From: Chloroflexia bacterium
GTDB taxonomy: Bacteria > Chloroflexota > Chloroflexia > Thermomicrobiales > CFX8
Length of the DNA stretch: 42,183 nucleotides
Assembly (NCBI GenBank): GCA_030431755.1
Contig: JAUIIK010000001.1
Location: 1-42,183 of the forward strand
Direction: 5' to 3'
The notes under the pieces were generated by a model that was not told the DNA's origin, ran no database searches, and saw nothing but the letters and a program-made list of their open reading frames with translations. This document shows, in pieces, positions 1 through 42,183 of the stretch; the first letter of the stretch is position 1; the number at the start of each line of letters is the position of its first letter. A program made the position numbers and the translations under genes.

Positions 1-193
1 TTCGCTGGATCTCCGGATGGAGAGGGAACCTACATGCCTGATAGAGAGCCTCGGATGTTCGGATATCGGTTCCGTTTACTTTAAGAGCAAATCCGGCGGC
101 CATATTTGAAAGGCCACCCCACTCTTCCTTCGTCTTCCGAAAGACGACAGAAAAGGCACGATTGTAAGTTCGTATGTTCGGATCCTTGGTCAT
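1..193 (-). CDS. NADAR-domain (YbiA-like) protein, partial
   Basis: The first 64 codons are visible, reading from an ATG at 193 down to base 1; the C-terminus lies outside the window. The start is supported by an AAGGA box seven bases upstream. The peptide has the N-terminal signature of NADAR/YbiA proteins: a conserved Phe, then EWGGLSNMAAG (about residues 24-34), then a TSEALYQACRFP block (about residues 47-58) and a following PEIQ. NADAR proteins act on NAD- or ADP-ribose-derived N-glycosides, and some members remove ADP-ribose from guanine bases. The gene lies 68 bp after the phosphoribosyltransferase-like gene on the same strand, so it is probably the distal gene of the defence operon. 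Family assignment is good; the substrate is unknown. Confidence 0.8.
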   Translation of the reverse strand, partial: MTKDPNIRTYNRAFSVVFRKTKEEWGGLSNMAAGFALKVNGTDIRTSEALYQACRFPLHPEIQR

Positions 194-261
194 AGATGAT
201 CCTTGAAATTGGACTTAGGCTAGATCTGGTGGCCTGCAGGCGATCAACGACTCAAGGTGGT

Positions 262-1296
262 TCACGAATCCTTACGCTTTAAGAGCGGCGTCCGTCCTCC
301 TCCGCTCCACCAAATCGCCATTGGGAGGTTGTTTGCCACGTTGCGATAGGAACAGAAGAAGGTTCCGAAACCAAACGACTGGAGCTTCTGCCAACCGAGT
401 GGCCGCATTGAGCCAATCGTCGTTGTGCTCATACAGTCAAAGCCTACCTCCAGCATGGCCCCTTCAACCGTATCGCGGGACGTGGCACTCGAGAAAAGTG
501 TCTCCTTCGTTGGAACTCCATCGTCACGCAACCATTTTCCATTTCGCAGCTGTCTGATCTCAGACTCTCTGTCCTCCGCCGAATGGCGATGGCCAAAGCG
601 ATCTCTGTAGTTTCGCTCACTTGGCCAAAGGCACTCATACCGGGAGACAACCGACTTGTTGTGGTCATTCTCAATGTACTTGTCTGCAATCACACTATGG
701 TAGGTAACATCTTTTCGCCGAGCCTCCCTTCTTATGAAACGTTCCGCGTACTTGACTCCGGCCGTATGCGCGGCCAGCGTGAGTACCCATAGTTCGGATC
801 CGTTAGGTGCGTGTCGTGGGATCCAAGATGGACTGTTGGAATCCCCAGTACAGAGGTCGTATCTGAAACGGTTACCCGTATAGATGCAGTCGTCGATGTA
901 CACGTACTTCATCGAATCTCGATCACCGCAAAGTTGAAGATCCATTCCGAAGTCTTCTTCAAGGATCTCGTTGAGAAGCCTAAGCAGATCGACTTGGCTT
1001 CTCCCTTTGGTTTGTATGTTCAAGAAGCGAGTCTCTGACAGGGTTTCCCACGGGTCCGGATAGTTTGCCAAGTACGATTCAAGGAGCTTGCTAAGCGCCT
1101 CCTTGGATCTAGACCTCGAATAGTAGAACTCTGGCAAAATGTGGGCTAGTTCGGTAATGATGCAGTGCCGTTCTACAGGGTCAAATCGCTTCACCCACTG
1201 TTCAACATGGTCGGCCGTTGGTTGCGGGACCTCCCCACTCCGATAGTCGTGCAGCGTCTCCGCAATCGACTTACATAGCTCTTGTTGAGTAGCCAT
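262..1296 (-). CDS. phosphoribosyltransferase-like protein of conflict-system type (PRTase-CE-like)
   Basis: A protein of about 344 residues. The most telling motif is YVYIDDCIYTGNR (about residues 131-143), which matches the phosphoribosyl-pyrophosphate loop of type I phosphoribosyltransferases: a hydrophobic strand, two acidic residues, then a Thr-Gly turn. It is preceded by a GRSQ segment (about residues 98-101) that could be a second substrate loop. A helical N-terminal region of about 85 residues precedes the fold. Such stand-alone domains are known in predicted prokaryotic conflict systems (PRTase-CE). The ATG at 1296 has AGGTG six bases upstream; an in-frame GTG at 1305 is an alternative. 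It lies 37 bp after the DUF262 gene and before the NADAR gene, so a nucleotide- or base-modifying role is inferred. Base composition is lower in GC than the helicase gene, which suggests separate acquisition. Confidence 0.68.
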   Translation of the reverse strand: MATQQELCKSIAETLHDYRSGEVPQPTADHVEQWVKRFDPVERHCIITELAHILPEFYYSRSRSKEALSKLLESYLANYPDPWETLSETRFLNIQTKGRSQVDLLRLLNEILEEDFGMDLQLCGDRDSMKYVYIDDCIYTGNRFRYDLCTGDSNSPSWIPRHAPNGSELWVLTLAAHTAGVKYAERFIRREARRKDVTYHSVIADKYIENDHNKSVVSRYECLWPSERNYRDRFGHRHSAEDRESEIRQLRNGKWLRDDGVPTKETLFSSATSRDTVEGAMLEVGFDCMSTTTIGSMRPLGWQKLQSFGFGTFFCSYRNVANNLPMAIWWSGGGRTPLLKRKDS

Positions 1297-1333
1297 GTCA
1301 GTCACCTAGCCTTCGGAAATAGGGACGCAGCCA

Positions 1334-3052
1334 TCAAGCTATTTCCTCTTCCTCGACCAGTTCGGTCGCTTCGGTGACGCCGGTGGCGTCTTTGATCAGG
1401 TTCCAGATGGCTTGCTGGCGCCAGTCGATGAACCGATGAAAATCGTTGCGCCAAAAGGGGGAGTCGAGGCCGGTCGGCAGCAGGTGGGACTGGAGTAGCC
1501 GGCGGAAGCCGTCGGGGTCGGACTCCTCGTGGGCGTCCTGGATCTCCTGCATGTAGTCTGAGGGCGCGCGGGCGCTGATGACCTGGTTGGTCTTGCGGTC
1601 GATCAATGTGCGGTTGAGGATCGAGTCGCGTAGCCGGGTTGGGACGTCGAGATAATGGTTGCGGAGATATGCCGCTGGGAAGATATGGTGGTCGTCGATG
1701 TGCTGCTCGGTCATCAGGTCGCGAGTGATGCGCGCGCCGGTGTGGAAGTCGCGCGGTCCCTGGCTCAAGAGCAGCGCCATCGAGCCGCGGTAGAGCGCCC
1801 GCTGGCGCGAGGTCGTCTCGCGCAGCATCCTCGGATCGAACTGCATCTTGGCCACGGAGTCGGGCTCCTGGCCTCCGTCGAGCCAGGCCATGATCTCCTG
1901 AACGTCTTTGACGATCTGGCTGTTCGCGCCGCTCTCGTAGCTCTGCCCAAAGACCGAGCACCAGAACCAGCGCTTGATCTTGTTGCGATGGACGGCGACT
2001 TCGGGCGACGCTTTGAGCGTGGTGCGGGCCAGCACGGCGGCTAGAGCGATTGTCATGGTGTTGTAGGGTAGCCATTTCGGGATGATGACGCCGCAGTCGT
2101 CCTGCAGCATCGTCAGGCCATCGGCCATCCCAAAGACGGCGCGATCCCACCACTCCTCTATCTGTTCCGCTTCGAGGTCGAGGACATAGCTGCGGGTGCA
2201 GGCCGGTGTCGGACGAGCGTTGAGCGACACGACCTGGAGCAGGTAGTACGGGTCGATGTCGAAATCTTCGATGATCGGATAGTCGGCTAGCGCCTTGTCC
2301 CAGAGCCGGCGCAGATTCACATTCTTTGGCCAGAAGCGAGCCGTCAATAGTTCGAAGACGCTGAGCTTCACCCCGGTTCGGTTGAGCGTCTCGAAGATCG
2401 TGCAGACAGCTTCTGCGCCGGTCTCGTCGGAGAGCGTCACTACCGGAAAGCGATAGTCATCGATCGCCCGGATCCACCGCTCTTCGACAGCGTCTAGCTG
2501 ATCTTCGAGCTTGATGCGCTCGTCGCTGTCATCGACCCGTCTAGCGACCATCCGCGACCAGCGGCTGTAGTTGCCGGCTCCGCCGCGTAGCTCGCCCAGC
2601 GGCAGGATCAGTTCCTGAGCCTGTACATCCTCGTCTTCCAGACGCTTGGCCTGCTTCGTATGGTCACGCGCGTGAAAGATGCTCTCCTCAAAATCTCCAG
2701 TGTCAAGCAGTTGCCGCAGGTTCAGATAATAGCGGTGTTCACCTACGCCGTAGAACGCTTGATAGAGCGACGTCAAGCGCTGCTGGCCATCAAGCACCAG
2801 GTAGGTGATTTTCCGGCCATCGAGCGGCGGCGCGCCCTGGAACTCGCGATTGGCGAACATATCGTGGGTGTTGCGAATCCGCAACAGGCTTCCGGCGGGG
2901 TAATTGTTGGCAATCGAGACGATCAGCTCCTGCGTCGCCTTCGGATCCCAGACGAAGTTGCGTTGGAAGTCCGGTAGCGCTGCCTCCCGCGCGTGGATCT
3001 GGCCGAGCAGCTCTTTCAGCTCGCGCGGGTTGGTATCTTCAAACAAACTCAT
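1334..3052 (-). CDS. DUF262 / DUF1524 (GmrSD-like) nuclease
   Basis: A 572-residue protein with the two-part layout of GmrSD-type restriction enzymes. The N-terminal DUF262 domain shows DFQRNFVW (about residues 28-35) and the ParB-like LDGQQRLTSLY signature (about 87-97), a motif linked to nucleotide binding or hydrolysis. The C-terminal DUF1524 part has DDHHIFP (about 453-459) followed by an ILNRTLIDRKTN segment (about 478-489), the HNH-like His and Asn pattern of the nuclease. Of two adjacent ATGs the second (3052) is preferred, because it is five bases from a GAGGAG box while the first is only two. It overlaps the end of the upstream ATPase gene by 14 bp, so translation is likely coupled. 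Predicted role: DNA-cleaving effector. GmrSD acts on modified phage DNA; whether this protein does so is unknown. Confidence 0.88.
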   Translation of the reverse strand: MSLFEDTNPRELKELLGQIHAREAALPDFQRNFVWDPKATQELIVSIANNYPAGSLLRIRNTHDMFANREFQGAPPLDGRKITYLVLDGQQRLTSLYQAFYGVGEHRYYLNLRQLLDTGDFEESIFHARDHTKQAKRLEDEDVQAQELILPLGELRGGAGNYSRWSRMVARRVDDSDERIKLEDQLDAVEERWIRAIDDYRFPVVTLSDETGAEAVCTIFETLNRTGVKLSVFELLTARFWPKNVNLRRLWDKALADYPIIEDFDIDPYYLLQVVSLNARPTPACTRSYVLDLEAEQIEEWWDRAVFGMADGLTMLQDDCGVIIPKWLPYNTMTIALAAVLARTTLKASPEVAVHRNKIKRWFWCSVFGQSYESGANSQIVKDVQEIMAWLDGGQEPDSVAKMQFDPRMLRETTSRQRALYRGSMALLLSQGPRDFHTGARITRDLMTEQHIDDHHIFPAAYLRNHYLDVPTRLRDSILNRTLIDRKTNQVISARAPSDYMQEIQDAHEESDPDGFRRLLQSHLLPTGLDSPFWRNDFHRFIDWRQQAIWNLIKDATGVTEATELVEEEEIA

Positions 3053-6000
3053 CATTGCTCCTCAACGTGTCGGCGATCCGGCTGCTGAAACGCCGGAAGC
3101 GATCGCGGCTCGAACCGGATGCGGTGTCGTCTTGTGGACTGCGAGGCCAGCCCGTATCGTCCGTGGTCGAGCTGTGCCAGCTGGCGCGGTCTCTGGCGGT
3201 GGAGCCTGCGACGGCATCGTCGTTGCTGGCATCAGAAGCTCCCGGTTCGTCGATTTCAATCTCGTCGGTCAGGTCGGCAACCCAGCCCTGAGCGTCGTCC
3301 GTCTCATGCTCGACATCCACCGACCATGGGTCGACGCCTTCGCGCAGGCGCACGCGGTAGCGCGCTGGGAAGAGATCGGCGATGATCCGTAGCTCCTCGG
3401 CCCGGTAGCTGGCGACCTGGTCGTGACCGGCAGGGAGGATGATCCAACCCGCCGTCGACTGCTCGATCAGCATGCTCCAGACGTCAGCCGCGATCTCGAA
3501 GCCCTCCTCGAGCGGCTTGTCGCCGACCCAGTAGTGACCAATGGGCTGCGAGTTGAGGCTCCGTTCGACGCCATGGAATGGCGCGCGCTGGATCGTGAAG
3601 GTCCGGCCATCTGGGTGGCGAAAGGCGTCCCGATCGTCGCCGCCCAGTACTGGCGCGAAGCCGTGATCCAGAATGTGCGCGACGAGCAGTCGTCGCCAGC
3701 GCGGATTCTGACGCCCTCTTCCGGCTGTTGCCACCTCGCGATACTCGGTTGTGCTGTCATCTTCGTTGTCCAGCTCAGCCTCGTCGTCTGGGCCCACGAC
3801 CGTGAAAGTGACGTTCGGTCGTGAGTGTTCCTCGTTGTTGCGTCCTCCGTGTCGCTCAGGAGTGTCGATTTCGTCGATAGTATCTGGATCGATGTCGAAA
3901 CGCGAAACGAAATACTCGCGAATCCAGCCTTGTGAGCGGCCAACACAGGCGCTAATCGCCTCCTGGGCGAAACGGCCGACGAACCGGGCTCGCAACGCTC
4001 GAATCAGGTCGTCGTGATACTGCGCGCTTGTTCCAGCGACATAGAGCCCCGCGTCATTCCAGATGGCGCGCTGGACTCTTGCTTCGCCGGCGGGTTCATC
4101 GTCGATATACGGCGTCACTTCGAGCCGCTGTAGCTCATACCACGCTGCGCCGATCAGGCGTGCCGCGATGTCGGCATCGGGGGGTTCGGCGACGCTCTCG
4201 GCGGCTGCGCCCTCCGCCTCATCTCCAGCGAGCCGCTGCTGCGCAAGGATAGCCAGCCCGCGACCGAGCGGTTCGAGCCACTCCGGCTGGTCGTCTGGAC
4301 GGGGAGCGCCGGTACCTTCTAACCGCGACTCCAGAACCTCGCCCAGCGGCGGCATTGAGGACATCAAGCCTGCGATATCGAAGTCATCGTGCAACATCGA
4401 GCAGTCTGCGACGGCGCGCCGAATGCGCGAGAAGAGCGCGTTGGCCGTCCCGCGCTCCGCAATCCACCAGGAGAGATCATCGCGGCTACTCCAGACGCCG
4501 TCAGCGCTGAGCCAGGCGTTTGCGCCGCGCCAGATCCGCTCCGCATACGTCCGGAGCAGGCTGACGATGAGACCGCGCGTTTCCGGCCGCGGCCGTGCGC
4601 CCGTTTCGTGCTCGGTCAACCAGAGGAGTAGCTGCTCGGGATCGGGCTGTCTGGCAACGCCGATGCGATCCCAGAGGGTTAGCCCCAGGTAGTGAATATC
4701 TGGATGGATTGTCATCACGCCCGGCAGATCCTCGGTTGTCTCTTGGACCACCGTATCGGTCGTCGCCCAGCGCCCGTCGCCCGTGATGATCAATGGCTCG
4801 GTGTCGAACGCCGACCGCAGCTCGGCCAGCTGCTCGCTATCTTGCCGGGCTGCAATCCGATCGACTGTCTCGTAAAGCCCGGCCAGCTGATGGATTGGCG
4901 CTTGCTCGACACCCGAGAGGGCGCGTAGTCGCTGTAGTGGCACGTCGGTCGTTGTCGGGTCGGAGCGGACGCCCAGCAGGTCGAGCAGCACGACGTTGCC
5001 GGGCACGTCGAGCTCCGGATGCACGAACCGGTCGATCTTCTGGAGGAACGCGGTTTGAGACGTTACCCGCAGCAGCTCGCTGGGGAGACTCGGCTTGCTA
5101 TACTCGTCCGGAAGGCAGGGGAGCAAGCGCAGCCGCTGGATCCAGGCCGGCAGCAATGGCCCGTGTTCGACCGCTCGCTTGTGCTTCGTACCCCATTGCG
5201 AGATTGACGCCTCGTCCAGGCGTTTGAGGTCGCTCAAGCTCAGCTCTTCGCTCAAAGCCCGTACGAGGTCGACCCAGACACCGTCGTGCGATTCGACGCG
5301 CTGCTCCCAGTGTTCCCACAATTCAGCGGAAAAATCGAAGTCGTCAACCTGGAAGCTAGTGGACTTCAGAGGTGCGTTGAGGCTATTGCCACCCCCACGC
5401 TCCTCGCAGAAACGGCGTATGCGGAGCCAGCCATGAATGCGCCGGCTGGTGCGATGAGGATGAGGAAAACGTTGGACCGGGGTCGCGTCGCTTAGCCAGA
5501 GGAGCCAGTGGCGCCGCTCGCTGAACTCGAGCGATGAGTTGTAGTCGTCGCTGATCCGGTGCGCCTGTATCCAGGCGTCCGGAAGGAGCGCTTCGGTCGC
5601 GCCATCGGAGCCGGCGATCAGGCCACGGTCGGCTGCGCGCCACTGTCCGTCGAGGCACTTGAATTTGAACGTTGGATCGACCCGGATGTTCGACCGCGCG
5701 GCAATCTGCGCGAGGCGCACACCATCTGCGCCGGGCTGTTCCCGGCCGAAAATCTGTTGCGCCGTGCGGCGCACGAGCTCGCCGGCCGAGATCGGGTGGT
5801 CGAGACCGAGGTTTGAGAGCATCAACCGCACGACACCCGTCATCGCCTTGTCGTCCGCCTGCGTCATCGCGCTAATCCAAGAGCTATCAAGCGCGACAAG
5901 GTAGCGCATGAAGAACTCGAGTTCATCCGGTCGCAGCTGCGGCTGATACTCGCCTATGACGGCGACACTCTCCGCGGACCACAGCATGTCCTGTCCGTGC

Positions 6001-7478
6001 GCCGGGATCACGGGGAGGCGTGTGACCGCCTGCAGAGGATCGTTTCGATAGTACCGGCGTTGCCGCACCGCTGGCTCGAGGAATGCCCAGAGCTTGAGCA
6101 ATTGCTTGCTCGAAGACGGCCTGGGAACAAGCTCTCGTTGTGCTAGTCGGAGAAAGACAGCGTCGCGGTCGATCTCGATCAGCTGATCCCACGCCTTCAA
6201 CCGTCGCCGATGGGCCGTCGATACGTCCCCCGCCAGCAGGTGACGCTCGTGAGATCCGAGTACCTCCAGTGTCGTGCTCGGTTCCCATACTTCGGAGATG
6301 CTCGGCGCGACGGCTAGTGTTTCGCGCTCCTGGACGAGTTCACCAGAGCTGGAGAGGAGAATCGGATTGTCAGCCAGGGTCCGCCAAAACGCGTCCATGA
6401 CCGTCTGGCAGACTTCGTCTTCCAGGTCGCCGTCAGAATCGGGGCGCTGGGACAGCAGTTGATATGCCTCGGCACGGTCGGAGAGTGGCATAGTCTCCGT
6501 GCGGAGCCAGGTGCGCATCGATTCGGCGGCGAGCGCGCCTGCTCGCTGCAGCAACCAGCGGTTCGTCGGCGACTGCGAGGGGCTCTTCGGGCGTGTTCGA
6601 TCCGGTGTCTGAATGAATGGCGCATTGACCGAAAAGGCGAGATTTGGATGGAACTCCATCGGCAGTACGACGTACACGCTGGGCGTCTGCGGATCGCCAA
6701 TGATCAGCTCCACTTGACAGCTGCGGATGCCGAGTTCCGCAATGTCCCCGACACCACGTTCCTGTCGGATCTCTTCGAGTGCTTCGCGTGGGAAGTCTTC
6801 TTCGCCCGACGCGATATGGATCAGCTCGTGTTGGGACCGTCCCTCGATGCGAACCTCTCGCGAGCCAGCTACAGGTCCAGGACCGAGTTCACGTGCTAGG
6901 ATCTTCTCGTCCTCGATGATCAGCTGACGGAGGTTTCGGAAGAAGAGGAGTGGTGTCGGATTCTCGGCCCAGCGCTCCTGCTCGATCTGCGCACGCCTTG
7001 CCTTGATGTCGTCTTCCAAGCGAATTTGGATCGTTGTGTGTTGAGTTGGCGGGAATCCTTCAATCCAACCTGGGATCGTAAATCGTTCCTTTGCAAACGT
7101 CGCCGCGAGGCTCGGCGTGATGAGTGCTACGCGTGAGCCAAAGCTGAAGGTCGATTTGAATCCGATCCCGCGGAATCCGATCGTGAGCAGGCGGCTCTTG
7201 GCGGACACGCCGAAGCTGCACAGCGATTTGAACTGCTCCGCCGTGAAGTCGTCTCCATTATGTTCAAAGATGAAATGGTCCTGATGACACCGCATCCTGG
7301 CCCAGGTCGCGCCAGCGTCGTCCGCGTTTTGTAGTAGCTCGGAGATTACGTGCTGCGGGCTTTGGACCTGGCTGAAGAGATGGTGCACGGCTCTGCCCCA
7401 GGACGAACTCTCTAGCTTGTCCCACTCACTAGCCGCATAGCTTTGTACTGCGTCGAAGTATGTTGGTTTGCTTCGCAT
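3039..7478 (-). CDS. sacsin-like GHKL ATPase, very large
   Basis: A 1479-residue protein. Its N-terminus carries an HSP90/sacsin-type ATPase: ELLQNADDAGA (about residues 47-57, the N box with the Mg-binding Asn), HNGDDF (about 73-78) and IGFRGIGFKS (about 100-109, the Gly-rich ATP lid). The following 1300 residues are leucine- and tryptophan-rich and match nothing I can name; an acidic stretch near residue 1240 precedes a distinct basic C-terminal domain (NPRWRRL onward). The ATG at 7478 is chosen because it lies one base after the helicase stop and has AAAGG upstream; an in-frame start exists 42 bp earlier inside the helicase gene. Sacsin-like ATPases of this size occur in defence islands, usually with helicases or nucleases. 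Inferred role: ATP-driven sensor or scaffold between the helicase and the nuclease. Confidence 0.82.
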   Translation of the reverse strand: MRSKPTYFDAVQSYAASEWDKLESSSWGRAVHHLFSQVQSPQHVISELLQNADDAGATWARMRCHQDHFIFEHNGDDFTAEQFKSLCSFGVSAKSRLLTIGFRGIGFKSTFSFGSRVALITPSLAATFAKERFTIPGWIEGFPPTQHTTIQIRLEDDIKARRAQIEQERWAENPTPLLFFRNLRQLIIEDEKILARELGPGPVAGSREVRIEGRSQHELIHIASGEEDFPREALEEIRQERGVGDIAELGIRSCQVELIIGDPQTPSVYVVLPMEFHPNLAFSVNAPFIQTPDRTRPKSPSQSPTNRWLLQRAGALAAESMRTWLRTETMPLSDRAEAYQLLSQRPDSDGDLEDEVCQTVMDAFWRTLADNPILLSSSGELVQERETLAVAPSISEVWEPSTTLEVLGSHERHLLAGDVSTAHRRRLKAWDQLIEIDRDAVFLRLAQRELVPRPSSSKQLLKLWAFLEPAVRQRRYYRNDPLQAVTRLPVIPAHGQDMLWSAESVAVIGEYQPQLRPDELEFFMRYLVALDSSWISAMTQADDKAMTGVVRLMLSNLGLDHPISAGELVRRTAQQIFGREQPGADGVRLAQIAARSNIRVDPTFKFKCLDGQWRAADRGLIAGSDGATEALLPDAWIQAHRISDDYNSSLEFSERRHWLLWLSDATPVQRFPHPHRTSRRIHGWLRIRRFCEERGGGNSLNAPLKSTSFQVDDFDFSAELWEHWEQRVESHDGVWVDLVRALSEELSLSDLKRLDEASISQWGTKHKRAVEHGPLLPAWIQRLRLLPCLPDEYSKPSLPSELLRVTSQTAFLQKIDRFVHPELDVPGNVVLLDLLGVRSDPTTTDVPLQRLRALSGVEQAPIHQLAGLYETVDRIAARQDSEQLAELRSAFDTEPLIITGDGRWATTDTVVQETTEDLPGVMTIHPDIHYLGLTLWDRIGVARQPDPEQLLLWLTEHETGARPRPETRGLIVSLLRTYAERIWRGANAWLSADGVWSSRDDLSWWIAERGTANALFSRIRRAVADCSMLHDDFDIAGLMSSMPPLGEVLESRLEGTGAPRPDDQPEWLEPLGRGLAILAQQRLAGDEAEGAAAESVAEPPDADIAARLIGAAWYELQRLEVTPYIDDEPAGEARVQRAIWNDAGLYVAGTSAQYHDDLIRALRARFVGRFAQEAISACVGRSQGWIREYFVSRFDIDPDTIDEIDTPERHGGRNNEEHSRPNVTFTVVGPDDEAELDNEDDSTTEYREVATAGRGRQNPRWRRLLVAHILDHGFAPVLGGDDRDAFRHPDGRTFTIQRAPFHGVERSLNSQPIGHYWVGDKPLEEGFEIAADVWSMLIEQSTAGWIILPAGHDQVASYRAEELRIIADLFPARYRVRLREGVDPWSVDVEHETDDAQGWVADLTDEIEIDEPGASDASNDDAVAGSTARDRASWHSSTTDDTGWPRSPQDDTASGSSRDRFRRFSSRIADTLRSNDEFV

Positions 7479-7479
7479 G

Positions 7480-10400
7480 CTAGACCTTTGCAGTGGGGAC
7501 GCTATCGACGAGCCCATCAATCGAATAGACGACGGCGACGGCTCCGAAGTCGGGTTCGGTGTCGAAGGGTTGGGTAACGTAGATCGGCGCTTCCGTTCGG
7601 TCGCCGTCCACGATCACGATCGCGAGGATGAAGTCGTCCGGCTTGTTCAGGCCAGCCAGTATCTCGTTCTTCGTCACGGTGATCGTTTCCGAGCCAGCTA
7701 CTCGCCCTTTGACCTCGATAAAGCGCGTTGGTCCGCCAGCTGGATCGCGCGACTCTATATCCCAGCCGAACTTCTGATCGCCGACGTCGGTGGGCACGAA
7801 CCCAAACTCTCGCTCGCGCTCCATCACAGCCTCGATCGCCGTCCGCTCGACGCGCTTGCGAGCAGCCGGGTCGATCGTGATCACCTCCGGTGGCGGGCTG
7901 ACCTCAAGCAAGCGGAGCAGGCCGATCGGCACGACGAGCGCGCCTCCGGCGATGTTCGGGCGCAGCGGCGCCAACTGCCGCTCCTCTTCCAGTTCCTGCA
8001 AGCGACTCCGAAGTCGTTGTCGGAGCTCCTCGGCTCGGGTCCTCGCCAGCGTCGAGTTCAGCCGTGGTTTTTTGCCGGCGTCCTCCTGCATCCGCAGCTG
8101 GATCGCCTGGTTGTCCCAGAACATGATCTCCTTTGTGAGCCGATCCTTCACCGCCTCCGAGGTCCTATCGACGAGGTCCTCTCGTCTGGTCCGTACCTCT
8201 CGGAGGTGTTGGGGGACGATGTGCTGGACAGCGTGGTTCATGATCTGTGTCTCGAGGTCGGTGGTTAGCCAGTCTGCCTCGATCAGATCTTCAAGCGCCT
8301 GACGTTGCTCGTCCGTGATTGGCTCGTAGTCCAGATAGGGGGCGTACCCTGCCAGCCGAAGCTCGCTATTTGCGTCGATTTCGATGAACTGGAGTTGGCG
8401 CGAGACGTGACGCCGGTTTCCATCGCCATCAGTCCGGGAATCCTGAATTGAGTGTTCGAGGTAATAGAGGGCCCGAATATCTTCACCGTCGTCGTCGGGG
8501 TCGACCAGGATCGTCCCCTGTTTCAAGAGGCTCCGATAGCGTTCCAGAATGACATGGATCGTCGTGTCAAGCAGCGGATGTCCAGGCGCAACGAACTCGG
8601 CCATTGGCTGACCCGGGACATTGAGCTGATCTTTATTAAAGGACACCCGCTCGTAGCGTCGCAGGAGTGGCTCTCGCACGCCAATCATGCGGTCGCGTTC
8701 CCGCAAAATGCCGGGCACGCGCACAATCTCGTACCGTCGAGGCTCGCGTTCGTAGATGCGGCCGCCGAGGTGTCGAAAGGCTTCGATGAAGAACGACTCG
8801 ATGTAGTGTGGTTGTAGACGTCGCGCTTCAGCCCGCTCCATATCCTCCCGTACGCGTTGCACGATGCTGGAGTTCATGATGTTACTGACCAATGAACGCG
8901 TTTCCATCAACTCGCGAAGGTGCTGGTGATCGAGCGCACCCTCGACCACATGATTGAGGCGTTCCCGTACGTCTTCTTGATCTCCATACCGGACGGCTTT
9001 GACTAGAAGCTGGCGCAACGATTCATTTTCGAAGACGACTTGGCCGAGAACGTCGAAGACCTGTCCTCCGAGAGACTCTCGCTCTTGTTCCAGCTTGCGA
9101 AAGAGTGTGTCGAAAACGGCCCCCTCGCGGGTTTCTGTCGCAACGAGATTCCAGAGATGACAGACCTCAGTCTGGCCGATGCGATGGATGCGGCCGAACC
9201 GTTGCTCCAACCGGTTCGGGTTCCATGGCAGGTCGTAATTGACCATCAGGTGGGCGCGCTGAAGATTGATACCTTCTCCAGCGGCGTCAGTGGCGACGAG
9301 AATGAGTGTGTCTCGATCCTGTGTGAAGAGTTCCTGCGCCGTCCTGCGATCTTCACGCCCCATGCTGCCGTGGATCGTAACGACCGCTTCGTCGCGTCCC
9401 AGAAGCGTCCGCAGGCGTTCGATGAGCATGTAGAGCGTGTCTTTGTGCTCGGTGAAGATCACGAGCTTCAGACGCCTGCCATCCGGGCCGAACATATCGT
9501 CGTTGTCCTGCAACAGGCTTGAGAGCTGCTCCCATTTGCGGTCAGTTCCACTCGAACGCACGGTGTTGGCAAGCTGCTCGAGTCGTTGCAATGTGGCGAT
9601 TTCCGACTCGAGCTCCGAGATCGTTCGAGAGGCCGTTGCGAGATCAACGACCAGTTCTTCCTGCTCGTCGGCTTCGTCGGCTGGCAGATCGTCCATCTCG
9701 TCGATCATTTCGTCCGACATCCCTGGCAGGTCTTGGAGCCATGAAAGCCGCTGCTCGCCGCCGCGACGTTGAAGCTTCTCGTCGCGGACGCGTGCTTCGA
9801 GCCTTTCTTTGCGTCGACGTAGCGACTGGTAGATCGCTTCGGGAGATGACGCGAGCCGCCGCTGCAAGATCATAAGCGCGAATCCGACGGTTCCTCGACG
9901 CCCTCCTTCCTCCAGCGCATCGGCCCGGTTGAATTCCTCTTTGACGTAGTCGGTGACCTCCCGATAGAGACGGGCCTCTGCATCGGAGAGCGTGTACGGA
10001 ACCGTGTAGGCGCGCCGCTCCGGAAAGAGTGGCCGTCCATCGAACTTCAGGAGTTGCTCCTTTAATAGTCGTCGCATGAGATCGTCCGTGTCCACCGAGT
10101 GGACTCCATCTCGAAACCGGCCCTCAAAGCGATCGGCATCGAGCAGCGCCATAAAGAGCTGAAAGTCCTCTTCACGCCCGTTGTGTGGTGTAGCAGTCAT
10201 GAGGAGAAAGTGTCGGGTGAGACCGCCGATGAGCTGACCAAGCCGATAGCGCTTCGTATACGTGACCTCGCCGCCGAAGAAGCTTGCCGACATCTTGTGG
10301 GCTTCGTCGACGATAACAAGATCCCAGTCCGTTTGCTGGAGTCGAGCCTGCAGATCGTCATTTCGCGCCACCTGGTCCAACCGACAAATCACCAGGTCGT

Positions 10401-10995
10401 TCTCGATGAACCAGTTGCCGGTTCTGGCGGCCTCTGCCTTATCGCGTGTGAGGATGTCGAATGGCAACTGAAACTTGTAGTGCAGCTCGTCTTGCCACTG
10501 CTCCACGAGACTTCCGGGACAGATAACTAGGCACCGGCGGAGGTCCCCACGCATCCACAGTTCCTTGATAAGCAGCCCGGCCATGATTGTCTTGCCTGCA
10601 CCAGGGTCGTCAGCGAGTAGAAATCTCAGCGGCTGTCGTGTCAGCATTTCTTCATACACAGCAGTAATTTGGTGGGGAAGCGGATCGATGAGCGAGCTGT
10701 GAACGGCTAACAGGGGATCGAAGAGATAGGCGAGGTTGATCCGCTGAGCTTCTGACGCCAGTCGAAACAAATGGCCGTCGGTGTCGAAGCGCCATGCTCG
10801 TCCTTGCACATCAATCTTGAGTCGGGACTCGTCATCACGAAAAAGGATCGTTTCGGCCGGCTGGCCGTTTGGAGGGCGGTAGGTCAGAGTGAGAGCATCA
10901 GATCCATGCCAGTCAACGTCAATGATCGTGACGACCTCGTTAGGTAGAACCCCTCGGAGGTTTGTCCCGCGCTTCAGTTTCTCTAGTGATGCCAC
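7480..10995 (-). CDS. SNF2-family helicase with C-terminal DUF3883 (DrmD-like)
   Basis: A protein of about 1171 residues. Superfamily 2 helicase motifs are in order: Walker A DDPGAGKT (about residues 129-136), DEAH (about 230-233), LLMTATPHN (about 264-272), and motif VI QRFGRIHRIGQ (about 598-608). A charged helical insertion separates the two lobes. The C-terminus has a DUF3883 (NOV_C) domain with FGWDIES and a later FIEVKGR, resembling a restriction-endonuclease-like core. This is the architecture of DISARM DrmD and related defence helicases, which translocate on DNA. The start is uncertain: the GTG at 10995 has GGAG six bases upstream, while a TTG at 11031 would add 12 residues but has no visible ribosome site. 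First gene of the leftward operon; the next starts one base after its stop. Confidence 0.88.
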   Translation of the reverse strand: MASLEKLKRGTNLRGVLPNEVVTIIDVDWHGSDALTLTYRPPNGQPAETILFRDDESRLKIDVQGRAWRFDTDGHLFRLASEAQRINLAYLFDPLLAVHSSLIDPLPHQITAVYEEMLTRQPLRFLLADDPGAGKTIMAGLLIKELWMRGDLRRCLVICPGSLVEQWQDELHYKFQLPFDILTRDKAEAARTGNWFIENDLVICRLDQVARNDDLQARLQQTDWDLVIVDEAHKMSASFFGGEVTYTKRYRLGQLIGGLTRHFLLMTATPHNGREEDFQLFMALLDADRFEGRFRDGVHSVDTDDLMRRLLKEQLLKFDGRPLFPERRAYTVPYTLSDAEARLYREVTDYVKEEFNRADALEEGGRRGTVGFALMILQRRLASSPEAIYQSLRRRKERLEARVRDEKLQRRGGEQRLSWLQDLPGMSDEMIDEMDDLPADEADEQEELVVDLATASRTISELESEIATLQRLEQLANTVRSSGTDRKWEQLSSLLQDNDDMFGPDGRRLKLVIFTEHKDTLYMLIERLRTLLGRDEAVVTIHGSMGREDRRTAQELFTQDRDTLILVATDAAGEGINLQRAHLMVNYDLPWNPNRLEQRFGRIHRIGQTEVCHLWNLVATETREGAVFDTLFRKLEQERESLGGQVFDVLGQVVFENESLRQLLVKAVRYGDQEDVRERLNHVVEGALDHQHLRELMETRSLVSNIMNSSIVQRVREDMERAEARRLQPHYIESFFIEAFRHLGGRIYEREPRRYEIVRVPGILRERDRMIGVREPLLRRYERVSFNKDQLNVPGQPMAEFVAPGHPLLDTTIHVILERYRSLLKQGTILVDPDDDGEDIRALYYLEHSIQDSRTDGDGNRRHVSRQLQFIEIDANSELRLAGYAPYLDYEPITDEQRQALEDLIEADWLTTDLETQIMNHAVQHIVPQHLREVRTRREDLVDRTSEAVKDRLTKEIMFWDNQAIQLRMQEDAGKKPRLNSTLARTRAEELRQRLRSRLQELEEERQLAPLRPNIAGGALVVPIGLLRLLEVSPPPEVITIDPAARKRVERTAIEAVMEREREFGFVPTDVGDQKFGWDIESRDPAGGPTRFIEVKGRVAGSETITVTKNEILAGLNKPDDFILAIVIVDGDRTEAPIYVTQPFDTEPDFGAVAVVYSIDGLVDSVPTAKV

Positions 10996-11445
10996 GCATT
11001 TCTCCAGACGGTGATGTTCCAAGACCTGCAAGGTCTGCTTGTAGTATTCATCGTCGCATACTGGAAATGCCTACTGCAAATGTTGCCCCAGTTCACCCGC
11101 CACTGGTGCTCACGGAGGCAGCCAGCGATCCGCCCTTGCTGTATTGGTGGGGAGTGTTGATTGACCGACGTGAATAGATCGGCAACAGGAATCGAGCCAG
11201 GTGTAGTGATCGAAAGTGTGGTTTCCAACGCAAGAAAGCACCGTGGCTTCTGCCATGCCCGGATGACGAAAGAACAACCCAACCCGAAGCAATAGCTCCT
11301 GTTCAAACCACGATCATCTATGAGCCTGACGGTGCGAACGTTCGCAAGTATCTGGTGGTCTTGGAGCCTATGATTGGATGGTTAAGAAAACGAGCCGACG
11401 TAATGCTGACACACACGCCGGCCAACAACGAAGGGGTGATCTTCG
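10996..11445. other. intergenic region between divergent helicase and recombinase genes
   Basis: About 450 bases separate the divergent starts of the helicase operon and the recombinase gene. Short open frames here show no recognisable protein. I found no promoter with both boxes close to consensus on either strand. The one notable structure is a perfect 14-bp palindrome at 11333-11346. This stretch should hold the promoters of both transcription units. Confidence 0.6.
11333..11346. repeat. perfect 14-bp palindrome
   Basis: The sequence TGCGAACGTTCGCA is perfectly self-complementary and lies 100 bp upstream of the recombinase start. It could be a binding site for a dimeric regulator or a recombinase. 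It contains GAAC/GTTC half sites but without the four-base spacer of Gram-positive LexA boxes. Confidence 0.5.
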
Positions 11446-12822
11446 ATGCTCTCCAAGTTTAGCCACAATGGCGGCCACGGTGCGGTTGGTTATGTCCGTG
11501 TTAGTTCAGACGAGCAGTTCGATGGGTACAGTTTCGACGCTCAGCAACATGCTATTCGCCACTATCGTGAAGCGCAAAGCTGGACGCTCGTCCAAGAATA
11601 TCGGGACGAAGCACTCTCGGCGCGGACCGACGATCTCAGCCGGCACCCTGCCTTCGCGGCAATGCTGGACGATGCAGAGTCGGGTCTGTTCGACGCGATC
11701 GTTGTCCATAAGCTTGATCGATTCGCACGCAATCTTCGAATTACCTTGGAAGCGCTCGACCGGCTGGAATCGGCCGGCGTAGGATTCGTGTCTACTTCCG
11801 AGAACATGGACTTCGCGTCCGCCATCGGAAAGGTGATGCCCCCCAACTTGGGGGCCCTCGCGCAGTATTGCTCTAATAATCTCAACCACGAAACGAAGAA
11901 CGGCAAAACGGAACGTAAGTGGCAAGGCTACTATAACTGTTTGCTCCCATTTGGCGTTGCGAAGTGTGACAGCGGGATACCTGTGCCGTGCCCCATGAAT
12001 CATACGGGCCTCGTGCTGGCGATTGAGACAGCGGCATCTGGCGTCAGCGATCGTGAGGTGGCGGAGACTCTCAACTCAGCAGGCTTTCGCACAACCGGAA
12101 ACCGCGGTGCCAACCCTTTCTCTAAGGACACGGTGTGCCATATCCTGCGGAATCGATTCTATGTTGGTGACTTGCCTGACGGTGCAGGTGGATGGATGTC
12201 GGACAAGCATGAGCCGCTTTTCGATCCTCTCTTGTTCAGTGAGGACAAACGCGTTAGAGCACAACGATCACTGAGAGGACATCGGGTTCGAAGATCAGCG
12301 ACGAAATACTCGATTTCAGGTCTGGCGATCTGTGGCAACTGTAAATCGCCGATGCACGTCTACAATGCGGGGCGTGAGAACCCTCGTCTTGTCTGCTACG
12401 GGCGGACGCAGAGCAACGGCTGCACCGCGATGTCGGTGTTCCTATCGATCATCGAGGACACGATCGAGGAGTATCTCGACTCGTTTCATATCCCCGACGA
12501 CTACGCCGAGCAGATCGTCGTAATGTACGATGCATCGGAGGTGAACAAGGCTGACACCGACAAGTTGCGCGAGGCTGCAGAGAAGCGGCTGGTACGCCTC
12601 CAGGACCTGTACCTGATGGGTGACATCGACAAGATGCAGTACAAGGCAGAGCGCGAAGATCTCACAGCACAGATCGCGAACTTGAGTGACAGCCGCGATC
12701 AGTCAGGCGTCATAGCCCGTGCGGCAGCTTTTTTGCGCGATCTTCCGGCCGCGTGGCGGGCCGCGAATGACGCCCAACGCCACAAGCTCAGTCAGCTGTT
12801 ATTCAGTGAGGTGAGGATTTAG
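11446..12822 (+). CDS. large serine recombinase (site-specific integrase)
   Basis: A 458-residue protein with the three parts of large serine recombinases. The N-terminal resolvase domain has GYVRVSSDEQ (about residues 15-24) with the nucleophilic Ser20, and HKLDRFARN (about 88-96) with the catalytic arginines. A recombinase domain follows (about 160-280). A zinc-ribbon has CGNC (about residue 296) paired with a second Cys pair around residues 316-327, then a coiled-coil region (about 365-420). The ATG start has AAGGGG upstream. It points toward the tRNA-Asp gene, whose 3' end lies 94 bp beyond, and is divergent from the defence operon. It probably integrated or excises the island. A perfect 15-nt inverted repeat (CCCCCAA, one base, TTGGGGG) lies inside the gene at 11840-11854. 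No frameshift is seen, so the enzyme looks intact. Confidence 0.9.
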   Translation: MLSKFSHNGGHGAVGYVRVSSDEQFDGYSFDAQQHAIRHYREAQSWTLVQEYRDEALSARTDDLSRHPAFAAMLDDAESGLFDAIVVHKLDRFARNLRITLEALDRLESAGVGFVSTSENMDFASAIGKVMPPNLGALAQYCSNNLNHETKNGKTERKWQGYYNCLLPFGVAKCDSGIPVPCPMNHTGLVLAIETAASGVSDREVAETLNSAGFRTTGNRGANPFSKDTVCHILRNRFYVGDLPDGAGGWMSDKHEPLFDPLLFSEDKRVRAQRSLRGHRVRRSATKYSISGLAICGNCKSPMHVYNAGRENPRLVCYGRTQSNGCTAMSVFLSIIEDTIEEYLDSFHIPDDYAEQIVVMYDASEVNKADTDKLREAAEKRLVRLQDLYLMGDIDKMQYKAEREDLTAQIANLSDSRDQSGVIARAAAFLRDLPAAWRAANDAQRHKLSQLLFSEVRI

Positions 12823-12845
12823 GACCAGCAGTTAACTGGCCTGAT

Positions 12846-12883
12846 AGTCCAGCCCGACTTTGCGCCGTTCTTCTGGCTGGACT
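12846..12883. repeat. 9-bp inverted repeat between recombinase and tRNA-Asp
   Basis: AGTCCAGCC at 12846-12854 pairs perfectly with GGCTGGACT at 12875-12883 across a 20-base loop. It sits between the recombinase stop and the tRNA 3' end. It could be a weak terminator for either transcript or part of an attachment region. There is no T-run on either side, so a Rho-independent terminator is not well supported. Confidence 0.45.
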
Positions 12884-12915
12884 TCGAGTCTCGTCAACCG
12901 GAGTCTTTGGCACTG

Positions 12916-12989
12916 CGGAAGCGACGGGATTCGAACCCGCGATCTCCACCTTGACAGGGTGGCGTGTTAGGCCGCTACACTACGCCTCC
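12916..12989 (-). tRNA. tRNA-Asp (anticodon GTC)
   Basis: A complete 74-base cloverleaf can be folded by eye. The 7-bp acceptor stem is GGAGGCG with CGCTTCC (one G-U pair). The D stem is GTGT/ACAC, the anticodon stem CCACC/GGTGG, and the seven-base loop CTGTCAA gives anticodon GTC. The T arm carries the TTCGAAT loop. CCA is not encoded. The 3' end faces the recombinase and the defence island, as at tRNA-associated integration sites. Confidence 0.97.
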
Positions 12990-13003
12990 AATAACACCGG
13001 GGA

Positions 13004-13032
13004 AAGTTACCATCCGGTCCTATGCGTGTCAA
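13004..13032 (-). promoter_or_regulatory. sigma-70-type promoter of tRNA-Asp
   Basis: On the minus strand TTGACA (13032-13027) is followed after exactly 17 bases by TAACTT (13009-13004). Transcription would begin about seven bases later, shortly before the mature tRNA end at 12989. The consensus -35 box and ideal spacing make this convincing. Confidence 0.75.
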
Positions 13033-13046
13033 GCAGCACCAGGCGC

Positions 13047-14630
13047 TCAAGCCGCGCTGGCGGCCGCACGGTGCCGTAGGCGGCGGATGATCTCTCGCTG
13101 CTCCGGCGTGACGATTCCAAGCAGCAGTCCACCTATCACGAACACCACAGCGCCGGCCAAGGCCGCGACGAGTGGGCGGTCGAGGAACGGCAACGTAGCG
13201 GCCGTCGCGAGCAGGCCGGCTGCTGTCGGGCGCAGGATCGCGGACAGCGACGCGCGGTCGTGGATGCGTACCGCCCGGCCACGAGACAGGATCACGAAGG
13301 CGGCGAAGATGACGACTTCGGTGGCGACGGTCAATCCTGCCGCGGCGAATGAGCCATATAGCGGTATGAGCAAGAAGTTGCCGGCGATGTTGAACGCCAC
13401 CGCCGCGCCAAACGCCGGCACGATGTCGCGCTGCCGGCCCTCGGCGATCAGGACGTACTGGAAGACGCCGTTGAGGAACGATAGCGGCGCGAAGAAGACC
13501 AGGATGCGCAAGAGTTCGGCTGAGTCGGGTAGGAACTCGTCGCCGGCCAGGATCCGGATCGCGGGCTGTGCCAACGCCACCGTCGCGACGACGATGCCCC
13601 AGGCGATCGTGACCAGCAGGTAGGCGGTGAGCCGGTTGGCACGCGCCAGGCTGGCCGGAGCGTGCGCCCGCCGGGACATCAGCGGGAACACCGCCAGCGT
13701 CGCGTAGGCGGGGATGATCGTGAGCAAGTTGATCGGCTTGAACGCCGCATCGTAGAGCCCGACCGCTTCCGACCCGCGAAAGGCTTCGACGATGAAGATG
13801 TCGAAACGGAAGAAGAGCGACAGCAACAATGCATTGACCAGCAGCGGGGCACTTTCGCGCGCGTACAGCCGCGCCTGCTCGATGTCGAGTGAGAACCGCA
13901 GTTCCGGGAGCTCGAGCCTGCGGTAGACGACCGCGAAGGCTGCGACCGAGATGAGCGAGCCAATAGTGGCCGCTAGCGCGATACCGACGATGCCGAGACT
14001 CGTGGCCGCCAGCAGGATCGCGACCGGTGCGCGCATAAGGTTCACGCCAACGTTGATGCCGGCGGCAATGTCCATCCGCTCGACGCCGTTGAGGGCCGAA
14101 TTGACCGCCTCGCTAACGCTCCCGGGGATGATCGTGAGCAGCAGGATTGCGACGGCCAGGAGCACGTCGGACGAGACATTCCCGAAGGCGACGCGGGCCG
14201 AGAGATAGATGGCAACCGGCACGACCGCGACAGCGAGGGCGAGCATACGGAAGAGCGCGGTGCCCCCCGTCAGCGTACCCGCATGTTCCCGGTCGCGGGC
14301 GATCTCGCGGGTGGCGTAGAGCCCAAGGCCGAAGTCTGACAGCGTCTTCACATAAAACCAGATGATGACGGCTAGCGCGTAGCGTCCGTTGCCGGCCGGT
14401 CCGAGCAGCCGCAAGACAGCCAGCGCGACGATGAGGTCGACGCCCCGCACGAAGAACTGTGACACGATCGGTAACGAGCTATTTCGGAGGATGAGCCAGG
14501 CCGCGTCGCTCTCCTCGCTGTCGCCCGGCCGTGCGCGGCGCATGACATACACGAGGCAGAGCAGCCCGGCGATCCCAAGCGCGCCGAGGAGAAGGAACCC
14601 CGGAGTCGAAAGGATGCGCTCACTGAGCAT
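13047..14630 (-). CDS. polysaccharide flippase (Wzx/MATE-like, MOP superfamily)
   Basis: A 527-residue integral membrane protein with about 14 hydrophobic segments. It has the layout of Wzx-type translocases: an N-terminal SLPIVSQFFVRGVDL block after an extra leading membrane helix (residues about 10-28), charged residues at the ends of helices (RREL-like loops), and a C-terminal pair of helices followed by a basic tail. Such proteins move lipid-linked glycan repeat units across the cytoplasmic membrane. Last gene of the nine-gene operon; its ATG overlaps the end of the small membrane-protein gene by 11 bp. The extra N-terminal helix before the flippase core is not typical. Function is inferred from fold-level similarity and context. 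Confidence 0.85.
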   Translation of the reverse strand: MLSERILSTPGFLLLGALGIAGLLCLVYVMRRARPGDSEESDAAWLILRNSSLPIVSQFFVRGVDLIVALAVLRLLGPAGNGRYALAVIIWFYVKTLSDFGLGLYATREIARDREHAGTLTGGTALFRMLALAVAVVPVAIYLSARVAFGNVSSDVLLAVAILLLTIIPGSVSEAVNSALNGVERMDIAAGINVGVNLMRAPVAILLAATSLGIVGIALAATIGSLISVAAFAVVYRRLELPELRFSLDIEQARLYARESAPLLVNALLLSLFFRFDIFIVEAFRGSEAVGLYDAAFKPINLLTIIPAYATLAVFPLMSRRAHAPASLARANRLTAYLLVTIAWGIVVATVALAQPAIRILAGDEFLPDSAELLRILVFFAPLSFLNGVFQYVLIAEGRQRDIVPAFGAAVAFNIAGNFLLIPLYGSFAAAGLTVATEVVIFAAFVILSRGRAVRIHDRASLSAILRPTAAGLLATAATLPFLDRPLVAALAGAVVFVIGGLLLGIVTPEQREIIRRLRHRAAASAA

Positions 14631-14796
14631 TCTGGATCTGGATCAGTATCAGGACGGCGACAGTGACGACCATGGCGCAGATTGGGAGGATAAAGAGGGC
14701 CCCGATGATCAAAATGCCGAGACGCGGATGACGGCTGAACAGCCCCTTGCGCGGTTCCTCTGCCAGTGACTCGACTTTCTCATGGGAGTCGGTCAT
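14620..14796 (-). CDS. 58-residue single-pass membrane miniprotein
   Basis: A small protein: a charged N-terminus (residues 1-22, including EKVESLAEEPRKG), a short RHPRLG turn and one long hydrophobic helix (about residues 29-54), ending in QNAQ. The start is fixed by context: its ATG shares the four bases ATGA with the stop of the glycosyltransferase gene, and its own end overlaps the flippase start by 11 bp. That double overlap argues for a real, translationally coupled gene. No family is recognised. It may be a small partner of the neighbouring flippase or glycosyltransferase. Longer in-frame extensions upstream would lie inside the glycosyltransferase gene and are not supported. Confidence 0.65.
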   Translation of the reverse strand: MTDSHEKVESLAEEPRKGLFSRHPRLGILIIGALFILPICAMVVTVAVLILIQIQNAQ

Positions 14797-15908
14797 ATGC
14801 CTGCACCGCCGACACGTTCGTAGACACGGAGCGTGCGCCTGGCAGTCTCTGTCCAGCTGAAGGCGGCGGCGCGTGCGATGCCCTGTGCGCTGAGATCGGT
14901 GCGGAGCGTTGCGTCGTCGAGCACACGACATATCCCATATGTGATCGAATCTACATCATCTCCATCAACCATCAGCGCGGACTGCCCGGCAACCTCACGG
15001 TGGGCCGCTATATCGCTGGCTACGACTGGGACGCCACGGCTCAGCGCTTCGAGCACCGGCAGTCCAAAACCCTCATAGTGGGAGGCGGCGACGAAGACGC
15101 TCGCCGCGCGGTAGGCCAGCTCAAGCTGCGCGTCCCCGGCATTCTCGTGCCAGGTGAGCCAACCCGCTGCCTGAGATTGCCGCAAATCCGCGACGATTTC
15201 GTCGTCCAGCCAACCCCGGCGACCGACCACCACAAGCCGCGCGTCAGGATGTCGTGCCCGCACGCCATCCATCGCCGCAAGCACCGTGCGGTGGTTCTTA
15301 CGCGGTTCGATGGTGCCGACCATCAAGATGATTGGTTCCACGCCGCCCTCATGCCGCTCCAGGTGACCTGCAAGCTTCACGCCGTTGGGCACGGCGACGA
15401 TGCGCTCTCTGGCGGCTGGATAGGCCGCCGCTACTTCGGCAGCCACCGACGCCGACACGGTGATGATCGCGTCGGCTCGAGCGATTGCGCGCGGGACGGC
15501 TTGCTGCAAGTAGCTGGCAAGTTTGGGATGGCAGTAGTTGGGATGGTGGATGAAGGAGAGATCGTGGATCGTGACGACTGTCGGGCTCGTGGTTGGTGGG
15601 AGTGTATAGTCCAGGCCGTGAAAGAGATCGTGGCCGCCGGTCCAGCGGTCGACTGCTATGGGTAGGCGCAGCCGTTGCCAGGCAGCGGTCATGACGCGCT
15701 CGCGCGCTGGCAGCCGCCGGACCTCTCGCCAGGCGCCCGGTGGCAGTGTGGAGAGAAGCTCCTCCGCTGCGCTCGCATCCGCAGCTACGCTCAGGATGAA
15801 CTGATGGTCCAGCGTCTCCTGGACGAGCGCGACAAGTAGCTCACGCGCATAGCGTCCGACGCCTCCCGACTGGACTGCTGCTGGCGTCGTGTCGATGGCG
15901 ATGCGCAC
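14793..15908 (-). CDS. GT4-family glycosyltransferase
   Basis: A 371-residue GT-B-fold enzyme. The N-terminal acceptor half has GGVGRYARELL (about residues 16-26), and the C-terminal half has a NDP-sugar-binding segment with GTIEPRKNH and the family motif EGFGLPVLEAL (about 277-287). These are marks of retaining GT4 glycosyltransferases such as mannosyltransferases. It probably adds a sugar to the growing lipid-linked glycan on the cytoplasmic side. The start lies 10 bp after the UPF0104 gene stop, and the stop overlaps the next gene by four bases. The sugar donor cannot be read from sequence. Confidence 0.9.
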   Translation of the reverse strand: MRIAIDTTPAAVQSGGVGRYARELLVALVQETLDHQFILSVAADASAAEELLSTLPPGAWREVRRLPARERVMTAAWQRLRLPIAVDRWTGGHDLFHGLDYTLPPTTSPTVVTIHDLSFIHHPNYCHPKLASYLQQAVPRAIARADAIITVSASVAAEVAAAYPAARERIVAVPNGVKLAGHLERHEGGVEPIILMVGTIEPRKNHRTVLAAMDGVRARHPDARLVVVGRRGWLDDEIVADLRQSQAAGWLTWHENAGDAQLELAYRAASVFVAASHYEGFGLPVLEALSRGVPVVASDIAAHREVAGQSALMVDGDDVDSITYGICRVLDDATLRTDLSAQGIARAAAFSWTETARRTLRVYERVGGAGI

Positions 15909-15918
15909 AAGTCAACTC

Positions 15919-16938
15919 CTAGCGCCTGCGGACAACAATCGACAAGATCGAGCCGACGACGATGACACTCCAGTAGGCGACGACCCGGTCAACGATCGCG
16001 ATGGTCGCCGCATCGGTGTCGCTGACATCGAGCAGCTTCAGCGCGATGATCGTGCCGCTCTCGACGACGCCCAGGCCGGCCGGCGTGAGCGGTATCACGG
16101 TGAGCAAGCTGGCAAGCAGGGCGACGAAGAGCGACTCCGGCCCGCTGAGCCCGACACCGAAGGCCGCCGCCACGCAGTATACCCGCAGCCCCTCGGATGC
16201 CCAGATGACCGCCGTCGCGCCGGTCACCGGGGCCCAGCCGTTGCGTGAGAACGATTGGATCACGCCACCCTGCAAGCGGTCGAACGGCTCCACAAAGCGG
16301 TCGGGCACGACACGCCGCAGCAGCCAGGGGTAGCGAGCGGCGAAGGCGAGCCCGATGACGCCGATGACGACGAGCGCGCCACCACCGGCGAGCGGCGCCT
16401 GCACATCGCCTGGCACGTCGCCGTGGAAGACGATCAGCGCCGACGTGACCATGAGGATCACGAGCGCCATCACATCGATGAAGCGCTCGGCGACGATCGT
16501 GCCAAGCGTGCTCGCGAACGAGACGCCAGCGCGTTCGCGCATCAGGTACCCGCGGTAGGCGTCGCCGAGCTTCGCTGGCACGAGGCAGTTCGCAAACCAG
16601 CTCAGGACGAAGATCTCGCTGAGATCACGAACTCGGTATGGCACGCGCGGATTGCCGTCGTAGATGCCGGCATTTCGCATGAGCACGCGCCAGCGCCATG
16701 AACGTAGCGGAAATGCGCCGTAGTAGGCCGCGAACGCGATAGCGATCCAGAACGGATTGCCGTCGGCTATGTTGCCGGCAATCTCACTGAGATCGAGATC
16801 GAGGTTGCGGAAGATGAAGAAGATAAGCGCCCCGGCAAGCGCGAACGAGACGAGCGTCCGTGGCGACTTAACGCGGTCGGCGAGCGACACCGGCGGGCGC
16901 GTAGGGGGCTGGTCGGGCGTTCGCGAATCCTGATCCAT
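15919..16938 (-). CDS. UPF0104 / LPG synthase transmembrane-region family protein
   Basis: A 339-residue polytopic membrane protein with about eight hydrophobic segments after a proline-rich cytoplasmic N-terminus. It shows features of the lysylphosphatidylglycerol synthase TM-region family (PF03706, AglD/UPF0104): SWRWRVLMRNAG (about residues 79-90), a conserved VPAKLGDAYRGYLM block (about 120-133) and a late LTPAGLGVVESG segment (about 293-304). Members include lipid flippases and proteins found in glycan loci. It lies four bases after the O-antigen-ligase-like gene. A role in moving a lipid-linked intermediate is inferred. Confidence 0.85.
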   Translation of the reverse strand: MDQDSRTPDQPPTRPPVSLADRVKSPRTLVSFALAGALIFFIFRNLDLDLSEIAGNIADGNPFWIAIAFAAYYGAFPLRSWRWRVLMRNAGIYDGNPRVPYRVRDLSEIFVLSWFANCLVPAKLGDAYRGYLMRERAGVSFASTLGTIVAERFIDVMALVILMVTSALIVFHGDVPGDVQAPLAGGGALVVIGVIGLAFAARYPWLLRRVVPDRFVEPFDRLQGGVIQSFSRNGWAPVTGATAVIWASEGLRVYCVAAAFGVGLSGPESLFVALLASLLTVIPLTPAGLGVVESGTIIALKLLDVSDTDAATIAIVDRVVAYWSVIVVGSILSIVVRRR

Positions 16939-16942
16939 GCGC

Positions 16943-18466
16943 CTAACCGTCCGTCGCTGACAACATGCGCCAGCGTTCCTGCCCGGCGATGACGAGCGCC
17001 CAGTGGAGGCCGATGATGATCCCGAGATTCAGGACGTGCAGATTCTCGAACATGTTATGCACGGCGACGGCGATGATCGAGCCAAACGCGCCGAGCACTA
17101 TCAGGCGAGATAGGCCGTCGACCGGGCGGGTACTGAGCAAGACCCGGAGCGCCAGGAAGATGACCGCGCCGAGCAGCGTGAGGTAGACGAGTAGTCCGGC
17201 AAGTCCAGTCTCGGCCAGCGTATGGATGTAGTAGTTGTGCGCGTGCCCTTGCGAGTTGCGGAACGATTCACGCACCGAGTATTCCTCGAAACGGACGTTG
17301 AAATTGCCGGCTCCGACACCCAGAGCGGGATGGTCCTGGAACATATCCCAGCCAGTCTGCCAGTGGGCCACGCGCTCGGCGGCGGCGAAGTTCTCATCGG
17401 TGATTGTCAGCGTGCGGACATCGAACGGCCGGATCTGTTCGGCGGCGTCGGTGACGCGGTCGCGAAAATCCTCCGGTATCAGCGCCCCCTGGCCGGTGAG
17501 CAGCACGGCGGCGAGTGCGACTGTGGCGGTAAGCGTGACGATCCGCGTCACCCGGCCGACGAGCAGAGCCATGATGAGCGCGGCAACGCCAACGCCCAGC
17601 CAGGCCCCGCGCGAGAGGCTTGCGACGATGCCACCGAGGATGACCGCCGCGCTGCCGGTGAATAGCAGCAGGTTCGCGAGATTGCGATAGAAGATCCGGC
17701 GCGCAGATTGGCTTGCCGCGAAGCCCTGGAGGCGTTCGCGGGAGTAGTTTCGTAGCGCACGCCACGTCTCGCCGGCATACCAGAGCGCCATCGCCGCGGT
17801 CGGAAAGAGGGTCATCTCCAGGAACCCGGCATACGAATTCGGGCGGCCGAATGTGCCGTAGGCGCGGGACACGCCAGAACTAACTTGAAAGGGACCAAGA
17901 CCCACAACGCTTTGGACTACGCCGACGGTGGCTTCGAAGACGCCGCCGGCCGCGAGGAGGCCGACCGTCATCACAAGCCTGCGGTCGCTGCCTCCAACAA
18001 CGATCTGTAGCGCCAACCAGAATGCGGCCAGCGCGACGCTCCAGCGCGCCACCTCGGCTAGTCCGGCTGTCAACGACTCGGCCTGAAGCGTGCTGACGAG
18101 CATTAGGACAATGAGAAGCGCGAATGGCGCCAGGAGCACGTGGCCGCGCAGCTTGCGGTCGCTGTTGACGTAGGCGATGAGGAACCCGGCAAAAGCGACT
18201 GGGAACATCAGCTGGGTGAGCGTGACCGGTAGCGTCGCGCCTTCAGACCCGAGCCGCTGGAATGGCACCGACAGGATCAAGAACGCGAAGCTGATCAAGG
18301 GATACCGCGCGAAGAGCAGCCCGATCCCGGCCAGGACCAGGAGCGCAGGGAAAAGCACGAGCAAGCCCCGTTGTGCGAGGGCCAGCACAAAGAACCCGAA
18401 GACGGCTGCAACGGCAAGCAGCGCCACCGGCTGGCGCAGCGCAGCCGCGTCGAAGCGGCCGGTCAT
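16943..18466 (-). CDS. O-antigen ligase/polymerase-like membrane protein (copy 1)
   Basis: A 507-residue polytopic membrane protein of the Wzy_C/WaaL type. About 11 hydrophobic segments flank a large external loop (about residues 340-410) that contains the characteristic HNYYIHTLAETGLAGLL block near its end; the conserved His in it is part of the glycan-transfer site in the family. It would polymerise or ligate glycan on the outer face of the membrane. The ATG overlaps the UDP-glucuronate decarboxylase stop by four bases. A second related protein lies in the same operon (19436-20815). Confidence 0.85.
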   Translation of the reverse strand: MTGRFDAAALRQPVALLAVAAVFGFFVLALAQRGLLVLFPALLVLAGIGLLFARYPLISFAFLILSVPFQRLGSEGATLPVTLTQLMFPVAFAGFLIAYVNSDRKLRGHVLLAPFALLIVLMLVSTLQAESLTAGLAEVARWSVALAAFWLALQIVVGGSDRRLVMTVGLLAAGGVFEATVGVVQSVVGLGPFQVSSGVSRAYGTFGRPNSYAGFLEMTLFPTAAMALWYAGETWRALRNYSRERLQGFAASQSARRIFYRNLANLLLFTGSAAVILGGIVASLSRGAWLGVGVAALIMALLVGRVTRIVTLTATVALAAVLLTGQGALIPEDFRDRVTDAAEQIRPFDVRTLTITDENFAAAERVAHWQTGWDMFQDHPALGVGAGNFNVRFEEYSVRESFRNSQGHAHNYYIHTLAETGLAGLLVYLTLLGAVIFLALRVLLSTRPVDGLSRLIVLGAFGSIIAVAVHNMFENLHVLNLGIIIGLHWALVIAGQERWRMLSATDG

Positions 18467-19413
18467 GCGCTGGCGACACCCTCGGCTTCGGCAAAGTACC
18501 GTATCGTCTCTTCGAGACCCGCGCGAAGCGGTGTCGATGCTGACCAGCCGAGTAGCTCAACGGCCTTGGTGATATCCGGGCAGCGGCGCTCGGGGTCGTC
18601 CTGGCGCATCGGGAGGTGGGTAAAGCCGGCGTCGGAGCCGCAGATGTCGGCGATCACTGTGCCCAGCTCATGGATCGTGCGCTCGTCGGGGTTGCCGAGG
18701 TTGATGATCTCGCCGGCAATGCCAGCCGTGTCCATCGTCGCGCGCATGCCCGCGATCAGGTCCGCGATGTAGCAGAGCGAGCGCGTCTGCAGGCCGTCGC
18801 CGTAGACGGGCAGCGGCTCGCCGCGCAGTGCATAGGAGATGAATGCCGGGACGACCCGGCCATCTTCTGGATCGTTGCGCGGTCCATAGATATTGAATAG
18901 CCGCACGATGCGGGCGTCGAGGTCGTACTGACGGACATATTCGATGGTTATCGACTCGCCGAAACGCTTGCTCTCGTCGTAGCAGGAGCGCGGCCCGACG
19001 GGATTGACGTTGCCGAAATAGCTCTCCGGCTGCGGATGCACCTCGGGGTTGCCGTAGATCTCGCTGGTTGATGAGAAGAGAAACCTCGCGCCGCGCTCAC
19101 GGGCCAGATCGAGCATGCGCTTGGTGCCGACGCTGTTGACCAGGTGCGTGTCGATCGGGTTGTTCATGTAGCCAATCGGGCTTGCGGGACTGGCGAGGTG
19201 GTAGATCTGGTCGACGTCGCCGAAGTCGATGGGCGCGTCGATGATATCGGCCTCGATGAGCGTGAATGCCGGGTTGTCTCTCAGGTGCGCGATGTTGATC
19301 GCGCGGCCGGTGATGAAGTTGTCGATGGCGAGGACACTGTGTCCGTCAGCCAGCAGGCTGTCGCACAGGTGGGACCCGACGAGGCCGGCTCCTCCGGTCA
19401 CGATCACGTTCAT
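18463..19413 (-). CDS. UDP-glucuronate decarboxylase (UDP-xylose synthase)
   Basis: A 316-residue extended short-chain dehydrogenase. It has the NAD-binding GGAGLVGSH (residues 7-15), HLASPASP (72-79), TSE (116-118) and the catalytic YxxxK pair Tyr145/Lys149. The block GNVNPVGPRSCYDESKR (134-150) is diagnostic of UDP-glucuronate decarboxylase rather than a generic epimerase. The enzyme converts UDP-glucuronate to UDP-xylose through a 4-keto intermediate, so the operon likely makes a pentose-containing glycan. A GAGGGAG box precedes the ATG. It begins 22 bp after the preceding gene, the widest gap in the operon. Confidence 0.92.
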   Translation of the reverse strand: MNVIVTGGAGLVGSHLCDSLLADGHSVLAIDNFITGRAINIAHLRDNPAFTLIEADIIDAPIDFGDVDQIYHLASPASPIGYMNNPIDTHLVNSVGTKRMLDLARERGARFLFSSTSEIYGNPEVHPQPESYFGNVNPVGPRSCYDESKRFGESITIEYVRQYDLDARIVRLFNIYGPRNDPEDGRVVPAFISYALRGEPLPVYGDGLQTRSLCYIADLIAGMRATMDTAGIAGEIINLGNPDERTIHELGTVIADICGSDAGFTHLPMRQDDPERRCPDITKAVELLGWSASTPLRAGLEETIRYFAEAEGVASA

Positions 19414-19435
19414 GGAGGAGACTCCCTCTCTGCAT

Positions 19436-20815
19436 CTAGCGTTGACGTCCGGGCGCGGACCAGGCGAGCCAGGCGAGGATCCAGGCGCTCATGGCAAGGT
19501 CGTGGACGAAGTACCCATTGTCGACCAAGCCCTGTGCGGCGGCGGCTGCCAGCGCCACGGTTGCAGCCGCCGCAAGTGGGTCGATTGAGCGCGTGCCGGC
19601 CGCGCGCGCGACACGGCTGGCCGACCAGGCGGTCAACGTCAGCGTCAACACGACGCAAACGGCCCCGATTATACCGAGGCGAACCCAGGCATCGATCAAC
19701 AGGTTGTGCCCGTGTGAGGTGAAGCGCTCGGCCCAGGCCGCCGGATCGACATAGCGGGGACTGTAGGTGTAGAGGAACTGATCTGGGCCGTACCCTGCGA
19801 GCGGACGGTCGCGAATCATCGCCAGCCCGGACCGCCAGATGTCGCTGCGTAGCGCCAGGCTGTCCTGTCCGGACCCGCCAATCGCCCGGTCGCGCGCCAC
19901 GACCGTCAGAGCCAGCGCCAGCACGCCCGCGCCAGCGAGCGCAACGAAGCGGATACGAGGGGCAAGCCACGGCCAGAGCACGATTCCGGCGACGATGAGC
20001 CCGAGGGCGGCGCTACGCGAGAAGGACAGTGCGAGCGCAGCGCCTCCGACGCCACACGCCAGCCAGGCTGGCAGCGAGCGGCTGCGCGTCAGCGTGAGCA
20101 GTCCGATTGCCAGCGCTACCGGTCGTAGCACGTACAGCGCGAAGGCGTTTGGGTGCGGGAATGGTCCGCTAATGCGCGTGACGCCACCCGCGGCGACACC
20201 AGCGCCCGAGAGCGCGTCGGTCAGCCCCCAGACCGCGACGCCGAGGCCGCCCAGCAGGAACGCCCCGGCGATGAAGACGCGTTCGACAGGGCGTTTCACG
20301 TGCCAAAGCAAGAGCACTATGAAGACCAACGGTTCGACGAGTGTCCAACGCAGTTCTCGGAGACCCGCCGCTCGGGCTTCAGTGTTGTCGATGGCAGCTA
20401 GCAGCGCGCCGCCCAGCAGCGCAAGCAATCCCAGCGAGACCAACGCCACCCGCCCAAACGGCGTGTTCAGGCGTTGGAAGCCAGCGAGGAGCAGCTGCCA
20501 GATGCCGCTCAGTCCGCGTTGATCGCTGATCCCGCGAGTGAGGACGTTGGCAACCGTGCCGACGCAGCACGCGACTAGGAGTAGTTCCGATGGCGCGATC
20601 GCCAGCTCGCCCGCTTGAACCGGGTGGTGATAGAGCGGGAGCGTCGCTGCCGTCGCGCCGAGAACGACGGTGGGCTGCCAGCTTGCAATCACGACGAACC
20701 CAACGGCGACGGCAAGGACGGCGAGCGGCGCAGCAGGGTCGGATACGTAGAGCGTGGCAAGCAACAACAGACAGCCAGCGATCGCGAGGGTCATGCTGCG
20801 AACGGTGTTAGGCAT
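19436..20815 (-). CDS. O-antigen ligase/polymerase-like membrane protein (copy 2)
   Basis: A 459-residue polytopic membrane protein, again Wzy_C/WaaL-like. Multiple alanine- and leucine-rich helices are followed by an external loop with a PLAGYGPDQFLY segment and the SHGHNLLIDAWVRLGIIG block near the C-terminus, the counterpart of the loop His motif in copy 1. The ATG at 20815 overlaps the preceding stop by eight bases and is preferred over an in-frame start 81 bp earlier inside that gene. Two such proteins in one operon suggest separate polymerisation and ligation steps. Substrate unknown. Confidence 0.83.
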   Translation of the reverse strand: MPNTVRSMTLAIAGCLLLLATLYVSDPAAPLAVLAVAVGFVVIASWQPTVVLGATAATLPLYHHPVQAGELAIAPSELLLVACCVGTVANVLTRGISDQRGLSGIWQLLLAGFQRLNTPFGRVALVSLGLLALLGGALLAAIDNTEARAAGLRELRWTLVEPLVFIVLLLWHVKRPVERVFIAGAFLLGGLGVAVWGLTDALSGAGVAAGGVTRISGPFPHPNAFALYVLRPVALAIGLLTLTRSRSLPAWLACGVGGAALALSFSRSAALGLIVAGIVLWPWLAPRIRFVALAGAGVLALALTVVARDRAIGGSGQDSLALRSDIWRSGLAMIRDRPLAGYGPDQFLYTYSPRYVDPAAWAERFTSHGHNLLIDAWVRLGIIGAVCVVLTLTLTAWSASRVARAAGTRSIDPLAAAATVALAAAAAQGLVDNGYFVHDLAMSAWILAWLAWSAPGRQR

Positions 20816-22190
20816 TGCGACGGTATGCTCTGGGATGGCCGGATTCAGCGGAGCGGCCGGGCGGCAAGGCGTTGCGGTTGCGGATATCCTGGACACGCGC
20901 TAGTCCGACGACCGCCATTGCTGCCGTAGCGACGCCAATCAGCGCTACCGCGCCGAGACCTGCGTTCCAACCGGCCGCCGGCTGACCCTTGACGAACAGC
21001 CCCGAGACTGCGATCTCCCCGCTGTTTGTCGCGATGAAGATTGAGTGACGTTCGGCGCTCAGTCCTTCGACGATCGGTAGCGCGGCGTCCTGCGCCTGAA
21101 GTGCGCTTAGATCAAGGATGTTGTCGGGCGGACCGGGATTGTTGACGTCCGGGTCGACCCATATGGACACTTCGCCGGCGTCTGGCGATAGCAATGCCTG
21201 GAGATAGATCGTCGTGCCGCTGAAGGTCGCCTGGAGCGGCGCGCCAGTGTCAGCAGTCCGCATGTATTGGACGCGACCGACCATCGACGGCGCCCAGCCA
21301 TCGCCAAATGCCAGCGCTGGCGCACCGACGCCGGAGAAGCCCTCCGGGAGCAGCTCAGCGGTCAACCGTGCCTCGCCCAGCGAGGCAGTCAAGCCAGGCC
21401 CGTCAACGTCCTGGACCGGCTGGAGCAGCACGAGGCCAACCTGCGCGGCGTCGCGGATCGCGCCGGTCGCCAGGTCGCGCTCCTCCGGCGATAGCGGGGT
21501 GGTTGTTGGAACGACCGGGAGCACGTAGACACTTCCGGCGAAGACCCTGAGCCTGCTGCTTTGCAGGTCGTCAAACGCCTCGACAGCCTGCGTCTCCACG
21601 ACAGCACCGGTCGCTAGCGGCAGGAGGACGCCGCCGGTAGCCGGTTGGTTGGCACGCACCTGCTCGGCAATTGCCATGCCCCAATCATCCTCGGACTCGG
21701 GATCGCAGGAGGTGACGTAGGCGATGCGGTCAGGATAACGGTCGCGCAGCGCGTCGACGGTCAGTTCTGCCAGGACGTCATTCTCGATCTCAGTGACCGG
21801 GCGTTCCAGGCACAGCGCGAGGTTGGTATCGACGGTCACCGCCATGACCTGATCGAGCGCTCGGAATGCGCTGTCGGCCTGGGCGTCGTCGGGCAAGGCG
21901 GCGATGATGTCTGCGTCAACGCGCACGATGGTCAATGCGAACGCGCTCGAGCCGCTTGCTCGCAGCCATTCGACGGCGTCCAGCGACGGTCGATCCGAGA
22001 GATCGACACCGAAGATGCGCTCGCGCGGAAATGGCAGTGGCTGCTGTGGGACCGGGTCAAGCGACGAGCCGATGCCGCCCTGCTCGGCGAAACCCTGCAT
22101 AAGCAGGGCCGCGATGGCGCAGACAGCAATGAGCGCCGCGGAGCGTCGCACAGCGCCGGTCGCGATGAACCGTTCCGTCGCCGCGTTCAT
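20808..22190 (-). CDS. membrane-anchored extracytoplasmic protein of unknown function
   Basis: A 460-residue protein with an N-terminal membrane helix (about residues 16-35), a long extracytoplasmic part and a C-terminal membrane helix (about 412-435) followed by a basic tail. The segment from about residue 60 to 220 alternates short hydrophobic strands and helices (IFGVDLSDRPSLDAVEWL, then repeated strand-helix units), resembling a TIM-barrel such as a glycosidase, but I see no clear catalytic acid pair. A beta-rich carbohydrate-binding-like region follows. Its start shares ATGA with the stop of the upstream glycosidase-like gene, which has the same two-anchor layout, so the two may work together on the glycan. 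No family name is claimed. Confidence 0.7.
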   Translation of the reverse strand: MNAATERFIATGAVRRSAALIAVCAIAALLMQGFAEQGGIGSSLDPVPQQPLPFPRERIFGVDLSDRPSLDAVEWLRASGSSAFALTIVRVDADIIAALPDDAQADSAFRALDQVMAVTVDTNLALCLERPVTEIENDVLAELTVDALRDRYPDRIAYVTSCDPESEDDWGMAIAEQVRANQPATGGVLLPLATGAVVETQAVEAFDDLQSSRLRVFAGSVYVLPVVPTTTPLSPEERDLATGAIRDAAQVGLVLLQPVQDVDGPGLTASLGEARLTAELLPEGFSGVGAPALAFGDGWAPSMVGRVQYMRTADTGAPLQATFSGTTIYLQALLSPDAGEVSIWVDPDVNNPGPPDNILDLSALQAQDAALPIVEGLSAERHSIFIATNSGEIAVSGLFVKGQPAAGWNAGLGAVALIGVATAAMAVVGLARVQDIRNRNALPPGRSAESGHPRAYRRNA

Positions 22191-23833
22191 GCCGGAATCC
22201 CGCGACGGACGGCAACCATGCCGATCAGGGCCAGCAATAGCGCCGCGCTTCCGGCGAAGAGCGTGCGCGGCGAGCGCTGTTCGTCGACCTGGATGCCGTC
22301 CAGCAGAAGTGGCGCAGCGCCACTGACCTCAACGTCGAGCGTTCGTGGTTGCGGCGCTTGATCGGCGGACCAGGCCGCGAGCTCGACTTGCTCCGCGCCA
22401 GCTTCGACGGCCACGGTACGCTCGACGTCACCGTGGCGCACGCTCAAGGTTGTTGCCTCTTGTCCCGGAGCCAGCAGGGCGAAGACACGATTGCCGCGCA
22501 CGCTGACGGCCAGTGCAGCGCCGGGCCCACCTATCGTGTACTGGCCACAGATCGCGGCCGCATCGGCAACAATCGGCCACGGCCCGAAGGCTCGTACCGC
22601 TGGGGCGAGATCGTTGTGGATACCCGGGTCGGCATAGCGCTGTTCAGCGCCTAGCGCGCTTAGCTCACGATAGAGCGGGCGCGGGGTGAATTCGACATCG
22701 ACGGCGCGAAAGTAGTAGTCGGAGCGGTCGAGTGAGATATCACCGACCTGCCTGAAGTACCAGGTGTTCGCGACACCGAACCAGGCATGGGAATCACGCA
22801 GATAACGGACGCCGTCGGCGGTCCACTCGGCCTGCTCGGTCTCCGGCACGCGCGACCACGTCAAGTCCTCCGGAGCGAAGGTGGCCGGGGCGGCGTTCCA
22901 CCCATACTCGTTGAGCCAGATGGCTTTGCCGGCGTCGCCATTGGCAACCGCGATCTGCCGGATCAGCTCAATGCGGCGGATGTTGAGCTGGCTGGAGTCT
23001 GGGGCAGCGTCGTAGCGCTGGTCGAGGCCGTAGGCGTTGGCGGCCATAATGTCGAAGGAGAGCCCAGCGCCGGCGTCATAGAGGGCCTGCCAGTAGCTCA
23101 GGTCGTCCATGGCCCGCTCCGAGTTCTCGGTCGTCATCGCAAGTGGCGCAGACAGGATGACGATGTCCGGATCGACGGCACGCGCGGCAGCTGCCGCGAC
23201 GCGCAGCAGCTCGGCGTAGCCTTCAGGATCGATCTCGCCGCCCCATTCCGCCGCGAGATTGGGCTCGTTCCAGATCTGGATGAACTGCACCCGGCCCTTG
23301 TAGCGCTCGACGAAGTCGCCAATGAACTCGGCGAACTCGGCGTTGTCGGACGGCGGGGCGGTGTGGTCGGAGCCGATCGGCCGCGCCCACTGTGGCGCGA
23401 GGTCGATCCTGGCGATGATGCGCAAGCCGTGGCGCTCGGCGGCGTCGACAATCGCGTCGTACTTTGCCCAGGCGTCCTGCTGGAAGACGGTGTCCCAGTA
23501 GGAGTCGCGCTCGGTCTCGATGGCCCGCCAGGCGAAGTGCTCCTTGATCCAGCCCACGCCGGCGTCGCTGGCCATCTCGAGCGTGCGCTCGCGTTTCCAC
23601 GGTTCGACCTCGCGTGCCAGAAAGGTATTGACGCCGATCGGGTTGACCGCCGTCCACGGGATTTCGGATTCGCGCGCGTCGACCCGTGGTGGCTCACGGT
23701 TCCACGGCTCGAGCCGGGCTGTCGACCAGACGAGAAAGATGACGGAGAGAATCGCGATGACCCGGAGGCCTGACAATAGTGGCGCTCGTCGCGACGAATG
23801 CTTGGATTGTTCCGGCGTCTGTTGCTGTGACAC
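22187..23833 (-). CDS. membrane-anchored clan-A glycoside hydrolase-like protein
   Basis: A 548-residue protein with an N-terminal signal-anchor helix (about residues 22-37), a (beta/alpha)8 glycosidase-like domain (about 60-390), a beta-sandwich-like region and a C-terminal membrane helix (about 525-545). Clan GH-A catalytic acids are visible: IQIWNEPN with Glu190 as acid/base, and AIWLNEYGW with Glu309 as nucleophile, as in GH39/GH5-type enzymes. It would cut or remodel a beta-linked glycan outside the cell. First gene of the exopolysaccharide operon, starting at a GTG; upstream lies a predicted -10 box. The next gene overlaps its stop by four bases. A role in trimming or releasing the polymer is inferred. 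Confidence 0.83.
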   Translation of the reverse strand: MSQQQTPEQSKHSSRRAPLLSGLRVIAILSVIFLVWSTARLEPWNREPPRVDARESEIPWTAVNPIGVNTFLAREVEPWKRERTLEMASDAGVGWIKEHFAWRAIETERDSYWDTVFQQDAWAKYDAIVDAAERHGLRIIARIDLAPQWARPIGSDHTAPPSDNAEFAEFIGDFVERYKGRVQFIQIWNEPNLAAEWGGEIDPEGYAELLRVAAAAARAVDPDIVILSAPLAMTTENSERAMDDLSYWQALYDAGAGLSFDIMAANAYGLDQRYDAAPDSSQLNIRRIELIRQIAVANGDAGKAIWLNEYGWNAAPATFAPEDLTWSRVPETEQAEWTADGVRYLRDSHAWFGVANTWYFRQVGDISLDRSDYYFRAVDVEFTPRPLYRELSALGAEQRYADPGIHNDLAPAVRAFGPWPIVADAAAICGQYTIGGPGAALAVSVRGNRVFALLAPGQEATTLSVRHGDVERTVAVEAGAEQVELAAWSADQAPQPRTLDVEVSGAAPLLLDGIQVDEQRSPRTLFAGSAALLLALIGMVAVRRGIPA

Positions 23834-23868
23834 TTAGCGATCCCGGCTAACGCTGGCCCCGACTGCGG

Positions 23869-23874
23869 ATTATA
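23869..23874 (-). promoter_or_regulatory. possible -10 box of the exopolysaccharide operon
   Basis: TATAAT on the minus strand lies 35 bp upstream of the GTG at 23833 in the 105-bp divergent gap. No good -35 box sits 16-18 bases away. The same AT-rich stretch (23870-23876) reads TTATATA on the plus strand, so it could also serve the divergent phosphorylase gene. Confidence 0.4.
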
Positions 23875-23938
23875 TAGGCGCTACTCGCCAACGGGTCGCG
23901 GAGTAGACTCAAGCCCGCAGCGACAGGGAGCATCGGTC

Positions 23939-24820
23939 GTGAGTGTAGGCGCGGAACTCGGCATCGTCGGTGGCAGTGGGCTCTACGAGCTGCCCGGATT
24001 TGAACAGGCGGCGACCTTGCGGCCGGATACGCCCTATGGTGTGCCGTCGAGTGACATCGTCGTCGGTACGCTTGGCGGCCGCAGCGTGGCCTTCATCGCG
24101 CGCCATGGCGCTGGTCACCGGCTCGCTCCGCACGAAGTGCCATACGCCGCCAATATCTACGCGCTCAAGTCGCTCGGTGTCACGCGGCTGCTCTCGGTGA
24201 GCGCCGTGGGCAGCCTGCAAGAGCAGGTAGCCCCGCGCACCTTCTGTGTGCCAGACAACCTGATCGACCGTACGGTGGCGCGCGAGCGCAGCTTCTTCGG
24301 GAACGGCGCGGTTGCCCATGTGTCGCTTGCCGATCCGTTCTGCCCCGCGTTCTCAGCTCAGGTCGTCGAGGCGGCGCTGTCAGCGTCGGAGCTTGGCGTC
24401 ACCGCGGGCGGGACCTATGTCTGTATCGAGGGGCCGCAATTCTCGACACGGGCGGAGTCGGAGCTCTTTCGGGGGTGGGGCGCTTCTGTTATCGGCATGA
24501 CGGCCTTCCCGGAGGCGCGTCTCGCGCGGGAAGCCGAGCTCTGCTACGCCTGCCTTGCGATGGTTACCGATTACGATGTTTGGCATACCGAGGAGGATGT
24601 CAGCGTTGAGCTCGTCGTCGCCAATCTGCTGGCGATGGCGTCCGACGTCGCCGGCATCGTCGCGGCGCTGGCCAGCCTGGATTCGCACACATGCGACGCC
24701 GGTTGCGGCCACGCGCTTGACGACGCGATCATCACCGCGCCGGAGGCGATTGCCAAGGATGTCTGGGAGCGGTTGGGACCGGTTGCTGAGCGCTACCGCC
24801 ATGAGCGCCCGACAGCATGA
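23939..24820 (+). CDS. mtnP: S-methyl-5'-thioadenosine phosphorylase
   Basis: A 293-residue enzyme of the purine nucleoside phosphorylase / MTA phosphorylase family. It has IVGGSGLYELPGF near the N-terminus, the phosphate-binding RHGAGHRLAPHEVPY block (about residues 55-69), SAVGSL (about 88-93), GMTAFPEA (about 182-189), and VTDYDVW with the acidic pair (about 205-211) typical of adenine-type nucleoside recognition. It would split methylthioadenosine into adenine and methylthioribose-1-phosphate for methionine salvage. The GTG start has AGGGAG eight bases upstream. The end overlaps the RodA/FtsW gene by four bases, so the salvage enzyme appears co-translated with cell-wall genes. Specificity for MTA over other purine nucleosides is likely, not proven. 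Confidence 0.88.
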   Translation: MSVGAELGIVGGSGLYELPGFEQAATLRPDTPYGVPSSDIVVGTLGGRSVAFIARHGAGHRLAPHEVPYAANIYALKSLGVTRLLSVSAVGSLQEQVAPRTFCVPDNLIDRTVARERSFFGNGAVAHVSLADPFCPAFSAQVVEAALSASELGVTAGGTYVCIEGPQFSTRAESELFRGWGASVIGMTAFPEARLAREAELCYACLAMVTDYDVWHTEEDVSVELVVANLLAMASDVAGIVAALASLDSHTCDAGCGHALDDAIITAPEAIAKDVWERLGPVAERYRHERPTA

Positions 24821-26115
24821 TCGGCAGGTTCCGCTTTACCGAGTTCCAGCTGCTGATCGTGCCCTCGCTGGCGACGATCATCGGCCTGCTCACGATCTAC
24901 CTCGCGTCGACCGGCACGCTGGACTGGGACTGGCGCGATATCTGGATTTCCATCGCGTTCATGGGTGCAGTCATTGCGATCTCGCTCTGGTTCAGCGTCA
25001 CCAAGTTCGCCGGTGACCAGGTGATCTTCCCGCTGACGGCGCTCCTCTGCGGCGTCGGGCTGCTGGTCATCCAGCGCCTCGAACCGGCGCTGGCGGCGCT
25101 GGGGCCGGGCTACGCGCTCTTGCCGGAGCGCCAGCTGCTCTATCTCTGGGTGGGACTCGGGATGCTGGCCTTCGTCGTCGTCTTCATCCGGCGGCTGGAC
25201 TGGTTGCGACGCTACAAATACACCTGGGCCGTCGGCTCGATTCTACTGATGATCGTCACGATGATCTTCGGGACCGAGGTCAAGGGCGCGCGCCTCTGGC
25301 TCAGCGTCGGCCCGTTCACCGTGCAGACGTCAGAGATCGCGAAGATCGGACTGGTCGTCTTTCTGGCTGCCTATCTGGCCGAGAATGAGGATTTGATCGT
25401 GGCGAAGTACCGGGTCGGCCCGTTCAACTTCCCACCGATTCCGTATCTCATGCCGATCGTCGTCATGTGGGCGTTCTCGATGCTGGTCGTCGTGGCCCAG
25501 AACGATCTCGGCACTGCGCTGCTCTTCTTCGGCGTGCTGCTTGCGATGATCTACGTCGCGAGCGGGCGGTTGAGCTATGTCCTCGTCGGGCTGCTCTCGT
25601 TCGCCGGAGCGGTCGTCCTGGCGTATCAGCAGTTTGGACGGGTGCAGCTGCGTGTCCAGAACTGGCTCGATCCCTGGCAGGACCCCCTCGACACCGGCTT
25701 CCAACAGGTGCAATCCGAGTACGCGATGGCCAGTGGCGGCCTCTTCGGCAGCGGCCTGGCATTCGGTAGTCCGGGCTTCATCCCCGAGGTCCATAGCGAC
25801 TACGTCTTTGCCGCCGTGGGGGAGGAGCTGGGACTGCTTGGGACCTTCGCAATTCTGATGCTCTTTCTCATCCTGGTCTTTCGTGGATTCTTCATTGCGA
25901 TGCAGGCGCGGGACCCTTTCGGGCGCTATCTGGCGGCTGGGTTGACGTCGATTCTGGCGATTCAGACGCTGATCATTCTCGGCGGGACAGTGCGTCTAAT
26001 CCCGCTGACCGGTATCACCTTGCCGTTCGTCAGCGCTGGTGGCAGCTCATTGCTCTCAAACTTCCTGATCATCGGTCTCCTCTTGCGCGTGTCCGATCCC
26101 CGGCGGACTGCCTGA
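24817..26115 (+). CDS. RodA/FtsW-family peptidoglycan glycosyltransferase (SEDS)
   Basis: A 432-residue SEDS protein with about ten membrane segments. Landmarks are KGARLWLSVGPFTVQTSEIAKIG (about residues 154-176), where Thr replaces the usual Pro of the PSE motif, the QNDLGTALLFF block with the conserved acidic residue (about 228-238), and the C-terminal FVSAGGSSLLSNF (about 407-419). SEDS proteins polymerise lipid II with a partner class B PBP; here that partner follows at once, the stop TGA and next ATG sharing one base. The ATG overlaps the phosphorylase stop by four bases. RodA versus FtsW cannot be settled from sequence alone. Confidence 0.9.
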   Translation: MIGRFRFTEFQLLIVPSLATIIGLLTIYLASTGTLDWDWRDIWISIAFMGAVIAISLWFSVTKFAGDQVIFPLTALLCGVGLLVIQRLEPALAALGPGYALLPERQLLYLWVGLGMLAFVVVFIRRLDWLRRYKYTWAVGSILLMIVTMIFGTEVKGARLWLSVGPFTVQTSEIAKIGLVVFLAAYLAENEDLIVAKYRVGPFNFPPIPYLMPIVVMWAFSMLVVVAQNDLGTALLFFGVLLAMIYVASGRLSYVLVGLLSFAGAVVLAYQQFGRVQLRVQNWLDPWQDPLDTGFQQVQSEYAMASGGLFGSGLAFGSPGFIPEVHSDYVFAAVGEELGLLGTFAILMLFLILVFRGFFIAMQARDPFGRYLAAGLTSILAIQTLIILGGTVRLIPLTGITLPFVSAGGSSLLSNFLIIGLLLRVSDPRRTA

Positions 26116-27767
26116 TGCGGAGCGCGCTGCGTATCGTGTGCATGACGGCGGCGCTGGCCGCCATCGTCTACGGGCTGACTGCCGGCTCGGAGTGGTCCGA
26201 CCGGCGCTGGCTGGAGGCGCTGGCCGCGACGGGCGTATTGCTGACCATCGCCTGGTGGCCGGGCGGGACACGCTATTTCTCGGTCTTCAACCGCTCGACG
26301 CTGCGCCTCGCCACGATCCTGCTCGTCGCGTTCGCGCTGATCAGCGTGCAGCTCGTGCGGGTGCAGATCGTTCAGAGCAGCCGCACACTCGACCGGCAGG
26401 AGATCACACCGGACGGACAGGTCGTCCAGAATCCGCGCGAGCGCCTGATCGGGAACACTGAGAACCGGGGCGCGATCTATGACCGCAACGGCGTCGTGCT
26501 TGTCGAGCAGCTCGGCGCGGGCGAGGAGACCTATCGTTCGTATCCCGCGCCGGCGGCGCATGGCCTGGTCGGCTACTACTCGCCGCTGCTCTACGGATCG
26601 ACCGGCCTGGAGGCCGCCTACGACGATGAGCTTGCTGGACGCGAAGGCGAGAACCCGGTCCTCGAGTGGCTTGATGGCGTGCTCTATCAGGACCAGCCCG
26701 GGTATGACCTCAATCTGACGGTTGACATTGGGCTCCAGCAGCTGGCCGTGGACATGCTCGGCGACCGGCGGGGCGCAGCCGTATTGCTCGACGCCGAGAC
26801 CGGCGCTGTCGTTGCCCTGGCGGGAACACCGACCTACGATCCCAACCGGCTCTACACCGATGGCGACACGACCGAGCAACGGCTGACCGAGGTCAGCGCC
26901 TACTGGCAGCAGCTCGTTGAGCGCAGCGACGCGCCGCTCGTTTTGCGCGCGGTCGATGGCCTCTATGTGCCGGGCTCGACCTTCAAGATGCTCACCGCAT
27001 CGGCGGTAGTCGATAGCGGCACGTCGACGCCTGAGACGTTCTATCGCGACGAGGGCATTCTCGAGGTCGATGGCCGAGTCATCATTGAGCAGAATCGGCC
27101 CGACGAGTCGCGCGTTGATTGGACGCTCGAAGAGTCGTTCGCTTACTCGCTCAACGTCGTCTTCGCCCGTATCGGTCTGGAGATCGGGGCTGATGTACTC
27201 CAGGAGTACGCCAACCGCTTCGGCTTTGGCGAAGAGCCGCCGATAGACGTCGGCGCGACCGCAAGCCAGCTGACCGCGCCAGAGAGCCGGCTGGTAGATA
27301 GCCGGACGCTCGTGGCAGATACCGCCTTCGGACAGGGCGAGCTGCTGGTGACGCCATTGCAGATGGCCCTGATCGGCGCGGCCATCGCGAACGGTGGCGA
27401 GATTATGGAACCCTACCTGGTCGACTCGATAGTGAACGGCGACGGTGAGGTGGTTGAGCAGCACATGCCGGAGCGTTGGCGCGATCCGATGAGCGCGGAG
27501 TCGGCCGAAGCAATGCAGCAGCTGATGGTTGCCTCGGCCAGCTATGGCTACGCCGCCGGGGCGCAGATTGAAGGCCTGACTGTCGGTGGCAAGACCGGCA
27601 CGGCGGAGGTCGGCGGCGGCGGTGAGCCACACGCCTGGTTCGTCGGCTACGCGACGGACGGCGAGCGAACCTACGTCACAGCCGTCATCGTCGAGAACGG
27701 CGGCGCGGGTAGCGTTGCAGCGCTCCCGATTGGCCGGGAGCTATTGGCTGGCGCATTCGCCAAATAG
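26115..27767 (+). CDS. class B penicillin-binding protein (transpeptidase)
   Basis: A 550-residue protein with all three transpeptidase motifs: STFK with nucleophile Ser288 and Lys291, SLN at 345-347, and KTG at 493-495. A pedestal region with RGAIYDRNG (about residues 118-126) marks it as the PbpA/FtsI type. Unusually, three hydrophobic segments precede the catalytic part (about 4-22, 35-52 and 70-88) instead of the single anchor of typical class B PBPs. The start overlaps the SEDS stop by one base, supporting the long N-terminus. It would crosslink peptidoglycan made by the adjacent SEDS protein. The 3' end faces a hairpin shared with a convergent gene. Confidence 0.92.
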   Translation: MRSALRIVCMTAALAAIVYGLTAGSEWSDRRWLEALAATGVLLTIAWWPGGTRYFSVFNRSTLRLATILLVAFALISVQLVRVQIVQSSRTLDRQEITPDGQVVQNPRERLIGNTENRGAIYDRNGVVLVEQLGAGEETYRSYPAPAAHGLVGYYSPLLYGSTGLEAAYDDELAGREGENPVLEWLDGVLYQDQPGYDLNLTVDIGLQQLAVDMLGDRRGAAVLLDAETGAVVALAGTPTYDPNRLYTDGDTTEQRLTEVSAYWQQLVERSDAPLVLRAVDGLYVPGSTFKMLTASAVVDSGTSTPETFYRDEGILEVDGRVIIEQNRPDESRVDWTLEESFAYSLNVVFARIGLEIGADVLQEYANRFGFGEEPPIDVGATASQLTAPESRLVDSRTLVADTAFGQGELLVTPLQMALIGAAIANGGEIMEPYLVDSIVNGDGEVVEQHMPERWRDPMSAESAEAMQQLMVASASYGYAAGAQIEGLTVGGKTGTAEVGGGGEPHAWFVGYATDGERTYVTAVIVENGGAGSVAALPIGRELLAGAFAK

Positions 27768-27793
27768 TGTCGGACTCAAGATCGAGGGAGGTT

Positions 27794-27820
27794 GCAGGGC
27801 GGGAACGAGTCCCACCCTGC
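27794..27820. terminator. bidirectional hairpin between convergent genes
   Basis: An 11-bp stem with one mismatch (27794-27804 with 27810-27820) and a five-base loop lies between the PBP stop and the convergent CoA-transferase stop. It would be a strong RNA hairpin read from either side. No T-run follows, so it is a likely but not classic terminator. Confidence 0.55.
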
Positions 27821-27835
27821 GGATCTCGCAAACTT

Positions 27836-29086
27836 CTAGATTGCGCCTTCGTCGCGCGCGGCGGCAATCTCCTCGTCGCCGTAGCCGATCACGGACTTGA
27901 GGATCTCATCGGTGTGCTCGCCCAGCAGCGGCGAGCGAACGACGTCAGACGGCGACTCCGACAATTTCACCGGGTTGCCGACTGTCAGATACTTGCCGCG
28001 CGTCGGGTGGTCGACCTCGACGACGGTGCCGGTGGCGCGCAGTGACGGTTCCTCAGACAGCTCCTTCATCGAGAGAATCGGCCCGCAGGGGATGTTGAGC
28101 GGGTTGGCCTGGGCCATGACCTCGAACTTGCCGAGCGTCTTCGTCCATTCCTCGATCGTATCGAAGATCTGAGGGATCTTGTCCAGGCGTGCATTCGGGG
28201 TGGCGTAGTCGGGATCTTCTTTCCACTCCGGCTTGCCGATCAGGTCGCAGATGTTGCCCCAGACGGCGGCCTGGGTGATGAAGTAGACGTAGGCGTTGGG
28301 GTCGGTCTCCCAGCCCTTGCACTTGAGAATCCAGCCCGGCTGGCCGCCACCGGAATCGTTGCCGGCCCGCGGCGTCGCCTCGCCGAACTCGATGCCTTGC
28401 CCGAACTGGCTGTACTCGGTGAGCGGTCCATGCTCGAGGCGCTGCTGATCGCGCAGCTTCACCCGGCAGAGGTTGAGGACGGCGTCCTGCATGGCGACTT
28501 CGACGCGCTGGCCCTTGCCAGACTGCTCGCGATGGAAGAGCGCCGTGACGATGCCGAACGCGAGATGGAGACCCGTCCCGGAGTCGCCGATCTGCGCGCC
28601 GGTGACGGTCGGTGGCCCGTCGAGGAAGCCGGTTGTCGATGCCGAGCCGCCGGTGCTCTGGGCGATGTTCTCGTAGACCTTGCAGTCCTCATATGGGCCA
28701 GGCCCGAAGCCCTTGATCGACGCGTAGATCATGCGCGGGTTGATCTCCTGGATCTTCTCCCAGGGGAAGCCCATGCGGTCGATTGCGCCGGGCGCGAAGT
28801 TTTCGACCAGCACATCGCACTCTTCGATGAGCTTGGCGAAGATCTGCTTGCCGGACTCGGTCTTGGTGTTGAGCGTCACGCTGCGCTTGTTGTGATTCAG
28901 CATCGTGAAATACAGGCTGTCGGCGTCCGGCACGTCGCGCAACTGCCCGCGGGTTGCGTCGCCGGAGCCCGGCCGCTCGACCTTGATCACGTCCGCGCCG
29001 AACCAGGCCAGCAGCTGGGTGCAGGTTGGTCCTGATTGCACGTGAGTCATGTCCAGAATACGAACGCCTTCGAGTGCTTTCCCCAT
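27836..29086 (-). CDS. frc: formyl-CoA:oxalate CoA-transferase
   Basis: A 416-residue class III CoA-transferase (CaiB/BaiF). The N-terminus ([31 protein letters not shown], residues 10-40) is very close to the known formyl-CoA transferase of Oxalobacter. The catalytic aspartate is Asp168 in AQIGDSGTG, and a glycine loop SGGGQPG (about 250) guards the active site. The ATG at 29086 is preferred over one 30 bp upstream because of an AAGGAG box and alignment of the N-terminus. It moves CoA from formyl-CoA to oxalate, giving oxalyl-CoA for the decarboxylase encoded 41 bp upstream in the same operon. Confidence 0.93.
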
Positions 29087-29127
29087 GATCTCCTTGCTCC
29101 TTCTCTCCTCGATCAATTAGTGATCGG

Positions 29128-30867
29128 CTACTTCTTGGTGACGACGCTCTGCGGGTTGAGGTTACCGATGCGGCCACTCTCGGTCCCGGCGTTTTCGTCA
29201 ATCACGGCATTTACCAACGTCGGCTTGCCTGACTCCAGGGCAGTGTTCACAGCTTGGATTAACTCGTCGCGCGAGGTGACATGCATGCCGACGCCGCCGA
29301 ACGCTTCCATCATCTTGTCGTAGCGCGCGCCCTTGACGAAGACGGTTGTGGCGACATCCTCGCCGCCGGATGGGTTGACGTCGGAGCCCCGGTAGATGCC
29401 GCCATTGTTGAAGACGACGACGCAGACCGGCAGGTTGTACCGGCAGATCGTTTCGATCTCCATGCCGGAGAAGCCGAACGCGCTATCGCCTTCGACCGCC
29501 AGCACCGGGCTGCCGGTCTCGACGGCAGCGGCTATGGCGTAGCCCATGCCGATGCCCATGACGCCCCAGGTGCCGACGTCGAGGCGTTTGCGCGGCTGAT
29601 GGATGTCGATCACCATGCGGGCGAAGTCAAGCGTGTTCGCGCCCTCGTTGACGAGGATCGTGTCGGGCCGCTCGCTGATGATCGTGCGGAGCGCGCCGAG
29701 CGCCCCGTGGAAGTCCATCGGCACATTGGTGTTCTGCAAACGCGGCGCGATTCTGGCGACGTTCGTCTCGACTTTGTCGCCGACCTCGGCGGTCCAGTCG
29801 GCCGGTGGCGGCGTCCAGCCCTTCTTCATGCCCGCGAGCAACGCCGCAACACATGAGCCGATGTCGCCGACCAGTGGCGCGGCGATCTCGACGTTGCTGT
29901 CCATCTCGCGCGGCTCGATGTCGATCTGGACAAACTTCTTCGGCGCGTCGCCCCAGGTCCTGCCCTTGCCGTGTGACAGCAGCCAGTTCAGGCGCGCCCC
30001 GATCAGGAGCACGACGTCCGACTCTTTGAGGACCAATGAGCGGGCGGCGCTCGCACACTGCGGATGCGTGTCCGGCAACAGCCCCTTGGCCATGCTCATC
30101 GGCAGGTACGGCATGCCGCTCGTTTCGACGAGCTCGCGTATCTCGTCGTCGGCCTGAGAGTAGGCCGCGCCCTTGCCGAGAATGATCAGCGGGCGTTTGG
30201 CGTTGCGGAGCACATCGAGCGCGCGTTCGACAGCGTCCGGCGCGGGAAGCTGGCGCGGCGCGGGATCGATGACCTTGACTAGCGACGCCGCCCCTTTGGC
30301 GGCGTCCAACGTCTGGCCCAGGAGCTTGCCCGGTAGATCGAGGTAGACGCCGCCCGGGCGGCCGGAGACGGCGGTGCGGATGGCACGGGCAATCCCGATG
30401 CCGATGTCTTCGGCATGGAGAATGCGGTAAGCCGCTTTGCAGTGCGGCTTCGCGATGGCGAGCTGATCCATCTCCTCATAGTCGCCCTGCTGCAAGTCAA
30501 CGATCTCACGCTCCGACGAGCCGCTGATCAGGATCATCGGGAAGCAGTTGGTCGTTGCATGAGCCAGCGCCGTCAGACCGTTGAGGAAACCGGGCGCGGA
30601 TACGGTCATACAGATGCCGGGCTTCTGAGTGAGATAGCCAGCTATCGACGCCGCGTAGCCCGCGTTCTGCTCGTGCCTGAATGAGAGCACCCGCATCCCG
30701 GATGCCTGCATGAGCCGGCCAAGGTCCGTGATCGGAATGCCCGGTACGTTGTAGATGGTGTTGATGTCGTTGAGCTTGAGGGCGTCGATGACGAGGTTAA
30801 ACCCATCGGTCAACGCGCCCGTTGCGGCTGGCTCGGCAGCCGGTGTCTGTGTCGCTGTGTCAGCCAT
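29128..30867 (-). CDS. oxc: oxalyl-CoA decarboxylase
   Basis: A 579-residue thiamine-diphosphate enzyme, nearly the length of the Oxalobacter enzyme. Catalytic Glu66 lies in [10 protein letters not shown], and the active-site pair Tyr130/Glu131 is in GDYEEMDQ. The ThDP-binding segment starts at GDSAFGF (460-466) and ends in NNGGIY. The strings [19 protein letters not shown] and [11 protein letters not shown] are typical of oxalyl-CoA decarboxylase rather than of acetolactate synthase or other relatives. It converts oxalyl-CoA to formyl-CoA and CO2. A GGGAGAGGG ribosome site precedes the ATG. It lies 55 bp after the GntR regulator on the same strand and before frc, forming a regulator-oxc-frc operon. 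Confidence 0.95.
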
Positions 30868-30922
30868 GTCCCTCTCCCTGCGATCTCAGGTGGCGTCAAT
30901 CCGAAGCTCTGTTGAGCGGATC

Positions 30923-31612
30923 TTAGTCCAAGTAGGTCACGTTCCTTTCGACGTGCGCCGCGAGCCCGAGCGTGTGTTCGCGCGTCAAGCGCTCGGCCAG
31001 CTCAGCGTCGCGCTCCTCCAGCGCCGTGATGATGTTCATGTGGTCGATGATCGAGCGCTGGACACGGTCATCCTCGCCGATCGTCCGCGCCCGGATGGCG
31101 CGCATGTGAATGAAGAGCGTCTCGGTCATCGCCTCCATGAGCTGCGACTTGCTAAGACGGATGATTGCCTGGTGGAAGCGAATGTTCATCGCCGAGTATT
31201 CGTCGATGTTGGCGCGCGCGGTCTCGCCCTCGATGGTCGCAAAGAGCGCTCGCAGGCTGGCGATCTCGTCGTCTGACGCCCGTTCGGTCGTCAGGCGGGC
31301 GGCCATGCTTTCGAGCGCTGCCCAGATGGTTATCATCTCGAGAATCTCGATCTTCGATTTCCGGGCAACGAAGACGCCCCGCCGGGGTACGGTGCGGAGC
31401 AGCCCTTCCTGCTCCAGCCGGGCGATGGCCTCGCGCACCGGGGTGCGGCTGACGCCGAGGTCTTCGGCGAGCTGGCGCTCGTCCAGCCGCAGCTCATCGT
31501 CGCCGGCGTAGATATCCATACCGGCGATCGTCTCGCGCAATGCCTCGTAGACGCGGTCCTTGAGGCTGAAGTTTGGAGCGATGGGCTGGACTGGCAGTTG
31601 AAAGGCCGACAC
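30923..31612 (-). CDS. GntR/FCD-family regulator of the oxalate operon
   Basis: A 229-residue regulator. The N-terminal winged helix-turn-helix (about residues 16-82) has LAEDLGVSRTPVREAIARLEQEGLL, the GntR recognition pattern. The C-terminal FCD domain (about 90-220) is all helical, with an RFHQAIIRLS segment carrying a likely metal-binding His. It starts at a GTG. FCD regulators usually bind a small organic acid that releases them from DNA. A 17-bp palindrome at 31668-31684 overlaps its predicted promoter, so autoregulation is likely, and oxc and frc downstream would be controlled with it. Oxalate, oxalyl-CoA or formate as ligand is inference. Confidence 0.9.
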   Translation of the reverse strand: MSAFQLPVQPIAPNFSLKDRVYEALRETIAGMDIYAGDDELRLDERQLAEDLGVSRTPVREAIARLEQEGLLRTVPRRGVFVARKSKIEILEMITIWAALESMAARLTTERASDDEIASLRALFATIEGETARANIDEYSAMNIRFHQAIIRLSKSQLMEAMTETLFIHMRAIRARTIGEDDRVQRSIIDHMNIITALEERDAELAERLTREHTLGLAAHVERNVTYLD

Positions 31613-31667
31613 CTGGAGCTACCTGCTAGACGCTGAAACGATGCGCCAATAGTGCGTGCATGTACCG

Positions 31668-31684
31668 TGGTATACAAAATACCA
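31668..31684 (-). promoter_or_regulatory. predicted GntR operator
   Basis: TGGTAT, five bases, ATACCA form a perfect inverted repeat, 56 bp upstream of the regulator's GTG. It overlaps the -10 box of the predicted promoter, a position suited to repression. FCD-type GntR proteins commonly bind short palindromes with a GTnnAC-like core, and GTATAC is present here. Confidence 0.65.
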
Positions 31685-31704
31685 GAGCTTGTCGGTGGTG
31701 TCCA
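31676..31704 (-). promoter_or_regulatory. predicted promoter of the GntR-oxc-frc operon
   Basis: On the minus strand TGGACA (31704-31699) is followed after 17 bases by TATTTT (31681-31676), with a TGG extended -10 just upstream. The box overlaps the palindromic operator. It lies upstream of the regulator GTG at 31612 with a leader of about 55 bases. Confidence 0.55.
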
Positions 31705-31733
31705 TCCAGGTCTCGCTGGTTTGAGGATTGATG

Positions 31734-31771
31734 CCCCGGGCGGCGCCGCCAATGCAACGCGCCGCCTGGGG
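31734..31771 (-). terminator. GC-rich hairpin after the acyl-CoA synthetase gene
   Basis: A 12-bp stem with one G-U pair (31734-31745 with 31760-31771) begins seven bases beyond the synthetase stop, separating it from the GntR-oxc-frc operon. No T-run follows on the minus strand, so it may attenuate rather than fully terminate. Confidence 0.55.
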
Positions 31772-31777
31772 CGTATC

Positions 31778-33907
31778 TCAGATCAAACCTGCCTGACGTG
31801 CCCAACGGTACTTCGCGGCCAGCACGGCAACCGGCTTCTCCGCTTCATAGGGGTAGGCCAGGATATCGTGCTCCATGAGCTTCCGGGCGGCGTCCTCGAC
31901 CTCGACATCGCCGACCAGCGACGCGACGACGGGCTTGTGGATGCCCTTGCCGCGCGCGCGTTCGATCTCCTCGCTCAATAGATCGGCGAAGACCATCGGT
32001 GGCGTGATGATCGTGTGCCAGTAGCCGAGGACCAGCGCATGGACGCGCTCATCCTCCAGCGCCAGCCGGATCGTGTTCTGGTAGGTCGTCGGCGGCTCGC
32101 CGCCGGTGATGTCGACCGGGTTACCGGACGCTCCGAAGGGCGGGATGTACTCGCGGAAGGCCGCGTCGAGGTCGTCGGGCATTGACATAAGGGAGAGCCC
32201 ATTGTCGGCGCAGGCGTCGGAGAGCAGCACGCCGGAGCCGCCGGCCCCGGTGAGGATCAGGATGTTCTCGCCCTGCGGCGTCGGCAGCACCTGTAGCCCG
32301 CGCGCGTACTCGAGCATGTCGTTCAGCGTCATCGCCCGGATGACGCCGCTCTGGCGCAGCACGTCGTCATAGATCTGATCGTCGCCGGCGAGCGCCCCGG
32401 TATGCGAGCGGGCGGCGCGCGCGCCGAGCGATGTGCGCCCGGCTTTGAGCACGACGACCGGCTTCTGCTTGGTAACCCGTGATGCCACCTCCGCAAACGA
32501 GCGGCCGTCCTTCAGATCTTCGACGTGCATGGCGACGACCTGGGTGTTGTCGTCCTGCTCGAAGAAGGTCAGCAGGTCATCCTCGTCGATGTCGGCCTTG
32601 TTGCCCAGTCCGACGATGGCTGAGACACCCATCTGATTGGTGCGGCTGAAGCCGATGATCGCCATGCCGACGCCGCCGGATTGCGACGAGAGCGCGACGC
32701 TGCCGCGTTCGTCGTAGGGCGTGCAGAAGGTGGCGCAAAGGTTCTTGTGGGTGTAGTAGAAGCCGTAGATGTTGGGTCCCATCAGACGGATGTTGTGTTT
32801 GCGGGCCACATCCAGCGCCTGCTGTTGTAGCTCCTCTTCGCCGACCTCGGCGAAGCCGGAGGGGATCAGGACCGCGCCGGGGATCTCCTTCTGGCCGACC
32901 TCTTCGAGGACACGCGGCACCAGCGGCGCGGGGATACAGAAGACCGCGACATCGACCTGGCCGTCGATCTCGGTGACGCTGGTGTAGGCCTTGCGGCCTT
33001 CGACCTCTTCGGCGCGTGGGTGGATCGGGTAGATCTCACCCTCGTAGCCGCCGTTGATCAGGTTCTTCATGACCGAGTTGCCGATCTTGCCGGCTTCGGG
33101 CGACGCGCCAATCACGGCGACGGCGTCCGGCTGCATGATCCGTCGCATGGCCGTCAGGATCTCCTCCTGGCCTGGTCGGTAGCGTGCCGGTTGCTGATCG
33201 AAGTCGAGCAGAATGCGCGCGTCGACGGCGATGGCCCCATCTGGCGAGGCGAGGACCGGGTTGAGATCGACCTCGCTGATCTCGGGGTGGTCGCTGACCA
33301 GCTTGCCGACGGCCTCGATGATGCCAGCGAGCGCGGCACGGTCGACGCCGGCTTGACCCCGGACGCCATCGAGAATCTCGGCGCCGCGGACGCTAGTGAG
33401 CATGCCGGCCGCGTCCTCAGCAGCAACCGGCGCGAGCCGGAATGTAACGTCCCGCATGACCTCGACGAGCACGCCGCCGAGCCCGAACGCGACGAGCTTG
33501 CCGAAGCTCGGGTCAGTGACCGCGCCGACGATGACTTCGAGGTCGCCGGACGCTTGTTGCTGGACCTGCACGCCATCGACGGCCGCGTCAGCATCGTGGG
33601 CAGTGGCATTGGCGATGATCTGGTCGTAGGCGGCGCGGGCGGCGTCTTCCGAGTCGACGCCCACGACAACGCCACCGGCATCGGATTTGTGGAGGATGTC
33701 GGGGGACTCGATCTTCATGACGACGGGGTAGCCGATCTCAGCCGAGACCGTGGCTGCTTCGTCGGCCGAGGTCGCCAGCCCTTCGTCCGGGACGGGAATG
33801 CCGTAGGCCAGGCAGAGCGCGCGCGCGTCGGCGGCGGATAGCGAGTCCCGCCCGGCCGTTTTAGCCGCGTCGAGAATGGCGGCGACGCTGGTCGTTTGGT
33901 CGTTCAT
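31778..33907 (-). CDS. ADP-forming acyl-CoA synthetase (acetate-CoA ligase family)
   Basis: A 709-residue fusion of succinyl-CoA-synthetase-like parts. The ATP-grasp domain comes first (about 1-235, with DILHKSDAGGV and His73), then a CoA-binding Rossmann domain (from about 258, VIGASPEAGKIGN), then ligase domains with SQSGGVG (about 408-414) and SHTGALAG, where His502 is the probable phosphorylated histidine. The family's usual GPNC-G motif reads GPNIYGF here (377-383), a Cys to Ile change. The ATG at 33907 is preferred because a good promoter sits at 33945-33973, inside any longer version, and GGGGAG lies upstream. It makes an acyl-CoA from an acid, CoA and ATP. Next to oxc and frc, a substrate such as oxalate or formate is plausible, which would prime the cycle; this is inference. 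Confidence 0.85.
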   Translation of the reverse strand: MNDQTTSVAAILDAAKTAGRDSLSAADARALCLAYGIPVPDEGLATSADEAATVSAEIGYPVVMKIESPDILHKSDAGGVVVGVDSEDAARAAYDQIIANATAHDADAAVDGVQVQQQASGDLEVIVGAVTDPSFGKLVAFGLGGVLVEVMRDVTFRLAPVAAEDAAGMLTSVRGAEILDGVRGQAGVDRAALAGIIEAVGKLVSDHPEISEVDLNPVLASPDGAIAVDARILLDFDQQPARYRPGQEEILTAMRRIMQPDAVAVIGASPEAGKIGNSVMKNLINGGYEGEIYPIHPRAEEVEGRKAYTSVTEIDGQVDVAVFCIPAPLVPRVLEEVGQKEIPGAVLIPSGFAEVGEEELQQQALDVARKHNIRLMGPNIYGFYYTHKNLCATFCTPYDERGSVALSSQSGGVGMAIIGFSRTNQMGVSAIVGLGNKADIDEDDLLTFFEQDDNTQVVAMHVEDLKDGRSFAEVASRVTKQKPVVVLKAGRTSLGARAARSHTGALAGDDQIYDDVLRQSGVIRAMTLNDMLEYARGLQVLPTPQGENILILTGAGGSGVLLSDACADNGLSLMSMPDDLDAAFREYIPPFGASGNPVDITGGEPPTTYQNTIRLALEDERVHALVLGYWHTIITPPMVFADLLSEEIERARGKGIHKPVVASLVGDVEVEDAARKLMEHDILAYPYEAEKPVAVLAAKYRWARQAGLI

Positions 33908-33944
33908 CGGTGCTGTACTCCCCGTTTCTATCGAATTGGTCATG

Positions 33945-33973
33945 AATATAGTACGGGCGAGTGTACGGCTCAA
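33945..33973 (-). promoter_or_regulatory. predicted promoter of the acyl-CoA synthetase gene
   Basis: Minus-strand TTGAGC (33973-33968), a 17-base spacer and TATATT (33950-33945) match a sigma-70-type promoter. The start of transcription would be about 30 bases before the ATG at 33907. Confidence 0.65.
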
Positions 33974-34054
33974 CTGCGGGCTGTTTCGCGCGCCGTGACG
34001 CGGCGCGGGCATACGCTGGGCGGTTGGCCAAATTCTGCGTACGAACGGCAAAAA

Positions 34055-34063
34055 TGGTAGAAT
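34055..34063 (+). promoter_or_regulatory. possible extended -10 promoter of the metallopeptidase gene
   Basis: TGG followed by TAGAAT forms an extended -10 element, without a clear -35 box. Transcription would start close to the AGGAGG at 34065-34070, so the transcript may have a very short leader. Confidence 0.4.
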
Positions 34064-34082
34064 TAGGAGGTTATGCGAGAGA

Positions 34083-34472
34083 GTGAAGGACGCCACGTTG
34101 CGGCTTACCGATGAGCAGTTCGAGTCGCTGGTAGTCGACGTGCTCGATGAGCTTCCCGCAGTGATCCTCGAGATGCTGGACAACGTTGACGTCGTCATCG
34201 AAGCATGGCCCACGAACGATCAGCTCGAAGAAGCCGGGCTGGGTGACGGCGGGACGCTCTATGGCTTGTATGAGGGTATCCCACTGACGGCTCGGGATGG
34301 CGGCTACTTTCTGGTGCCGCCGGACAAGATAACGATCTTCAAACGGCCAATCGAGCAATCGTGCGCCTCGCCGGAAGAGATCGCCGAGCAGGTGCGGATT
34401 ACCGTGATCCATGAGGTTGCGCACCATTTCGGCATCGGCGAGGAACGGCTTGACGAACTGGGCTGGAGCTAG
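34083..34472 (+). CDS. zincin-like metallopeptidase family protein (PF06262-type)
   Basis: A 129-residue protein with the zinc-binding HEVAH (His110, Glu111, His114) followed by HFGIGEERLDELGW, which fits the small zincin-like family often found beside housekeeping genes. The N-terminus LTDEQFESLVVDVLDELP is also typical of that family. The proteolytic role of these proteins is not established. The GTG start has AGGAGG 12 bases upstream; an ATG only two bases from that box (34073) opens a different frame of 13 codons, so the start is not fully settled. Followed after 18 bp by the membrane-protein gene and then gyrB, probably one transcript. Confidence 0.83.
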   Translation: MKDATLRLTDEQFESLVVDVLDELPAVILEMLDNVDVVIEAWPTNDQLEEAGLGDGGTLYGLYEGIPLTARDGGYFLVPPDKITIFKRPIEQSCASPEEIAEQVRITVIHEVAHHFGIGEERLDELGWS

Positions 34473-34490
34473 GAGCGATCAGCGGCAGCA

Positions 34491-37420
<2,930 letters not shown>

Positions 37421-37462
37421 CAGGCGCGCACTAGACCTTTGAGACGAAGTTCCGCACGGAGT

Positions 37463-37488
37463 GACCCCGGACCGCACGGTTCGGGGTC
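37463..37488. terminator. terminator hairpin shared by gyrB and the convergent GntR gene
   Basis: A 12-bp stem with one G-U pair and a tiny loop (37463-37474 with 37477-37488) lies between the two convergent genes. On the plus strand it is followed by GATTCGTTT, a partial T-run, which supports termination of gyrB. Confidence 0.7.
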
Positions 37489-37495
37489 GATTCGT

Positions 37496-38260
37496 TTAGA
37501 ACCCTTCCATCAGCATCTGCAGCTTGAGGCGTCGCGCGGTGCGGACGTGTTCGATGGCGAGTGTCTCGGCGGTCGCTGAGTCTCCCGCACGGATCGCGTC
37601 GATGAGCTCGCGGTGCTCTTTGACCGAGTTGTCGGGGTGGCCGGGGTAGGCGAAGATCGTCTCGGACGACCGCCGGACGGCGTGCTCAACCTGTTCCATA
37701 AAGCGGCTGAGGTAGGTGTTTCCTGCCGTCCGTCGCAGCTGTACGTGGAACTGCAGGTTGAAATTCGCGACGTTGGCGAGGTCGCTCTGCTCGCTGGCGC
37801 AGGCCATCGCGTCGTTGATACTCACGAGTTCGTCAAGCTGATCCTGGGTGGCGCGGTTGGCAGCCAGGCGGGCGGCCAAGCCGTCGAGCACCTCGCGCAC
37901 CAAGTAGAGGGCGAGCACATCTTCGGTCGTTAGCGCCGCGACGCGCGCGCCTTGATTCGGCAGGGCTTCGACAAGCCCGTCGACTCTCAGGATCTGGAGC
38001 GCCTCACGCACAGGCGTGCGACTGACGCCAAAGTAGCGCGCTACCTCTTCTTCGCGCAGCCAGGTGCCGGATTCGAGCTGGCTGTCGAGTATGGCTTCGC
38101 GGATCGTCGCGTGGATCAGGTCGGCGTTGCGGTTGAGGTGACTGAAACGTTTCCTGTAAGGCTCCAGGGCGCTGAGCGCGTCTGAGATGTCTGATATCGC
38201 CAACCTGATGCCTTCCCTGACCTGAACGTGGATCGATCTCGTCGCCTCGCAGTAGTCCAC
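37496..38260 (-). CDS. GntR/FCD-family regulator (second)
   Basis: A 254-residue regulator with an unusual N-terminal lead of about 40 residues before the winged helix-turn-helix (ARYFGVSRTPVREALQILRVDGLVEALPNQGARV, about residues 75-108). The FCD ligand-binding domain follows (about 115-240), with an NFNLQFHVQLRR segment holding a likely metal-binding His. It starts at a GTG with no strong ribosome site, so a later in-frame start is possible. It is divergent from the two FAH hydrolases and the solute receptor across a 311-bp gap and is their probable regulator. It is a distant paralogue of the oxalate regulator. Confidence 0.85.
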   Translation of the reverse strand: MDYCEATRSIHVQVREGIRLAISDISDALSALEPYRKRFSHLNRNADLIHATIREAILDSQLESGTWLREEEVARYFGVSRTPVREALQILRVDGLVEALPNQGARVAALTTEDVLALYLVREVLDGLAARLAANRATQDQLDELVSINDAMACASEQSDLANVANFNLQFHVQLRRTAGNTYLSRFMEQVEHAVRRSSETIFAYPGHPDNSVKEHRELIDAIRAGDSATAETLAIEHVRTARRLKLQMLMEGF

Positions 38261-38571
38261 ACACCAGCTCTCGCGTGCGAATTGGGCCGCACTCTGCGTG
38301 CTTCACCGGCGGGCAGGTTCCCGATGTGCATCTGCCGTCTCGGCGTTAGGGGTACCTGGATTCATAACTGCTACTACTGACTATACCGCGTCGACGGGAA
38401 GTGCCGTCGTGAGCGTGTCCGCACGCGCGTGCTCAAGCTTGGGCATCCGTGCCAGCGAGATTGCACGCGAGCCGTCGGCAATATGTATACAACATGTTGA
38501 CAAGATTCTAGAACTGTGGGAGCATCGCGCATCTGCCAATTCAGGCATGGCGAGTAGCGAGAGGAACCTCG
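38261..38571. other. divergent intergenic region between GntR gene and FAH operon
   Basis: A 311-base gap without a gene. It is richer in A/T near 38480-38515. It holds the TGTATACA palindrome (38484-38491) and TTGACA (38497-38502), but no convincing -10 box 16-18 bases later. On the minus strand TATAGT near 38370 could be a -10 for the regulator, again without a good -35. Confidence 0.55.
38483..38495. promoter_or_regulatory. candidate GntR operator upstream of the FAH operon
   Basis: ATGT, five bases, ACAT form an inverted repeat centred on the 8-bp palindrome TGTATACA. It lies 77 bp before the first FAH gene and touches a TTGACA box. It shares GTATACAA with the operator predicted upstream of the oxalate regulator. 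Confidence 0.5.
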
Positions 38572-39498
38572 ATGCGCATTGCCAGATTCGATGATGATCG
38601 CATGGGAGTCGTCGCCAGTGACGATACCGTTGTAGACATCACAGATCTGCTCGAGCAGTATGACCCGCTAGACGCGGCGGACCTGCTGCCGGATTTGATA
38701 ACGCACTTTGATGAACTGAAGTCTGAGCTGGAGAGTAGGTCGGCGAGTGGCGGCGGCAAGTCGCTCGATGACGTTGACCTGCACTCGCCGTTGGCCAGAC
38801 CGACAAAGATCATCTGCATGATCGGCAACTACCGCGAAGGCACCGACCGCCCGCAGCAGATCATGGATATCTTCTTCAAGTCGCCCGAGGGCATCTCCGG
38901 CGACGGCGATACCGTGATCCTGCCGCCGCACGAGGCGTCGATCTTTCACCACGAGGCAGAGATCGCGCTCGTTATCGGCAAGGAGTCAAAGGACCTGAGC
39001 CGCGACGACGCGATGGACGCGATCTTCGGATATACGGTCTTCAACGACGTCTCCGCCCGCGGGCTCGGGCGTGAAGGCATCAACAGCTTCCTGGGCAAGT
39101 CCTTCGACACATTCGCCGGATTCGGGCCCTGGATCAGCACTCCGGACGAGATCGGCGAGCTCTACGACCAGCACATCACCGTCCACGTCGATGGCGAACT
39201 GCGTCAGGATTACAACACCAGCGATATCGAACGCCCGATCGATGAGCTGCTCGCATATATCTCGTCGATCACAACGCTCAACCCCGGCGATGTCATCTGC
39301 TGCGGAACGAATCACCAGGGCCTTGGGGCCATGCAGGATGGCGATGTGGTCGTCACGTCGGTGTCGGGCATCGGCTCGTTCACGCTCAATGTTCGCGATA
39401 GCGACGCGCGCCAGTGGCAGCGTGGTGTCGATGAAGAGATGGCCGCCAGGGTTCGCGCCCAGGGTCAGGAAGCGCCCGCGCAGGGCAACGGAGGTTAG
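38572..39498 (+). CDS. fumarylacetoacetate hydrolase (FAH) family protein, copy 1
   Basis: A 308-residue protein. After an N-terminal domain of about 75 residues, the FAH fold starts with KIICMIGNYREG. Metal ligands are visible: Glu128 and Glu130 in FHHEAEIALVIG, and Asp159 in FNDVSARG. The conserved GTNHQGLGAMQDGD block sits near the C-terminus. The family includes hydratases, decarboxylases, oxaloacetate decarboxylases and C-C hydrolases acting on 2-oxo acids with Mg2+, so the exact reaction is not assigned. GAGAGG precedes the ATG. Followed five bases later by a paralogue, and then by a solute receptor gene. Confidence 0.9.
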   Translation: MRIARFDDDRMGVVASDDTVVDITDLLEQYDPLDAADLLPDLITHFDELKSELESRSASGGGKSLDDVDLHSPLARPTKIICMIGNYREGTDRPQQIMDIFFKSPEGISGDGDTVILPPHEASIFHHEAEIALVIGKESKDLSRDDAMDAIFGYTVFNDVSARGLGREGINSFLGKSFDTFAGFGPWISTPDEIGELYDQHITVHVDGELRQDYNTSDIERPIDELLAYISSITTLNPGDVICCGTNHQGLGAMQDGDVVVTSVSGIGSFTLNVRDSDARQWQRGVDEEMAARVRAQGQEAPAQGNGG

Positions 39499-39503
39499 GC
39501 CAG

Positions 39504-40400
39504 ATGAGACTCGTTCTTACCGCCGACGATCGCATCGGCGTCCAGACAGACAACGGCTTCGTCGACACATCCTCCGTCTTCGACGACATCCGCTTCCGGA
39601 CGGCCAAGGACCGCATGCCGCGGGTGCTGGCTGTCTTCCACGAGCGCCGGAGCCAGCTTGAGGAGCTGGCGCAGTCCGGGACCGCTGAGCCAATGCCGGC
39701 CTTGCAAGCGCCAGTCCCGCGGCCGCCGAAGCTGATCGCGGCGTTCGGCAATTACCGCGAGGGCATGGACGGCGACCGGCAGAAGCAGGATTTGTTCCTC
39801 GAGAGCCCGGAGTCGGTTATCGGCCCCGGCGGCACGGTCGTACTGCCTGCGCACGAGGCGACGATTTTCCACCATGAGGCCGAGCTGGCGCTCATCGTTG
39901 GCAAGCGGGCCAAGGACCTGCCGGCTGACGAGAGCGCGCTTGATGTGCTAGCCGGCTATAGCTGCGGCATCGACGTCTCCGGCCGCGGCATGGGCCGCAT
40001 CGGGCCAAGCCGCATCGGTAAGTCGTTTGACACTTTCACGCCACTCGGTCCGGCTATTGTGACGACCGACGAGATCGCGGACCCGCAGAAGCTGCAGGTC
40101 ACGCTTACTGTCAATGGCGAGCCGCGCCAGAACTACTCGACCGACGACATGGAGTACTCGGTCGTCGAGATCCTGTCCTACGTAACCGGCTTCATGACGC
40201 TCGTGCCCGGCGATGTGCTCATCTGCGGCACTAACCATCAGGGACTTGGAGCGATGCAAGACGGCGATCAGATCTCGATGTCTATCGAAGGCATTGGAGA
40301 CTTGCAGGTGAGTGTGTCCGATCCGCATAACCGTGACTGGCAGCGCGGCATCGACGAAGAGATGGCGGCGCGCGTGCGCAACCGCGCTGGTTCCCGGTAG
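39504..40400 (+). CDS. fumarylacetoacetate hydrolase (FAH) family protein, copy 2
   Basis: A 298-residue paralogue of the preceding protein. It keeps the metal ligands Glu125 and Glu127 (FHHEAELALIVG) and Asp157, and the same GTNHQGLGAMQDGD block. It differs around the metal site, with GIDVSGRGMG where copy 1 has FNDVSARG, and in its N-terminal domain. The gene starts five bases after the stop of copy 1, its GGAGG ribosome site overlapping that gene's end. The shared C-terminal DWQRG/DEEMAARVR tail indicates tandem duplication. The two may form a mixed complex or act on successive intermediates. Confidence 0.9.
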   Translation: MRLVLTADDRIGVQTDNGFVDTSSVFDDIRFRTAKDRMPRVLAVFHERRSQLEELAQSGTAEPMPALQAPVPRPPKLIAAFGNYREGMDGDRQKQDLFLESPESVIGPGGTVVLPAHEATIFHHEAELALIVGKRAKDLPADESALDVLAGYSCGIDVSGRGMGRIGPSRIGKSFDTFTPLGPAIVTTDEIADPQKLQVTLTVNGEPRQNYSTDDMEYSVVEILSYVTGFMTLVPGDVLICGTNHQGLGAMQDGDQISMSIEGIGDLQVSVSDPHNRDWQRGIDEEMAARVRNRAGSR

Positions 40401-40475
40401 CGCTCTACCGGTCGCCACAGCGCCCGTGAGCGAGGCGCACCGAAATCGCTCGAACTCTGAGGAGGAGTAGGTCGA

Positions 40476-42183
40476 ATGACAAGCGATCACGAACGCGAGA
40501 CCCGGCATGCGACGAGCTTCGACTGGCGCTTGCTGACGCGCCGCACGCTCTTGACGCGCGCCGTAGCCCTCGGCCTGGCGACGCCGGTGGTCGGGGGACT
40601 GCTGGCCGCCTGCGGCGGGGATGACGACGACGATGACGATGATGACGATACCGATGGTGGCGACGACGCTGAGCCCACCGAAGCCTCTGCCGGCGGCGAC
40701 GCCACTGAGGCTGACGGTGGAGATGATGATGAGCCGACCGAAGAGCCGGACGATAGTGATGATGGCGATAGCGACGGCGACGACCCCAATGGATTGGGCG
40801 GCGAGCCGCAGCGCGGCGGACGGCTGATCGTTGCCAACGCCGGGCAGCCGACGTCGCTCGACATCCACCAGCCGGCCGGCGGCCGCACGCCGCAGCTGAT
40901 CGGCTGGCACATGTTCGAGACACTTTTCACTTGGGACGCTGAATACGGCCTCGCGATGCAGCTCGCGGCTTCGTATGAAGCTAGTGATGACGCAATGCTG
41001 CACACAATCTCGATCCGCGAGGGTGTGCCGTTCCACAACGGCAATGAGCTGGTTGCAGCGGATGTCATCGCGACGCTCGATCGCTGGGCGCAGCTGAGCC
41101 CGCTCGGTGAATTGCTCTACGGTTCGCTTGACTCGATTGCCGAGGTCGATAGCCACACGATCGAGTTGACCATGAGCAGCCCGATCGGCACGGTTCCGCA
41201 GCTGCTGGCACGCGGCGGCCAGGGTGCGGCGATCTACCCGGCCAGCGTGATCGAGGCCTCGGGCACAGACTTCGTCGAGGAGTACATTGGGACTGGTCCC
41301 TACCAGTTCACTGAGTTCCAGGCGGACCGCTTCACCTTGCTCACACGCTTCGAAGACTACGTTGGCCCGGATGGAGAGCCGAGCGGCTACGCTGGCGCAC
41401 GCAACGCCTATGTCGATGAGATCGAGTTCCGGCCGGTGCCGGACGAGGCGGCGCGCGTGGCCGGCTTCCAGGCTGGCGACTATCACTACCTTGAAGAGCT
41501 CATCGCCGATCAGATCGAGCAGATGCAGGCAGACTCGAACCTGCGCGTCGCGACGCTGCCGCCGCGTAGCTACGGCTACATCGGGCTCAATCACGCCCAG
41601 GGCCTGATGACCGACGTGACGATTCGCAAGGCGGTTCAGGCAGCGATGAACATCGAGCCACAGGGACTTGCGTCGCATGGCGAGGGCTTCTTCCAGCTTG
41701 GACCCGGCATCATGTTGCCGGTGACGGTCTGGGATTCCGCCGCCGGCTCCGAGTTCTACAGCATGAACGACCCTGAACTGGCCGCGCAGCTGCTCGAAGA
41801 AGCCGGTTACGACGGCACACCGGTGCGCTGGATCACGACTCAGGATGACCTGGGTGACTACAACTCAGCCGAGGTGGGCCGGCAGCAGCTTGAAGAAGCC
41901 GGTTTCGAGGTCGAGCTCGTCGTGCTTGACGAGGCGACGCTTGCGACGACGCGTAACGGCCAGGATGGTTGGGATATCTGGAACGGCGCGTTCATCCTAC
42001 GCACCGATCCGACTCTGCTGCCCTATCTTTCGTCGTGCGACTACTCCGGATGGTGGTGCTCGCCTGACAAGGAAGCGGCATTCGAGCGGCTGCTGACGGA
42101 GATCGAGTTCGACGCCCGCTATGCCGCGTTCGAGGAGCTGCAGACACTCTTCTATGAGGAGGTTGGCGGCATCAAGCAGCAGG
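40476..42183 (+). CDS. ABC transporter solute-binding lipoprotein, family 5, partial
   Basis: 569 codons are visible before the window ends; no stop is reached. The N-terminus has a twin-arginine-like LTRRTLLTRA (about residues 20-29), a hydrophobic stretch and a lipobox LLAAC with lipidated Cys46. A spacer of ten consecutive aspartates (49-58) and Asp/Glu/Thr/Gly-rich sequence to about residue 105 tethers the receptor. The mature domain has LDIHQP, then VPFHNGNELVAADVIATLDRW and TGPYQF, typical of oligopeptide/dipeptide/nickel-type family 5 receptors. GAGGAGGAG precedes the ATG, 75 bp after FAH copy 2. Probably imports the FAH substrate or a relative; permease and ATPase genes would be expected to the right. 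Confidence 0.9.
   Translation, partial: MTSDHERETRHATSFDWRLLTRRTLLTRAVALGLATPVVGGLLAACGGDDDDDDDDDDTDGGDDAEPTEASAGGDATEADGGDDDEPTEEPDDSDDGDSDGDDPNGLGGEPQRGGRLIVANAGQPTSLDIHQPAGGRTPQLIGWHMFETLFTWDAEYGLAMQLAASYEASDDAMLHTISIREGVPFHNGNELVAADVIATLDRWAQLSPLGELLYGSLDSIAEVDSHTIELTMSSPIGTVPQLLARGGQGAAIYPASVIEASGTDFVEEYIGTGPYQFTEFQADRFTLLTRFEDYVGPDGEPSGYAGARNAYVDEIEFRPVPDEAARVAGFQAGDYHYLEELIADQIEQMQADSNLRVATLPPRSYGYIGLNHAQGLMTDVTIRKAVQAAMNIEPQGLASHGEGFFQLGPGIMLPVTVWDSAAGSEFYSMNDPELAAQLLEEAGYDGTPVRWITTQDDLGDYNSAEVGRQQLEEAGFEVELVVLDEATLATTRNGQDGWDIWNGAFILRTDPTLLPYLSSCDYSGWWCSPDKEAAFERLLTEIEFDARYAAFEELQTLFYEEVGGIKQQ

Follow-up and report, generated by a model that had tools for sequence, protein, structure and literature searches.

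The two genes at the left end of the analysed DNA encode a phosphoribosyltransferase (PRTase)-like protein and a NADAR protein, a pair already known as the anti-phage system DS-32. In this chloroflexial genome, DS-32 very probably forms an extra module inside an Hma operon that lies on a genomic island with a serine recombinase and a tRNA-Asp, with the Hma operon itself, we infer, continuing across a contig end. The analysed stretch, called the window, has a length of 42,183 bases and is the beginning of contig C61 (113,056 bp). A reading made from the sequence alone had placed a PRTase-like gene and a NADAR gene next to each other on one strand, and this is borne out by matches to PF24390, NF053875 and NF053876.

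Gene layout of the window

Leftward on the minus strand, the operon runs from HmaA through a HATPase/sacsin-type gene, a DUF262 gene and the PRTase to the NADAR gene and the contig end (Table 1). Because C61 ends at window base 1, the truncation of the NADAR gene is an assembly effect. The HATPase/sacsin-type and DUF262/GmrSD_N genes (1334-7520) are two further additions between HmaA and the PRTase. At 51.6%, the G+C content of the PRTase-NADAR stretch is below that of the remaining operon genes (59-62%) and of the remainder of the window (64%), in keeping with a later insertion. The serine recombinase beside tRNA-Asp (11446-12989) suggests a genomic island boundary, beyond which biosynthesis genes of polysaccharide/O-antigen type are found (13047-23833; flippase, glycosyltransferase, Wzy-like ligase, epimerase).

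Table 1. Features of the window and of the contig carrying the second half of the Hma operon.
Feature	Position	Strand	Evidence
NADAR gene, truncated at the contig end to its first 64 codons	2..193	-	NF053876 DS32_2_antiphage positions 1-57
PRTase-CE / DS-32 phosphoribosyltransferase-like protein, 347 aa	262..1305	-	PF24390, NF053875, AF2 model, fold matches
DUF262 / GmrSD N-terminal-type protein, same operon	1334..3055	-	PF03235 E 2.8e-29
Large sacsin/HATPase-type protein (TmtA-like), 1493 aa	3039..7520	-	
HmaA helicase with NO VEIN C-terminal domain, upstream operon gene	7480..11031	-	PADLOC HmaA 1709 bits
Serine recombinase, island edge	11446..12822	+	PF00239/PF07508/PF13408
tRNA-Asp adjoining serine recombinase, possible integration site	12915..12989	-	ARAGORN
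Second Hma half (truncated HmaB, then HmaC)	L120, G000:C168 50000-59738		

The PRTase-like protein

The PRTase-like protein carries a PRPP-type loop, YVYIDDCIYTGNR. It is recognized by the Pfam model PRTase-CE (PF24390; E 5.8e-39, 134.9 bits, cut-off 27) and by NCBIfam NF053875 DS32_1_antiphage (266.8 bits), for which the equivalog cut-off of 250 is exceeded. The AlphaFold2 model (pLDDT 86.5, pTM 0.87) was compared with the PDB using Foldseek, and the best fold matches are uracil, orotate and hypoxanthine-guanine PRTases (UPRT/OPRT/HGPRT) as well as PyrR, with probabilities up to 0.99, a best E of 1.7e-3 (none below 0.001) and low TM scores. Matches to CD38 in the same search were judged spurious (rmsd 18). 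A sequence search of the PDB with the PRTase profile gave no significant match, with PyrR being the best hit. Going by the model, the protein is probably a strongly remodelled type I PRTase.

The sequence-only reading could have failed on a PRTase fold without PRPP-binding residues, and these residues were found: D138, D139, [ST]143 and G144 are invariant in 30/30 relatives and are arranged in the AlphaFold2 model as strand, loop and helix, like a PRPP loop. Q98, S103, Q104 and a C-terminal R-N-x-x-N-N-x-P...W...R block are invariant as well. The last T/S of the TGxT signature is absent from the family and mostly replaced by Arg. The use of PRPP by this protein is uncertain because the family is very divergent and this last residue is gone. 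In the family tree, the window PRTase groups with those of loci L004 and L061 (support 100/95), a placement on long branches that should be treated with care.

The NADAR protein

The 64-aa fragment of the NADAR protein is too short for the Pfam NADAR model. Its match to NF053876 DS32_2_antiphage covers 57 of 181 model positions (88.8 bits, E 2.3e-25), and a gene cut in this way cannot reach the cut-off of 240. The fragment shares 48-63% identity with NADARs encoded after homologous PRTases at other loci, and its ATG is preceded by AAGGA, which resembles a ribosome-binding site. A Pfam NADAR search of the window's own genome did not find the remainder of the cut gene anywhere in the bin.

NADARs hydrolyse N-glycosidic bonds (PMC11543638), and the residues of the PRTase-linked members were compared with the catalytic and ligand positions studied in that work. 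E47, W89, E126, D131 and W134 are kept wherever present, and the active-site Lys of known NADARs is replaced by Arg54 in all 33 of the PRTase-linked NADARs. The equivalent exchange in a known NADAR, K95R, retained activity in vitro and gave no rescue from DarT1 (PMC11543638). The nearest solved structure is that of YbiA (2b3w, E 3e-12).

The PRTase-linked NADARs bear a C-terminal extension that mostly ends in a sliding-clamp-like peptide and is absent from 30 control NADARs. The published β-clamp-binding consensus is QLxLF, usually at the C-terminus (PMC4549789), and the motif is also given in the form QL[S/D]LF (PMC3716654). Among 48 non-redundant standalone NADARs, Q-x-x-[LMIF]-[FLW] is present within the last 14 residues of 21, compared with 1.55 expected by shuffling (maximum 7 of 2000); the sequences are related, so this figure is not a strict probability. 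Eleven further tails of this set end in QSLSLF or QTM[DE]LF, and the L004 NADAR ends in QLSLDFI. The peptide is retained, within the linker, by 5/7 long or fused forms, and the motif is found in 0/30 control NADARs. Its flanking residues vary widely while the peptide persists. About a third of the PRTase-linked tails are without the motif, and the tail of the window copy is lost with its cut C-terminus. Judging from the peptide alone, these NADAR tails may bind DnaN.

Conservation of the PRTase-NADAR pairing

When the PRTase alone is used as the query, a NADAR gene is found directly downstream in 28/28 genome, 34/34 viral-contig and 3/3 plasmid loci. The genome loci come from several phyla and the plasmid loci from Methylobacterium, Vibrio and Klebsiella, and in nearly all standalone loci the intergenic gap lies between about -26 and +32 bp. 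Conversely, no PRTase was detected near ordinary NADARs at 30 control loci of the window's own phylum (1.5 kb flanks). The pairing is thus close to obligate, which supports the view that both proteins form one functional unit. Partnership with a NADAR marks a single branch of the family, since other PRTase-CE branches (L003, L005 and L006) lack one and are fused to or located beside different genes, NTPases among them. In L003, PRTase-CE is fused to an AAA-type protein, and in L006 it adjoins an ATPase gene.

A scan of genome contigs with the single PRTase sequence detected no relatives, whereas an alignment-based scan did. A tblastn search of phage records with the PRTase gave no match, and a class-wide search among the window's relatives recovered only one partial second case. 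Most copies of the pair are standalone, carried by prophages, plasmids or islands, and no tested restriction-modification (RM) or Hma gene lies within 6 kb of them.

In Escherichia coli, the pair is located between the P and nin genes of lambdoid prophages. For the allele used as the query, the PRTase half matches 44/5426 and the NADAR half 62/5426 complete genomes, a difference due mainly to a second allele so diverged that its PRTase escapes the search used. In one prophage (L124 1437-2021), an MT-A70 methyltransferase pseudogene directly precedes the pair. In strains ETEC1732 and ETEC1734, the PRTase is interrupted and the NADAR intact, with ISKpn26 seen in ETEC1732. One further genome retains a PRTase fragment and has lost the NADAR after an IS1 event, and no intact PRTase without a NADAR was seen in E. 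coli with this search. At the Enterobacter mori locus (L050, 5989-9656), two PRTases occur in tandem; the NADAR of the upstream one is a remnant, and a second, intact pair follows directly. At a further locus, L004, an intact NADAR adjoins a PRTase whose frame is broken, which may be a sequencing error. This is the pattern of loss that a toxin with its antidote would predict, drawn from few and related events.

Association with Hma and type I restriction-modification operons

In six loci (L053, L055, L058, L059, L078 and L087), the NADAR reading frame continues into that of a type I specificity subunit (HsdS). HsdM and HsdR are present in the operon in 5/6 of these loci, and the corresponding PRTases form one clade. 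L058 and L059 resemble the window in having a DUF262 gene before the PRTase. Additionally, locus L061 shows the order HmaA-like helicase, PRTase, NADAR fused to an HmaB-type methylase, and HmaC. Based on this gene order, HmaB and HmaC were predicted to lie beyond the end of C61.

The only DUF499 match in the genome is located on contig C168. This contig ends inside HmaB (1061 bits), which lacks just the first ~59 model positions, and HmaC (1013 bits) is the next gene on the same strand. The NADAR C-terminus and the HmaB N-terminus are both missing from the whole bin, as expected of one shared unbinned gap. A search of the genome for DUF1156 gave no match, which is explained by the HmaB N-terminus falling into the same gap. 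No sequence overlap was detected between the C61 start and the C168 end (longest shared word 8). Together, there is strong reason to infer that C61 and C168 join and complete the Hma operon around the pair. A left-hand gene of a different operon would have spoken against the sequence-only reading; the genes placed beyond the contig end, HmaB and HmaC, do not split the pair.

Comparison with known systems

NCBIfam 20.0 contains two equivalog models, NF053875 (DS32_1_antiphage) and NF053876 (DS32_2_antiphage), and recent RefSeq records name the E. coli pair as a phosphoribosyltransferase-like anti-phage protein and a NADAR family anti-phage protein. In the DefensePredictor article, DS numbers denote the 42 systems whose activity against phages was confirmed in E. 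coli; a PRTase appears in its figure legends and NADAR domains come up in the text, and DS-32 is not named in the main text (PMC13092281). Judging from the naming, the DS32 models trace to this screen, and the anti-phage assays appear to have been of E. coli DS-32 only. A published mechanism for DS-32 was not found in the open-licence literature searched. Both protein families recur in the window in the order known from DS-32, with the PRTase above its curated cut-off and the NADAR represented by its N-terminal part; in contrast to the standalone E. coli copies of the lambdoid P-nin region, its pair very probably lies in an Hma operon.

The Hma system consists of the helicase HmaA, the methylase HmaB and the ATPase HmaC (PMC8565338), and all three components are strongly matched (1709, 1061 and 1013 bits), HmaA in the window and HmaB and HmaC on C168. 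The operon differs from known Hma in the HATPase, DUF262, PRTase and NADAR genes added after HmaA, and in L061 in the fusion of the NADAR to HmaB. DarT1-NADAR (DarTG1) likewise encodes a nucleotide-handling enzyme together with a NADAR. However, the partner in the window is a PRTase-CE and no ADP-ribosyltransferase, and the PRTase-linked NADARs have Glu126 instead of Asp, Arg54 instead of Lys and an additional C-terminal tail. An assignment to DarTG1 was rejected, as the upstream protein matches only PRTase-CE/DS32_1 and no DarT. PRTase-like effectors are also found in type III retrons and DprA-PRTase systems (PMC12548924, PMC9122126), and the window PRTase gives a weak match to PADLOC PRTase_III-A (E 9.5e-6). 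Unlike these systems, the operon is without a reverse transcriptase or DprA and the partner is a NADAR; a type III retron was rejected, with no reverse transcriptase among the proteins of 2-12822. Finally, E. coli YbiA, an N-glycosidase of riboflavin intermediates, belongs to the same NADAR family, while the PRTase-linked NADARs differ from it in the exchange of the active-site Lys for Arg, the C-terminal extension with the clamp-type peptide and the PRTase partner.

Proposed mechanism and alternative explanations

The sequence-only reading had proposed that the two proteins perform opposed activities, one making and the other removing an N-glycosidic link. This idea is plausible from the sequences: the pair behaves as one unit, the PRPP loop and the NADAR catalytic residues are kept, and the loss pattern points the same way. 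The formation of an N-glycosidic bond by the PRTase, the toxicity of the product and its reversal by the NADAR are proposals. In the mechanism that we tentatively favour, and to which we give a little less than even weight, the PRTase would ribosylate DNA bases and a DNA-tethered NADAR would serve as the antidote. The PRTase, triggered by phage or acting at a low level, would take PRPP (or a related ribosyl donor, e.g. NAD) and place a ribosyl-type group on an exposed nucleobase amine in DNA, most likely of guanine, so that replication would be blocked. The NADAR would hydrolyse the glycosidic link made by the PRTase. The clamp-type peptide, or the fusion to HsdS or HmaB, would hold the NADAR on host DNA. 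Host DNA would thereby be cleaned by the tethered NADAR, while phage DNA, copied by other machinery, would stay modified. Points that weigh against this mechanism are the divergence of the PRTase, the Arg54 exchange with the failed K95R rescue, the tails that carry no clamp-type motif and the small number of independent loss events in E. coli. DNA is placed as the NADAR's workplace because of the clamp-type tails and the HsdS/HmaB fusions; these tags on the partner gene in relatives suggest that the NADAR works on DNA. The wider proposal that DS-32 is a reversible nucleobase-ribosylation defence, with a NADAR eraser on the host sliding clamp or on HsdS/HmaB and self told from non-self by the handling machinery instead of by sequence, is speculative and rather unlikely.

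The same two enzymes could also act on small molecules, with the PRTase using up PRPP/NAD or making a toxic or signalling nucleotide, the NADAR degrading the product without phage, and DNA being no target. In favour of this, free bases are the substrates of type I PRTases, and the N-glycosidic bonds cleaved by YbiA are those of riboflavin intermediates (PMC11543638). The PRTase-linked NADARs also give scores with TIGR02464, the riboflavin N-glycosidase model, in some cases above its cut-off. The clamp-type tails and the HsdS and HmaB fusions point to DNA instead, and we regard the small-molecule explanation as unlikely, with some weight of its own. If DNA is the workplace, the roles might be exchanged: the NADAR would be the attacker, a clamp- or HsdS-guided N-glycosidase stripping sugar-modified or hypermodified phage bases, and the PRTase would prime, mark or regulate. 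The tethering of NADARs to DNA-modification machinery in several lineages and their action on DNA bases (PMC11543638) would agree with such a role. However, NADARs have an established antidote role in DarT1 and YarT operons (PMC11543638, PMC11125620), and the NADAR is kept where the PRTase is broken while the reverse was not seen, which makes an attacking NADAR improbable.

The pair is flanked by HmaA and HmaB in some operons and by HsdM and HsdS in others. Together with the in-frame fusions, this location raises the question of whether the two proteins produce or trim a base modification that Hma or type I restriction would recognize, as a modification arm added to RM. Against such a self mark, most copies stand alone, without tested RM or Hma genes nearby, and the E. 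coli pair is alone among lambdoid prophage genes; we consider it quite improbable. A coincidental neighbourhood at the defence island edge represented by the window is refuted by conservation, as all 62 of the genome and viral loci, which span several phyla, keep the gene order, and its probability is close to nil.

Significance

The DS-32 identity and the Hma, type I RM and clamp contexts of the pair were absent from the sequence-only reading. In the open-licence literature searched, the embedding in Hma, the NADAR::HsdS and NADAR::HmaB fusions, the clamp-type tail and the invariant Lys-to-Arg exchange were not found. With its catalytic residues, tails and fusions, DS-32 yields testable claims about the base that is modified, the NADAR as an antidote and clamp tethering as a means of distinguishing self from non-self. 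The acquisition of DS-32 would be a new way for type I RM and Hma operons to gain extra modules. In addition, it could hint at the substrate class of the phosphoribosyltransferase-like effectors that recur in retrons and DprA systems.

Follow-up and report, generated by a model that had tools for sequence, protein, structure and literature searches.

A double-anchored probable relative of PslG-type glycosidases, encoded beside a Wzy-type polymerase in Thermomicrobiales, may hold rather than cut the glycan chain

It is an open question what makes a Wzy polymerase end a chain, and so is the reason why operons for polysaccharide synthesis encode a hydrolase of the polymer that they make. Wzz, whose gene lies next to Wzy, has a helix at either end of an outer domain. 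The question of the hydrolase is also raised in the abstract of PMC9075953, and a known case is PslG, the GH39 enzyme of the Psl operon of P. aeruginosa. According to the accessible part of PMC6813494, PslG is anchored in the inner membrane, has the Wzc-like PslE as an interaction partner and is required for normal production of Psl. The same source reports one study in which the hydrolytic activity of PslG matters and another that found PslG dispensable; neither favors a dead scaffold. BcsZ, PgaB, WssD, AlgL and PssZ are polymer-specific hydrolases or lyases encoded with synthesis genes, as a putative one is at the locus described here; all are described as enzymes, and that part of PMC6813494 gives none of them as fused to Wzy. 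Hydrolases in exopolysaccharide operons, such as PslG, are already known; what is new here is a polymerase fusion and an order-wide pseudoenzyme, and no description of a GH39-Wzy fusion was found in paper titles and abstract openings, a coverage that leaves subscription literature mostly outside.

The locus lies in a window of 42,183 nucleotides (the whole stretch of DNA that was analyzed) from a Chloroflexia bacterium of the order Thermomicrobiales. All nine operon genes (13047-23833), eight long ORFs and one of 58 residues, are on the minus strand, and the inter-gene gaps by rising coordinate are −11, −4, 10, 4, −4, 22, −8 and −4, assuming a start of Wzy1 at 20815 that was picked by its junction. 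These ORF coordinates agree with the initial annotation, which had described nine co-directional genes and, of their eight junctions, six that overlap or are spaced by at most four bases, and the Pfam matches bear out its two Wzy/WaaL-family proteins, one UPF0104 protein and one flippase. Its placement of one hydrophobic segment near either end of both A and B was reproduced by hydropathy. The features are as follows.

22187..23833, minus strand: A, membrane-anchored PslG-type GH39 glycosidase (phmmer against PDB, tree, both Glu)
20808..22190, minus strand: B, double-anchored protein with a predicted degenerate barrel and CBM35-like domain (AlphaFold model, VIA-align, CBM profile)
19436..20815, minus strand: C, Wzy1 (Pfam Wzy_C 4.2e-20; profile against the polymerase/ligase 7tpg 3.4e-5)
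18463..19413, minus strand: D, putative UDP-glucuronate decarboxylase (UDP-xylose synthase; phmmer to UXS1 1.5e-99)
16943..18466, minus strand: E, Wzy2, second Wzy_C/O-antigen-ligase-like protein (Pfam Wzy_C 2.1e-24)
15919..16938, minus strand: F, UPF0104/LPG_synthase_TM flippase-like membrane protein (Pfam 2.2e-49)
14793..15908, minus strand: G, GT4 glycosyltransferase (Pfam Glycos_transf_1 3.1e-27)
14620..14796, minus strand: S, ninth gene, 58 residues, single helix (ORF)
13047..14630, minus strand: H, Wzx-type flippase (Pfam Polysacc_synt 1.9e-29)
23834..23938, no strand: 105-bp intergenic region separating the divergent A and MTAP genes (gene coordinates)

The 105-bp region between A and MTAP is the candidate promoter region. 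Because the gene order recurs in the Thermomicrobiales families f1 and f2, mostly adjoining divergent MTAP-FtsW-PBP genes, and in a shorter version in families f92 and f3, the arrangement is more than chance. Of 6 loci that were checked, 3 have a small ORF like S at the corresponding place, and in the f3 loci neither a UXS nor a Wzx gene was observed next to B. The operon would make and export an envelope polysaccharide by a Wzx/Wzy-type route. Wzy1 and Wzy2 are both multi-pass proteins, with Wzy_C scores of 72.5 and 86.4 bits against a Pfam cut-off of 31.7, and they are plausibly one polymerase and one attachment ligase; some f3 loci retain only Wzy2 and others neither. Since D matches UDP-glucuronate decarboxylase and the same genome encodes a UDP-glucose dehydrogenase-type protein elsewhere (2.7e-61), a possible source of UDP-glucuronate for D, xylose in the polymer is plausible, and the product is probably a xylose-containing envelope polysaccharide.

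Residues 76-411 of protein A match PslG (4zn2/5bx9) at 2.3e-17 by phmmer against PDB, while its Pfam matches (Glyco_hydro_39, 0.015; Cellulase, 5.3e-5) lie below the family cut-offs. The protein consists of a TIM barrel, a CBM-like sandwich and N- and C-terminal anchors. Both catalytic glutamates are kept, E190 and E309 aligning with PslG chain positions 139 and 250, which differ by a constant offset of 26 (positions counted by hand) from the E165 and E276 numbered in PMC6813494. In the barrel tree A falls in a clade with an SH-aLRT of 98; this tree, like those of f92/f3 B and behind the parsimony of Wzy-coupled rows, was a quick one without bootstrap and with the two catalytic columns included. 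The CBM tree leaves it undecided whether the CBM of A is one clade (p-AU 0.505). Several further GH39-like genes lie in the same genome. As a membrane-anchored GH39 protein in a polysaccharide operon A resembles PslG, although A and B, unlike PslG, also have a C-terminal anchor; as judged from its sequence, A may be an active endoglycosidase on the operon's polymer, and an active anchored enzyme of the PslG kind would trim the chain or release it on the outer side of the membrane. PslG is separate and active, whereas the second GH39-type protein considered here is joined to Wzy1 in other families or, in Thermomicrobiales, split, dead and shrunken.

Protein B has no family match in Pfam (E 0.1) or NCBIfam, no sequence match to a CBM family, and no detectable similarity to A (BLASTP E 2.9 within the window); a first sequence scan of genome contigs with B gave no match either. 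The AlphaFold model (pLDDT 70) places a barrel at residues 44-287 and a CBM35-like domain at residues 287-403, between helices 8-39 and 408-441, which are the terminal membrane anchors and agree with hydropathy. The barrel of this model aligned with GH35 and fucosidase barrels by VIA-align (Z 10.7-12.1, rmsd 3.8-4.4 over 212-222 residues), and it was these, not GH39, that scored highest for the f1 protein; PslG was among the Foldseek matches of the model (1.7e-5, again at pLDDT 70). The sandwich aligned at Z 10.5-12.9, with CBM35/CBM6 at 10.5-12.0 and the sandwiches of CE2 esterases up to 12.9, and the CBM part gave a profile match of 99.3%. For f1 B, hhalign aligned the CBM part only, with no barrel similarity at the profile level, and at a pLDDT of 70 the f1 barrel would be tied to GH39 by fold and position alone. 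Read by eye, the five f1 rows showed no conserved Glu or Asp at the two likely catalytic strand ends. A role of B as a glycan-processing enzyme is not supported, with catalytic residues absent and the barrel degenerate, and B is probably no processing enzyme.

The position of B points to its origin. GH39(-CBM)-Wzy1 fusion proteins were verified in 77 genomes, spanning 21 families, out of 400 sampled from Chloroflexota, and at 30 of 79 named loci; the fused GH39 sits at the N-terminus of Wzy1, and B is encoded directly upstream of Wzy1, where the fused domain would be. For the GH39 portion of one fused relative, PslG was the best PDB match; WaaL was not among the matches listed for the fused model, a list that is taken up by the glycosidase domain. 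The long-branched f3 B protein L061 falls inside the fused clade of the quick barrel tree (42 rows, SH-aLRT 99), and the CBM tree groups f1/f2 B (15 rows) with L061 at 96/97. The CBM seems to be absent from two fused proteins (L262 and L288); fusions without a profile-detected CBM may carry a diverged one, since the spacing to the next hydrophobic segment is much the same in most of them. We infer from the fusions, the position and the trees that B is a split-off remnant of the Wzy1-fused GH39 domain. Among 42 unfused Wzy1 genes from profile-search matches, 26 had no upstream GH39/CBM gene (5 of the 26 near a contig end), and therefore Wzy1 can work without B.

Loss of the catalytic glutamates was counted after removal of an antisense ORF (L330_3461). 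Both are kept in f92 B (2/2) and in none of the 30 f3 B proteins, all of which lost at least the nucleophile; f1 B has a shrunken barrel, and f2 B has no barrel at all, being reduced to anchor-CBM-anchor. At least one Glu is lost in 20 of 77 fused proteins versus 3 of 67 standalone ones, and in 50 of 109 Wzy-coupled proteins versus the same 3 of 67, a comparison whose Fisher test ignores relatedness and is not proof. The 50 coupled rows with losses, fused and f3, lie in one 51-tip clade (SH-aLRT 90), which could reflect few loss events or long-branch attraction. Many independent losses were not shown, and parsimony gave 2 changes among the Wzy-coupled rows. However, some rows keep the nucleophile only (QE, AE) and others the acid/base only (EN, EQ, ES, EH), and a single initial loss common to both kinds would require a later regain, which argues for at least two losses.

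The B module was found in 55 of 61 Thermomicrobiales genomes and in all 28 good ones. Co-occurrence of the two outer-domain proteins, on which the initial annotation made its proposal depend, fails at the operon level within the order: of 54 judged loci, 11 have A next to B (f1 2/4, f2 7/18, f92 2/2, f3 0/30), where 4 of the 30 f3 loci have fewer than 600 bases upstream and L054, whose contig starts inside B, was excluded. An obligatory pair of A and B is rejected by these counts. Thus, of the export-coupled glycan-processing pair proposed at the outset, the export-coupled glycan operon and a PslG-like GH39 protein A stand, while B as a processing enzyme and the obligatory pairing fall. Overall, we see an even chance that B is a non-catalytic, membrane-tethered scaffold that holds glycan for polymerization or export. 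As a separated, dead remnant of the GH39 domain that forms the N-terminal part of Wzy1 fusions in many other Chloroflexota, B would be kept beside the membrane complex by its two helices, and its CBM35-like domain and leftover barrel cleft would hold glycan, lipid-linked or still growing, on behalf of Wzy1 and UPF0104.

By analogy with Wzz, B could instead act as a co-polymerase that sets the modal chain length, which we regard as unlikely. Its N- and C-terminal helices enclosing a large outer domain give it a Wzz-like topology, and Wzy1 is in its locus in 24 of 24 f1, f2 and f92 loci. No operon protein, B included, matched PF02706 (Wzz) in Pfam at E 0.1, and 22 of the 61 genomes of the order have no PF02706 match at all (21 of them f3), 20 of which have B. 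But B lacks the sequence match and is predicted to be a barrel remnant with a CBM35-like sandwich, Wzz-type matches lie elsewhere in the other 39 genomes, and among 27 judgeable f3 loci 15 have lost Wzy1 and kept B and UPF0104. Both Wzy proteins are lost in 12 of these 15, and those 12 genomes, mostly incomplete, gave no Wzy1-profile match at E 1e-10. B therefore cannot be only a Wzy1 subunit, and a purely Wzy1-bound role is weakened.

The same f3 loci bear on whether UPF0104 is the lasting partner of B, with B receiving or presenting a glycolipid for flipping or modification by UPF0104 and the tie to Wzy1 being secondary. Within the order, B has no more constant companion than the UPF0104 protein, which shares its locus in 46 of 54 cases (the remaining 8 loci stop at a contig end a short way downstream) and follows B directly in 11 f3 loci from which both Wzy genes are gone. 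Outside the order, however, the covalent link is to Wzy1 and not to UPF0104, and in many fused loci no UPF0104 was seen nearby; this reading, too, we think unlikely.

That B is still an enzyme, acting on the polymer by a relocated or different catalytic mechanism, seems very improbable. The f1 model keeps the barrel fold, f92 B has both Glu, and purifying selection seems to act on the dead f3 barrel, whose dN/dS is 0.06-0.34 in the 15 pairs out of 19 for which dS was defined (many dS exceeding 1), a constraint that also counts in favor of the scaffold; against continued catalysis stand the missing Glu/Asp in the five f1 rows and the loss of the entire barrel in f2. Very improbable, too, is a generic carbohydrate-binding envelope tandem of A and B that hitch-hikes in the operon with no role in polymerization, which the other GH39-like genes of the genome would fit but which the order-wide retention of B, its fixed position upstream of Wzy1 and the covalent fusion in 77 genomes oppose.

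Returning to the scaffold, a broader proposal can be made tentatively, and is on balance doubtful: a PslG-type GH39 domain, built into Wzy as its outer module across Chloroflexota, lost its nucleophile or acid/base in several lineages, kept its fold and became a chain holder or chain-length gauge doing the work of Wzz, and in Thermomicrobiales was set free as a separate protein with two anchors and worn down to a CBM between them. Such a polymerase co-factor would belong to a class not described before. The simplest version of B is that of family f2, which presumably includes Thermomicrobium and Sphaerobacter. For these two genera the accessible parts of PMC2615216 and PMC3035262 describe protein-rich, unusual walls. 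Wzy polymerases with a covalently attached hydrolase domain that seems active in certain families but dead elsewhere allow cutting to be told apart from holding, and each to be tested. These results suggest that B, which resembles a worn-down sugar-cutting enzyme without catalysis, serves to hold the growing chain and not to cut it.

The window spans bases 1-42,183 of a 113-kb contig from a 5.1-Mb genome, and the following nine genes run on its minus strand from position 23833 to position 13047.

22187-23833, minus strand: A, GH39 protein
20808-22190, minus strand: B, no family match
19436-20815, minus strand: C, Wzy1
18463-19413, minus strand: D, UDP-xylose synthase
16943-18466, minus strand: E, Wzy2
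15919-16938, minus strand: F, UPF0104 protein
14793-15908, minus strand: G, GT4
14620-14796, minus strand: S, 58 residues, one helix
13047-14630, minus strand: H, Wzx

The tight packing described in the initial annotation was borne out, with an overlap or a gap within 4 bases at six of the eight junctions. Outside the operon, the same genome encodes initiating transferases (three matches), one UDP-glucose dehydrogenase-type gene, Wzz (three matches) and LCP proteins (two matches). Elsewhere in the window, positions 262-12989 may represent a mobile defence island of partly lower GC, encoding PRTase-CE, a GmrSD N-terminal domain, an SNF2/NOV_C helicase, a serine recombinase, tRNA-Asp and a protein of 1493 residues that matched Sacsin weakly; the product of 39948-41678, 576 residues long, has two strong hydrophobic segments and no Pfam match.

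Protein A matched PslG (E 2.3e-17); both catalytic glutamates are present, E190 and E309 aligning with E165 and E276 of PslG. It fell in a clade of standalone GH39 proteins, which had 34 rows in one tree (SH-aLRT 98) and 50 rows in another (99), and it lies immediately upstream of B in 11 of the 54 judged loci of the order Thermomicrobiales. Protein B gave nothing at E 0.1 against Pfam and NCBIfam and no sequence match in the PDB better than 0.18. Its AlphaFold model (pLDDT 70, five sequences) showed a beta/alpha domain followed by a beta-sandwich, flanked by two helices. At this model confidence, the beta/alpha domain aligned with glycosidase TIM barrels (Z 10.7-12.1, rmsd 3.8-4.4, 212-222 residues) and the sandwich with those of CBM35, CBM6, CBM36 and CE2 (Z 10.5-12.9). 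Profile comparison identified the sandwich as a homologue of the domain at the C-terminus of A-type proteins (99.3% probability), while the barrel part had no homology recognisable by sequence and, in an alignment read by eye, no conserved Glu or Asp at the end of either strand expected to bear a catalytic residue.

Elsewhere in the phylum, a GH39 barrel, a CBM-like sandwich and Wzy1 form a single protein of about 935-1240 residues. Such fusions were found in at least 77 of 400 genomes from 21 families, 17 of these genomes being in the same class as the window, and the carriers include Chloroflexota MAGs, MAGs filed as Thermoflexus and Anaerolineae, and Oscillochloris. We verified 39, one of them (L156) truncated at a contig end, by reading the neighbourhood of GH39 matches; another 38 came from long frames among the matches listed in a Wzy1-profile search, where all 38 fetched frames held the GH39 barrel. 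When one fused protein was modelled (pLDDT 82, 24 sequences), the structure in the PDB that matched best was PslG (Foldseek 2.2e-19, Z 32.9). The barrel tree put a long-branched protein of family f3 (L061) inside the fused clade (99), and L061 was joined in the sandwich tree by the B proteins of families f1, which includes the window's genome, and f2 (96/97), a placement that makes B the counterpart of the GH39 in the fusions. The fused label required seven changes on the tree, at least four of them forced by well-supported branches, and we infer fission in Thermomicrobiales rather than fusion elsewhere. At L069:277-2082 a CBM is fused to Wzy and no barrel was detected upstream of it, making this a fused counterpart of the f2 form. 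A Chloroflexota-like fused locus under an Alphaproteobacteria MAG (L238) is probably misbinned.

The B module, a CBM-like domain with or without the barrel, occurred in 55 of the 61 order genomes, the locus being read in each of the 55, and in 28 of 28 with at least 90% completeness and at most 5% contamination. Its form differs among the four families: f92 has a full GH39 with both glutamates (2/2); f3 has a full-length barrel that has lost catalytic residues (30/30, one still keeping the acid/base); f1 has a short degenerate barrel (five genomes); and f2 has no barrel, with a length of 227-318 residues in 17 of 18 (in the exception, L222, the ORF call is too long). Both glutamates were kept in 57 of 77 fused proteins (at least one was lost in the other 20), 2 of 32 split B proteins with a barrel and 64 of 67 standalone GH39 proteins, the remaining three belonging to one genus of family f19; these counts are phylogenetically non-independent. 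In that genus (L131, L137, L139) the standalone A protein has lost the nucleophile (E to A) and it is the copy fused to Wzy that is intact, opposite to what is seen in Thermomicrobiales. The dN/dS of the dead f3 barrel was 0.06-0.34 (15 of 19 pairs with defined dS), with approximate domain limits and many dS values above 1, suggesting that the barrel is kept by selection. Three of five f1 genomes, including the window's own, were seen to carry at a separate locus (L079:10038-11759, L081:6990-8678, L082:8522-10246) a second GH39 that is standalone, belongs to the Wzy-fused clade and has both glutamates; it may be a duplicate that retained enzyme activity.

Several results speak against an obligatory tie between B and Wzy1. 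Among the matches listed, 26 of 42 unfused Wzy1 genes had no GH39/CBM gene upstream, five of the 26 lying near a contig end. Of the 27 f3 loci with enough sequence, 12 kept Wzy1, three had Wzy2 alone and 12 had neither, B being retained throughout. The 12 genomes whose loci have neither Wzy gene, mostly incomplete, gave no Wzy1-profile match at 1e-10 (in some, scoring covered the 26 top candidates). UPF0104 is directly downstream of B in 11 of the 12 loci, and in L216 its match is within the locus with its position unplaced. UPF0104 accompanied B in 46 of 54 order loci, and the remaining eight reach a contig end shortly downstream. Thus relatives of B are tied covalently to Wzy1, but the most constant companion of B in the order is UPF0104. 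A residual two-gene unit of dead GH39 and UPF0104, lacking Wzy, was seen in the f3 genomes L192, L193, L198, L200, L202, L203, L205, L208, L214, L217 and L219.

Hydrolases within exopolysaccharide operons are already known; our searches of the open-access literature turned up no description of the GH39-Wzy fusion, its catalytic loss or B. The anatomy and homologies of the system are observed, and on them we propose that the GT4 of this operon and transferases encoded elsewhere would build repeat units inside, that Wzx would flip them and that Wzy1 would polymerise them on the outside. A would trim or release the chain, and B, anchored at both ends, would bind the glycan and, through putative contacts with Wzy1 and/or UPF0104, hold it for them at the outer face. 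The two Wzy proteins would have separate roles, and Wzy2 may attach the polymer to an acceptor. The closest relative of A to have been studied is PslG, which is reported to belong to the Psl synthesis complex and to bind the Wzc-like PslE; normal Psl output is reported to need its catalytic residues (PMC6813494; PMC9075953); an earlier study cited in PMC6813494 reported PslG to be dispensable. If catalysis is important for PslG, A and B probably differ in function.
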